From Liopterus haemorrhoidalis (Eukaryota > Arthropoda > Insecta > Coleoptera > Dytiscidae): a stretch of DNA of 64,000 bases. The position numbers and the translations under genes were made by a program. The stretch lies in assembly GCA_963971575.1 (NCBI GenBank), contig OZ020624.1, forward strand, positions 17,577,249 to 17,641,248, in the 5' to 3' direction. The notes under the pieces are model-generated. The model had not been told where the DNA came from. It saw nothing but the letters and a program-made list of their open reading frames with translations, and ran no database searches. Of the stretch, positions 1 to 64,000 are shown in pieces; position 1 is the stretch's first letter; every line of letters starts with the position of its first letter.

Positions 1-198
1 GAGAACGACCGATACAAAATACCCTCCGTCAAGGGCGTCAGGGGATATAAAAATTTCACCGCGACGGTAGCTGCTGATTCACTACGGCGATATCACAGCA
101 CCATGGCAGAGCATGAGCTCAGTGCCGACCAGTATGATCAACACACGGGTATCCAGGAGACTGATCGGCAGGACTTGATCGACCTCCTGGAGGGGTAA
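1..198 (+). pseudogene. Ty3/gypsy pol, C-terminal end (copy A)
   Basis: The window opens inside the integrase C-terminal tail of a Ty3/gypsy polyprotein. The frame is open from base 1 to a TAA at 196-198 (65 codons). It corresponds to the end of the pol region at 13848-14040, where copy B has an earlier TAA at 13983-13985 in place of the CAA seen here. The GC content is clearly higher than in the surrounding repeats. It is a fragment only because the window begins here. Downstream lie a short spacer and the 3' LTR. Confidence 0.85.
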
Positions 199-247
199 GG
201 TTTAGGTAAGAATTAATGGGGCCATTAATTGTTGCAGAAAGGCCGAG

Positions 248-511
248 TGTTAGGGAGTTTTTCGAAGAGGGCGCGCTCAGCAATGGCGTGGCGGCAGCAC
301 CATACAGGCGGTCGGTATTGTGTCCCGCGCTTGTATCGGCGTGGGAAGAAGAGAGGAGGTCACATGACCGGACCATTCTATCTGCGGCGTTGGAACGGAA
401 ACTTTCGGCGTGATCGCTTGTATTTTGGTGTTTTTAGTATTAAACATTTTTCATGTTTGATTAAATAAATGATATGTTAGATTGAACGCTTGTTATTTTA
501 TCGTCCTAACA
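248..511 (+). mobile_element. Ty3/gypsy 3' LTR (copy A)
   Basis: This 264-bp LTR begins TGTTAGG and ends CCTAACA, so it has the usual TG...CA ends with a 7-bp inverted repeat. It lies 49 bp after the pol stop and has an AATAAA polyadenylation signal at about 464. The same sequence of the same length is at 14092-14355. The 3' flank is Y-module sequence, so the element had inserted into the X/Y repeat. No 5' LTR of this element is in the window. Confidence 0.8.
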
Positions 512-689
512 ATATATTTTGCTGTTAATTGATTAATAAGGGAATTATTTATATTACAAATATTTGAAATTTTCCCGCCATAACTCTACAAATATTTATC
601 GAATCAAAAAAATGTATTTATGTTAGGGATTTGCCGTTTAATTTTAAACATTATTTGTTTTATATATTTTGCTGTTAAGTGAATTATAA
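512..689 (+). repeat. Y module of the X/Y repeat family
   Basis: AT-rich module with the recurring core TTTTCCCGCCATAACTC, an internal AATATTTATCGAATC, and the shared family end TTTTGCTGTTAAGTGAATTAT. Y modules are also present at about 3262-3412, 8690-8835, 9110-9260, 9790-9930, 14356-14530, 16965-17105, 18900-19060 and 21990-22150. In reverse orientation they are at about 24000-24165, 42180-42300 and 47630-47790. No coding content seen. Confidence 0.8.
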
Positions 690-1373
690 GGTCAGTTAAC
701 AATTTTTCCAGCTAAACATATGGTCAGGTAACCATTTGGTCAGCTAACTATATGGTCAGTTATCCATTTGGTCTGCCAACGACATGGTCAGGTAACCAAT
801 TGGTCAGATAAACATATGGTCAGGTAACCATTTGGTCAGCTAACCATATGGTTAGGTAACCATATGTTCATCTAACCATATGATCAGGTAACATTTTGGT
901 CAGCTAACTATATGGTCGGTTATCTATTTGGTCTGTTAACCACATGGTCAATTAACAATTTGGCCAGCTAAACATACGGTTAGGTAACCACTTGATCAGC
1001 TAACCATATGGTCAGTTAACCATTTCGTCAGCTAACCATATGGTCAGTTAACAATTTGGTCAGCTAACCATATGGTTAGGTAACCACTTGATCAGTTAAC
1101 TATATGATCAGTTAACCATTTCGTCAGCTAACCATATGGTCAGTTAACAATTTTTCCGACTAACCATATGGTCAGGTAACCATTTTGTCAGATGACCATA
1201 TCAGGTCAATTTTTTAAGGTAATCATGTAAGTCTTGTAACCATTTGGTCAGCTTAACCTGTACTTGCTCAGCAAACCATTTGGTCTGCCAACGACATGGT
1301 CAGGTAACCATTTGGTCAGTTAAACATATGGTCAGGTATCCATTTGGTCAGCTAACCATATGGTTAGGAATTT
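690..1373 (+). repeat. 16-bp minisatellite, array 1
   Basis: About 42 degenerate units of GGTCAGSTAACCATWT in direct tandem, often alternating between units ending CATTT and CATAT (a 32-bp dimer). Each unit contains the quasi-palindrome TGGTYAGCTRACCA, with CCATATGG at many joints. The array ends at the 3' side of the minus-strand RT fragment. Related arrays are at 14531-15076 and 23190-23735 (same orientation) and at 42365-44592 (reverse orientation). Confidence 0.9.
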
Positions 1374-3245
1374 TTTATCTTCTCACTTCTTTCTTGTCCT
1401 TTGATATCTCGCATTCTATCAGTTATTGCCAGTGTCACATCTTGTCCTTCCGACCTCTTTCTTGCTATTTCCTTAGCTGAGTAACCATTATGCTCAAATC
1501 GTTTCCTTCTTTTTGCTTCCCATTTGGATTGTATCTTTCCATGTATCCCTTTCCTCTCTGTTTCTTTCCAGCACTGATAGAGCAAGTTTTATTTTGGGTG
1601 TTTTATTATCCGCTCTTTGAATTTAATAGCTCTTTTGGTAGCTTCTATCCTAATGTTGTCCAATTTCAATTATTCTAATAAAATATATTCTGGTGTGCAT
1701 TTGTCGAGGCCCAACATCCATTTAATGTATTTATTCTGCACCACCTCTAATTTTTCCTGGTCTTCCCATCCCCATATTTCAGAGCCATACGTCATTATGC
1801 TCTTGACAATGGAGTTGAACATAAGCATCCTTATTTTGATGTCTCCTTTAAATTTTGTCTCACCTATTCCCCACACTTGTGGCAGGGCTAACATTGCTTT
1901 CCTTGAGAGAGTCCGAATATGTTCTTCTGGGCCCCCGCTGCTTTTAAACATGTATCCCAGGTATTTGTATTCTTTCGTTTGTTCTATCTCTTCGTCTCCC
2001 CAATTCCATTTGTTTTGTGTCTGTCTGCCTCCTCCTTTTTTGAACAGCATTATTTTTGACTTATCTGCGTTTAGCTTTAGCTTTTCCTTTTGTAGGAATT
2101 TCTCAAAACATTTAAGGAGTTTCCTCATTTCCTCTTCGATTTTAGCTACAATAGCAATATCGTCCGCTTAGGACAGAGAGATAAATTTTGTGTGTCCTAC
2201 TACCAGTCCTCCTGTTTGTTCTCTTTGTAACGCTTCTAAATCTGACATGTATATGGAGAACAGAGTTGGGCTTAACGGGCATCCTTGCCTTAAACCTTGT
2301 TCTGTCTAAAATTCTTCACAATATATTTCTCCATTTCTTACTTGGTTCCTTGTTTCTTTGTAAATGTCTTGTATCCGGTTTCTTATTATGACGTTTAGTC
2401 CCTTTTTATCTAACGTTTTGTAAAGCTCTTTCCGATCTACTGTGTCAAAGGCTGCTTTTAAATCGGCGAAAAACACATATAGTTTGCCTCTTTCCTTTGC
2501 CAGCTCTCTACCTACTACATAATTCAGGATATATACATTGTCAATTGTCCCTCTCCCTTTCCTGAACCCTGCTTGATTGTCTGTTCTTCTACCTCTTCTT
2601 CCAACTTTTGTTCTAAAACCATTGCATATATTTTGTGCAAGGTGTCCAGAAGAGTAATGCCTCTGTAATTCTTGCATTCATTTTTAATCCCTGATTTGTA
2701 TATGGGTTCTATAATCCCTTTCCTCCATCTATCAGGAAAACTTTCCCCTCTCCATACCTTATTTATAATTTCTGTTATTTTTTTCTTTACATTTTCCGTA
2801 CTGTACAGCCATTCTTCGTTTCCTATCCCATCTTCTCCAGCTGCTTTTTTCTTTTTCAGTTTCTCTATTTGTGCTTGTATTTGCTCTTCCGTTATATCAT
2901 CTTGGTGGCTACCTCCATCATTTTTCGCTACTTCTAGAATTACTTTTTCATTTGTTCCTCTCAGGAGTTGACAGAAATGTCTTTCCCATTCTTCAATCTT
3001 TATATGTTGGGACACATCTACTTTGTTTTTTCTATCTTTATTGATATACTTCCATGCCTCCGTCTCTGTCTTGATATCCTGTATTTCTAATTCTTCTTGT
3101 CTCTTTTTGTTGTTTTTCTTTATCTTTGTATTCTTTCTTTTCTTTTAGATATTCGTTTTTATAGCTTGTACCTATCTTCCATTCTTTTAATGATGTCTTA
3201 ACTGATTTTTTTTCCTACATTCTCCGTCCCACCAGTTATTTCTTC
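1364..3245 (-). pseudogene. Non-LTR retrotransposon reverse transcriptase, inactive (copy A)
   Basis: Minus-strand remnant of an endonuclease-reverse transcriptase type LINE ORF2, lacking the endonuclease. From 5' to 3' it shows the linker and RT fingers (KKKKAAGEDGIGNEEW, YRGITLLDTLHKIYAMVLE), then QAGFRKGRGT, motif A (FFADLKAAFDTVDR near 2440-2473), the GCPLSP region, motif C and the C-terminal domain with IMLFKKGGGRQTQNKW. Motif C is broken: the codon for the Tyr of Y-A-D-D is a TAA at 2168-2170. A further in-frame TAG follows the EIYCEEF segment near 2304, and there is a frame change between the finger and palm segments (about 2524-2680). The fragment abuts the minisatellite at its 3' end and a Y module at its 5' end. 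Confidence 0.9.
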
Positions 3246-3261
3246 TCAGTTTGTTAGTTCT

Positions 3262-3412
3262 ATTTAAGTGAATAATAAGGGCCTTATTTATATTACAAAT
3301 ATCTGAAGTTTTCCCGCCATAACTCTACAAATATTTATCGAATCAAAAAAATGTATTTATGTTAAGGATTTGCCCTTTAATTTCAAACAATATTTGTTTT
3401 ACATGTGCTAGC
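3262..3412 (+). repeat. Y module
   Basis: One Y module, with the CCCGCCATAACTC core, between the RT fragment and the hAT MITE at 3421. It carries a GGGCC variant where most copies read GGGAA. Copy B has the equivalent at about 16965-17105. Confidence 0.7.
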
Positions 3413-3420
3413 CTCTAACC

Positions 3421-3701
3421 GAGTGGTTCTCAACCAGGGTGCCGCGAGCTTTTCAAAATAAATTCGCCGCTATTCTCGGAATCGAAGACCCGTGTCTTAC
3501 AGAAAATACGCGGGAAATGTATTCTCTCTCACTCGTCATAAAACCCTTGCGAGTTTATTGGACGTCAAAAACGCCCGACCTTGAACGGCTCGCTCGCTCG
3601 CTCGCTCTCTCTCTATTGTGACATATTTAATAGTAGGGTGCCGCGAAGATCTCACATTTTGCATAGGGGTGCATTTACCTAAAAAAGGTTGAGAACCACT
3701 G
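3421..3701. mobile_element. hAT-type MITE with GTGGTTCTCAACC ends (copy A)
   Basis: 281-bp element with terminal inverted repeats AGTGGTTCTCAACC / GGTTGAGAACCACT, flanked by the 8-bp direct repeat CTCTAACC at 3413-3420 and 3702-3709. The 8-bp duplication and these ends are typical of hAT MITEs. The short open frame inside (3439-3621) is not transposase-like. The copy B orthologue is at 17119-17395, with the left duplication mutated to CTCGAACC, so insertion predates the segmental duplication. Confidence 0.85.
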
Positions 3702-3738
3702 CTCTAACCGATAGTTGGAATGCGAGACAGACTAGAAC

Positions 3739-4760
3739 GAGTAGTATCACGCCTGTGTCATCGGTATACCAAAATTTCGAACCCCGCCAAAACCATGTGG
3801 CGGTTATCTGATGAGTGTAGCACACAATTTCCACCAGGAGGCAGTTCTGTTGGACACCCCCTCGCCACCCACCACCACTGAATACTCCACAAACTGGAAT
3901 TTTAAATCTTATCTATTTAAATATGGCAGTTATTGTGAATGTGACTTGCACGTGGCGTGTTTAATGTTCTGTGGTGCAAAGAATTTTAAGTGATCAATAA
4001 TATATTAATTAGGAAATATTGGCCCATCAGCTGAAATCAAACTTATATGAATTGTATATTTTACTTTTTTTTTGATATGTTCGATATTTGATATTCGATA
4101 TTTGAAATATTTGATATCAATAACATATTAATTATAGACATATAGACATATTAAATCAGACTTATGTATATGTATCGTATATTTGACTTTTTTTTTTGTT
4201 ATGTTCGATATTTGATATTCAATATTTGAAATGTTCGATATCAATAATATGTTTATTATATTTGTTGCAAATATTGGCCCATCAGCTGAAATCAGACTTA
4301 TATGTATAGTTTATTTTACTTTTGTTGGTGATGTTTGATATTTGAAATGTTCGATTTATTGCAAATATTGGCAAATACTTTTTTTCTTCTGCTATTTATG
4401 CTATTTATGTACCTATTATATGATTGTGTATGTTAGATTATTATTATATATGTACAATAAAAAGCTCAATTTTATATTATGTGTTTCTTTATAACCCCTT
4501 TTTATTATTAAACATGGATACATTTTCGTTTTATATAAAATTTTATTACAATTTCGAATTGTATTAAAATTTTATGTAAAACGAAAATGTATTCATGTTT
4601 TATCAATTGTAATTTTTTTGGAATAATAAATATGAGTACATTTAAATTTCGCGGTTTCATTCAATTTAGTACGTGGTGGATCTCTAGTTAGCGTTAGTTA
4701 CGCTGAACAAAATTTTGACACAGAGATGGCACTTCTGTTAATGTGTTCTGTGAGTAGTAT
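3739..4760. other. 1013-bp segment present only in copy A, bounded by 9-bp direct repeats
   Basis: Copy B reads straight through this point, whereas copy A has an extra 1013 bp between two perfect copies of GAGTAGTAT (3739-3747 and 4752-4760). Between about 4009 and 4370 lie three diverged tandem repeats of roughly 125 bp containing GGCCCATCAGCTGAAATC and GATATTTGATATTC. No terminal inverted repeats are evident. It could be an insertion in A with a 9-bp target duplication, or original sequence lost from B by deletion between the 9-bp repeats. The second option would remove sequence upstream of the LTR at 4763. Confidence 0.55.
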
Positions 4761-4762
4761 GT

Positions 4763-4903
4763 TGTTAGACTCCGACGTGAACGCATCGTTTGTAATGTGT
4801 GTTAGACAATGCATTTATTTATTTGTACATTAATTCTTAAATAAATCAAATTAACTTAATCTCGTGTCTTATTATAACCGCTAGTGACCATCTTAGGCTG
4901 ACA
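4763..4903 (+). mobile_element. LTR of a second gypsy element (copy A)
   Basis: 141 bp starting TGTTAGACTCC and ending GGCTGACA, with AATAAA inside. It is followed two bases later by TCAGAAGTGGGAT, which occupies the position of a primer-binding site, and then by a leader and a gag frame. The orthologue 17444-17584 has the same length. Only this LTR is seen, so the call rests on the TG...CA ends, the polyadenylation signal, and what follows. It is probably the 5' LTR of a 3'-truncated element. Confidence 0.6.
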
Positions 4904-5028
4904 GATCAGAAGTGGGATCAGGAATGATGTGTAAAAAGTTAAAATTTGGTAAAATTAATGTGTAAACAATGTTAAAGGTCAGTGAATTCTGTGTAGTGAG
5001 TGTAGTGAAAGAAGCGTGCATTCGTGTT

Positions 5029-5118
5029 AGTGGGAACGACATAGGCAACCACGTACTACCGAGTGCGAGTGTGAACGAGATAGGCAACCACGTACTACCG
5101 AGTGCGAGTGTTAACGGG
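5029..5118 (+). repeat. 39-bp direct repeats in the gypsy leader
   Basis: Between the primer-binding site and gag, a 39-bp unit containing GATAGGCAACCACGTACTAC is repeated about two and a half times. Copy B has one unit fewer (near 17717-17770), which accounts for the 39-bp offset change. The unit is a multiple of three, but the leader frame has no gag features and I take it as non-coding. Confidence 0.6.
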
Positions 5119-5307
5119 ATAGGCAACCAGCATATTCATAGCTGGACGTGGAACCACGACGTAGATACGGGACGTAAGGGGACGGTACAGGAATACCAAC
5201 GACATCCAAACGGGATAACGCACGAGATAACGTACTAATTAAAGCGCAACGTAGACAGTGGTCTAAAGAACTTAGTTGAACGAAAATAGAAACAAAATAA
5301 AAACGAA

Positions 5308-5697
5308 ATGAACGAAGAGGCCATGAACGTAACAGAATTTAACGTGACGGCAGATAATGGAACGCATGAAGAACCATTATTTTCCTTAACAAACGTCAGA
5401 CGTGAACGAATGGAATTAGATTCTGTGGATCAACTTGAAGAAAATTTAAGATGGGAGAGAGACCTTCTTAAACGAGAACGAGAACTCTTGCAGAAGGAGG
5501 GAGATCTATTTACGCAGGAAACGAGAAGTTTTGGAAACGCAACCATAACTTTGAGCGGTGAACGAACAGATATTTCGTATGATCCAGGATTTGATCCAGG
5601 TAAGATTACTCTGTTAACGGCTAAGCAATGGGTGAAAAAGCTCGAAAGCATTGCGAACATCTTTGGATGGGATGAAACGCTATTATATACTGCTTAA
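5308..5697 (+). pseudogene. Ty3/gypsy gag fragment (copy A, truncated)
   Basis: 129-codon frame starting with ATG after the leader. It has an acidic N-terminus, a charged coiled-coil-like stretch (RWERDLLKRERELLQ near residues 49-63) and the capsid-like segment KQWVKKLESIANIFGWDETL. The frame ends at a TAA right before a deletion: copy B continues for about 320 bp of capsid sequence that is missing here (661-bp deletion at about 5700, joining directly to a Y module). The coiled coil plus AKQWVKKLE...FGW pattern is typical of gag in insect gypsy elements. There is no nucleocapsid knuckle, protease or RT, so this is a dead remnant. Confidence 0.75.
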
Positions 5698-5699
5698 GG

Positions 5700-6264
5700 C
5701 AATAGGCCTTTTTATTTAAAACAATATTTGTTTTATATATTTTGCTGTTAAGTTAATTATAAGGGAGTTATTTATATTTCAAATATATGGAGTTCGCGCG
5801 CTTGTCGTTAGGAAATTTCCACATTAAACAATATATTGTCCACTGCGATTAAAAGTTTTTTCAGCTCTAAATTCGCTTATTTTTCTCTTATTTCCACATA
5901 TAATGTATATTCTCTTCTTTCTCACCATCTCTCCTATGATTTGCACAAGTTTTTTGTCCTTACAGTAACTTTTGCACACGTATTCGTCAGTTTTTGAGTA
6001 CAAAATATCACTTTTTCATTTTTATTACGTCTTTTATTAATATTATACGTCTTAAAATATTTTGAACGCGGTAATACCCTTTTTTTAGCGCATTCAACTT
6101 ACCTATTTACGTCCTAAAAGCGTCATAAGTTGGTTTTTTGCGCCTTTTAGGTTAACTATTTTTGACCTCTTTTTTCTTAACCCTCTTAACTAACCCATTT
6201 CTCTTTTAAACGTCTTAGCTCCACATATATTTTGCTGTTAAGTGAATTATAAGGGAGTTGCTTA
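5700..6264 (+). repeat. Y-module tail plus X module
   Basis: A Y tail (5700-5760) is followed by a full X module marked by GAGTTCGCGCGCTTG, GGAAATTTCCAC, TTTTTTCAGCTCTAAATTCGC, then GTCATAAGTTGG. It ends with CCACATATATTTTGCTG and is interrupted at 6265 by the outer Harbinger element, after which X/Y sequence resumes at 8220. Antisense of X carries the recurrent short frame described among the findings. Confidence 0.75.
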
Positions 6265-6773
6265 GGGTACATTCGATTTGACGCCCCGACCGTTCCGAGC
6301 ACGTTCTGTACACTCAAACGTGTTCGATTTGACGCTCGGAGTACACTCAATTGCATTCGTTTTGCGATCGAGCGAGCATTTAGAGTGCGCTCTATGTGTT
6401 CGAGGTTTCAATGCCGGGTTTACATTGGTAGAGTAAAAGAAGTAACTAGCGCAAGTAACTAGCAACTAGTTACTATCCCTGTGTAAACAGTTGACATTGT
6501 GGCTAGTAGAGTACTAGGTGCCAGTAGTTGGGCTAGGATAGCAGTTAGCTCGTCGACGTATTTACTAGCTACTGTCTTTTCCCCCACTACGCAAAATTGA
6601 TTCATTTCAAATTGGCGGCAAGCGATAACCTGTCATAACAAATAGAAAAAAACCCATATCAGGTAAGTTACAATTTATTTACATAAATTGCGTAACATTG
6701 ATTTATTAATTGATGATTTTTGAAATCATCTGGGAAATAACTGCCTTTGATACACGAAAAAGATGTTGTAGAC

Positions 6774-7077
6774 CAGTGTTTCTCGACCAAAAACGCACCG
6801 TGGACCAGAATAATATATAATTTTCTAACGCGGACTACTAATAATAATTGTTGGTTTATTTTTTGCATGAAAACAAATATATTTAATGTGCTACTATACA
6901 CATGTATTTTATTTGTAGAAAATCACAGAAAATAAACAAAATATAAACTATTTACATAAAAAATGTGCAAAATAAATTAAAAATAAAACTGCAAAAAACA
7001 CATAAAAACTTTCGCGGACCACTAAAAGTTTTCTGGGGACGACTGGTGGTCCGCGGACCACCTGTTTAGAAATACTG
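6774..7077. mobile_element. hAT-type MITE with CAGTGTTTCTC ends (copy A)
   Basis: 304-bp element with imperfect ends CAGTGTTTCTCGACC and its complement ending AATACTG, plus an internal GGTGGTCCGCGGACCACC palindrome near the right end. It is flanked by an exact 8-bp duplication TTGTAGAC (6766-6773 and 7078-7085). It interrupts the Harbinger transposase frame. The copy B orthologue 20077-20382 keeps the same duplication. Confidence 0.9.
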
Positions 7078-7398
7078 TTGTAGACTACAATAACTATTTC
7101 CTGTGGCTAGGAAATAAAGCGTTAATTCCAATTTTATTTTTGCTGGAATCGCATCCCTTATTAGTGTATCAGTTCGTTGTATTAATGGACTAACTAAATT
7201 TAATAGCCTATTAAAATCATCTGGTGTCATTCTTAAACACAGTCTGTACTCTTTTTGATCTTCCACGGCTAATTCACGAAATAGAAGGACTGATGCGCCA
7301 TGGGTAGTTCTTCTATCAATCCATTTTTTAACCCATTTTTGTTTAGGCTTAAATTCTGTACCGAATATTTCAATAAGACAATCAATTATTTCCTCCAC
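7066..7398 (-). pseudogene. Harbinger (HARBI1-like) transposase, N-terminal fragment (copy A)
   Basis: The 110-codon open stretch begins MEEIIDCLIEIFG and contains KWVKKWIDRRTTHG, LLFRELAVEDQKEYRLCLRM, TPDDFNRLLNLVSPLIQR and LTLYFLATGNSYCSLQQ. This is the pattern of the N-terminal helical region of HARBI1/PIF nucleases (W-I-x-R-R, L-x-L-E/D-D, F-R-x-F-L-R-M, L-R-x-L-A-T-G). It precedes the DDE catalytic core, which is absent. The hAT MITE at 6774-7077 interrupts the frame just after SLQQ, and homology resumes past it for about 20 codons near 6710-6770. No catalytic residues remain, so it cannot be an active transposase. Confidence 0.85.
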
Positions 7399-8222
7399 AA
7401 GAAATGATGTAATTCAAAATACCACTTCTTTAATGGCATCACGCCGGCGACGATGTATATCCACATTCATAAACTATTTTTTGCAAAAAGATAATTTCAC
7501 TGCAAAATCACAGCGAAGATGTCAAATGTGTTTTGACACTTACTATCCAGAAAATAAGATATGTATGTCAATTGCGTATGAACACCTACTATCCTGAAAA
7601 TAAGATAGTAGAGTAGAGCCCGTAGTACTTGCGCTAGTTACTAGCTCTTTTACTCTACCAATGTAAACCCGGCATAAGACCGAGCATATGGAGTATGACG
7701 TAAAAAAGTGGGGGAACGGCGGGAAAGAAATGAAAGTTTAAAATTAAATTATAAATAAAATAAAAATAATAGCCTTAGACAAATAACAATAGACAAATAA
7801 TATTGTTATTTGTCTATGGCTACAGAGTACGGCCATTTTATGTATTTGTGACGTTCTGCAAACAGCAAAAAAATTATTAAAATACACCGTTCATAAAATT
7901 AAAATGGAAAAAATTCATTAAATCAATTCATTAATTATTATCTAATTTAAAATTAATATTATTTCTTCAACATTGAAAAAAAAAAAAAAAAAATCAAGGA
8001 AAAACCGACGTACAATATAATTTTGATTCATGACTGACTTGAACTAATCTGACAGTAAAAATGCCGCCTAAAATTGTAGGGTTAGATTTTATAAACATTA
8101 CGTCACAACAACGGTCAATCCGTGTTCGAGTTGCTGCGCTCCGTTAGTGCTCTATTCATGACGTCACCATCAACTGTTCGCTCAGCGCTCGCTCTACCCT
8201 GTACAACTCGAATGCACCCTTA

Positions 8223-10516
8223 TATTTCAAATATTTGGAGTTCACCGGTTTAGCGTTAGGAAATTTCCACTGTAAACAATGTATTGTCCACTGCGATTAA
8301 AAGTTTTTTCAGCTCTAAATTCGCTTATTTTTCTCTTCTTTCCACTTATTATGTATATTCTCTTCTTTCTCACCATCTGTCCTATGATTTGCATCAGTTT
8401 TTTGTCTTTACAGTCACTTTTGCACACGTATTCGTCAGTTTTTGGGTACAAAGTATCACTTTTTCATTCTTATTACGCCTTTTATTAATATTTCACGTCT
8501 TAAAATATTTTGAACGCGGTAAAACCCTTTTTTTAGCACATTCAACTTACCTATTTACGTCTTAAAACCGTCATAAGTTGGTTTTTTGCGTGTTTTATGT
8601 TAACTATTTTTGACCTCTTTTTTCTTAACTAACCTATTTTTATTTTAAACGTCTTAACTCCACATATATCTTGCGGTTAAGTGAATAATAAGGGAGTTAT
8701 TTATATTACAAATATTTGAAGTTTTCCCGCCATTACTCTACAAATATTACTCGAATCAAAAAAATGTATTTATGTTAAGAATTTGCCTTTTAAATTTAAA
8801 CAATATTTGTTTTATATATTTTGCTGTTTAGTGAATTATAAGGGAGTTAATTATTTTTCAAATATTTGGAGTTCGCGCGCTTGGCGTTAGGAAATTTCCA
8901 CTGTAAACAATGCATTGTCCACAGCGGTTAAAAGTTTTTTCAGCTTTAAATTCACTTGTTGTTCCCTTATTTCCACTTATTATGTCTATTCTGTTCTTTC
9001 TCACCGTCTGTCCTATGATTTGCACAAGTTTCTTGTCTTTACAGTCACCTTGCGCACTTATAATAACCAATTTCTCTTTAAAGCGTCTTAACTCCACATA
9101 TATGTTGTTGTTAAGTGAATAATAAGGGAATTATTTATATGACAAATATTTGAAGTTTTCCCGCCATAACTCTACAAATATTTATCGAATCAAAAACATG
9201 TATATATATTAATGATTTGGCTTTTAATTGTAAATAATACTGGTTTTACATGTTTTGCTGTTAAGTGAAATATAAGGGAGTTATTTTTATTTAAAATATT
9301 TGGAGTTCGCGCGCTTGGCGTTAGGAAATTTCCACTGTAAACAAAGTATTGTCCACAGCGGTTAAAAGTTTTTTCAGCTTTAAATTCACTTGTTGTTCCC
9401 TTATTTCCACTTATTATGTCTATTCTGTTCTTTCTCACCGTCTGTCCTATGATTTGCACAAGTTTTTTGTCTTTACAGTCACTTCTGCGCACGTATTCGT
9501 GAAATCTTGAGCACAAAGTATCAATTTTTGAGCACAAAGTATCACTATTTTATTCTTATTACGTCCTTTTATTAATATTTCACGTCTTAAATTATGTTGA
9601 ACGCGGTAAAGAACGCGGTAAAACGCTTTTTTTAGCTCTTTCGTCTTAATTATTTACGTCTTAAAACCGTTATAAATTAGTTTTTTGCGTCTTTTAGGTT
9701 AACTATTTTTGACATCTTTTTTTTAACCCTTTCAACTAACCTATTTCTCTTTTAAACTTTATGAATCCACATATGTTTTGCTGTTAAGTGAATAATAAGG
9801 GAATTATTTACATTACAAACATTTGAAGTTTTCCCGCCATAACTCTACAAATATTTATCGAATCAAAAAAATGTATTTATGTTAGGGATTTACCCTTTAA
9901 TTTTAAACAATATTTATTTTATTTATTTTGCTGTTATGTGAATTATAAGGGAGTTATTTATATTTCAAATATTTGAAGTTCGCGCGCTTGGCGTTAGGAA
10001 ATTTCCACTGTAAACAATGTATTGTTAGGGTGACCATCCGTCCCGGTGTCCCGAAAAATGTTCTCGGGGCGCCCGATTGTCCCGGTTTTTGAGGTGAGGA
10101 CTCTTTTTGCTCTTCACTTTGAATTTGGGGGAGGTGAGGACCTTTTTGTTTTTTTTTGCTCTTTTCTTTGAATTTGGGAGGTGAGGACCTTTTTTTTTGC
10201 TCTTCACTTTGAATTTGAGAGGTGAGGACCTTTTTTTTGCTCTTCACTTGGATCTGGGAGGAAACAAAGACCGTCTTTTTTTTCCCTGTGTCCCGGTTTC
10301 CCTTCACTGAAATCTGGTCACCCTATGTATTGTGTCTACTGCGATTCAAAGTTTTTTCAGCTCTAAATTCGCTTATTGTTCCCTTATTTCCACTTATTAC
10401 GTCTATTCTCTTCTTTCTCACCATCTGTCCTATGATTTGTACAAGTTTTTTGTCTTTACAGTCACCTTCGCACACGTATTCGTCAGTTTTTGAGCACAAA
10501 GTATCACTTTTTCATT
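8223..10516 (+). repeat. Tandem X/Y module array (copy A)
   Basis: X and Y modules alternate: X 8223-8690, Y 8690-8835, short X 8836-9110, Y 9110-9260, X 9265-9790, Y 9790-9930, X 9935-10516. Every module begins near AAGGGAGTTATTTATATT and ends near TTTTGCTGTTAAGTGAAT, so X and Y look like diverged forms of one repeat with different middles. The last X is split by a hAT MITE and then cut at 10516 by the duplication junction. Copy B has about 1100 bp less, consistent with unequal exchange between modules. Confidence 0.8.
10026..10325. mobile_element. hAT-type MITE, CCCGG family (copy A)
   Basis: 300-bp element with ends TAGGGTGACCA / TGGTCACCCTA and an exact 8-bp duplication TGTATTGT (10018-10025 and 10326-10333). 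The interior has several TGTCCCGGT motifs and repeats of GAGGTGAGGAC...TTTTTTTGCTCTTCACTT. Relatives are at 22232-22550 (orthologue), 24916-32391 (split by copia), 41587-41855 and 62574-63028. The 8-bp duplications identify the family as hAT-like. Confidence 0.92.
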
Positions 10517-13500
10517 CTCACAGAGGTTAGCTTGGTGGATGCCGCGAAGAGCTACAAGAAGTGGATGAGAACCAGCGCCGGCGTGCCGCTGAGAGCCTTC
10601 ATCGACACGGGTAGTGTCTACGACCTCATCACGGAGGAATGTGCACGGCGTTTGCAGTGTACGCTGTCTGCAAATGGGCAGCAATTGCATGGATTCGGCG
10701 GAGGGACGACTTGGACCTTAGGTAAGGTCGAGCTGTCCGTGATCATTGACGGCGCCGGCGTTAAGATGCACCCGTTGGTGGTGACATGTGGTTTGTCGGG
10801 AGCCGACATCCTGATAGGGCAGCCAACGCTCTCGTCAGGCGAGGTGGTCCTGCTCGTGCGGGACGGCACGGTGAGCATGTCGCGCGAGGAGAACTTCCTC
10901 CAAAAGCTGGCGTTGGAGGATGATGACCTGGACGAGCCATTGCAGCAGAAGTTAGAAGTACGGCTCGTCGAGGATGCCTGGCTTCTACCCAACGACGACC
11001 AGAGCCCAGCAGTCACGGTGGATGGACTGCCTGAAGGTGCGTTCCTGCTAGTTAAGGAACGGACGGTCCGGCGGCACACCTCCGAACTTATCGTAAAGGG
11101 AGCACTTTTGGGGCCAGGGAATATGAAGATGAGAATTTGGAATCAGAGTCTCAGGGGCGTTATCTGGCCCACCAAACACCCGCTGGCGCGCGGCTTTGTT
11201 ATCTTTCCAGATAAAGACCCGGAACAGGTGAACTCGGTGAGTATCATTAATAATAAATTAAGCTTTGCAGATGTCAAGGTGGGTGATATCGCTGAAAGTG
11301 AAAGGAGTGAATTGGAAGCGCTCTTGTCACGGTTGCAAAATTGCTTCTCGAGTGGGGATGAAGACTTGGGGCTCACCCACTTGGGGGAAATGAGAATCCA
11401 GTTAACCACGCATAGCGCGTACACCGATATACCATCGCCCGTACAGGCTGTCACTCGCAGAGAGGGAAACGGTGAAACAAAAAGTGCAGACGCTACTTAA
11501 CAGCAGGGCCATACGAGAGTCTGAATCGGAGTACGCAAGCCCCATCGTACTTGTCCCAAAAGCAAACGGCGGACGTCGGATGTGCGTTGACTATCGCGCA
11601 CTAAATAAGGTAACAGTGAAAGATCGACATCCGATGCCACTGGTGAAGGATGAATTCACCAAGTTGGCGGGTAAGTGTTATTATAGTACACTTGATTTAG
11701 CCCAAGGTTATCACCAAGTCCCTATGCATGTGGGGACTCTGTACATAAAACTGCATTTATTACTCCGGATGGTCACTATGAGTGGTTACGAGTCCCCTTC
11801 GGGCTCGCTAATGCTCCAGCTCTCTTCCAGAAGGTAGTACAGCGAATGCTGAAGGGTATTCCCAGTGATCAGGTGCTGGCTTAGATGGATGACCTGCTGA
11901 TACCCTCCGAGAGCATAGCTGGCGGACTCCGTCAGTTGGAGCAGGTGCTACAATCGGTGGCAAGAGCCGGATTGAAATTAAACTTAACTAAATGCTCTTT
12001 CCTACAAAACAAGGTAACATATCTGGGCCACGACATAAGCGGCGGCGGTATCCGACCTGGAGAGCGCAAAATCACGGCGGTAAGCGACTTTCCTGTATCC
12101 AAAAATGTACATGGCGTAAGACAGTTCTTAGGCTTAACGAGTTATTTCAGGAAATTCATACCGAACTTTGCTGTTGTAGCTAAACCATTAACTGAACTGA
12201 CCAAGAAGCAGACTACGTGGCAGTGGGGCGACAGCCAAGCCGAGACGTTCGCAAAGCTGAAGCAGCTGCTGGTGGAACGACCGGTGTTGGCACTGTACCA
12301 TAGTCATGCAGAGACGGAGGTACATACAGACGCCTGTCAAAGCGGCTTGGGTGGGATCCTACTGCAGAAACAAAACGACGGATCCTTGCGGTCGGTGCTC
12401 TACTTCAGCAGTGTAACCACACCAGCCGAACAGAAGTACCATAGCTTTGAGCTAGAGACGTTGGCGCTCGTGGAAACGGTGAAACGTTTCCGGGAATATC
12501 TGGTGGGTATACATTTTAAGGCTATCACCGACTGTACTTCTGTGCGAGCTACCATGCTTAAACGAGACCTGGTGCCCCGCATCGCTCGCTGGTGGATGAC
12601 TCTACAAGAGTACGACATGGAAGTAGAGTACAGGCCGGCAGCCAGGATGCAGCATATTGACGCGCTGAGCCGTAACCCCGTCTCAGTGAACCTGGTGCAG
12701 ATCCACGATGATGATTGGTTTCTGACAGTCCAACTGCAGGATGAGGAGGCGCACTCGATTGTAGAGGCGCTGCAGGCAGGTACAGCTGATAAAGGTATTG
12801 TTAACGACTTTAAATTACAGGACAGGCGGTTGTACCGCAAGACGCTGCTGGGTGATCGACTGTACCATATGTCCCGGCGATGGCAAGATTCAGTCTACTA
12901 CGAAGACATCATGATGATGTTGGTCACCCCGGCGTTGAACGTTGCCTAAAATTAATAAAGGAAACTTACTGGTTTCCCAGATTGGGGCGTTTCACAAAGA
13001 AATACGTTCAAGCGTGCATGAACTGCGCGTTCAACAAAGGGAGTTATGGCAGAGCGGAGGGTCTGCTACACCCCATTGAGAAGAAGGCAATCCCCTTCGA
13101 CACGGTGCACGTCGATCATCTGGGACCTTTTGCACGAAGTGTACGCGGGTACTCCTATGTACTCATGGTGGTAGACGCGTTCACAAAATACACCCTCGCA
13201 AGAGCAACGCGTACTCTGAAGTCTACAGAGGCGATTACTATACTTAAAGAGATTTTCAGCGAGTTCGGATATCCGAAGCTCGTGATTTCCGACAGAGGGT
13301 TGGCGTTTACCAGTAAAGTATTTACTGTGTCCTTAGCCAAGCACGGCGTGCGGCACGTATGTAATGCCATTGCGACCCCGAGGGCGAACGGACAAGTCGA
13401 AAGACAGAACCGTACTATCGTGGAAGCGATCGGCGCAATGACTGCTGATGAGTCCCGGTGGGACGACACACTGCCCGACATTGTTTAGGGTATGAATAAC

Positions 13501-14040
13501 TGTGTAAACAAGAGTACGGGGTACTCGCCTGTTGAGCTGATGTTTACACGTAAGAGTGGTGCCATCGCGGAACTCTCTGACGGTGTCCAGAGCGCAAATG
13601 CCCCGGCGGAGGCTGAGTTCCACGAACCACGGCGAGAGGTTACACGGCGTCGCCGGCGAGCGGCCGAGAAGCTGAATAAAGTCAGCGAAACTATGAGAGC
13701 TTGTTTTAATAAAAGACGAAAAACGGCTACAGACCCGGTGACTTGGTCTTGTGGCGTAATGCAAGTACATGCCACGGCGACAAGGTCGTGAACAGGAAAC
13801 TGTTGAACAAATTCAATGGTCCCTATAAAGTAGCGGCTATACTGGGGAACGACCGATACAAAATATCCTCCGTCAAGGGCGTCAGGGGATATAAAAATTC
13901 CACCGCGACGGTAGCTGCTGATTCACTACGGCGATATCACAGCACCATGGCAGAGCATGAGCTCAGTGCCGACCAGTATGATTAACACACGGGTATCCAG
14001 GAGACTGATCGGCAGGACTTGATCGACCTCCTGGAGGGGT
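10517..14040 (+). pseudogene. Ty3/gypsy pol, 5'-truncated and decayed (copy B start)
   Basis: Protease, RT, RNase H and integrase in order, in four frames. The protease has FIDTGSVYDL near 10600. The RT shows SPIVLVPKANGGRRMCVDYRALNK and [12 protein letters not shown] at 11540-11730. Motif C reads M-D-D at 11885, preceded by a TAG (11882-11884) in place of the motif tyrosine. RNase H has HTDACQSGLGGILLQ. Integrase has an HHCC finger (HHDDVGHPGVERC...CMNC), then VDHLG, SDRG and NGQVERQN with all three catalytic D-D-E residues, and a GPY/F-type NKFNGPYKV at about 13805. Frameshifts lie near 11470, 11840, 12920 and 13760, with an extra stop at 13486-13488. No gag and no 5' LTR: the duplication breakpoint at 10517 falls inside pol. 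GC content is near 50 percent, unlike the neighbourhood. Confidence 0.92.
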
Positions 14041-14091
14041 AAGGTTTAGGTAAGAATTAATGGGGACATTAATTGTTGCAGGACGGCCGAG

Positions 14092-14355
14092 TGTTAGGGA
14101 GTTTTTCGAAGAGGGCGCGCTGAGCAATGGCGTGGCGGCAGCACCATACAGGCGGTCGGTATTTTGTCCCGCGCTTGTATCGGCGTGGGAAGAAGAGAGG
14201 AGGTCACATGACCGGACCATTCTATCTGCGGCGTTGGAACGGAAACTCTCGGCGGGCTCGCTTGTATTTTGGTGTTTTTAGTATTATACATTTTTCATGT
14301 TTGATTAAATAAATGATATGTTAGATTGAACGCTTGTTATTTTATCGTCCTAACA
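14092..14355 (+). mobile_element. Ty3/gypsy 3' LTR (copy B)
   Basis: 264 bp, TGTTAGG...CCTAACA, the same length as 248-511 with scattered substitutions and the same AATAAA near the 3' side. It belongs to the pol pseudogene immediately upstream and is followed by Y-module sequence, as in copy A. Confidence 0.8.
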
Positions 14356-14530
14356 ATATATTATGCTGTTAATTGATTAATAAGGGAATTATTTATATTA
14401 CAAATATTTGAAATTTTCCCGCCATAACTCTACAAATATTTATCGAATCAAAAAAAAGTATTTATGTTAGGGATTTGCCTTTTAATTTTAAACATTATTT
14501 GTTTTATATATTTTGCTGTTAAGTGAATTA
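14356..14530 (+). repeat. Y module (copy B)
   Basis: Counterpart of 512-689 with the same CCCGCCATAACTC core and the TTTTGCTGTTAAGTGAATTAT end, running directly into the minisatellite. Confidence 0.75.
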
Positions 14531-15076
14531 TATGGTCAGTTAACAATTTTTCCAGCTAAACATATGGTCAGGTAACCATTTGGTCAGCTAACTATATGGT
14601 CAGTTATCCATTTGGTCTGCCAACGACATGGTCAGGTAACCAATTGGTCAGATAAACATATGGTCAGGTAACCATTTGGTCAGCTAACCATATGGTTAGG
14701 TAACCATATGTTCATCTAACCATATGATCAGGTAACATTTTGGTCAGCTAACTATATGGTCGGTTATCTATTTGGTCTGTTAACCACATGGTCAATTAAC
14801 AATTTGGCCAGCTAAACATACGGTTAGGTAACCACTTGATCAGCTAACCATATGGTCAGTTAACCATTTCGTCAGCTAACCATATGGTCAGTTAACAATT
14901 TGGTCAGCTAACCATATGGTTAGGTAACCACTTGATCAGTTAACTATATGATCAGTTAACTGTGCTTGCTCAGCAAACCATTTGGTCTGCCAACGACATG
15001 GTCAGGTAACCATTTGGTCAGTTAAACATATGGTCAGGTAGCCATTTGGTCAGCTAACCATATGGTTAGGAATTTT
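14531..15076 (+). repeat. 16-bp minisatellite, array 2
   Basis: Copy B counterpart of array 1, about 34 units of GGTCAGSTAACCATWT. It lacks about 143 bp relative to array 1 (around the equivalent of 1105-1245). Unit order is otherwise conserved, so this is the same array after duplication and not an independent amplification. Confidence 0.9.
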
Positions 15077-16945
15077 TTATCTTCTCACTTCTTTCTTGTC
15101 CTTGGATATTTCGCATTCTATCAGTTATTGCCAGTGTCACATCTTGTCCTTCCGACCTCTTTCTTGCTATTTCCTTAGCTAGTAACCATTATGCTCAAAT
15201 CGTTTCCTTCTTTTTGCTTCCCATTTGGATTGTATCTTCCCATGTATCCCTTTCCTCTCTATTTCTTTCCAGCACTGATAGAGCAAGTTTTTTTTTTGGT
15301 GTTTTATTATCCGCTCTTCGAATTTAATAGCTCTTTTGGTAGCTTCTATCCTAATGTTGTCCAATTTCAATTATTCTAATAAAATATATTCTGGTGTGCA
15401 TTTGTCGAGGCCCAACATCCATTTAATGTATTTATTCTGCACCACCTCTAATTTTTCCTGGTCTTCCCATCCCCATATTTCAGAGGCATACGTCATTATG
15501 CTCTTGACAATGGAGTTGAACATAAGCATCCTTATTTTGATGTCTCCTTTAAATTTTCTCTCACCTATTCCCCACACTTGTGGCAGGGCTAACATTGCTT
15601 TCCTTGAGAGAGTCCGAATATGTTCTTCTGGGCCCCCGCTGCTTTTAAACATGTATCCCAGGTATTTGTATTCTTTCGTTTGTTCTATCTCTTCGTCTCC
15701 CCAATTCCATTTGTTTTGTGTCTGTCTGCCTCCTCCTTTTTTGAACAGCATTATTTTTGACTTATCTGCGTTTAGCTTTAGCTTTTCCTTTTGTAGGAAT
15801 TTCTCAAAACATTTAAGGAGTTTCCTCATTTCCTCTTCGGTTTTAGCTACAATAGCAATACCGTCCGCTTAGGACAGAGAGATAAATTTTGTGTGTCCTA
15901 CTACCAGTCCTCCTGTTTGTTCTCTTTGTAACGCTTCTAAATCTGACATGTATATGGAGAACAGAGTTGGGCTTAACGGGCATCCTTGCCTTAAACCTTG
16001 TTCTGTCTAAAATTCTTCACTATATATTTCTCCATTTCTTATTTGGTTCCTTGTTTCTTTGTAAATGTCTTGTATCCGGTTTCTTATTATGACGTTTAGT
16101 CCCTTTTTATCTAACGTTTTGTAAAGCTCTTTCCGATCTACTGTGTCAAAGGCTGCTTTTAAATCGGCGAAAAACACATATAGTTTGCCTCTTTCCTTTG
16201 CCAGCTTCTACCTACTACATAATTCAGGATATATACGTTGTCAATTGTCCCTCTCCCTTTCCTGAACCCTGCTTGATTGTCTGTTCTTCTACCACTTCTT
16301 CCAACTTCTGTTCTAAAACCATTGCATATATTTTGTACAAAGTGTCCAGAAGAGTAATGCCTCTGTAATTCTTGCATTCATTTTTCATCCCTGATTTGTA
16401 TATGGGTTTTATAATCCCTTTCCTCCATCTATCAGGAAAACTTTCCCCTCTCCATACCTTATTTATAATTTCTGTTATTTTTTTCTTTACATTTTCCGTA
16501 CTGTACAGCCATTCTTCGTTTCCTATCCCATCTTCTCCAGCTGCTTTTTTCTTTTTCAGTTTCTCTATTTGTGCTTGTATTTGCTCTTCCGTTATATCAT
16601 CTTGGTGGCTACCTCCATCATTTTTCGCTACTTCTAGAAATACTTTTTCATTTGTTCCTCTCAGGAGTTGACAGAAATGTCTTTCCCATTCTTCAATCTT
16701 TATATGTTGGGACACATCTACTTTGTTTTTTCTATCTTTATTGATATACTTCCATGCCTCCGTCTCTGTCTTGATATCCTGTATTTCTAATTCTTCTTGT
16801 CTCTTTTTGTTGTTTTTCTTTATCTTTGTATTCTTTCTTTTCTTTTAGATATTCGTTTTTATAGCTTGTACCTATCTTCCATTGTTTTAATGATGTCTTA
16901 ACTGATTTTTTTTCCTACATTCTCCGTCCCACCAGTTATTTCTTC
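15065..16945 (-). pseudogene. Non-LTR retrotransposon reverse transcriptase, inactive (copy B)
   Basis: Orthologue of 1364-3245 with the same domain order. The stop in place of the motif C tyrosine is shared (TAA at 15869-15871), so that lesion predates the duplication. Copy B also has the second aspartate codon changed, giving A-D-G after the stop, and a 2-bp deletion near 16205 that breaks the frame shortly before motif A. It is more degraded than copy A and cannot be functional. Confidence 0.9.
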
Positions 16946-17118
16946 TCAGTTTGTTAGTTCTATTTAAGTGAATAATAAGGGCCTTATTTATATTACAAAT
17001 ATCTGAAGTTTTCCCGCCATAACTCAAACATAACTCACTATCAAAAAAATGTATTTATGTTAAGGATTTGCCCTTTAATTTCAAACAATATTTGTTTTAC
17101 ATGTGCTAGCCTCGAACC

Positions 17119-17395
17119 GGTTGGTTCTCAACCAGGGTGCCGCGAGCTTTTCAAAATAAATTCGCCGCTATTCTCGGAATCGAAGACCCGTGTCTTACAG
17201 AAAATACGCGGGAAATGTATTCTCTCTCACTCGTCATAAAACCCTTGCGATTTTATTGGACTTCAAAAACGCCCGATCTTGAACGGCTCGCTTGCTCGCT
17301 CTCTCTCTATTGTGACATATTTAATAGTAGGGTGCCGCGAAGATCTCACATTTTGCATAGCGGTGCCTTCACCTAAAAAAGGTAGAGAACCACTG
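17119..17395. mobile_element. hAT-type MITE with GTTGGTTCTCAACC ends (copy B)
   Basis: Orthologue of 3421-3701 with the same right flank CTCTAACC and a mutated left flank CTCGAACC (17111-17118). It is four bases shorter. Confidence 0.8.
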
Positions 17396-17443
17396 CTCTA
17401 ACCGAGAGTTGGAATGCGAGACAGACTAGAACGAGGAGTATGT

Positions 17444-17584
17444 TGTTAGACTCCGACGTGAACGCATCGTTTGTAATGTGTGTTAGACAATGCATTTATT
17501 TCTTTGTACATTAATTCTTAAATAAATCAAATTAACTTAATCTCGTGTCTTATTATAACCGCTAGTGACCATCTTAGGCTGACA
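17444..17584 (+). mobile_element. LTR of the second gypsy element (copy B)
   Basis: 141 bp, TGTTAGACTCC...GGCTGACA, orthologue of 4763-4903, followed by the TCAGAAGTGGGAT primer-binding-site candidate. Confidence 0.6.
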
Positions 17585-17949
17585 GATCAGAAGTGGGATC
17601 AGGAATGATGTGTAAAAAGTTAAAATTTGGTAAAATTAATGTGTAAACAATGTTAAAGGTCAGTGAATTCTGTGTAGTGAGTGTAGTGAAAGAAGCGTGC
17701 ATTCGTGTTAGTGGGAACGAGATAGGCAACCACGTACTACCGAGTGCGAGTGTGAACGAGATAGGCAACCAGCATATTCATAGCTGGACGTGGAACCACG
17801 TCGTGGATACGGGACGTAAGGGGACGGTACAGGAATACCAACGACGTCCAAACGGGATAACGCACGAGATAACGTACTAAGTAAAGCGCAACGTAGACAG
17901 TGGTCTAAAGAACTTAGTTGAACGAAAATAGAAACAAAATAAAAACGAA

Positions 17950-18690
17950 ATGAACGAAGAGGCCATGAACGTAACAGAATTTAACGTGACGGCAGATAAT
18001 GGAACGCATGAAGAACCATTACTTTCCTCAACAAACATCAGACGTGAACGAATGGAATTAGATTCTGTGGATCAACTTGAAGAAAATTTAAGATGGGAGA
18101 GAGACCTTCTTAAACGAGAACGAGAACTCTTGCAGCAGGAGAGAGATCGATTTACGCAGGAAACGAGAAGTTTTGGAAACGCAACCATAACTTTGAGCGG
18201 TGAACGAACAGATATTTCGTTACAGGATTTGATCCAGGTAAGATTACTCTGTTAACGGCTAAGCAATGGGTGAAAAAGCTCGAAAGCATTGCGAACATCT
18301 TTGGATGGGATGAAAGACTATTATATACTGCTTAAGGCAACAGGCAAACTGACGGGAGCAGCTAAATACTGGTTCGATGGATGTGAGGATGAAATGAGTG
18401 GGGAACATTTAAAGAAATTTTTATTAAGGCATTTCCAACTATAGTGGATGAAGCTGACATTCACATGGAATTGTCAAAGAGAAGGAAGAAACGAGATGAA
18501 TGTTTTGAAAATTACATTTATGAAATGAAGGCAATAGCGGCAAAGGGCAGTTTTTTCGATCAAACAATCATGAAATATATTGCAACGGTAATTGGAGATC
18601 CGGAAATGACCAAAATGTTGGCATTATGTAAATTTGACAGTCTCCACTGAACTGATAGTTCAAGTAAAACGATACGAAATTATTATTTTT
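17950..18690 (+). pseudogene. Ty3/gypsy gag fragment, longer copy (copy B)
   Basis: Same gag as 5308-5697 but extending into the capsid region. After a one-base frame change near 18220 the sequence continues with KLTGAAKYWFDGC, FLLRHFPTIVDEADIHMELSKRRKKRDECFENYIYEMKAI (near 18420-18540) and KYIATVIGDPEMTKML, ending at a TGA at 18648-18650. The capsid pattern W-F, L-x-x-F-P, R-K-K, E-S/C-F-x-x-Y is typical of insect gypsy gag. The nucleocapsid, protease and everything downstream are missing; X-module sequence begins at about 18690. Confidence 0.8.
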
Positions 18691-19564
18691 TTTATTATTA
18701 TTATTTCACGTCTTAAATTATGTTGAACACGGTAAAAGACTTTTTTTTAACTCTTTCGACTTAATTATTTACATCTTAAAACCGTCATAAGTTAGTTTTT
18801 TGCGTCTTTTAGTTTAACCATTTTTGACAATTTTTTTTAACCCTTTTAACAAACCTATTTCTATTAAAACGTCTTAACTCTACATTTATTTTGCTTTTAA
18901 GTGAATAATAAGGGAGTTATTTATATTACAAATATTTGAAATTTTCCCGCCATAACTCTACAAATATTTATCGAATCAAAAAAAATATATATATTTTAAG
19001 GATTTGCCTTTTTATTTAACACAATATTTGTTTTATATATTTTGCTGTTAAGTTAATTATAAGGGAGTTATTTATATTTCGAATATATGGAGTTCGCGCG
19101 CTTGGCGTTAGGAAATTTCCACATTAAACAATGTATTGTCCACTGCGATTAAAAGTTTTTTCAGCTCTAAATTCGCTTATTTTTCTCTTATTTCCACTTA
19201 TAATGTATATTCTCTTCTTTCTCACCATCTCTCCTATGATTTGCACAAGTTTTTTGTCCTTACAGTCACTTTTGCACACGTATTCGTCAGTTTTTGAGTA
19301 CAAAATATCACTTTTTCATTTTTATTACGTCTTTTATTAATATTATACGTCTTAAAATATTTTGAACGCGGTAAAACCCTTTTTTTAGCGCATTCAACTT
19401 ACCTATTTACGTCTTAAAAGCGTCATAAGTTGTTTTTTTGCGCCTTTTAGGTTAACTATTTTTGACCTCTTTTTTCTTAACCCTCTTAACTAACCAATTT
19501 CTCTTTTAAACGTCTTAACTCCACATATATTTTGCTGTTAAGTGAATTATAAGGTAGTTGCTTA
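18690..19564 (+). repeat. X/Y modules (copy B)
   Basis: X tail (18700-18900), Y (18900-19060) and X (19060-19560), then cut by the outer Harbinger at 19565. The X tail and most of the Y at 18690-19010 are part of the 661 bp that copy A has lost. Confidence 0.75.
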
Positions 19565-20076
19565 GGGTACATTCGATTTGACGCCCCGACCGTTCCGAGC
19601 ACGTTCTGTACACTCAAACGTGTTCGATTTGATGCTCGGAGTACACTCAATTGCATTCGTTTTGCGATCGAGCGAGCATTTAGAGTGCGCTCTATGTGTT
19701 CGAGGTTTCAATGCCGGGTTTACATTGGTAGAGTAAAAGAACTAGTAACTAGCGCAAGTAACTACCAACTAGTTACTATCCCTGTGTAAACAGTTGACAT
19801 TGTAGCTAGTAGAGTACTAGGTGCCAGTAGTTGGGCTAGGATAGCAGCTAGCTCGTCGACGTATTTACTAGCTACTGTCTTTTCCCCCATTACGCAAAAT
19901 TGATTCATTTCAAATTGGCGGCAAGCGATAACCTGTCATAACAAATAGAAAAAAACCCATATCAGGTAAGTTACAATTTATTTACATAAATTGCGTAACA
20001 TTGATTTATTAATTGATGATTTTTGAAATCATCTGGGAAATAACTGCCTTTGATACACGAAAAAGATGTTGTAGAC

Positions 20077-20382
20077 CAGTGTTTCTCGACCAAAAACGCA
20101 CCGTGGACCAGAATAATATATAATTTTCTAACGCGGACTACTAATAATAATTGTTGGTTTATTTTTTGCATGAAAACAAATATATTTAATGTGCTACTAA
20201 ACACATGTATTTTATTTGTAGAAAATCACAGAAAATAAACAAAATATGAACTATTTACATAAAGAAATGTGCAAAATAAATTAAAAATAAAACTGCAAAA
20301 AACACATATAAAAACTTTCGCGGACCACTAAAGTTTTCTGGGGACCACTGGTGGTCCGCGGACCACCTGTTTAGAAACACTG
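20077..20382. mobile_element. hAT-type MITE with CAGTGTTTCTC ends (copy B)
   Basis: Orthologue of 6774-7077, flanked by TTGTAGAC at 20069-20076 and 20383-20390. The right end reads AAACACTG, so it is closer to a perfect inverted repeat than in copy A. Confidence 0.9.
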
Positions 20383-20703
20383 TTGTAGACTACAATAACT
20401 ATTTCCTGTGGCTAGGAAATAAAGCGTTAATTCCAATTTTATTTTTGCTGGAATCGCATCCCTTTTTAGTGTATCAGTTCGTTTTATTAATGGACTAACT
20501 AAATTTAATAGCCTATTAAAATCATCTGGTGTCATTCTTAAACACAGTCTGTACTCTTTTTGATCTTCCACGGCTAATTCACGAAATAGAAGGACTGATG
20601 AGCCATGGGTAGTTCTTCTATCAATCCATTTTTTAACCCATTTTTGTTTAGGGTTAAATTCTGTACCGAATACTTCAATAAGACAATCAATTATTTCCTC
20701 CAC
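20371..20703 (-). pseudogene. Harbinger transposase, N-terminal fragment (copy B)
   Basis: 110 codons matching 7066-7398 with a handful of substitutions, for example GSSVLLF for GASVLLF and LIKRTDTLKRD for LIQRTDTLIRD. The frame is equally open and ends at the same MITE insertion. Most changes are amino-acid replacements, which suggests neutral decay since the duplication. Confidence 0.85.
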
Positions 20704-21528
20704 AAGAAATGATGTAATTCAAAATACCACTTCTTTAATGGCACCACGCCGGCGACGATGTATATCCACATTCATAAACTATTTTTTGCAAAAAGATAAT
20801 TTCACTGCAAAATCACAGTGAGATGTCAAATGTGTTTTGACACTTACCATCCAGAAAATAAGATATGTATGTCAATTGCGTATGAACACCTACTATCCTG
20901 AAAATAAGATAGTAGAGTAAAGCCCGTAGTACTTGCGCTAGTTACTAGCTCTTTTACTCTACCAATGTAAACCCGGCATAAGACCGAGCATATGGAGTAT
21001 GACGTAAAAAAGTGGGGGAACGGCGGGAAAGAAATGAAAGTTTAAAATTAAATTATAAATAAAATAAAAATAATAGCCTTAGACAAATAACAATAGACAA
21101 ATAATATTGTTATTTGTCTATGGCTACAGAGTACGGCCATTTTATGTATTTGTGACGTTCTGCAAACAGCAAAAAAATTATTAAAATACACCGTTCATAA
21201 AATTAAAATGGAAAAAATTCATTAAATAAATTCATTAATTATTATCTAATTTAAAATTAATATTATTTCTTCAACATTGAAAAAAAAAAAAAAAAAAAAT
21301 CTAGGAAAAACCGAGGTACAATATAATTTTGATTCATGACTGACGTGCACTAATCTGACAGTAAAAATGCCGCCTAAAATTGTAGGGTTAGATTTTATAA
21401 ACATTACGTCACAACAACGGTCAATCCGTGTTCGAGTTGCTGCGCTCCGTTAGTGCTCTATTCATGACGTCACCATCAACTGTTCGCTCAGCGCTCGCTC
21501 TACCCTGTACAACTCGAATGCACCCTTA

Positions 21529-22922
21529 TATTTCAAATATTTGGAGTTCGCCGGTTTAGCGTTAGGAAATTTCCACTGTAAACAATGTATTGTCCACTGC
21601 GATTAAAAGTTTTTTCAGCTCTAAATTCGCTTATTTTTCTCTTCTTTCCACTTATTATGTATATTCTCTTCTTTCTCACCATCTGTCCTATGATTTGCAT
21701 CAGTTTTTTGTCTTTACAGTCACTTTTGCACACGTATTCGTCAATTTTTGGGTACAAAGTATCACTTTTTCATTCTTATTACGCCTTTTATTAATATTTC
21801 ACGTCTTAAAATATTTTGAACGCGGTAAAACCCTTTTTTTAGCGCATTCAACTTGCCTATTTACATCTTAAAACCGTCATAAGTTGGTTTTTTGCGCCTT
21901 TTAGGTTAACTATTTTTGACCTCTTTTTTTTAACCCTTTCAACTACCCTATTTCTCTTTTAAACTTTATGAATCCACATATATTTTGCTGTTAAGTGAAT
22001 AATAAGGGAATTATTTACATTACAAATATTTGAAGTTTTCCCGCCATACTCTACAAATATTTATCGAATCAAAAAAATGTATTTATGTTAGGGATTTACC
22101 CTTTAATTTTAAACAATATTTATTTGATATATTTTGCTGTTAAGTGAATTATAAGGGAGTTATTTATATTTCAAATATTTGGAGTTCGCGCGCTTGGCGT
22201 TAGGAAATTTCCACTGTAAACAATGTATTGTTAGGGTGACCATCCGTCCCGGTTTTCCGGGATTGTCCCGGTGTCCCGAAAAATGTTCTCTGGACGCCCG
22301 ATTGTCCCGGTTTTTGAGGTGAGGACTCTTTTTGCTCTTCACTTTGAATTTGGGGGAGGTGAGGACCTTTTTGTTTTTTTTTGCTCTTTACTTTGAATTT
22401 GGGAGGTGAGGACCTTTTTTTTGCTCTTCACTTTGAATTTAAGAGGTGTGGACCTTTTTTTTTGCTCTTCACTTGGATCTGGGAGGAAACAAAGACCTTC
22501 TTTTTTTTTCCTGTGTCCCGGTTTCCCTTCACTGAAATCTGGTCACCATATGTATTGTGTCTACTGCGATTCAAAGTTTTTTCAGCTCTAAATTCGCTTA
22601 TTGTTCCCTTATTTCCACTTATTATGTCTATTCTTTTCTTTCTCACCATCTGTCCTATGATTTGCACAAGTTTTTTGTCTTTACAGTCACCTTCGCACAC
22701 GTATTCGTCAGTTTTTGAGCACAAAGTATCACTTTTTCATTCTTTTGACGCCTTTTATTATTATTTCACGTCTTAAAATATATTGAACGCTGTAAAACTC
22801 TTTTTTTTAATTCCTTCGACCTACTTATTTACGTCTTTTACGTCATAAGTTGGTTTTTTGCGTCCTTTAGGTTAACTATTTTTGACATCTTTTTACTTAA
22901 CCCTTTTAACTAACCGATTTCT
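21529..22922 (+). repeat. X/Y modules, running past the duplication end
   Basis: X 21529-21990, Y 21990-22150 and X 22150-22922 with a hAT MITE inside. The last X is complete and crosses 22741, the point where its counterpart in copy A is cut off. This defines the right end of the duplicated unit. Confidence 0.8.
22232..22550. mobile_element. hAT-type MITE, CCCGG family (copy B)
   Basis: 319-bp orthologue of 10026-10325 with the same TGTATTGT target duplication. It keeps an extra TTTTCCGGGATTGTCCCGG block near its left end that copy A lacks, and its right end is mutated to GGTCACCATA. Confidence 0.9.
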
Positions 22923-23189
22923 CTTGATGACTTGATGAAAATTGAGGGGTTATTGTCTGTAGCACTAACCAGTAAGGATTTGTTTGATATCGTTTTCTTT
23001 CGAAACACTGTGTTTATTTGTTTCAGGCTCGAGTATTCGATATTATTAATTACTTTCTGAGATTTATGTTCACTAACTGATACAATTTTTAATATATAAA
23101 ACCTTTAATTTAACTATGAAATTAACTATATTGAAAAGAGCACGTTATTGTACAGAGACGAAACTGAAAATATTATAATACTGTAACCG
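22923..23189 (+). repeat. Unique part of the left inverted arm
   Basis: About 270 bp beginning TTGATGACTTGATGAAAATT. Its reverse complement, with few changes, is at about 44593-44870. Together with the flanking X module and minisatellite it forms one arm of a large inverted repeat. No coding sequence is seen. Confidence 0.8.
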
Positions 23190-23735
23190 TTACCATGTGG
23201 TCGGGCTACCATTTGGTCAGCTAACCATATGGTCAGGTAACCATTTCGTCAGCTAACCATATAGGCATTTAACCATTTAGTCAGCTAACCTCTTGCTTCG
23301 GTAAACATTTCGTCAGCTTATCATATGTTAGGTAACTCAATTTCGTCAGCTAACCATATAATTAGGATACCATTTCATCAACGAAAAATATGAACAACTA
23401 ACCATTTACTCAGACAATTCTTTCGTTAGCTAACTATATTGGTCAGTTAACATTTTGTCTGCTAACCACATGGTCAGGTAAACATTTAGTTAGCTAACCA
23501 TATGGTCAGGTAATCATTTGGTCAGCTAACCATTTGGTCATGTAACAATTTCGACAGCTGACCATATAGTCAGAAAACCATTTGGTCTGCTAACCATATG
23601 TTTGGGTAACCATTTAGTCAGCTAACCGTATGGTCAGTTAACAATTTTTCCAACTAATCATATGGTCAGGTAACCATTTTGTTAGCTGACCATATGGTCA
23701 GGTAATATTTTTGTAAGGTAACCATATAATAAGAC
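23190..23735 (+). repeat. 16-bp minisatellite, array 3
   Basis: About 34 units of the GGTCAG-type 16-bp repeat, more degenerate than arrays 1 and 2. The X/Y repeat orientation reverses immediately after it at about 23740, and its mirror counterpart is within 42365-44592. Confidence 0.85.
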
Positions 23736-23739
23736 ATCT

Positions 23740-24690
23740 ATGACGTAATAAGAATAAAAAAGTGATACTTTGTGCTCAAAAACTGACGAATACGTGCGCA
23801 GAAGTGACTGTAAAGACAAAAAACTTGTGCAAATCATAGGACAGACAGTGGTAAAGAACAGAATAGACATAATAAGTGGAAATGAGAGAACAATAAGTGA
23901 ATTAACAGCTGAAAAACTTTTAATCGCAGTGGACAATACATTGTTTACATTGGAAATTTCCTAACGCTAAGCCCGCGAACTCCAAATATATGAAATATAA
24001 GTAACTTTCTTATAATTCACTAAACAGCAAAATATATAAAACAAATATTGTTTTAAATAAAAAGGAAAATCCTTAAAATAAATATATGGTTTTTGATTCG
24101 ATAAATATTTGTAGAGTTATGGCGGGAAAATTTCAAATATTTGTAATATAAATAACTCCCTTATTATTCACTTAACAACAAAATAAATGTAGAGTTAAGA
24201 CGTTTTAATAGAAATAGGTTTGTTAAAAGGGCAAAAAAAAATTGTCAAAAATGGTTAAACTAAAAGGCGCAAAAAACTAACTTATGACGGTTTTAAGATG
24301 TAAATAATTAAGTCGAAAGAGTTAAAAAAAAGTCTTTTACCGCGTTCAACATAATTTAAGACGTGAAATAATAAAAAAAGGACTTTATAAGAATAAAAAA
24401 GTGATACTTTGTGCTCAAAAACTGACGAATACGTGAGCAGAAGTGACTGTAAAGAAAAAAATCTTGTGCAAATCATAGGACAATCGGTGAAAAAGAACAG
24501 AATATACATAATAAGTGGAAATAAGAGATAAAACAATAAGTGAATTTAAGGCTGAAAAACTTTAAACTGCAGTTGACAATACTTTATTTACAGTGTAAAT
24601 TTCCTAACGCCAAGCGCACGAACTCCATATATTTGAAATATAAATAACTCCTTTATAACAAAAACAAAACAGCAAAATATATACTTCTTC
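23740..24690 (-). repeat. X/Y modules, reverse orientation, left block
   Basis: Reverse-oriented X (23740-24000), Y (24000-24165) and X (24165-24665), recognisable by GTGATACTTTGTGCTCAAAA, GGAAATTTCCTAACGC and GAGTTATGGCGGGAAAA. Relative to 1-23735, the repeat polarity is flipped from here to 48214. Confidence 0.8.
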
Positions 24691-24915
24691 TTCCAACCGA
24701 GTCACAGACCCTACTTTCTCCACGACCACCAGAAAGAAAAAAAAATTAACAAATAATTATTTTTAACAAACATTTTATCTTAACAAATAATTTATATTAC
24801 ATAACAAATTAATCAATTAATTAAACTATTTTTTTATTTATTATTTGTTTAATTTTAATTTAATTTGCCGCACATCGGCCCCTATTTTAGGTTAGGAAGT
24901 TATGTTGCATTAATT
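24691..24915. other. AT-rich spacer left of the satellite insertion
   Basis: No gene seen. It contains TTTCTCCACGACCAC at about 24717, which recurs inverted at about 42071-42085 on the far side of the insertion. This could be the terminal repeat of a roughly 0.4-kb MITE that holds the whole 17-kb insertion. CATTAATT at 24908-24915 abuts the MITE and matches CATTTATT at 41856-41863 in 7 of 8 bases. Confidence 0.45.
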
Positions 24916-25183
24916 TAGGGTGACGATCCGTCCCGGTTTTCCGGGATTGTCTCGGTTTTATGTACATTGTCCCGGTGTCCCGAAATATGTTTTCGGGATG
25001 GTCGATTGTCCCGGTTTTTACATAATTATGCATTTGTAAGAAAAGAAGTATAACAACTAGTCAATGTGAGAGGTGAGTTTTTTTTTGCTCTTCACTTGTA
25101 TGTGGGAGGTGAAGACCTTTTTTTTGCTCTTCACTTGGATCTGGGAAGTGAGGACTTTCTTTTTTTTCCTGTGTCCCGGTTTC

Positions 25184-25338
25184 TATTGGACTTACAACCA
25201 AGTAACTTATATATAACACCATGGATACCAAGTAAAAAATAATATAATATGTAAAATATGTTATGTCATGTGTTACAATGTCTGTATCATATTAGTGCCT
25301 AAATATATTACTGCTATACTGCTGTTTATATTCCTATA
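25184..25338 (+). mobile_element. copia 5' LTR
   Basis: 155 bp, followed immediately by the tRNA-Met-type primer-binding site. Copies differ by a 4-5 bp indel and a few substitutions, so the copia is not freshly inserted. The LTR has TA...TA ends in place of TG...CA. Confidence 0.88.
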
Positions 25339-28061
25339 GGTTATGGGCCTCTCAGATTTTTCAGGTTCTAATATGAATATTAAAATAGAACATTTGAAAG
25401 AAATCAATTTTGACACATGTAAAATACAAGTGCAAGCATTATTGACGAAAAATGATGCATGGAATTATTGAAATGGAAAGAAAAAGAAACCAGTTGAAAT
25501 ACCGGGAAATGCTGCACAAGAATTATTAGTAGAAAAATGGGATGAGGCAGACGAGAAAGCAAGGTCAGATCTAATCTTATGTATTAGTCCTTCACAACTT
25601 CGTCAATTTAAAGACTGTACTACCTGTCATGAATTATGGCTTAAATTGCATGATGTGTACCAGTCAAAAGGTCCCGCTAGAAAAGCTTATTTATTAAAAC
25701 AGCTCTTATTTACGTAGATGGCAGAAGGAGAGGATGTGAAAGAGCATATAAATAAATTTATGGAAATTGTAGATAAGCTTCACAACATGGCTTTAGAAAT
25801 AAATGAAGAATTATTAGTTATTTTATTATTATATAGTCTCACAGAAAATTTTGAAAATTTCAGATGTGCTATAGAATCTCGAGATAAATTACTGAAACTT
25901 GAAAATTTGAAAATTAAAATAGTAGAGGAGTTTAAAGCTCGACAGAACAAAATTAATAATAATTCAGAATCATTGTACGTCCATAGAAGACAAGAAAGAA
26001 GAAGCTTTACAGAAAATAGAGATAAAAAGCAACAGACGTTTATATTTAAATGTCATTTATGTGGTAAAGCAGGACATAAGAAATCAGAATGCAGAAGTAA
26101 AAAACATTTTAGCAAACATAGATATGGACAACCTGAATCTCATTATGTTCATGAAGAGACTGCTAAACAGGGACATGATTTTGGTTATTTTAATTATGGT
26201 GAATTAAGCTATCGACAAGACGATAAAAGTAAATGGTGTTTGGATAGTGGATGTACATCGCACATGACAGGTAACAGAGAAAAGATTAAAAATAATTTAC
26301 GAATAGAGAAAAGTATAGTCAAATTAGCAACCAATACATCCACAAATATTGAAGGCAGAGGGAACAATAAGTTAACATTAGATAATGGAAAATTTGTATC
26401 AGATATATTATTGAAAGATGTTTTATATGTCCCTGATCTTCGAATGAATTTAATGTCAGTATCCAAAATTGTCAATGATGGTTATACTGTTGAATTTTAC
26501 AAATTTGGTGCAAGAGTTAGGAACAAAAGAGGAAAAGTCATCTTTCTAGCAAGAAAAATAAATGATTTATATATTGTATCGGAAAAGTTAGAAAGGAGTA
26601 ATTTTTTGACAGAAGGGAAAACTCTTCAAGATTGGCATGAAAAGTTTGGTCATTTAAATGAGAAAACTTTGTTAGATATGGCTAAACGCGAATTAGCAAT
26701 AGGTTTAAATATTGGAAATAAACAAAAATTAAATACGTGTGAGGTATGCATGAAAGGAAAAATGAGCCAAAAACCTTTTGCATCATCGACAACAGAAAGA
26801 ACTAGATACCCTCTGGAAATTGTTTATAGTGACTTATGTGGTCCTATGAGAACCAATTCTATTGGTGGTAGTCGTTATTTTATAACATTTATAGAACATA
26901 AAACTCGATGGTGTGTAGTAAAATTTTTAAAAAACAAAAATGAAGCACTCGCAGCTTTCAAACTTTTCAAAATGGAAGTAGAAAATCTGCAAGGAAGAAA
27001 AATCAAATATTTCCAGACGGACAATGGGACGGAATACTGTAATCTTAAATTTGATGATTTTTTAAAAGAAAGTGGAATAAAAAGAAGGTTATCAGTCACT
27101 TATACACCAGAAGAAATGGGTGTTGCAGACAGAAAAAATCGAACATTAGTCGAAATGGCAAGATGTTTGCTAATCCAATCTGGTCTATCAGAAAATTTTT
27201 GGGCGGAAGCAATAGCTACCGCAAATTACATAAGGAACAGATGTTCATCAAAGTCGATAAATGGTCAAATACCTTTTTCTTTATGGTATGACAAACGTCC
27301 AATTGTGAGCTACTTTAGAAAATTTGGTAGCAAAGCATTTGCATTAAATAAAACTCCAGGAAGAGGAAAATTTCATGAAAAAGCTGAAGAATGCATTTTC
27401 ATTGGATATTTTGAAACGTCCAAAGCGTATAGATTATGGTCTATAAAAGATCGTAAGGTTATAATACGAAGAGACGTAAGATTCATAAATGCACATACGG
27501 TGAATCAACATACGACTAAAGTTAGGAATTTTATTGAAAAACAAGAAAAATCGTCAAAGGAGAACAAATAAAAAGAATGTGAAATTTTGATTATTTCCCC
27601 AAACAAGAAAAATAAACAAGATAATGAAGTAATTGAGCAAAGATTAAGTCAAGATCGAGAAGAGCTAATAGAAACAAGTTCAGTTAATAATGAAAATGAA
27701 TCCGATAACGAAAATAATATTAATAATGAACAAGGAACAGAACTCATTAAAGGTCGAGGAAGACCAAGTTTGATGAAAACCGGAAGAAGGGGAAGACCAA
27801 AGAAACAATACCACATGATCGAAAAACAAACTAATAGTGTGCAAAAAGTACAAAATGAAAGTTCCGAAGAAGTGGCTACAGTAGCAGAAATTTCTCCAGA
27901 AGAAGCGTTAAATGGAAGAAATGCCAAAGAATGGATGGAAGCAATATGTGACGAAATTACTTCAATGATCAAAAATGAAACTTGGAAAATAGTTCAATTG
28001 CCAGATGATAGAAAAGAAATTGGGTGCAGATTAGTTTTAACTAATAAGTATAATTTAGATG

Positions 28062-28230
28062 TGTCATGGTGTTAATAATGGCAACATTGTAAATATTGGT
28101 TGTCATATTTGACAACCAGGTCCATGACAACAGTTGTGTTTTGTTATATAAGAAATGTCATTCTTAAATAAATAATTAATAAATCATAAATATATAAAAG
28201 TGTATAATTACGATAACAAAGGTTATTACA
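28062..28230 (+). mobile_element. 5' LTR of the compact gypsy element
   Basis: 169 bp, TG...CA ends, containing a short AATAAATAAT stretch that could serve polyadenylation. It must drive transcription of the coding frame starting at 28252; a TATATAAG box-like motif lies at about 28145. Confidence 0.9.
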
Positions 28231-28251
28231 TGATGCCGAAACCAGTATAAA

Positions 28252-30447
28252 ATGACAAGAAACGACGAAAGCATGATTGGGTTAAAACCGCCAAAACCAT
28301 TGCCAATAAGCAATGAAACAGACATGTCGCAAGCATGGAAAACCTGGGTTCAACAGTATCAGTGGTACGAAACAGCAACAAATTTAAAGAAAAAAGAACA
28401 AGCAGTACAGGTAGCAACTTTTATGACCATAATAGGACCTGATGCAATAATTATTTACAATACATTTAACCTTAAAGAAACCGATCTAAATAATGTAGAA
28501 AAAATAAAGAAAAAGTTCGAAGAATATTTTGTCCCTAAAATTAATGTAACCTACGAGCGCTACATATTTAATAAGACAGAACAGAACATCAATGAAACAT
28601 TTGATGATTTTCTTACGTCATTACGAAATAAATGTAAAAATTGCTCATTTGGAAAACTTGAAGACAGTTTAATATGTGACAGAATTGTAGTAGGCATAAA
28701 TAACGACAAAATAAGGGAACGACTTCTTGAAGAGGATAAATTAACTTTGGAGCTAGCAATAAATATCTGCAGAGCAAATGAATTAGCAAGAAAACAGTTG
28801 AAAGCTATGAAAGACAACCAAGAAGAACATCAGGTAAATACATTACAAAACAAATCGAACACTAGTTACTACAAAATCAAAAAAGAAAAAACTAAGCCAA
28901 AAGAAACATTCAAGTGTAGTAGGTGTGGAACTACACATGAAAGAAAAGCTTGTCCAGCATTTAACCAAAATTGTAATAAGTGTAAGAAAAAAGGACATTT
29001 CTCCAAGTGCTGCAGAACAAAACAAGTCAATTTTATTCACGGTAGCACTGATTTAGAAGAAGATCAAGTTCTATATGTTTCTGCAATAGATAATGAAGAA
29101 ACAAAAACAGATGACTGGTTTGAAACATTGTGGATTTCACCAAATACAAAGGTCAAATTTAAACTTGATTCTGGTGCGCAATGCAACGTCATCCCAGAAA
29201 AATTAGCGCAGAAAGCAAAACTTGTGGTAAACCCGTCAAAAACAAAGAACTTGTTGTCATTTTCGAATCACAAAATACAAGTGAAAGGCGAATGCTCAAC
29301 GAAACTTAATTATAAAAACAAAAAAGAAAATATTAAATTTTTGATAGTTGGCGATGATCTACAACCAGTTTTAGGAAAAGGCACATGTGTACAGTTGGGA
29401 ATTTTAAAACGTATCGAAACAATAAATAAAGAAATATTCAGTGGTATTGGTTGCGTAAAGGGATACGTGTATGATATTGACCTAGTGGAAAATCCTAAAC
29501 TACCGATTTATCCAGCTAGAAGAATACCATATCCAAAGCAAGAACCTTTAATTGAACAAGAAGTTCCAGATCGTCCATGGTCTCAAGTAGCATCAGACTT
29601 ATTTAAATTAAACAAAAATTGCTATAGTGTGATAGCTGACAGTTATTCAGGATATTTTGACTTTAAATTGTTGAAAAACATAACCAGTGCAGCTGTCATT
29701 ACTGCACTAAAGAATTGGTTTGCAGTGCATGGTATCCCGGATGTTCTATTGACAGATAATGGAACACAATACACTTCAGAAGAATTTAAGTTGTTCAAAC
29801 AAACATGGCAATTCAAGCACAGACTTTCAAGCCCGGAGTTTCCAAGATCGAACGGATTAGCAGAAAGATATGTGCAAGAAGCCAAAAATTTACTGAAGAA
29901 ATGTCTAGAAGAAAAGTCGGATATCTATCTAGCACTACTACATCACAGAAATACACCAAGAGGCAATATCGGATCACCAGTTCAAAGGTTAATGAACCGA
30001 AGAACAAAAACGCTGTTACCATTACAGAAGAAACTACTGAAGCCTAAAATATTTAAAGAAGTCAGAGAAACATTAATTAAATATAAAAAGACTGAAAAAT
30101 TTTATAGTGATAAAAAGACAAAATCAGCTCCTGAATTTAGAGAAAATCAGAACATATTATATAGAAACGAAAACAAAAAATGGCTACCAGCGAAAATAAT
30201 AAAAAAAGCAGAAGAACCAAGATCATTTATTATTCAAACGCCAGAAGGAAATATATATCGTAGAAATTCATGGTTTTTGAGAAATAATAATTCATGGTTT
30301 TTGAGAAATAATAATGAAGAAAAAAGTTCTGAGGAAACATCACAGTATTCACCACCTGACACTACAAAAACGAGAGAAGAGAAGAGAAAAGAAGAACTAG
30401 TAACTCAGCCCGTAGTGAGGAGGTCTAGTAGAAAAATAACATCATAG
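28252..30447 (+). CDS. Gag-protease-integrase fusion protein without reverse transcriptase (731 aa)
   Basis: Uninterrupted 731-codon frame beginning 21 bp after the 5' LTR. Residues 1-215 are Gag of the nematode K02A2.6-like gypsy type (WVQQYQWYETATNLKKK). Residues 220-257 hold two zinc knuckles, CSRCGTTHERKAC and CNKCKKKGHFSKCC. An aspartic protease follows with LDSGAQCNVIP (Asp306). At about residue 425 the frame passes from the start of RT (ENPKLPIYPARRIP) directly into the integrase core (PWSQVASDLF). RT, RNase H and the integrase HHCC finger are therefore missing. Integrase Asp449, Asp502 and Glu538 are present with correct D-x35-E spacing. Near the C-terminus a 27-bp tandem duplication repeats NSWFLRNN. 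The protein could in principle assemble particles and integrate DNA but not copy RNA. Confidence 0.92.
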   Translation: MTRNDESMIGLKPPKPLPISNETDMSQAWKTWVQQYQWYETATNLKKKEQAVQVATFMTIIGPDAIIIYNTFNLKETDLNNVEKIKKKFEEYFVPKINVTYERYIFNKTEQNINETFDDFLTSLRNKCKNCSFGKLEDSLICDRIVVGINNDKIRERLLEEDKLTLELAINICRANELARKQLKAMKDNQEEHQVNTLQNKSNTSYYKIKKEKTKPKETFKCSRCGTTHERKACPAFNQNCNKCKKKGHFSKCCRTKQVNFIHGSTDLEEDQVLYVSAIDNEETKTDDWFETLWISPNTKVKFKLDSGAQCNVIPEKLAQKAKLVVNPSKTKNLLSFSNHKIQVKGECSTKLNYKNKKENIKFLIVGDDLQPVLGKGTCVQLGILKRIETINKEIFSGIGCVKGYVYDIDLVENPKLPIYPARRIPYPKQEPLIEQEVPDRPWSQVASDLFKLNKNCYSVIADSYSGYFDFKLLKNITSAAVITALKNWFAVHGIPDVLLTDNGTQYTSEEFKLFKQTWQFKHRLSSPEFPRSNGLAERYVQEAKNLLKKCLEEKSDIYLALLHHRNTPRGNIGSPVQRLMNRRTKTLLPLQKKLLKPKIFKEVRETLIKYKKTEKFYSDKKTKSAPEFRENQNILYRNENKKWLPAKIIKKAEEPRSFIIQTPEGNIYRRNSWFLRNNNSWFLRNNNEEKSSEETSQYSPPDTTKTREEKRKEELVTQPVVRRSSRKITS

Positions 30448-30530
30448 ATTAAAAATTACTTGTAATCATAAAATAATTGTTATTGTAAAAATATTGTAAA
30501 ACGTTATCTTTCTTTTAGGAAAAAGAGGGA

Positions 30531-30699
30531 TGTCATGGTGTTAACAATGGCAACATTGTAAATATTGGTTGTCATATTTGACAACCAGGTCCATGACAAC
30601 AGTTGTGTTTTGTTATATAAGAAATGTCATTCTTAAATAAATAATTAATAAATCATAAATATATAAAAGTGTATAATTACGATAACAAAGGTTATTACA
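30531..30699 (+). mobile_element. 3' LTR of the compact gypsy element
   Basis: 169 bp, one difference from the 5' LTR, directly preceded by a purine-rich tract. The AGATG duplication follows, after which the interrupted copia frame resumes. Confidence 0.9.
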
Positions 30700-32211
30700 A
30701 GATGGATCTCTAGAAAAACGAAAAGCAAGATTAGTTGCAAAAGGTTTTACACAGATCTATGGAATTGATTTTACAGAAACTTATGCACCAGTGGTCACAT
30801 TAAAAGCAATTCGTTTGGTGATGGCACTAGCGGCACAATACAATTTATCAGTACACCAATTTGATATTAAAACGGCGTACTTAAATGGCGATCTTAATGA
30901 AGAAATATATATGAAGATACCTGATATTTTAGAAAATGCATTAAAAGAAATTATCAAGAAAACCAATATTGATAAAAAAATTAAAGTAACTGAAGAAGAA
31001 TGGTTAAAGGAAATCCAGGAAAACGGTAAGAAATCATGTTTACTTAAAAAAGCGATTTATGGTCTTCGACAATCAGGTCGTCAATGGCATAAGAAATTAG
31101 ATGAAAAATTAAAAGAAATGAATTTAATACCTCTTAAAACCGAACCTTGTATTTACTTTAAACAAACGAAAAATGGAGAAGAAGGAATTATTGTCAGTAT
31201 TTTCGTCGATGATATAATTGTAGCTTCCAACAATATAACAAAAATTGAACACTTTAAAAAGCAATTGAGTGAAAGTTTTGAAGTAAAAGACTTAGGTAAG
31301 ATAAAAAAATGTTTGGGCATTGAATTTTCTCGTTCCGAAAAAGGGGAAGTAATAATGACACAGAAGCATTATATAAAAGAGCTTCTTGAGCTTATCGGTA
31401 TGAAAAATTCAAAATCAGTCAAGACGCCAATGGAACCAAATATTAAATTTGATAAACCTGCAACAAAATCAGAAGAAATGAAAAGATATCCTTATCAAAA
31501 TTTAATTGGAAGTTTATTATATATAGCTATTGGAACACGACCAGACATTTCATAAGCAGTCAATTATTTAAGTCAATTCAACACGAACTATGCAAAGGAA
31601 CACTGGATAGCGGCGAAAACAATATTACGATATTTGAATGGTACATTGGATTATTCTTTGAAGTACAAAAAATCAAATCAAAAGATGGTCGGGTACACAG
31701 ATGCCGATTGGGGTGCTTGTACCGTGGATAGAAGATCCTATACAGGACACATTTTTACAATGGCAGGAGCTCCAGTAACTTGGGAAGCAAAGAAGCAGAG
31801 AACGGTAGCTTTGTCAAGTACGGAAGCTGAATATATGGCACTATCGGAGGCAACAAAAGAAGCCATATACTTAAAAAATATTTTGGAAGAATTACATATA
31901 AAAGAAGGAAAATTAAAAATATATTGTGATAATATTGGCGCTGGAATTTTGGCGAAAAATTCGGTATACCATTCAAGAACAAAACATATAGATATCAGGC
32001 ATCATTTTGTCCGAGAAGCCGTTGAAAATGAAAAAATTGAAATTGAATATATTTCAACAAATGAAATGATGGCCGATATTTTAACAAAAGGTTTGACATT
32101 TGCGAAACACAGGTTATGTACTGACAAGATGAATTTGACATCTTTGACATCTTAAATTGTCAAACTAATAAATATTTTTTTGTTTATAAGATATCCTTGA
32201 TTGAGGGGAAG

Positions 32212-32361
32212 TATTGGACTTACAACCAAGTAACTTATATATAACACCATGGATACCAAGTAAAAAATAATATAATATGTAAAATATGTTATGTGTTATA
32301 ATGTCTGTATCATATTAGTGCCTAAATATATTACTGCTATACTGCTGTTTATATTCCTATA
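32212..32361 (+). mobile_element. copia 3' LTR
   Basis: 150 bp after the purine tract GAGGGGAAG, followed by GTTTC and the remaining 25 bp of the interrupted MITE. Confidence 0.88.
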
Positions 32362-32391
32362 GTTTCCCTTCACTGAAATCTGGTCACCCTA

Positions 32392-35300
32392 TCTATTCTG
32401 AAAAATTATTCTATTTGAATAAGACATCCTGAAACTATGAAATTAGGCATACCTATACAGAAGGTATCGCTGAATCCAATGGCGTGCTGAAACAAGTTCG
32501 AAAGCCGAAAATCGTTGATAAATTTCGCGATATGTAACCGGCAGTACACGGTAGTAAAATAATATATACCTCTCTTCTTAAAAATTATTCTATTTGAATA
32601 AGACATCCTAAATCTATGAAATTAGGCATAACTATACAGAAAGTATCGCTGAATCCAATGGCGTGCTGAAAAAAGTTCGAAAGCCGAAAATCGTTGATAA
32701 ATTTCGCGATATGTAACCGGCAGTACACGGTAGTAAAATAATATATACCTCTATTCTGCAAAATTATTCAATTTGAATAAGACATCCTGAAACTATGAAA
32801 TTAGGCATAACTATACAGAACGTATCGCTGAATCCAATGGCGTGCTGAAAAAAGTACGAAAGCCGAAAATCGTTTATAAATTTCGCGATATGTAACCGGC
32901 AGTACACGGTAGTAAAATAATATATACCTCTTTTCTGAAAAATTATTCTATTTGAATAAGACATCCTGAAACTATGAAATTAGGCATAACTATACAGAAA
33001 GTATCGCTGAATCCAATGGCGTGCTGAAAAAAGTTCGAAAGCCGAAAATCGTTGATTAATTTCGCGATATGTAACCGGTAGTACACGGTAGTAAAATAAT
33101 ATATACCTCTTTTCTGAAAAATTATTCTATTTGAATAAGACATCCTGAAACTATGAAATAAGGCATAACTATACAGAAAGTATCGCTGAATCTAACGGCG
33201 TGCTGAAAAAAGTTCGAAAGCCGAAAATCGTTGATTAATTTCGCGATATGTAACCGGCAGTACACGGTAGTAAAATAATATATACCTCTTTTCTGAAAAA
33301 TTATTCTATTTGAATAAGACATCCTGAAACTATGAAATAAGGCATAACTATACAGAAAGTATCGCTGAATCCAATGGCGTGCTGAAAAAAGTTCGAAAGC
33401 CGAAAATCGTTGATTAATTTCGCGATATGTAACCGGCAGTACACGGTAGTAAAATAATATATACCTCTTTTCTGAAAAATTATTCTATTTGAATAAGACA
33501 TCCTGAAACTATGAAATAAGGCATAACTATACAGAAAGTATCGCTGAATCCAATGGCGTGCTGAAAAAAGTTCGAAAGCCGAAAATCGTTGATTAATTTC
33601 GCGATATGTAACCGGCAGTACACGGTAGTAAAATAATATATACCTCTTTTCTGAAAAATTATTCTATTTGAATAAGACATCCTGAAACTATGAAATAAGG
33701 CATAACTATACAGAAAGTATCGTTGAATCCAACGGCGTGCTGAAAAAAGTTCGAAAGCCGAAAATCGTTGATAAATTTCGCGATATGTAACCGGCAGTAC
33801 ACGGTAGTAAAATAATATATACCGCTATTCTGAAAAATTATTCTATTTGATTTAAACATCCTGAATCCAATGGCGTGCTGAAAAAAGTTCGGAATTGATT
33901 CGTTAAGCAGAAAATCGTTGATAAATTTCGCGATAAGTAACCGGCAGTACACGGTAGTAAAATAATATATACCTCTTTTCTGAAAAATTCTATTTGAATA
34001 AGACATCCTGAAACTATGAAATTAGGTATAACTATACAGAAAGTATCGCTGAATCCAATGGCGTGCTGAAAAAAGTTCGAAAGCCGAAAATCGTTGATAA
34101 ATTTCGCGATATGTAACCGGCAGTACACGGTAGTAAAATAATATATACCTCTTTTCTGAAAAATTATTCTGTTTGAATAAGACATCCTGAAACTATGAAA
34201 TTAGGCATACCTATACAGAAGGTATCGCTGAATCCAATGGCGTGCTGAAAAAAGTTCGAAAGCCGAAAATCGTTGATAAATTTCGCGATATGTAACCGGC
34301 AGTACACGGTAGTAAAATAATATATACCTCTCTTCTTAAAAATTATTCTATTTGAATAAGACATCCTAAATCTATGAAATTAGGCATAACTATACAGAAA
34401 GTATCGCTGAATCCAATGGCGTGCTGAAAAAAGTTCGAAAGCCGAAAATCGTTGATAAATTTCGCGATATGTAACCGGCAGTACACGGTAGTAAAATAAT
34501 ATATACCTCTATTCTGCAAAATTATTCAATTTGAATAAGACATCCTGAAACTATGAAATTAGGCATAACTATACAGAACGTATCGCTGAATCCAATGGCG
34601 TGCTGAAAAAAGTACGAAAGCCGAAAATCGTTTATAAATTTCGCGATATGTAACCGGCAGTACACGGTAGTAAAATAATATATACCTCTTTTCTGAAAAA
34701 TTATTCTATTTGAATAAGACATCCTGAAACTATGAAATTAGGCATAACTATACAGAAAGTATCGCTGAATCCAATGGCGTGCTGAAAAAAGTTCGAAAGC
34801 CGAAAATCGTTGATTAATTTCGCGATATGTAACCGGTAGTACACGGTAGTAAAATAATATATACCTCTTTTCTGAAAAATTATTCTATTTGAATAAGACA
34901 TCCTGAAACTATGAAATAAGGCATAACTATACAGAAAGTATCGCTGAATCCAACGGCGTGCTGAAAAAAGTTCGAAAGCCGAAAATCGTTGATTAATTTC
35001 GCGATATGTAACCGGCAGTACACGGTAGTAAAATAATATATACCGCTATTCTGAAAAATTATTCTATTTGATTTAAACATCCTGAATCCAATGGCGTGCT
35101 GAAAAAAGTTCGGAATTGATTCGTTAAGCAGAAAATCGTTGATAAATTTCGCGATAAGTAACCGGCAGTACACGGTAGTAAAATAATATATACCTCTTTT
35201 CTGAAAAATTCTATTTGAATAAGACATCCTGAAACTATGAAATTAGGCATAACTATACAGAAAGTATCGCTGAATCCAATGGCGTGCTGAAAAAAGTTCG

Positions 35301-38300
35301 AAAGCCGAAAATCGTTGATAAATTTCGCGATATGTAACCGGCAGTACACGGTAGTAAAATAATATATACCTCTTTTCTGAAAAATTATTCTGTTTGAATA
35401 AGACATCCTGAAACTATGAAATTAGGTATAACTATACAGAAAGTATCGCTGAATCCAATGGCGTGCTGAAAAAAGTTCGAAAGCCGAAAATCGTTGATTA
35501 ATTTCGCGATATGTAACCGGTAGTACACGGTAGTAAAATAATATATACCTCTTTTCTGAAAAATTATTCTATTTGAATAAGACATCCTGAAACTATGAAA
35601 TAAGGCATAACTATACAGAAAGTATCGCTGAATCCAACGGCGTGCTGAAAAAAGTTCGAAAGCCGAAAATCGTTGATTAATTTCGCGATATGTAACCGGC
35701 AGTACACGGTAGTAAAATAATATATACCTCTTTTCTGAAAAATTATTCTATTTGAATAAGACATTCTGAAACTATGAAATAAGGCATAACTATACAGAAA
35801 GTATCGCTGAATCCAATGGCGTGCTGAAAAAAGTTCGAAAGCCGAAAATCGTTGATTAATTTCGCGATATGTAACCGGCAGTACACGGTAGTAAAATAAT
35901 ATATACCGCTATTCTGAAAAATTATTCTATTTGATTTAAACATCCTGAATCCAATGGCGTGCTGAAAAAAGTTCGGAATTGATTCGTTAAGCAGAAAATC
36001 GTTGATAAATTTCGCGATAAGTAACCGGCAGTACACGGTAGTAAAATAATATATACCTCTTTTCTGAAAAATTCTATTTGAATAAGACACCCTGAAACTA
36101 TGAAATTAGGCATAACTATACAGAAAGTATCGCTGAATCCAATGGCGTGCTGAAAAAAGTTCGAAAGCCGAAAATCGTTGATAAATTTCGCGATATGTAA
36201 CCGGCAGTACACGGTAGTAAAATAATATATACCTCTTTTCTGAAAAATTATTCTGTTTGAATAAGACATCCTGAAACTATGAAATTAGGCATAACTATAC
36301 AGAAAGTATCGCTGAATCCAATGGCGTGCTGAAAAAAGTTCGAAAGCCGAAAATCGTTGATAAATTTCGCGATAAGTAACCGGCAGTACACGGTAGTAAA
36401 ATAATATATACCTCTTTTCTGAAATATTCTATTTGAATAAGACATCCTGAAACTATGAAATTAGGCATAACTATACAGAAAGTATCGCTGAATCCAATGG
36501 CGTGCTGAAAAAAGTTCAAAAGCCGAAAATCGTTGAAAAATTTCGCGATATGTAACCGGCAGTACACGGTAGTAAAATAATATATACCTCTTTTCTGAAA
36601 AATTATTCTATTTGAATAAGACATCCTGAAACTATGAAATTAGGCATACCTATACAGAAAGTATCGCTGAATCCAATGGCGTGCTGAAAAAAGTTCGAAA
36701 GCCAAAAATCGTTGGTAAATTTCGCGATATGTAACCGGCAGTACACGGTAGTAAAATAATATATACCTCTCTTCTTAAAAATTATTATATTTGAATAAGA
36801 CATCCTAAATCTATGAAATTAGGCATAACTATACAGAAAGTATCGCTGAATCCAATGGCGTGCTGAAAAAAGTTCGAAAGCCGAAAATCGTTGATAAATT
36901 TCGCGATATGTAACCGGCAGTACACGGTAGTAAAATAATATATACCTCTATTCTGCAAAATTATTCAATTTGAATAAGACATCCTGAAACTATGAAATTA
37001 GGCATAACTATACAGAACGTATCGCTGAATCCAATGGCGTGCTGAAAAAAGTACGAAAGCCGAAAATCGTTTATAAATTTCGCGATATGTAACCGGCAGT
37101 ACACGGTAGTAAAATAATATATACCTCTTTTCTGAAAAATTATTCTATTTGAATAAGACATCCTGAAACTATGAAATTAGGCATAACTATACAGAAAGTA
37201 TCGCTGAATCCAATGGCGTGCTGAAAAAAGTTCGAAAGCCGAAAATCGTTGATTAATTTCGCGATATGTAACCGGCAGTACACGGTAGTAAAATAATATA
37301 TACCTCTTTTCTGAAAAATTATTCTATTTGAATAAGACATCCTGAAACTATGAAATAAGGCATAACTATACAGAAAGTATCGCTGAATCCAACGGCGTGC
37401 TGAAAAAAGTTCGAAAGCCGAAAATCGTTGATAAATTTCGCGATATGTAACCGGCAGTACACGGTAGTAAAATAATATATACCTCTTTTCTGAAAAATTA
37501 TTCTTTTTGAATAAGACATCCTGAAACTATGAAATAAGGCATAACTATACAGAAAGTATCGCTGAATCCAATGGCGTGCTGAAAAAAGTACGAAAGCCGA
37601 AAATCGTTTATAAATTTCGCGATATGTAACCGGCAGTACACGGTAGTAAAATAATATATACCTCTTTTCTGAAAAATTATTCTATTTGAATAAGACATCC
37701 TGAAACTATGAAATTAGGCATAACTATATAGAAAGTATCGCTGAATCCAACGGCGTGCTGAAAAAAGTTCGAAAGCCGAAAATCGTTAGTAAATTTGGCG
37801 ATATGTACCCGACAGTACACGGTAGTAAAATAACATATACCGCTATTCTGAAAAATTATTCTATTTGATTTAAACATCCTGAATCCAATGGAGTGCTGAA
37901 AAAAGTTCGGAAGTGATTCGTTAAGCAGAAAATCGTTGATAAATTTCGCGATAAGTAACCGGCAGTACACGGTAGTAAAATAATATATACCTCTTTTCTG
38001 AAAAATTATTCTATTTGAATAAGACATCCTGAAACTATGAAATTAGGCATAACTATACAGAAAGTATCGCTGAATCCAATGGCGTGCTGAAAAAAGTTCG
38101 AAAGCCGAAAATCGTTGATAAATTTCGCGATATGTAACCGGCCGTACACGGTAGTAAAATAATAAATACCTCTTTTCTGAAAAATTATTCTATTTGAATA
38201 AGACATCCTGAAACTATGAAATTAGGCATAACTATACAGAAAGTATCGCTGAATCCAATGGAGTGCTGAAAAAAGTTCGAAAGCCGAAAATCGTTGATAA

Positions 38301-41300
38301 ATTTCGCGATATGTAACCGGCCGTACACGGTAGTAAAATAATAAATACCTCTTTTCTGAAAAATTATTCTATTTGAATAAGACATCCTGAAACTATGAAA
38401 TTAGGCATAACTATACAGAAAGTATCGCTGAATCCAATGGAGTGCTGAAAAAAGTTGGGAAGTGATTCGTTAAGCAGAAAATGGTTGATAAATTTCGCGA
38501 TAAGTAACCGGCAGTACACGGTAGTAAAATAATATATACCTCTATTCTGAAAAATTATTCTATTTGAATAAGACATCCTGAAACTATGAAATTAGGCATA
38601 CCTATACAGAAAGTATCGCTGAATCCAATGGCGTGCTGAAAAAAGTTGGGAAGTGATTCGTTAAGCAGAAAATGGTTGATAAATTTCGCGATAAGTAACC
38701 GGCAGTACACGGTAGTAAAATAATATATACCTCTTTTCTGAAAAATTATTCTATTTGAATAAGACATCCTGAAACTATGAAATTATGCATACCTATACAG
38801 AAAGTATCGCTGAATCCAATGGCGTGCTGAAAAAAGTTCGAAAGCCAAAAATCGTTGGTAAATTTCGCGATATGTAACCGGCAGTACACGGTAGTAAAAT
38901 AATATATACCTCTATTCTGAAAAATTATTCTATTTGAATAAGACATCCTGAAACTATGAAATTAGGCATACCTATACAGAAGGTATCGCTGAATCCAATG
39001 GCGTGCTGAAAAAAGTTCGAAAGCCGAAAATCGTTGATAAATTTCGCGATATGTAACCGGCAGTACACGGTAGTAAAATAATATATACCTCTCTTCTTAA
39101 AAATTATTATATTTGAATAAGACATCCTAAATCTATGAAATTAGGCATAACTATACAGAAAGTATCGCTGAATCCAATGGCGTGCTGAAAAAAGTTCGAA
39201 AGCCGAAAATCGTTGATAAATTTCGCGATATGTAACCGGCAGTACACGGTAGTAAAATAATATATACCTCTATTCTGCAAAATTATTCAATTTGAATAAG
39301 ACATCCTGAAACTATGAAATTAGGCATAACTATACAGAACGTATCGCTGAATCCAATGGCGTGCTGAAAAAAGTACGAAAGCCGAAAATCGTTTATAAAT
39401 TTCGCGATATGTAACCGGCAGTACACGGTAGTAAAATAATATATACCTCTTTTCTGAAAAATTATTCTATTTGAATAAGACATCCTGAAACTATGAAATT
39501 AGGCATAACTATACAGAAAGTATCGCTGAATCCAATGGCGTGCTGAAAAAAGTTCGAAAGCCGAAAATCGTTGATTAATTTCGCGATATGTAACCGGCAG
39601 TACACGGTAGTAAAATAATATATACCTCTTTTCTGAAAAATTATTCTATTTGAATAAGACATCCTGAAACTATGAAATAAGGCATAACTATACAGAAAGT
39701 ATCGCTGAATCCAACGGCGTGCTGAAAAAAGTTCGAAAGCCGAAAATCGTTGATAAATTTCGCGATATGTAACCGGCAGTACACGGTAGTAAAATAATAT
39801 ATACCTCTTTTCTGAAAAATTATTCTTTTTGAATAAGACATCCTGAAACTATGAAATAAGGCATAACTATACAGAAAGTATCGCTGAATCCAATGGCGTG
39901 CTGAAAAAAGTACGAAAGCCGAAAATCGTTTATAAATTTCGCGATATGTAACCGGCAGTACACGGTAGTAAAATAATATATACCTCTTTTCTGAAAAATT
40001 ATTCTATTTGAATAAGACATCCTGAAACTATGAAATTAGGCATAACTATATAGAAAGTATCGCTGAATCCAACGGCGTGCTGAAAAAAGTTCGAAAGCCG
40101 AAAATCGTTAGTAAATTTGGCGATATGTACCCGACAGTACACGGTAGTAAAATAACATATACCGCTATTCTGAAAAATTATTCTATTTGATTTAAACATC
40201 CTGAATCCAATGGAGTGCTGAAAAAAGTTCGGAAGTGATTCGTTAAGCAGAAAATCGTTGATAAATTTCGCGATAAGTAACCGGCAGTACACGGTAGTAA
40301 AATAATATATACCTCTTTTCTGAAAAATTATTCTATTTGAATAAGACATCCTGAAACTATGAAATTAGGCATAACTATACAGAAAGTATCGCTGAATCCA
40401 ATGGCGTGCTGAAAAAAGTTCGAAAGCCGAAAATCGTTGATAAATTTCGCGATATGTAACCGGCCGTACACGGTAGTAAAATAATAAATACCTCTTTTCT
40501 GAAAAATTATTCTATTTGAATAAGACATCCTGAAACTATGAAATTAGGCATAACTATACAGAAAGTATCGCTGAATCCAATGGAGTGCTGAAAAAAGTTC
40601 GAAAGCCGAAAATCGTTGATAAATTTCGCGATATGTAACCGGCCGTACACGGTAGTAAAATAATAAATACCTCTTTTCTGAAAAATTATTCTATTTGAAT
40701 AAGACATCCTGAAACTATGAAATTAGGCATAACTATACAGAAAGTATCGCTGAATCCAATGGAGTGCTGAAAAAAGTTCGAAAGCCGAAAATCGTTGATA
40801 AATTTCGCGATATGTAACCGGCCGTACACGGTAGTAAAATAATAAATACCTCTTTTCTGAAAAATTATTCTATTTGAATAAGACATCCTGAATCTATGAA
40901 ATTAGGCATACCTATACAGAAAGTATCGCTGAATCCAATGGCGTGCTGAAAAAACTTCGAAAGCCGAAAATAGTTGATAAATTTCGCGATATGTAACCGG
41001 CCGTACACGGTAGTAAAATAATAAATACCTCTTTTCTGAAAAATTATTCTATTTGAATAAGACATCCTGAAACTATGAAATTAGGCATAACTATACAGAA
41101 AGTATCGCTGAATCCAATGGAGTGCTGAAAAAAGTTCGAAAGCCGAAAATCGTTGATAAATTTCGCGATATGTAACCGGCCGTACACGGTAGTAAAATAA
41201 TAAATACCTCTTTTCTGAAAAATTATTCTATTTGAATAAGACATCCTGAATCTATGAAATTAGGCATACCTATACAGAAAGTATCGCTGAATCCAATGGC

Positions 41301-41586
41301 GTGCTGAAAAAACTTCGAAAGCCGAAAATAGTTGATAAATTTCGCGATATGTAACCGGCCGTACACGGTAGTAAAATAATATATACCTCTATTCTGAAAA
41401 ATTATTCTATTTGAATAAAACATCCTGAAACTATGAAATTAGGCATACCTGTACAGAAAGTATCGCTGAATCCAATGGCGTGCTGAATAAAGTTCGCAAG
41501 TGATTCGTTTGACCGAAAATCGTTGATAAATTTCGCGATATGTAACCGGCAGTACACGGTAGTAAAATAATATATACTTCTATTCT
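32392..41586. repeat. 179-bp satellite array with higher-order structure
   Basis: About 51 head-to-tail monomers of 179 bp, marked by TTTCGCGATATGTAACCGGC, AGTACACGGTAGTAAAATAA and ATCGCTGAATCCAATGGCG. Variants include short monomers of about 147 bp that lack the GAAATTAGGCATAACTATAC part and carry GATTCGTTAAGCAG, and 191-bp monomers (38364-38746). A block of 13 monomers repeats with an offset of 2322 bp (36603 to 38925). Shorter blocks repeat at 1758 bp (32764 to 34522), 1221 bp and 863 bp. The last monomer at the right end is the most diverged. Each monomer shows a minus-strand open stretch of about 66 codons, but 179 is not a multiple of three, so no long repeat protein results. Confidence 0.96.
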
Positions 41587-41855
41587 TAGATTGACCATCC
41601 GTCCCGGTTTTATGTACATTGTCCCGGTGTCCCGAAAAATGTTTTCGGGACGGTCGATTGTCCCGGTTTTGACATAATTATGCATTTTTAAGAAAAGAAA
41701 TATTACAACTAGTTAATGTGAGAGATGAGATATTTTTTTTTTCTCTTCATTTGGATGTGGGAGGTTAGGACCTTTTTTTGCTCTTCACTTGGATCTGGGA
41801 GGTGAGGACCTTCTTTTTTTTCCTGTGTCCCGGTTGCCCATCACTGGTCACCCTA
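41587..41855. mobile_element. hAT-type MITE, CCCGG family (right flank of satellite)
   Basis: 269 bp, starting TAGATTGACCA (a variant of TAGGGTGACCA) and ending TGGTCACCCTA. Left flank TCTATTCT (41579-41586) equals the right flank of the other MITE (32392-32399), and right flank CATTTATT (41856-41863) nearly equals its left flank CATTAATT. Same subfamily as 24916-32391. Confidence 0.9.
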
Positions 41856-42090
41856 CATTTATTTAATATAAGCGTTGCATATATCTTAATGTAACCCTAC
41901 AAAAACAAAAGACAAGAAGCTTGGAATAGTAATTCCATAACAAGTGATGGAATGCAATACACGCGAAATGCATAAGAAAATAAGTGCATTAAAATAACAT
42001 TCCAACTCTTGTGTTAGAATATTAACTCTCTGTAGTCAAAATTGGGTTTAGAATTGGTAAATTCTATAGTGGTCGTGGAGAAAAAACTGT
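41856..42090. other. Spacer right of the satellite insertion
   Basis: About 230 bp with no coding sequence or recognisable repeat, apart from GTGGTCGTGGAGAAA at about 42071, the inverted partner of 24717. With the MITE-satellite-MITE block removed, it would join 24691-24907. Confidence 0.4.
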
Positions 42091-42330
42091 AAATCGCAGT
42101 GGAAAATACATTGTTTACAGTGGAAATTTCCTAATGCGAGGCGCGCGAACTCCAAATATTTGAAATATAAATAACTTCCTTATAATTCACTTAACAGCAA
42201 AACATGTCAAACCAGTATTGTTTAAAATTAAAAGGCAAATTATTAATATAAATAAATTTTTTTGATTCGATAAATATTTGTAGAGTTATGGCGGCAATTA
42301 TTTGAAATATAAATAACTCAAATAATAATT
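42090..42330 (-). repeat. X/Y modules, reverse orientation, central block
   Basis: Reverse-oriented partial X (AATCGCAGTGGAAAATAC, GGAAATTTCCTAATGC) followed by Y (GAGTTATGGCGG), before the minisatellite. Confidence 0.75.
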
Positions 42331-42364
42331 ATACTAGTATCAATTTTATTGATTTAAAAATTAC

Positions 42365-44592
42365 CTGACAATGTGGTTAGCTGACCAAATTACTTGACCA
42401 TATGGTGGAGCTCAGCAAATGGTAACATGACCAATATGGTAAGCTGACGAAATGGTTACCTGACCATATGGTTAGCTGGCAAAATGCTTGCCTGACCATA
42501 TGGTCAGCTGACGAAATGGTTACCTGAACATATGGTAAGATGACCAATATGGTTAGCTGGCAAAATGGTTACCTGACCATATGGTCAGCTGACGAAATGG
42601 TTACCTGAACATATGGTAAGCTGACCAAATGGTAACATGACCAATATGGTTAGCTGACGAAATGGTTACCTGGTCTTATGGTTAGCTGGCCAAATTGTTA
42701 ATTGACCATATGGTAACCTGACCATATGGTTATTTATTTATTTATTTATTTATTTTACATCGGCCTATTTCTGCAACGAGGGTAACCGCCGAAGCCAGGG
42801 AGCGAGCTCCTACACCTGGATGAGCAATGAATGATTGTGAAATGAAAGTAATGTAAACATATTATTCTCACCCGAATAATATCATAAATCGAACTACCAA
42901 CCACACAATCCAGACTGTTTTCCACGAGCCCAAACTGCTGCGATTTAATGCGCTCGGCCACTCAGTCGGCTGACCATATGGTTTGCTGACCAAAATGTTA
43001 CCTGATCATATGGTCAGCCGAACAAATGGTTACCTAACCATATGGTTAGCTGACCAAATGGTTACTTGACCATATGTTTAACTAACCAAATGGTTACCTG
43101 ACTGTCGTTGGCAGACCAAATGGTTTGCTGAGCAAGCATAGGTGAAGCTGACCAAATGGTTACAAGACTTACATGATTACCTTAAAAAATTGACCTGACC
43201 ATATGGTCATCTGACAAAATGGTTACCTAACCATATGGTTAGCCGGAAAAAATAATAACTGACCATATGGTTAGCTGACGAAATAGTTAACTGACCATAT
43301 GGTTAGCTGACGAAATGGTTACCTGACCATATGGTTAGTTGACTAAATGGTTACTTGACCATGTGGTTAGCAGACCAAATGGTAAACCGACCATATAGTT
43401 AGCTGAACAAATGGTTGCCCGACCATATGGTTAGCTGACGCATTTGTTACTTGACCATATGGTTAGCCGACCAAATGTTTTGCTGGGCATATTAAGCTGA
43501 CCAACTGGTTACATTACCAATGTGGTTATTTTACGAAAATATTACCTGACCGTATAGTCAGCTGCTGAAATAGTTACCTGACCATAGGGTCAACTGACGA
43601 AATGGTTACGTGACCATATGGTTAGCTGACCAAATGATTCCCTGACCATATGGTTAGCTAACTTAATGTTTACCTAACCATGTGGTTGGCAGACAAAATA
43701 GTTTGCTGAGCATATGGTTAGCTGAATAAATGGTTAGTTTTTCATATTTTTCGTTGATGAAATGGTATCCTAACTATATGGTTAGCTGACGAAATTGAGT
43801 TACCTAACATATGATAAGCTGACGAAATGTTTACCGAAGCATGTGGTAAGCTTACTAAATGGTTACCTGCCCATATGGTTAGCTGACGAAATGGTTACAT
43901 GACCATATGGTTAGCTGACCATATGGTTAGCTTACGAAAGAATTACCTGACCATGTAATTAGCATACCAAATGGTTATCTGACCATATGGTTATCTGACC
44001 AAATGTATTACTGACGTAATGGTCAGCTGACCAAATGGATACCAATATCCATTATGACCCATGACCAATATGTTTTGCTAACGAAAGAATTACCTGACCA
44101 TGTGGTGTGCTGACCAAATAGTTTGCTGAGCATATGGTTAGCTGAGCATATGGTTAGCTGACGAAATGGTTGCCTAACCATATGGATAGCTGGTCAAATG
44201 GATACATGACCAGTATGGTTAGCTTACGCAAGAATTACCTGACCATGTGGTTAGCTGATCAATTGGTTACCCGACCATATAGTCAGCTGAATAAATTGTT
44301 ACTTGGCCATATTTTTAGCTGACGGAACTTTTATTTTTAGCTTTCATAACCTAGGGTTAGCTGACGAAATGGAGTTACCTGAACATATGATAAGCTGACG
44401 AAATGCTTCCCTGTCCATTTGGTTTGCTGACAAAATGGTTACTTGACCATATGGTTAGCTGACCAAATGGATACATGGCAAATAATGGTTAGCTTACGTT
44501 AGAATTACCTGACCATGTGGTTAGCTGACCAAATGGTTACCTTACCATATAGTTAACTGACCAAATGGTAGCCCGACCATATGGTAACAGTT
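42365..44592 (-). repeat. 16-bp minisatellite, array 4 (reverse orientation)
   Basis: The longest minisatellite array: about 125 units after subtracting the SINE, reading GGTTAGCTGACCAAAT / GGTTACCTGACCATAT on the plus strand, which is the reverse complement of arrays 1-3. Part of it (43085-43250) is a recognisable reverse complement of 1190-1300, including the non-canonical stretch with CTGAGCAAGC and ACTTACATGATTACC. The array was therefore copied by inversion or duplication and was not generated independently. Confidence 0.9.
42731..42968 (-). mobile_element. tRNA-derived SINE inside the minisatellite
   Basis: Minus-strand SINE of about 238 bp. The head has GAGTGGCCGAGCGC (A-box-like) and GGTAGTTCGATTTA (B-box-like). 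The body has ATTATTCGGGTGAGAATAAT and GGAGCTCGCTCCCTGG, and it ends in an (AAAT)n tail (plus strand TATTTATTTATT). Minisatellite units resume on both sides. Related pieces are at about 52836-52925 and 54022-54200. Confidence 0.8.
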
Positions 44593-44870
44593 ACAGTATT
44601 ATAATATTTTCAGTTTCGTCTGTGTATAATAATGTGCTCTTTTCAATATAGTTAATTTCATAGTTAAATTAAAGGTTTTATATATTAAGAATTGTATCAG
44701 TTAGTGAATATAAATCTCAGAAAGTAATTAATAATATCGAATACTCGAGCCTGAAACAAATAAACACAGTGTTTCGAAAGAAAATGATATCAAACCAATC
44801 CTTACTGGGTAGTGCTACAGACAATAACACCCTCAATTTTCATCAAGTCATCAAGAGAAATCGGTTAGTT
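44593..44870 (-). repeat. Unique part of the right inverted arm
   Basis: Reverse complement of 22923-23189, ending in CATCAAGTCATCAAGAG. It lies between minisatellite array 4 and a reverse-oriented X module, mirroring the order of the left arm. Confidence 0.8.
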
Positions 44871-45230
44871 AAAAGGGTTAAGTAAAAAGATGTCAAAAAT
44901 AGTTAACCTAAAGGACGCAAAAAACCAACTTATGACGGTTTTAAGACGTAAATAAGTAGGTCGAAGGAATTAAAAAAAAAAGAGTTTTACCGCGTTCAAT
45001 ATATTTTACGACGTGAAATAATAATAAAAGGCGTAAAAAGAATGAAAAAGTGATACTTTGTGCTCAAAAACTGACGAATACGTGTGCGAAGGTGACTGTA
45101 AAGACAAAAAACTTGTGCAAATCATAGGACAGATGGTGAGAAAGAAGAGAAAAGACATAATAAGTGGAAATAAGAGAACAATAAGCGAATTTAGAGATGG
45201 AAAACTTTAAATCGCAGTAGACAATACATT
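44871..45230 (-). repeat. X module, reverse orientation, cut by Harbinger-like element A
   Basis: Reverse X from GTTAAAAGGG to ACAATACATT, where it is interrupted at 45231. The other half of the same X continues at 46649. Confidence 0.8.
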
Positions 45231-45527
45231 GGGTACGTTTTGTTGTGCCAATTCTGGTTTCGGTTTAGTCAGAATACGCGTTTTGTTGCGACTGTATTCT
45301 CATTCTATTCATTCTACTCATTCGATGACTCGAGGTCGAACGACTGGAATGAATAAGTGTGGTGGGGATGAAAAGTAATATTTGAATGCAGTTGTTTTCA
45401 TTTGGTTTTTAAATGTACACATTAGAATTGTTATTAGAAATGTACATATTGAATCTTAGTATTACTGCTTAAAAATAATTTTTACTTTTAGGTATTTTCT
45501 CATTTTGTGTCCTAAAATAAATATATA

Positions 45528-45933
45528 CAGTCTGTTCCAAACGGTTAAGCGGAACTAGATTTTGCAATCTAGTTACTTTCATCGTTTAAATCGTGCCTTT
45601 CGGCCGTTTTGTTTAAGCTTTGTAAATCATACTTACAATAAACATTTTTTGGTTAAGGTTAATATCATTTTAAAATGTCATTTTCTTTATATTTTGATTT
45701 TTTGTGTCATTCTTAATACAAATTTCACATTTATTTATTTTTTTGTCATTAAAATATATTAAAAAAATATTTAAATTTGACATATGTCATTCGTTTCCAT
45801 GGTTTCATTGTTGGAATTTTAAATTTTGACATCCCAACGTGAAAAATGAAATAACCCAAACAAGGTCCCTTCTCGTGACAACCTAAAAGAATAAATTCCC
45901 ATTTAGTTCCGCTTAACCGTTTGGAACAGACTG
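45528..45933. mobile_element. Tc1/mariner-type MITE 1
   Basis: 406 bp with 30-bp terminal inverted repeats starting CAGTCTGTTCCAAACGGTTA, flanked by TA on both sides. No transposase. The second copy at 46088-46495 is nearly identical outside a few positions. Confidence 0.92.
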
Positions 45934-46087
45934 TACCTATATGATTTTAATATAGTATTGATAAATCTAAACTTAAAATGTATGTACAATTCAATTACTC
46001 GTTCTAAAACATTCTTGAATATTTGCTTCAATTATAAAGCTTTTTTATTCTGCATTTATTATTTAGATTATCCATTTAGGTGAAATA

Positions 46088-46495
46088 AAGTCTGTTCCAA
46101 ACGGTTAGGCGGAACTAGATTTTGCAATCTAGTTACTTTCATCGTTTAAATCGTGCTTTTCGACCGTTTTGTTTAAGCTTTGTAAATCATACTTACAATA
46201 AACATTTTTTGGTTAAGGTTAATATCATTTTAAAATGTCATTTTCTTTATATTTTGATTTTTTGTGTCATTCTTAATACAAATTTCCCATTTATTTATTT
46301 TTATGTCAATAAAATAAGTAAAAAAAATTATTAAATTTTGACAAATGTCATTCGTTTCCATGGTTTCATTGTTGAAATTTTAAATTTTGACATTCCAACA
46401 TGAAAAATGAAATAACCCAAGCAAGGTCCCTTCTCGTGACAACCTAAAAGAACGAAATTCCCATTTAGTTCCGCCTAACCGTTTGGAACAGACTG
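46088..46495. mobile_element. Tc1/mariner-type MITE 2
   Basis: 408 bp, same family as 45528-45933, TA flanked. The first base is A where copy 1 has C, and the ends read GGTTAGGCGGAAC where copy 1 reads GGTTAAGCGGAAC. That change is present at both ends, so both ends changed in concert or it is a subfamily feature. Confidence 0.92.
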
Positions 46496-46733
46496 TATGT
46501 TCGTTATTTGTTCTAAGTATAACCATATGACTTAACCTCCAAGCAAATGTCCATCAAATGTCATTCCATGTTTACTTCAAGATCAAAATTGTCGTTTTCT
46601 TGCGCATCAATTCTAGTACTTCCAACCAGCCACCAACAAAACGCACCCATTGTTTACACTGGAAATTTCCTAACGCCAAGCGCGCGAACTCCAAATATTT
46701 GAAATATAAATAACTCCCTTATAATTCACTTAA

Positions 46734-47629
46734 GGGGGGGGGGGGGTCTGATAACCACATTTTAACACGTTGGCTGCCAAGGCAAGATTCAGGATTCTTG
46801 TCTCAGAAGTCACTTTGATACAGCCATATTATATTATTAAGTCAATGTACTACAAGTAATCTCGTAGTCGGCGTCCTGGGCAAGAACGCTAACTACGGGA
46901 AAACTCGTAATTGGCAGTCAACGTGTTAAGCATATTTTTGTGAATTTTTTTCAAATCTATGGTTAAATTTATTCATTTTCAAACTAAGTACATATATAAA
47001 GTATGTTTTGAAGAAGATACAAAAAAATTTTGAAGGCAAAATATGGCGAAATGAGCCAGCTGTGGCAAATCTTCTCAGACTCCGGGAAAAAAATTAGATT
47101 TTGCGGTGACCAGCATAACTCGTCACTGGATCATCTGAAATCAAAAATCCAAAAAGATTTTGTTAGTTTATGAGTTTGCCGAGGTAACGGACGTTGAGAT
47201 ATTTTTTTTTCATGTTTTTTTTTTTTTATTTAGCAATCACAAATATACTCATTTTTAGGTTTTTTTTAGGGGTAATTAATTTTTTTGTCTTCTAAGTAAC
47301 GCTAAAAACTGAAAAATCATTTTAAAAATTAAAACTCAACGTCAATACCTCGGCAAACTCATAAACTAACAAAAACTTTTAGGATTTTTGATTTCAGATT
47401 ATCCAGTGACGAGTTATGCTGGTCACCGCAAAATCTAATTTTATTCCCGGAGTCTGAGAAGATTTGCCACATCTGGCTCATTTCGCCATATTTTGCCTTC
47501 AACATTTTTTTGTATCTTCTTACATACTTTATATATGTATTTAGTTTGAAAATGAATAAATTTAACCATAGATTTGGAAAAAAATCACAAAAATATGCTT
47601 AAAATGTGGTTATCAGACCCTACCCCCCC
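46734..47629. mobile_element. TTAA-flanked foldback element with G-run ends
   Basis: 896-bp element inside a reverse X/Y repeat, flanked by TTAA (46730-46733 and 47630-47633). The ends are a run of 12 G followed by TCTGATAACCACATTTTAA, and its complement GGTTATCAGACCCTACCCCCCC. The two halves (about 46930-47215 and 47335-47610) are near-perfect inverted repeats separated by about 120 bp rich in T, so a transcript would form a very long hairpin. TTAA duplications suggest piggyBac-type mobilisation. Confidence 0.85.
46766..46925. mobile_element. piggyBac-type MITE nested in the foldback element
   Basis: 160 bp with ends CACGTTGGCTGCC / GGCAGTCAACGTG, flanked by TTAA (46762-46765 and 46926-46929). 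It sits in the left arm of the foldback element only; the right arm shows the empty site. Confidence 0.85.
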
Positions 47630-48214
47630 TTAACAGCAAAATATATAAAACAAATATTGTTTAAAATTAAAGGACAAATCCGTAACATAAATACATTTTT
47701 TTGATTCGATAAATATTTGTAGAGTTATGGCGGGAAAACTTCAAATATTTGTAATATAAATAATTCCCTTATTATTCACTTAACAGCAAAATATATGTGG
47801 AGTCAAAACGTTTAAGAGTTAAATTGGTTAGTTGAAAGGGTTTAAAAAAAGATGTTAAAAAATAGATAACCTAAAAGACGCAAAAAACTAACTTATGACG
47901 GTTTTAAGACGTAAATAATTAAGACGAAAGAGCTAAAAAAAAGTGTTTTACCGCCTTCAACATAATTTAAGACGTTGAATAATAATAAAAGGACGTAATA
48001 AGAATAAAATAGTGATACTTTGTGCTGAAAAAGTGATACCTTGTGCTCAAAATTTCACGAATACGTGCGCAGAAGTGACTGTAAAGACAAAAAACTTGTG
48101 CAAATCATAGGACAGACGATGAGAAAGAACAGAATAGACATAATAAGTGGAAATAAGGGAACAACAAGTGAATTTAAAGCTGAAGAAACTTTTAATCGCT
48201 GTGGACAATACATT
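47630..48214 (-). repeat. X/Y modules, reverse orientation, right block
   Basis: Reverse Y (47630-47790) and X (47790-48214). The X stops at ACAATACATT, exactly the position at which the X module at 44871 is also interrupted. Confidence 0.8.
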
Positions 48215-48948
48215 GGGTGCGTTTTGTTGGTGGCAGGTTAGAAGTACTAGAATTGATGCGCAAGAAAACGAAAATTTTAATCGTGAAGTGAACATGGAAC
48301 GACATTTGCATGGAGGTTAAGTCATATGGATGTAGAACAAATAACGAACATATTCCACCTAAATGGATAATCTAAATAATAAATGCAGAATAAGAAAACT
48401 TTATATTTGAAGCAAATATTCTATAACATCATGTTTTAGAACGAGTAAATTAATTGTACATACATTTTAAGTTTAGACTTAACAATACTATATTAAAATC
48501 ATATATGTATATATTTATTTTAGGACACAAAATGAGAAAGTACCTAAAAGTAAAAATTATTTTGAAGCAGTAATACCAAGATATATTTCTAATACATGTT
48601 AGAACGCTTTATAGCGTTCATTTTAATATCAATTAAAACACACAAATCCAAGCACATATAAGCATTTATTACTACGTCTATGTACAATCTGTCACATATA
48701 TGTCATTATGTTATGGTTACTAACGCAACATATTACAAAGAAGGTCCAAGAACTAGTTTTGACTCTAACACGGCCGTCCTGATCTTGCCGCGTCCTCGCG
48801 GCATCATCTAAATTTAACTGAAATGAAAACAACTTATTATCCTAACACGGCCGTCCTGCTCCTGCCACGTCCTCGCGGCATGTTCAGAATTTAATAACTG
48901 CAAAATAAAACAGAGTAAACGAAAACATAATGTTTGTTTTGCCCGTCT

Positions 48949-49415
48949 CCTTGAGGTTCCTGACCATCCAGAGTTTCACTGAACTCCTTGAGGTCCTTGA
49001 ACATTCAGCGTCGAACAAAACAAACACATCTCCTTGAGGTCCCTGACCATCCAGAGTTCCTCTGAACTCCTTGAGGTCCCTGACCATCCAGAGTCAACAA
49101 GACAAACACGACCATTTTAGGTCCAACATCTCCTTGAGGTCCCTGACCATCCAGAGTTCCTCTGAACTCCTTGAGGTCCCTGACCATCCAGAGTCAACAA
49201 GACAAACACGACCATTTAAGGTCCAACAACTCCTTGAGGTCCCTGACCATCCAGAGTTCCTCTGAACTCCTTGAGGTCCCTGACCATCCAGAGTTCCTCT
49301 GAACTCCTTGAGGTCCCTGACCATCCAGAGTGAAACAAAACAGACACAACTCTTTGAGGTCCCTGACCATCCAGAGTTCCTCTGAACTCCTTGAGGTCCC
49401 TGACCATCCAGAGCC
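48949..49415. repeat. 37-bp minisatellite inside the non-coding LTR element
   Basis: About ten copies of a 37-bp unit containing CTCCTTGAGGTCCCTGACCA followed by TCCAGAGTTCCTCTGAA. Some are separated by a linker with ACAAACACGACCATTT. Overlapping open stretches on both strands follow from the repeat and show no domain. Confidence 0.9.
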
Positions 49416-51108
49416 AACAAAACAAAAACGATCAGTGTGTCTTGCGGTACTCAACAAGCTATCAATTCTCAAATCAACTATCAATCAGTTCATTTCAATA
49501 CAGGTTGCCTACAGTACCCAACAAGCTCAGTGACTGTCGCTGCTTCCTACTCAGTACCTTATTATCCCCCACGCAACGTGCCTTCTCATTTAATCAAAGC
49601 AATAATATGTCTCTTACCACTTTGATCATCGTCACTTTTAATCACCATCATCTAACTAGTTACTTTAGTAATATTTGTCTGTCAATAGACAAACGCTCGT
49701 CCATTCTGACATTTTGTATTATTATTCCTCTTCAGATCATTACATTTGCCATTTCAGGTAAACTACACCTTGATCTGTTATCAATCTCACTGGTAAAATA
49801 AGTAAAATTAAGCAAAACCCTACGGTTCCCACTGTTTTAGTCCTTGTTGAAGATCTCCAAAGAACAAAGAATACATTAAATGAATTTATCTCCCGGTTCT
49901 AAAATATGTTCTAAACCTGCAATAGCTGTAACAAAAGATCTGAGCAAGCAATGTACACAGTATTAAATCGTTGACATTAGTATTACATAGCATGTGCATC
50001 AATTGTAAAATCTGTCATTTATATTAGCACTTTCGTCCAATATGTACCATTAGTACAGACCTAAGAGCAAGACATCTTAGACACCTTACAAGACAACTTT
50101 GACACCTTTCGGCTCTCAATTTTTGTCTGTGTTTCCACAATTACCACATCAGTTAAAAACTTAACTTAGCACTTTTGTATTATTGAACTTGGGAGAGCTA
50201 AAATGTATACGTTCATTTTGATTAATTTTTTTTTAAATTTGCATTTCTGTAAAAGCTAGTTTTCTGAAATTACAAAATCTTTTCTTTTTAGCATACTCAT
50301 AATAATAATAAAACTGTTTGATTTGCGTATTTAAAATGTCACTACCCGTGATATTTAGCATACGCGCAAGTTTCAATATATTTCGTAAAGAAATAACACA
50401 CTTTTATTGAGACCATAATTCAGTAATTCATAATGCAAAATTTAGAAAAATTACACAAAAAACTTGGTAAAACTGTTTGACAAAATAAAAATAACAACTA
50501 CTATTATCTGTCCATTGTCATCTGTCATCTGACATTTGTCATGTGTCATCTGCCAATGCAAAATATAATCTTATCTAATATGATTCCATACAAGGAATAT
50601 AATTAACAAAAACTCTTTGAATTACCTTGTTAAGTCTTTATCCAAAATTTCTAAATTATCAAGAACAAATTATAAATACCATACCTCATTATTCTCTTAT
50701 TATTTGGCGTCAAATTTCTATACTACCTTTAGCTTATTCTTTATTTAACCTTTGCAATGTTATCGGAAAATTTATTTGCATCTTGTAGTGTTTTACAGTC
50801 CTTGCTATTAGTTTTAATGTACTTTATCCAAATTCATTCTAGAACATTTCAACTTCTACGTATCACTGTGGCTCACCATAATATGGGTACGCAATGTTCT
50901 GGGGTTAATTATTTTTTTATAGTTTAATTATAATATAGCACTTGTGTTTTCCATTTTAAAAACTCTTGTTAGCCAATTTTGACATTTATTTTGTCAACTC
51001 TCAATCTTTCTGTCATTTTCACTTTTTCAATCATTTTCAAAATATTTTATGTATGGAACAATAAAAACTGACCAAAATTAGTTGTAGGTGTAGGCATCCC
51101 ACTTCTGA
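49416..51108. other. Interior of the non-coding LTR element
   Basis: AT-rich sequence with no domain-bearing frame on either strand; the longest open stretch (49391-49801, plus) has low-complexity composition and starts in the minisatellite. A short CATTTGTC / CATCTGTCATC cluster lies near 50510-50570. I see nothing else in it. Confidence 0.5.
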
Positions 51109-51472
51109 TGTTAGAACGCTTTATAGCGTTCATTTTAATATCAATTAAAACACACAAATCCAAGCACATATAAGCATTTATTACTACGTCTATGTACAAT
51201 CTGTCACATATATGTCATTATGTTATGGTTACTAACGCAACATATTACAAAGAAGGTCCAAGAACTAGTTTTGACTCTAACATACATTTAAAATCCAAAT
51301 GAAACCAACTTCATTCAAATATTACTTTTCATCCCCACCACACTTGTTCATTCCAGTCGTTCGACCTCAAGTCATCGAATGGGTAGAATGAATAGAATGA
51401 GAATACAGTCGCAACAAAACGCGTATTCTGATGAAACCGAAACCAGAATTGGCACAACAATACGCACCCATT

Positions 51473-52835
51473 TTCATTCTGGTGTTGGAAGCGTGGAATA
51501 AGAAATTCAACCAATAGGATCGCTCTATTTTGAAAAAACTGGCCGCACCGTCGAAACCATAGAAACAGATATATTTTTCGGAATGGTGAGATCTTTAGCG
51601 AGACACTTATATAAACTTCCTAAAAAAAAATATATAAAACGTAAATTAATGTAGCGAAATAGCGACTTTTACAATGTTGTCGGCAGTCATAAAGTTTATT
51701 ATAATTCAGTTTCAAATATCTGGTCTGCAGAAATGTCATGTGGGTATACTAATAATACACCCCCAAGCAGGGGCCAGCAGAATCTTCATTCTAATTGTGA
51801 TGTCAAGTAAAAAATATTGTGTATTAAATTCTTTTCTTGTAATTGAAGTAACTGTCTGTGTTTTTTGTGTCTCATTTTTTGCAACAGTTAAAATAATCTC
51901 CCTGGTGCCTTCTGTTTCTATGTATATATGGGACGTACCCACCATCGCTTTTCTTCATATCGCAATAAGTCTAAAAATACATAAAAAAGAGCTAGACGTC
52001 TCCTTCAATTTGACGACATATTTAATGAAATTGAATAACCGTTTACTCCAAACAATTGTATAAACTTTTAGGTTAGATTTAGATTAGATACAAATGTTCT
52101 CCAACCCCACCATGAAATTCGAACTTGTAAATATAACACCACGCCTCTCACCCCTGTCGCGCCTTTGACACTACCATGAAAATGATGCATTACAGGAAGA
52201 TGTACTTTGCTTAGGTACTTGATTAAATAAAAGATAAAAATTGTTTTATGTCAAATGCACATTTGTTTATTAAAATATACAGTAGAAACCTTGTGCTCAG
52301 ATCAATATTTGATTTTTTTATCTAATCACAATGTAAACTATATATAATGTTTTGTGTTTAGTATCTTTCAGTTAAAGGTAAATCGTCTTACTGTTAAAAT
52401 GTATTAAAATGCATTAATATTATTTACATTAATACAAAGTAACAAATGTTTATTTTAATCAAGGTATGTAAACATTAAAAACCATAATAATAATATTTTT
52501 ATTTTCTTTTGTTATTTTTAGTGGCTACAATAAACTACAATGTGCATTTGTTTTGAAAATCATAGAAGACAAGCCAAGAAAATGATGCTGGCGTTTTTTA
52601 CGAACATAAATGGAAAAATAAATAATGAAAATTTGAAGATAAATATTAAAAAATGTGATAAAAAATGTATCAAAGCTGAATCACCAAAAAATATGGAAAA
52701 TATATCACCTAAAGATATTTATAATGGTATTCAGTTAAGTAACCATTAATTGTAATACTTTTATATGCATTTGTAATAAAATATTTATGACAATTTGTGT
52801 TTTATTTGTATTTTTTTATTATTATTTTTTTATTT
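51473..52835. other. Intergenic, no recognised gene
   Basis: A plus-strand frame at 51674-52063 (129 codons, hydrophobic) has no recognised domain and is probably chance. A frame at 52540-52749 (69 codons) follows a good acceptor-like TTTTGTTATTTTTAG and is followed by AATAAA at about 52777. It could be a terminal exon, but an in-frame stop lies upstream and the peptide is Lys/Asn-rich with no homology I recognise. Confidence 0.35.
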
Positions 52836-52940
52836 ATTATATCACCCTATTTCTGCAACAAGGCTAATCATCGATGCCAGGGGGCGAGCTCCTACACCTG
52901 GATGAGGGGGGAGCCCGGGCCGGCCAGAGTTTTTTTTTTT
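52836..52940 (-). mobile_element. SINE 3' fragment
   Basis: Matches the 3' half of the SINE at 42731 (CTATTTCTGCAACAAGG, GGGGCGAGCTCCTACACC). It runs into GGGGAGCCCGGGCC and a T run, so it is truncated. Confidence 0.65.
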
Positions 52941-53020
52941 TTTTTATAGAATAACTAAATCGATTCTTTTCATGCCAGTACCGACATTTGTGTTTTTAAA
53001 ATAATTTGTGATACTTATTT

Positions 53021-53470
53021 GTGTACAATTCAGACAATATACAAAAGATGACTGAAGACGATCTGCTTAAATGTTGCAAAGATTTAAATTTGTGTTTAAA
53101 AGACGACATTGATTGTATAGACCTTTTTTATGAAATTAAAATGTGTTGTCGGGTATTGTCGCCTAGAAATACAATTTTAGAAATTTTAGAATATATTTAC
53201 AAGAACAATTTATCTGAGTTGTATCCCAATTTTGTAACTGTTTTGAAAGTAATACTGACAATTCCAGTAACAGTAGTATCGGCAGAGAGATCGTTTCCAA
53301 AACTGAAAATAATAAAAAATTATTTACGACCTTGTATAAGTCAGGAGCGATTCTCTTCATTGGCAATTTTGTCAATCGAGTCCGAGTTGGCAAGAAAACT
53401 AAATTATGACGAGATAATTAACAATTTTGCAATAAAACATGCCAGAAGGAATAAGTTATCATTACTGGTA
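53021..53470 (+). pseudogene. hAT transposase C-terminal fragment (ZMYM1-like dimerisation domain)
   Basis: The open frame contains LLKCCKDLNL, YPNFVTVLKVILTIPVTV, SAERSFPKLKIIKNYLR, then SQERFSSLAILSIESE. That order, with V-S-A-E-R-S-F-S-K-L-K and S-Q-E-R-L-x-x-L-A-x-L-S-I-E, is the C-terminal hAT dimerisation domain of the transposase group that includes ZMYM1-like proteins. Everything upstream (zinc finger, catalytic core) is missing. The frame then runs on by chance to 53707. No terminal repeats were found, so this is a relic. Confidence 0.85.
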
Positions 53471-54020
53471 CGGTCTTCAAGATCCTTGAAGGCAATAGCC
53501 GTCCGATTCGTTTTCCGCCATTCCTTCCGATTTTGTGTTATTGTCCTCCTGTTGTGTGCACCGATAGACCGAGCATCCTGTGTTACACAATCAACCCACC
53601 TAAAGCTTTATTCTACCTCAATTCTACTACCTACTGGCACAATACGAAAATCTCTTTGTACATGGTTTATTTCATTGGCTCCAGTCCATCCTAGTCGATT
53701 TAATTAAATTTTTTTCTTCATACCGATAAAACAGTTTGAAATTATATCCGCATCTCAATAAGGCACTTTTCCATACGGTCTAAAACGTTCTATGGGCATC
53801 TGGGTCGCGTCATGATTTCAGTACTGTTTTCAGAATGAGGTTTCATAGCAATAGGTTTTCTATGGACAGTGGTCGTTATGAAATAGGTATTTATAGATCT
53901 TTATAGCTATTTATATTATTTTGTAAAATATTAATCATAATTATTCATAAATTACTAGTATAACTAATATGTACAAATAATAAGTACAATATTGCAAAAT
54001 ACAAATATTTTAAACGTGTT
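53471..54020. other. No feature seen
   Basis: AT-rich sequence; nothing with coding or repeat structure that I can support beyond chance open frames. Confidence 0.4.
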
Positions 54021-54021
54021 T

Positions 54022-54200
54022 TTTTTTTAAGGAGAAGGCCCCGCACGGGCGTCTTGCACCGGGTCCCGCTTGTTCTCGGGCCGACCCTGGGTGAATGATT
54101 GTGAAAATGGGAGTAATGTAAACATATTATTCTCGCCCGAATAATATCACTAACGGGGAACTGAACTAGCAACCTCACAATTCAGACTGTTTTTTATAGT
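54022..54200 (-). mobile_element. SINE related to the 42731 copy, with a different 3' end
   Basis: The minus strand shares GGTTGCTAGTTCAGTTCCC and ATTATTCGGGCGAGAATAAT with the SINE at 42731. The 3' end is different and GC-rich (GGTCGGCCCGAGAACAAGCG), and it finishes in an A run (plus-strand T run at 54021). Probably a second subfamily. Confidence 0.65.
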
Positions 54201-54385
54201 CAGTTTTATTAGTTTTATAAGAGTTGACGTGGCGTATTGCATACGGTACACGCCGTACACGAAAGCGCGGGGACGTAGCCAGAATTTCAGCTTGGTGGGG
54301 GGGGGGCAAAAATAACAAAATATTCTAAATTGGTCGGTACGACCATAGTTACATGGCTTGGGTAGAAAATAACAGCGTTCTAGGT

Positions 54386-55423
54386 CAGGGGTCAGCAACC
54401 TTTCAGTGACAAAGAGCCAAATCTACATTGAAAAAAAAAACACAATAACATGGAAGACCCGCTAAAAAATATATGCTATATTTAAGAAAAAAACGTAAAA
54501 ATTGTTTATTTGTTTTCAAATAATCAAGTATTACAATAAATAAATATTTACTTATACATTTAGTTTGTGATACCTATTGTAGTTGCCAGTATATTACAAT
54601 ATAATAATTTTTTTAATGGCTCCTGTATAGTGTTCTATAAGACTTCAATATTTGGTGAATATTCAGTAATCTTTAACTTAAGGCAGCACTCTAGTTTCAG
54701 GTCAGTAAGATTACTTCTTAACTGACTCTTTATTAATTTCATATGTGAAAAGATTTGCTTACAGTAATATGTGGATCCGAAAATTGTCACTAGCCCAAAA
54801 GCATAATTTTTTAAAAGATTGAACGATTCTGGAAGACGGTTCCAAGCTTCGAAAAGAACTTTATCTACATTTTGAAGGTTGCGAATTTCGGTCCACTTAT
54901 GCTGGGAAGATAAAATTCACTTTTTTCTTTCTAAATTTTCCAGTTCAGAATTAAGTTTTAAGAATATGTAATTCCATAAACCTTTGGATTTCAAATCCAC
55001 TAATTGAAGGTGATAAATGTAATTGCTACATATCTACTTCAATTGGTTTTGTAACAAAAGCTAATGTAACTTTATATTTTCTAAACTCTTTAAATCTATT
55101 TCGAAAAGCTTCTTGCATGTTAACAATAGTTTGTGCAAAAAAAAAAAATTGCAGTAATAACATGTTTTTGTAAATTAATAAAATGTAAAAATGTTTTTGC
55201 ACGTAAATCATTCACAAATACAGATAACTTTTTTTCGAAACAAATAACTTCTTCTAAAAGGGAATATGCAGTAGCTCGGGAAATTACCTTCTGAAAAATA
55301 CAAAACCTGTATAGTACAGGCAGAAAGTTGAAAATTAAAAAATAGATTATATTAAAATAAAAACCAACCAATTTTCAAAGAGCCACAAAATTTTCTAAAA
55401 GAGCCGCAGGTTGCCGACCCCTG
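54386..55423 (-). mobile_element. hAT element with CAGGGGTC ends, nested
   Basis: 1038 bp with ends CAGGGGTCAGCAACC / GGTTGCCGACCCCTG and an exact 8-bp duplication TTCTAGGT (54378-54385 and 55424-55431). It carries a minus-strand transposase relic. A short relative is at 61838-62135. Confidence 0.92.
54640..55371 (-). pseudogene. hAT transposase relic (GTF2IRD2/ZBED-like type)
   Basis: On the minus strand, one region carries FEKKLSVFVNDLRAKTFLHF and VNMQEAFRNRFKEFRK (55090-55260), matching the linker region of transposases related to GTF2I-repeat-domain protein 2. A second region (54640-54900) reads HKWTEIRNL, LPESFNLLKNYAFGLVTIFG, YYCKQIFSHMKLIKSQLRSN, then LTDLKLECCLKLKIT. That is the C-terminal hAT dimerisation domain (F-G-S-T-Y-x-C-x-Q-x-F-S-x-M-K). 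Stops and frame changes separate the two, and the N-terminal half is gone. Confidence 0.85.
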
Positions 55424-56249
55424 TTCTAGGTCTTTTGTAGTATATTAAATAATAAAAGTTTGGTAAATTTATAAATTCTTCATAATATTTAATTCTTCAC
55501 CGGAGGTGAAGAAAATTTCTAACAACCTAAATTATATTTTATGTAAGGTAAATCATCCTAGGGAGGGGGCAAATTCCCCCTATGCCCCCCCCCCCTGGCT
55601 ACGTCCCTGAGCCTAATGATACATATACTGATAAATGTACTGCTATATTTAACTCAAAAATACTCAAAGTATTTGATATACCCGAAACGTTTTAAATCTA
55701 TATTGGTAGATTTTAAAATTCAACGAATTATAATATTCTTTCTTGGGTCGACCTGTATTTGACGGTTGAATTATGATAGTCGTGGTTGGGGTTTTAAATT
55801 ACGATGTGCCTGTCGTTAATATTAATGTCGATAATCCGTTTGACATGATTAATTGCTGCAAACTTTGTTTGGAATTGACTCTTTTATTTATTGGTTGACA
55901 AAATTCTTATAAATGATCATCCGATAGTGAAGAAAATTAACAAAATTGCTCTTATCGAAAGTGAACTCGTATTTTTAAAGACATTAATGTCACAATTTAT
56001 TTCACGAAATTCAACAACACAAATATTTGGTGGCTTCTGGTAAATTTATAAATGTTCTTCACCGGAGGTGAAGAAAACTTCTAACAACCTAAATTATATT
56101 TTATATAAGGTAAACTATCCTGGGGGGGGGGGGGCAAATGCCCTCTATGCCCCCCACCCTGGCTACGTCCCTGCGAAAGTGGGTTTATCTAAATCTACTA
56201 TCTTTTGAGACAGTGCAATCAGCTCAAGAGTCGTCTCAATTTCGATTAC

Positions 56250-56640
56250 ACTAGGTGATTAGACGTCCCGATTTTTAGGGATTTGTCCCTATTTTAAGTT
56301 GGATGTCCCATTGTCCCCAAAATGTATTTTTGGGTCTATTGCGTGTCCCGATTTTCAAATACTCATACCATTTAGTTATCGTACATAGATAATTTACAAT
56401 AAAATGTTAAACTACAAAAAAATCTGTAATATTATCCGCGGATATGAAATTTTTATGATTTAGCACATCCCTAACTCCAAGTTTTATAGGGACTCTAGGG
56501 ACAATTTTGTTTCCGCTCTTCAGGTTATTTTCTGAAATTCTGCTCTCCACTCTCGGAAGCGAATTTTTCGTGAAAAGATTAGCTTTTTTATTGCTAGGAT
56601 ATTATTGGTGCCCCAAAAAAATACTTGCGCCTTGATTCCT
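56250..56640. mobile_element. Diverged TE fragment with CGTCCCGATTTTTAGG
   Basis: GGTGATTAGACGTCCCGATT, with repeated TGTCCC motifs, resembles an old or different family of the CCCGG-type MITE. No clean right end or duplication was found. Confidence 0.4.
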
Positions 56641-57543
56641 CCCTGAAGAAGGGCGGTCCTGATAAATATAAGATAAATTGCTGACAGTATTGTGATCTAT
56701 TTCGCAAATGTTCTAACACAGATGGGCGAAATTGCATGTTCTGCTGTGGGGGCATTTCTAGGATCGGTCAAAATGTCACGGTTGGTTAAATGAATTTAAA
56801 TAATTTCATTGTACTTCATGTACTTACTTTGTAAGGCCCTCCACATAGTAGGTTCCAAGACTTGCGAGCAGAATCAAGTTTGAAACGCTGAAGGTCCGCC
56901 GGTCGGTTGCTTAGATTCTTCAGGAATAAGAGTGTTTGAATTAAAGTCTGTATTTTACATAATCTACGTTTAATGTTTAGTTAAGGCTGAAGTTTATAAT
57001 TACACTAGAACTTACAATTAAATGCTGACTACAAAATCCCATGAGAGACACTCAACACAAAACCTCACAACCACCGTTTCACCTCACAAGCCGTTAAACA
57101 CCTCACAACACTCACAGTGTTTAACCCGGTATCGAGGTTCGTTTCAAAATGTCCTCAACACTTCCAGTCAACTTCTGGTTCACTACACGCTACCGGGTTT
57201 CTCAACCAAAAATTCTTGGGAGGTTCGTCCGACTCCGGTGATGGTTTACTCACTACTCTTGTGTCACTCACAAGATTTCTCCAGCCCTTTTCTTAAAACT
57301 AATAATTTGATCTCTGAACCCCATTTTTTGTGTTTGTAAAAATTATTATCTCTCCAATTAACAACAAAAACCTTTTAACTTATCTTAAAGACTCATATTT
57401 CTATTGCCAATAATTCATAACCCCACATAATTAATTTTGAGTCTAAATACCTAGTCCATATCACTGAAAATATATGGTCGCATATCAGCATCTGTGTAGA
57501 CATTCGACCATGTACTTGAGATAAACGGTGACAACATTTCGCA
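56641..57543. other. No recognised gene
   Basis: A 105-codon plus-strand frame at 57022-57339 is Ser/Thr/His-rich, without a recognised domain. Nothing else stands out. Confidence 0.35.
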
Positions 57544-57789
57544 GGTGACCTGGCAATACCTCCTATCTGCATAAATAGAAATTTAAAGGAGAGGTAAAAT
57601 ACTGCTTTATGTCAGACGTTTTTGCGTAGTTTAAGATAAAAAGTATTGCTTTGTACGGAATTTAGACCTTAAATATTTTTCTTGTTTAAGAATTATTGTC
57701 ACAACTTCTGCACTGATGCGTGGGTTACAATGCAAACCAAGAACTAGTTTTCGCTAAAAATTGTAGATAGGAGGAATTGCCAGGTCACC
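57544..57789. mobile_element. Short MITE with GGTGACCTGGCAAT ends
   Basis: 246 bp bounded by GGTGACCTGGCAATACCTCC and its near-perfect complement GGAGGAATTGCCAGGTCACC. No convincing duplication is visible, so the superfamily is open. Confidence 0.65.
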
Positions 57790-58460
57790 AGCGATTTTAA
57801 ACAAATAATATAATATATGATCGTAAATTCTACCCTTGTCTTTCACCATTTAACTAAAAAAATATATGATAGCTTAACTAATCTTGGAGGATGTTTATCC
57901 TAAAATACATTAGTTTTTATATTTAAATAATTTGAATATTTTCAACTAATTGAATAATTTTATTTTAAATAATAATGAAATTTTATTTCTGAAATTACCG
58001 CTCCCACACTGCAGTCATCTGCAGATTTTAAACTCAACCACGAATATTTGTACACAATATTAGAGATGGCAACGATTAATCGAATGATTGAAATAATCGA
58101 TTATTTTGTTTCAGTTAATCAATTAACGATATGATATTTTTGATTTCGATTAATTAATAATTAATCGATAACTTTATTTTATTTTCAAGAAATTACTTAG
58201 TTGTATTGTTGAAACCCTGGCCGGTAGATGATTCTGTTCTCTTCTTTTCAATAAAGTCCCTAGATTACTAGGCCTTAAAAACACTCGTTCTCGCCTATCT
58301 AGAGAATTAAACTCAACCGCTACTCATTTCTGCACAATATACTGATATAGTTTGCGTCCAGTCAGTTCAAATGCTCACAAATAAACGCAATTTTCCAACT
58401 CGATAATTTCCGAGAAAAACCTAGCAAGTTACAGGTCTTCTGAATACAAGACCTTGTTTA
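57790..58460. other. AT-rich region with one TE end
   Basis: Near 58064, TAGAGATGGCAACGATTAAT followed by repeated TTAATCGA motifs looks like the end of an old DNA transposon; no partner end was found in the window. No gene seen. Confidence 0.35.
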
Positions 58461-58810
58461 AGGGCCGAATTCTTAAATGTTCCTATTCTCACCTCAACCT
58501 CAATTGGCAATAAGTCACTCATTTGGAATTCAGAAACAAAAGTTGGATATAATTAACTCATTGCCCACTCACTTATCTGTCAAATTTGAGTGAGATTTGA
58601 GGCCAGTAGCTGGTAACCGTAAATTTGACTCATTTCAGAATTTGCGTTATATAAATATAGAAATATATTTGCATCAATGTGGATAATGATTTTTTGGAGT
58701 AAGAAAAGGGTGAAAATGTTTATTTAAATGTGCGTCGATACATTTGATACGTAAAAACTAAACAGTAACCTATTTTTTAATACAAAATAATTGTTTTTAT
58801 CAGACGGTGT

Positions 58811-59011
58811 ATGCGGGACGCTAAAGATCCTCTTCAAAATATCACTGACTATGAACTTATTCAGAGATTTAATTTTTTAAGAAACACTATAACACATATA
58901 ATACTTCCTAGAGTATATCCAAAAATTGGGGTACTACAGAAGCATAGGTTGCCTATTCCTCCAGTTGTGACACGCATAATTTTATTAGATATGACAAAAA
59001 AAAATTCTTAA
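58811..59011 (+). pseudogene. Harbinger transposase N-terminal fragment
   Basis: 67 codons with RDAKDPLQNITDYELIQRF, then NTITHIILPRVYP and HRLPIPPVVTRII. It resembles the N-terminus of HARBI1-like nucleases (R-D-x-x-D-P, F-x-x-R-F-R/N-F, L-P-I/L-P-P). The frame becomes Lys/Asn-rich and stops after this, so the catalytic core has been lost by internal deletion. Confidence 0.7.
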
Positions 59012-59547
59012 TTCATTATAATATATCTTTATTTAAGAGAACACATGGCGACTTACATATAGTTAGTCAACCTTAGATCTGCATAATAATATAATAAGTT
59101 TCCGAAAATATTGCTTTATACCTGGGTAGATATGTTAGATTTCCCGGAACTAACGAGAATACCGAAAAAAAAAAAAAATCTTTATGGATTTAATTAATAT
59201 CGCTGGTTTCCCTGAAGTTCAACTATGAAGTTCTGGACAATGATATTCGCTGGCCATGATCTCTCCATGATAGCAGGATATTTAACAGTAGTTCTGTTAA
59301 AATGAGATTTGAAGAAATCGGTTGTCTGGAATTATTCTCGATGGTTATACTATAAAAGCAGCTTTTATTCTACGCCATTTTTCAAACTAATAAAAAAAAA
59401 ATTATAAGTACATAAGTATAATTATGTCGTGTATTTATTTATAATAAATTATTTAAATTACATTATAAGTTTTTCTAAAATTTTTGTTTTTAAAGTTTCT
59501 TCGGCTTTTTTTTTCTTATTTCTTGCTCTTCTACTTGCAGCTGTTGT

Positions 59548-59687
59548 TTATACATACATTTTATGCCGATATACTTCGAGTCGAAAGATATGAATTTCTT
59601 CATCTTGCGGGATATTTTTGTCTGAGCTCTTCATTCTAACTTCTAATTCTTTTTCAATTGCAGTAACTCTTGATGTGTACGCAGTTT
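59548..59687 (-). pseudogene. Harbinger accessory (Myb/MADF-like) protein, C-terminal remnant
   Basis: The minus-strand stretch VTAIEKELEVRMKSSDKNIP, followed by EEIHIFRLEVYRHKMYV and a stop. The coiled helical C-terminus fits the MADF/Myb-type partner protein of Harbinger elements. The call depends on position (opposite strand, same element) as much as on sequence. Confidence 0.45.
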
Positions 59688-59911
59688 TCTTATTTATTTA
59701 TTTTTTTTGACTATTTTCCTAATACTTTTAATTAGGTAATTAGATTATTTGCCTATTGTAAAAATTAACTATTTAAAAATTACATCTCCTGGGAGTAAAG
59801 TCGTCTTATGACAGATGACGTGTACACACGTCATCTGTATGCACTGGGCAGCGTCACCCATCATATTCTACTTGCCATGAGAAAAACAACAAAATATATA
59901 AAATACACATT

Positions 59912-60059
59912 TTTTTTTAAAATTTAATGGCCTTTGCTTCTGTGGCAATTAGCCAGGACAATTTTTATTTGAGAAAATTTCCATGCCTGAACGGGATTCG
60001 AACCCGAGACCTTCGCAACGCAGAGCACATGTGTTACCACTTCGCTACGCCCGTCGGCT
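59912..60059 (-). mobile_element. tRNA-derived SINE
   Basis: 148-bp minus-strand SINE. The tRNA-like head has a perfect A box TAGCGAAGTGG and B box GGTTCGAATCC, followed by a short body and an A-rich tail. Target duplication AAAATACACATT on both sides (59900-59911 and 60060-60071, with more T on each). The acceptor arms pair poorly (GCCGACG against TTCAGGC), so this is a SINE head and not a functional tRNA gene. It is inserted in the Harbinger derivative. Confidence 0.88.
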
Positions 60060-60333
60060 AAAATACACATTATTTTTTCGAATTGAGTTTTTGACAATAC
60101 ACTACTGTCAACATGTTTATCACAGTCACTATCAAAACGTTTTCATAGCTATTACTCATTATTTTATTTTGACGTCATCAAATTAGCGACGTTTTCCGTC
60201 TCTCAAGTTAGTGACTCATTTATAATTGTTTATGAATAACAAAAGTGAGTGAGTGAACGACTCAACCTAAAATGAGTGTGAGATGAGGTGAGGTTGAGGT
60301 GAGGATTAGGAACGTTTATGAATTCGGCCCTTA

Positions 60334-61139
60334 GTCACATAAAACAACTAAATCCAATCATCTGATCCAGTTTTAAGTTTGTTTCAGTTCTACCCACTAC
60401 TTAGCAGTTGTTCTTCCAGGTATTCGAAAATCCGGTTTCGGTTCACAGCACTAATTTTAACAATTTGTTGATAGCTTTTTGTTTTATTTTAGGTGCGTTC
60501 GGCATAACTGTGCAGTGTTAACTCCGTGTCGTGCAAGTTTTTTGCCACGTTACACACTGTGCAAGAAAGTCAAAGACGAACGCTTTGTTCAGATTGTGTG
60601 GTTATTCTAACCTTTTTTTTTTGGAAACAAATATATTATGTGTGTTTGATTACATGAAGTCTATCTTCTGCTACTTGTTTTGTACGATAGTATAAAAATG
60701 ACGCATGAAGGTTTTGGGATGCTTTTTTATAAAAGAACTTTTATTTGATGATTTTTAAACTTTTACTAAGGTGTTTTCAGGTTTTTCGCCTTCTTTTGAT
60801 CTGTAGTAACACCCATTATAAATAAGAAGACCGTAAATACCCTGTGTATGTAGAGAATTCCCGCTGCTGAATGTACGATTATAGCACTGCTAATAATTAG
60901 TAGGTTATTACTTTTTGGTATGCAATTTTTTAAATATAAATCGGAATTAAAATTTTTAACTGAACGAATTGCACTGAGATTCATGTATATTCAAAGAATT
61001 TAGGGACCAATTTTAAATTACAGGAGATTCTAGGCTATTACAGGAATTCAAGGATGGTAGATACTATGTTATATGACATTTTTCATGTTACACTCGTTAT
61101 AAATCAACTGTATAAATAAATAAATAAAATAAGTTACCT
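60334..61139. other. Intergenic, no gene recognised
   Basis: GGTGCGTTCGGCATAACTGTG at about 60493 could be one end of a small DNA element (GACGAACGC at about 60575 is a weak partner). Otherwise nothing supportable. Confidence 0.35.
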
Positions 61140-61230
61140 CATTCTCCAACTTTTTTATTTATAATAAACTTTACACATACTTTATAAATACTTTTTTTAA
61201 AACCACGATTCTTCTTAGTTACAGGGAATA
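61140..61230 (-). CDS. Unrecognised host gene, terminal exon with 3' UTR
   Basis: The minus-strand acceptor TTTATTTTTCAG precedes position 61230. With the phase supplied by the upstream exon, the frame reads I-I-P-C-N and stops at TAA (61215-61217). An AATAAA (minus strand, 61154-61159) follows about 60 bp later, giving a normal short 3' UTR. The phase agreement with the exon at 62414-62523 supports this as the last exon. The 3' transcript end is estimated. Confidence 0.6.
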
Positions 61231-61550
61231 CTGAAAAATAAAAAAAGTTATTAATTATTTACACTGTTAGTGCGCAAAGAAGGTTTTTACAAATGGTAGC
61301 ATAAGTTTGAAAAGAGTCCTTTACACACGTATTATATACAACATTTTGTCTACCACCAAAAATATGAATAAAAATTCAAAAGAATTGGGTAATAATTAAT
61401 ACATTTTCATTTCACCATTTTGTGTTCCCGTTATCTTGATACAGCCAGCATATGGCCTTTGTATTTATATTCCTTGGTAATACAGCCACTACAGTCCCCA
61501 TTGTAACGAAATGATTAATGTAACTCCATTTGTTTGCTATATTTTCATTA

Positions 61551-62381
61551 AGTGGGTTTTACACGATCCAATTTATTGAAAAAGATTACCTTCAATTTAT
61601 TTAAGTGTGTAAAGTGTTCAAATTTCAACAATAAATTATTGAAAAAAATGATCAATTTATTTTGAAACTAGTTGAAAAGTTCTATTTTCATAAATTTTTT
61701 AGGGAATTCTAGGTATATTTTTATCTGTTTAGTGATTGCCAACTGTTTAGTTGTAGCATAACCTAGAAATATATAGTTTATGTTTTGTTTTCAAATGTGA
61801 CAGAATCGCAAACTTTCTAATTTATTATCATCTAGGCCAGGGGTCGGCAAACTTTAGAGCCTAAAGAGCCAAATTCACCCATTACGGCATCTGGAAAAAT
61901 TTTAAAGAGCCATAATTTTGTTTTAATACATGACTTTTTTTAGCATCATTTAATAAGTACTGCATAAATATACATAAATAAGTCACATGTAATGATTATG
62001 GTGTTTTATTTTAGTCATTGGTCATTGGAAAATAAAATGAATTTTTGCGTGAATATTTCTAAATTTTATTCCTAATCAACTTAATTTGAAGAGCCACACG
62101 AATACCCTCAAAGAGCCACGGTTTGTCGACCCCTGAGGTTATTTCTTTTGTTTTTGTTCACAGCTCGTAATTTTGTGAAGATTTTTTCAATATATTCATT
62201 TTGATAAATATGTCAACATGTTTCACAGTTGGTAATGTAAAAGTTTTCAAAAAAATTGATAAATAAATTGATGTGTGTAAAGTGATCCTTTTATTTTCAA
62301 GTTACCAATAATTTTTTCGAATAATTGACAAAAAACTTGATCAATTTATTGATCAATAAATTGAACGGTGTAAAACCAACT
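61551..62381. mobile_element. TA-flanked DNA element in the last intron
   Basis: 831 bp with ends AGTGGGTTTTACACGATCCA and a complement ending GTAAAACCAACT (imperfect, with CAATTTATTGA continuing the repeat), flanked by TA on both sides. This suggests Tc1/mariner or Harbinger-like ancestry. It contains a hAT MITE and no coding frame. Confidence 0.65.
61838..62135. mobile_element. hAT-type MITE, CAGGGGTC family
   Basis: 298 bp with ends CAGGGGTCGGCAAAC / GTTTGTCGACCCCTG and AAGAGCCA motifs near both ends, an internally deleted relative of 54386-55423. Flanks do not show a clear 8-bp duplication. Confidence 0.8.
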
Positions 62382-62413
62382 TAAGTTGTGTTAGTAAAAT
62401 GAAAAATACTTAC

Positions 62414-62523
62414 ATTCTTTCTGTTAGTGGTAACGTGTGATTACGTTTTCTTCCCATTTTAAATAACAATCCTTGATCTCCAGCTTCTGCATTGTAACCT
62501 GCTTCGTATTTCTCACCTACCGC
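62414..62523 (-). CDS. Unrecognised host gene, penultimate exon
   Basis: 110-nt exon between an acceptor (TTTTGTTTTAG) and a strong donor (GTAAGTATTT) on the minus strand. It is open in phase 0 for 36 codons plus two bases: AVGEKYEAGYNAEAGDQGLL, then FKMGRKRNHTLPLTER. Codon use is ordinary and composition is more balanced than in the flanking repeats. No domain is recognised. If the donor were not used, the frame would end at a TAA three bases later, so this could alternatively be a terminal exon. Confidence 0.7.
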
Positions 62524-62573
62524 CTAAAACAAAATGAATAAAAAATTATTACAAACTTAACAACTAATAAGCG

Positions 62574-63028
62574 TAGGGTGACCATTCGTCCCGCATTTTA
62601 ACATTTTGTCCCGCATTTTAACATTTTGTCCCGCATTTTGGATTTGGGAGGTGAGGACCTTTTTTTTGCTCTTCATTTGGATTTTGGGAGATGAGGACTT
62701 TTTTTTTTTGACAGTCGATACCAATTGTGACAAAACCTGCGCTGCATGTTTTACTTGATTTTTTTTCCTCATAAATATGCGTGTCGTTTAATTTATATAA
62801 TAATTTTGTTTCCAAATCGATGTGACTAAGTACATTTTTATTATGTCAGTCCATGATGCAATCCTTTCCTAATGTTGTTTACTTCAAATAAAAAAAAAGG
62901 TTTTTTTTACTCGTCACTTGGATTTTGGGAGATGAGGACTTTTTTTTTGCTCTTCACTTGGATTTGGGAGATGAGGACCTTTTTTTTGTTCCGTCCCGCA
63001 TTGCCTTCTTAAGAAAATGGTCACCCTA
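62574..63028. mobile_element. hAT-type MITE, CCCGG/CCCGC family, in intron
   Basis: 455 bp, TAGGGTGACCA...TGGTCACCCTA, with exact 8-bp duplication AATAAGCG (62566-62573 and 63029-63036). The interior has three CGTCCCGC-type motifs and four GAGGAC...TTTTTTTGCTCTTCA blocks. It lies 43 bp from the acceptor of exon 62414-62523. Confidence 0.92.
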
Positions 63029-63060
63029 AATAAGCGACGAAATTGTTTTTGGGTCAATCA

Positions 63061-63250
63061 ACTTTTTCTAGTTCAAGCTGAAGTATCTTGGGGTTGAACG
63101 AGCTTTTTACAGTCCACTTTTCTGATCCATCGACATTTGGTCCTCATCCAGGCGGATACTTCAGTGTAAAGAAAATGTCGATGGATCAGAAGAGGGGACT
63201 GTAAAAAAACTCGGTCAAACTCAGGATACTTCAGCTTCAAGTAAAAAAAT
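63061..63250. repeat. Hairpin repeat in intron
   Basis: Two arms of about 75 bp (for example CTGATCCATCGACATTT on the left and AAATGTCGATGGATCAGA on the right) with a loop of about 35 bp. The outer parts GTTCAAGCTGAAGTATC / GATACTTCAGCTTCAAG also pair. Looks like a small foldback MITE; no target duplication identified. Confidence 0.75.
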
Positions 63251-63497
63251 TTATTAACGCACAAAATACTGACAATGTGCTAGCTTCATATGTCTGTTTC
63301 TAATCACCGCCTACCATCCGTCTCATATTAATTTGTGTAAAAAAGCACAGCTTACTATTGCTGCGACCTTTGTACACAAATCAAACGCGGTAATTTAATT
63401 TATAAACTATGCTACAGACAATATGATTTATGGCACTTCAAACGCCACATTCCTAGATTCGTCTGTGCGTAAATCCACCTCTTATTGGAAAACTTAC

Positions 63498-63615
63498 CTC
63501 TTCAGTAATAATATCGTCGGCTAGTTTAGCATCATCTGCCCCTGTGATCAGCTCTGGTACATCAAACCGTGGTACATTCAGGTAGCAAATTAAATCGTGC
63601 TTCTTGTCCGCGTAC
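63498..63615 (-). CDS. Unrecognised host gene, internal exon
   Basis: 118-nt exon flanked by a textbook acceptor (TTTTTATTTCAG) and donor (GTAAGTTTTCC) on the minus strand. Open in phase 1 for 39 codons: YADKKHDLICYLNVPRFDVP, then ELITGADDAKLADDIITEE. It ends in phase 0, matching the start of the next exon at 62523. The acidic ADDAKLADDI stretch and compact exon structure look like a conserved protein, but I cannot name the family. Upstream exons must lie beyond 64000. Confidence 0.72.
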
Positions 63616-63686
63616 CTGAAATAAAAACAATATTGTAATTTATGTGTTAAGATAAAGGTACGGAACTGGGCAGACGAGCCTAGACC

Positions 63687-64000
63687 CAGTGATGGCATCC
63701 TACCGGTTCGGACCGGTTCGCGCGAACCGTTTCTTAAAATTATTGAAACCTTAGGGAACCGGTTGTTAGACTTATTAAAAATAAATGAAATACTCTGACT
63801 TCAGTTTTGAATCGTGCGCCGTGCCCTGCAGTGTTGCAAATGTAATATTTATTTTATAGGTTATTAATAATACGCTCTTAAATTTTTTTCCTTATATTTA
63901 ATAAATGGAAGTAAGTGATTTGTTTTCACTCTTAAAAGTACAGAATATGTTCCTAGATATCACATGACTTTATAGAACCGCTTCCTGAAAATTTAAGATA
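63687..64000. mobile_element. Truncated TE end (CAGTGATGGCATCC) at the window edge
   Basis: CAGTGATGGCATCCTACCGG followed by repeated CCGGTTCG / CGAACCG palindromic motifs is a typical hAT-like end. The other end is outside the window. Confidence 0.5.

Follow-up and report, generated by a model that had tools for sequence, protein, structure and literature searches.

The analyzed window, a stretch of 64,000 nucleotides of the Liopterus haemorrhoidalis genome (C13:17577249-17641248 in a 1.02-Gb assembly of 91 contigs), contains a tandem array placed between two related MITEs. Most probably, this region represents one of several dispersed copies of a composite, non-autonomous hAT element, which has the structure MITE-array-MITE with the same orientation throughout.

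An array bracketed by two MITEs and four 8-bp flanks had been described in a sequence-only reading of this DNA, and this structure was confirmed (all coordinates are those of the window, + strand). The outer left flank CATTAATT (24908-24915) and the outer right flank CATTTATT (41856-41863) agree in 7 of 8 positions and would represent the two copies of the target duplication of the composite. Next to the former lies MITE 1, the left MITE, which spans 24916-32391, begins with TAGGGTGAC and belongs to a form with a long left end. It contains a copia LTR retrotransposon (25184-32361; Retrotran_gag_2, rve, RVT_2), whose LTRs (25184-25338 and 32212-32361) are 155 and 150 bp long and which is flanked by the 5-bp duplication GTTTC (25179-25183 and 32362-32366). 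MITE 1 is thus divided into a left part (24916-25183) and a right part (32362-32391), the latter starting with the second GTTTC and terminating in GGTCACCCTA; without copia its length is about 293 bp. The tandem array follows (32392-41586; 9,195 bp, 48 monomer starts), with a spacing of mainly 179 bp and some spacings of 150, 191, 326 and 355 bp. At both extremes it has the identical inner flank TCTATTCT, located after MITE 1 at 32392-32399 and before MITE 2 at 41579-41586. MITE 2, the right MITE (41587-41855), is of a form with a short left end, which is changed here to TAGATTGAC.

Alignment of the two MITEs gave 92% over 236 columns. The argument that neither of them resembles a crossover product turned out to be weakened: the right end of MITE 1 is common in the family, and MITE 2 has an odd right end with a small deletion near it, absent from all other right ends printed. 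As to TCTATTCT, regarded earlier as a normal internal motif of the array, it does occur inside the array but as a minority form, being present at its phase in 8 of the 48 monomer starts, counting the first of them; TCTTTTCT was found in 31.

Both MITEs belong to a family of short elements (about 270-300 bp) with inverted-repeat ends and a high copy number including many solo copies, as is usual for MITEs. The short terminal inverted repeats of the family are TAGGGTGACC ... GGTCACCCTA, which we take to be hAT-like, and its insertions are accompanied by the 8-bp target site duplications characteristic of hAT elements. When the genome was searched with MITE 2, 2790 first-look candidates emerged; 40 of them were scored, and the sequence at each of these places was read. 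Both ends were called in 37 copies (L004, L025 and L052 were unclear), and 33 remained after four array-edge copies had been set aside. In 27 of the 33, the two duplication copies agree in 7 or 8 of 8 positions, while six copies had no such match, at least one of them (L020) with a right end miscalled by the script. As a background, pairs of 8-mers taken from different loci of the family match at this level in 12 of 1332 cases (0.9%). Full 8-bp duplications also flank three further copies within the window, at 10026-10325 and 22232-22550 (TGTATTGT in each case) and at 62574-63028 (AATAAGCG). The window also contains a hAT C-terminal fragment at 53012-53707; the ends of the family were sought beside it with up to one mismatch and were not found, and no partner transposase with these ends was seen.

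At least five of the 40 MITE-likeness matches adjoin the same array at TCTATTCT, in identical phase and orientation. These are MITE 2 of the window, L007, L009 and L025, the last three found by comparison of the monomer with the first 30 loci, and L050, noticed among the last ten from its flank and then confirmed. The sequence-only reading had suggested looking for other arrays with MITE junctions in the same monomer phase, and ten loci of this kind besides the window were found by pattern searches (up to three mismatches, MITE-array pattern). The MITE-array pattern matched seven places, six of them true: the window, C7b (34.56 Mb), C7a (29.16 Mb), C10b (24.80 Mb), C11b (26.15 Mb), where the MITE is interrupted, and C7c (21.75 Mb), which retains about 80 bp of the array. 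The array-MITE pattern matched 11 places, eight of them true (window, C5, C7b, C10a, C10b, C11a, C11c, C13b). Reversed-pattern controls gave no matches in either search. In total, 11 junction loci, the window included, are spread over five numbered contigs (C5, C7, C10, C11 and C13), and three of them (window, C7b and C10b) have both junctions. It should be mentioned that two pattern matches were dropped as chance hits once they had been read, C4:4615121, where an ordinary MITE is flanked by a duplication of its own (CGAATATA), and C7:26242188, which has no adjoining array by eye; the matches at C9:2842829 and C14:1284007 were left out of the junction count uninspected. The patterns themselves fix phase and orientation, and other kinds of junction escape them; the phase can be considered constant because five copies were found by MITE likeness and because nine of the 11 loci detected by the array sequence have a junction.

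These array loci were found with a conserved, phase-free 32-mer of the array (up to one mismatch), which gave 110 matches in the assembly, and none with the control. The 100 matches listed fall in C5, C7a, C7b, C8, C10a, C10c, C10b, C11a, C11c, C13b and the window; the two blocks of C11c, separated by about 14 kb, were taken as a single locus. C8 and C10c match neither junction pattern. By the 32-mer count, which misses diverged arrays (e.g., C11b) and very long arrays that may be absent from the assembly, the repeat does not form the abundant long genomic arrays of a classical satellite. The arrays read outside the window are shorter (about 0.7-4 kb), several of them are truncated, and their spacing is mostly 150/191 bp. 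An origin of the monomer from a MITE was rejected, as no MITE of the loci compared with the monomer gave a match at E 1e-5.

Comparison of the flanks revealed that the outer 8-mers match at all four loci, among the 11, in which both outer edges are readable, and that the word differs from locus to locus. Besides the window, these are C7b (ATTAATGT/ACTAATGT, 7 of 8 in array orientation, with inner TCTAATCT and TCTATTCT), C10b (TCATTAGA/TCATTAGA, 8 of 8, the far side having been sought once the near side was known) and C5 (CTTATCAC/CTTATGAC, 7 of 8). At C5 the left MITE is absent exactly at the junction: CTTATCAC directly abuts the array start TCTATTCT, and CTTATGAC comes after the right MITE. 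Apart from that of C10b, the outer duplications of these four loci are imperfect. Since the pairs taken from different loci also allow for a common target preference, the outer match exceeds chance. In each of the three loci with both MITEs the duplication lies outside the pair and neither copy has one of its own, as in a composite element. Both flanks are readable in 10 edge MITEs, and no duplication of its own was found for any of these; their outer 8-mers (two each from the window, C7b and C10b, and one each from C7a, C5, C10a and C11c) are all non-array and match the inner 8-mer of the same MITE in at most 5 of 8 positions, as judged by eye. For other loci the far end was sought as well: none was found within about 38 kb at C7a, the array stops mid-monomer at C10a, and C11c is interrupted, its end not being found.

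To these features we can add variants shared between loci. At one site of the MITE, T is present in all five left MITEs (window, C7a, C7b, C7c and C10b), whereas six of eight right MITEs have C (window, C5, C10a, C10b, C11c and C13b) and two have T (C7b and C11a). The difference between left and right MITEs gave a Fisher p = 0.02 for a site that was picked after the first approximately seven copies had been viewed. Among 32 solo copies, a sample drawn by likeness to MITE 2 and therefore biased, 30 have C and two have T. A 25-mer with the T allele has eight exact matches in the genome, three in left MITEs of composites, one in a solo copy (L015) and four unread. The long left end is found in three of the four left MITEs with a readable left end, C7b having the short form, and in 9 of 32 solo copies. 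In a tree of 43 MITEs, which has weak support, the left MITEs of the window, C7a, C7c and C10b group with the right MITE of C7b and with L015.

Variants are shared in the first monomer of the array as well. CAGAAGGTATC was revealed in it at five of seven left array edges (window, C7a, C7b, C5 and C10b); in C7c the common base is found instead, and the segment is missing in C11b. In the interior of the arrays read, CAGAAGGTATC was met at two positions in the window and at one in C7b. Two more variants are confined to first monomers, one in C7a and C10b and the other in C7a, C7b and C10b. The first monomer of the window is overall closest to other monomers of the window, and the two closest ones (array offsets 6519 and 1758) also have CAGAAGGTATC. 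The left allele and the first-monomer variant held in common by these loci point to their common descent, with the exceptions mentioned.

From the architecture, the locus-specific outer 8-mers, the constant junction phase and the shared variants we infer that a transposase probably moved the composite as a unit. A hAT transposase supplied in trans would pair the outermost ends, i.e., the left end of the left MITE and the right end of the right MITE, so that the whole block would move, the 8-bp duplication would arise outside it, and the former array word TCTATTCT would stay inside. The window array, with its 179-bp form, would have grown locally at a later time. At C5 the left MITE was presumably lost through its own excision; the structure of this locus is what such an excision would leave, and may alternatively reflect a one-ended insertion. 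Neither an empty site nor an excision event was seen. The first composite could have been formed when two MITEs entered one array at an identical preferred 8-mer, or by recombination of a repeat circle carrying one MITE with a resident MITE; either route could account for the identical inner words and would yield the same descendants.

The sequence-only reading had proposed two models, movement of a composite hAT element and integration of a satellite circle. The former is supported by the repeated loci with their own outer duplications and by the variants of the left MITE and the first monomer; it is the simplest one because a single insertion per locus explains the outer duplications, the inner words and the features of the left edge. 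What speaks against it are the right MITEs of C7b and C11a with the left-type allele, which need conversion, exchange or separate founding, and also the short left end of the left MITE of C7b, the weakly supported tree, the three imperfect outer duplications, the left edges C7c and C11b without the first-monomer variant, and the closeness of the first monomer of the window to its neighbors in the same array. According to the latter model, a MITE that had inserted once at TCTATTCT was carried by array circles, and these recombined repeatedly with different resident MITEs, to which the outer duplications would then belong. Such a single step accounts both for the inner TCTATTCT and for the outer match at each locus, and both the long and the short MITE forms do exist as solo copies. 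Yet every left MITE would then owe its left part to an unrelated resident copy, which fits poorly with T in five of five left MITEs vs. two of 32 sampled solo copies and with the long left end in three of four vs. 9 of 32. Moreover, the supposed source, a MITE flanked by the array on either side, was not met in any of the 10 junction MITEs (of 14) with a readable outer flank. Recurrent integration of circles is therefore not needed at the individual loci and fits the left-MITE haplotypes worse; we consider it unlikely as a general explanation, even if such an event could have founded the first composite.

If, instead, a preferred target word had led MITEs to enter already existing arrays independently at each edge, every one of them should have its own duplication, and this was the case in none of the 10 edge MITEs, while the outer words match across the array at four of four loci. 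TCTAT-like words among the duplications of solo copies (TCTATGAC, TCTATAGC) do make the array word a plausible target; nevertheless, independent insertion is very improbable. An assembly error or chance coincidence at the window locus alone can hardly be credited, even less than independent insertion: arrays are difficult to assemble and a single assembly was examined, but junctions of this kind were found at 11 loci distributed over five contigs, with locus-specific outer words.

Composite (macro)transposons formed by two nearby copies of one element are known, e.g., those of bacterial IS elements and Ac/Ds pairs. As proposed for the window, the two copies bracket and move the intervening DNA, and the target duplication is found only outside the pair. 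Unlike them, the element described here has MITEs as its ends and, as its cargo, a tandem array whose length varies between loci.

The suggestion that dispersal of satellite DNA by MITEs is an undescribed route proved too strong. In reviews, MITEs and Helitrons are described as carrying or giving rise to tandem repeats (PMC9659126, PMC12628747), and tandem repeat-bearing MITEs and Helitrons/Helentrons have already been published. Examples of such MITEs are Xstir and miDNA4 of Xenopus (PMC12628747, PMC9659126) and pearl/DTC84 of clams (PMC5139131). In these elements, as proposed for the window, a non-autonomous DNA transposon disperses a tandem repeat that lies within it and varies in copy number. 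As far as these accounts go, the repeats are enclosed in one MITE, whereas each end of the window element is formed by a complete MITE (about 270-300 bp), both in direct orientation, and its ends belong to a hAT-type family also present as many solo copies. In a clam/oyster study, arrays are described as parts of Helitrons with junctions common to the copies. Similarly, the array is the cargo of a dispersed non-autonomous element in the Helentron CgHINE of Crassostrea gigas (PMC7492417, PMC9659126); however, Helitron-type transposition is stated to produce no target duplication (PMC9659126), while an 8-bp duplication lies outside the pair in the window. The foldback element Tetris of Drosophila virilis (PMC4079207) is likewise a DNA transposon tied to an emerging satellite, but its repeat is reported to derive from the terminal repeats of the element (PMC9659126), in contrast to the window monomer, which matched no MITE in the loci compared with it. 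A narrow search of the open-access literature found no description of an array-bearing element ended by two whole hAT MITEs in direct orientation. Transposon-borne tandem repeats as such are already known, and the construction from two whole MITEs appears unusual, with weak evidence for its novelty.

How tandem arrays arrive at new chromosomal sites is a standing question. Several of the loci studied here allow direct reading of the vehicle, the cargo and the target duplications, which makes the transposition of an array datable, comparable between loci and testable and allows its arrival to be distinguished from its subsequent growth. It can be tentatively hypothesized that paired hAT MITEs seed short arrays, some of which grow and homogenize into locus-specific satellites. 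The 9.2-kb array of the window would then be a grown seed, and the MITEs at the ends may leave later, as presumably at C5, fixing the array in place.

Insertions were also observed within individual copies. The array of C7b is split by an apparent solo LTR and a long LTR element, and the right MITE of C10b contains an insertion of about 0.5 kb.

At one of the other loci of this genome with an array–MITE junction (C5:29012223–29013288, piece L042), the composite was found to lack its left MITE; its outer flanks nonetheless match at 7 of 8 positions. This structure may have arisen by excision of one end MITE or else by a one-ended insertion. Interruptions were seen at two further loci. In C10b, some 0.5 kb of foreign sequence, whose inverted ends read AGCGTGTTCTAC/GTAGAACACGCT, is inserted in the right MITE (C10:24793737–24794591, pieces L063/L062). 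The array of C11c (piece L069) is broken, after ATATA, by a sequence beginning with CAGTCGATTCCGCTTAATTGGGAC that we take to resemble a Tigger-like element.

Within the copia element nested in MITE 1 of the window, an open frame at 28234–30447 is located between the element's integrase frame and its reverse-transcriptase frame. It has an integrase match of its own and a weak aspartyl-protease match, and looks as if it were a fragment of a second retroelement nested in the first. A fragment matching the C-terminal dimerisation region of hAT transposases (Pfam PF05699) was detected at 53012–53707, and no MITE-family ends were found beside it when up to one mismatch was allowed.

A segment of about 1.25 kb is present twice in the left half of the window (9285–10518 and 21526–22743, 91% identity). 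Each copy holds one MITE, both with the identical duplication TGTATTGT; given this and their location in the duplicated segment, the two MITEs look like a single insertion copied along with the neighbouring DNA. A direct duplication (3–1216 and 13847–15079, 95% identity) is followed by further direct matches of high identity, which point to a larger repeated block in this half.

Tandem repeats of 16/32 bp of the CTGACCATATGGTTAG type are located at 686–1368, 14530–15066, 23191–23727 and 42361–44585, in one orientation to the left of the composite and in the opposite orientation to its right.
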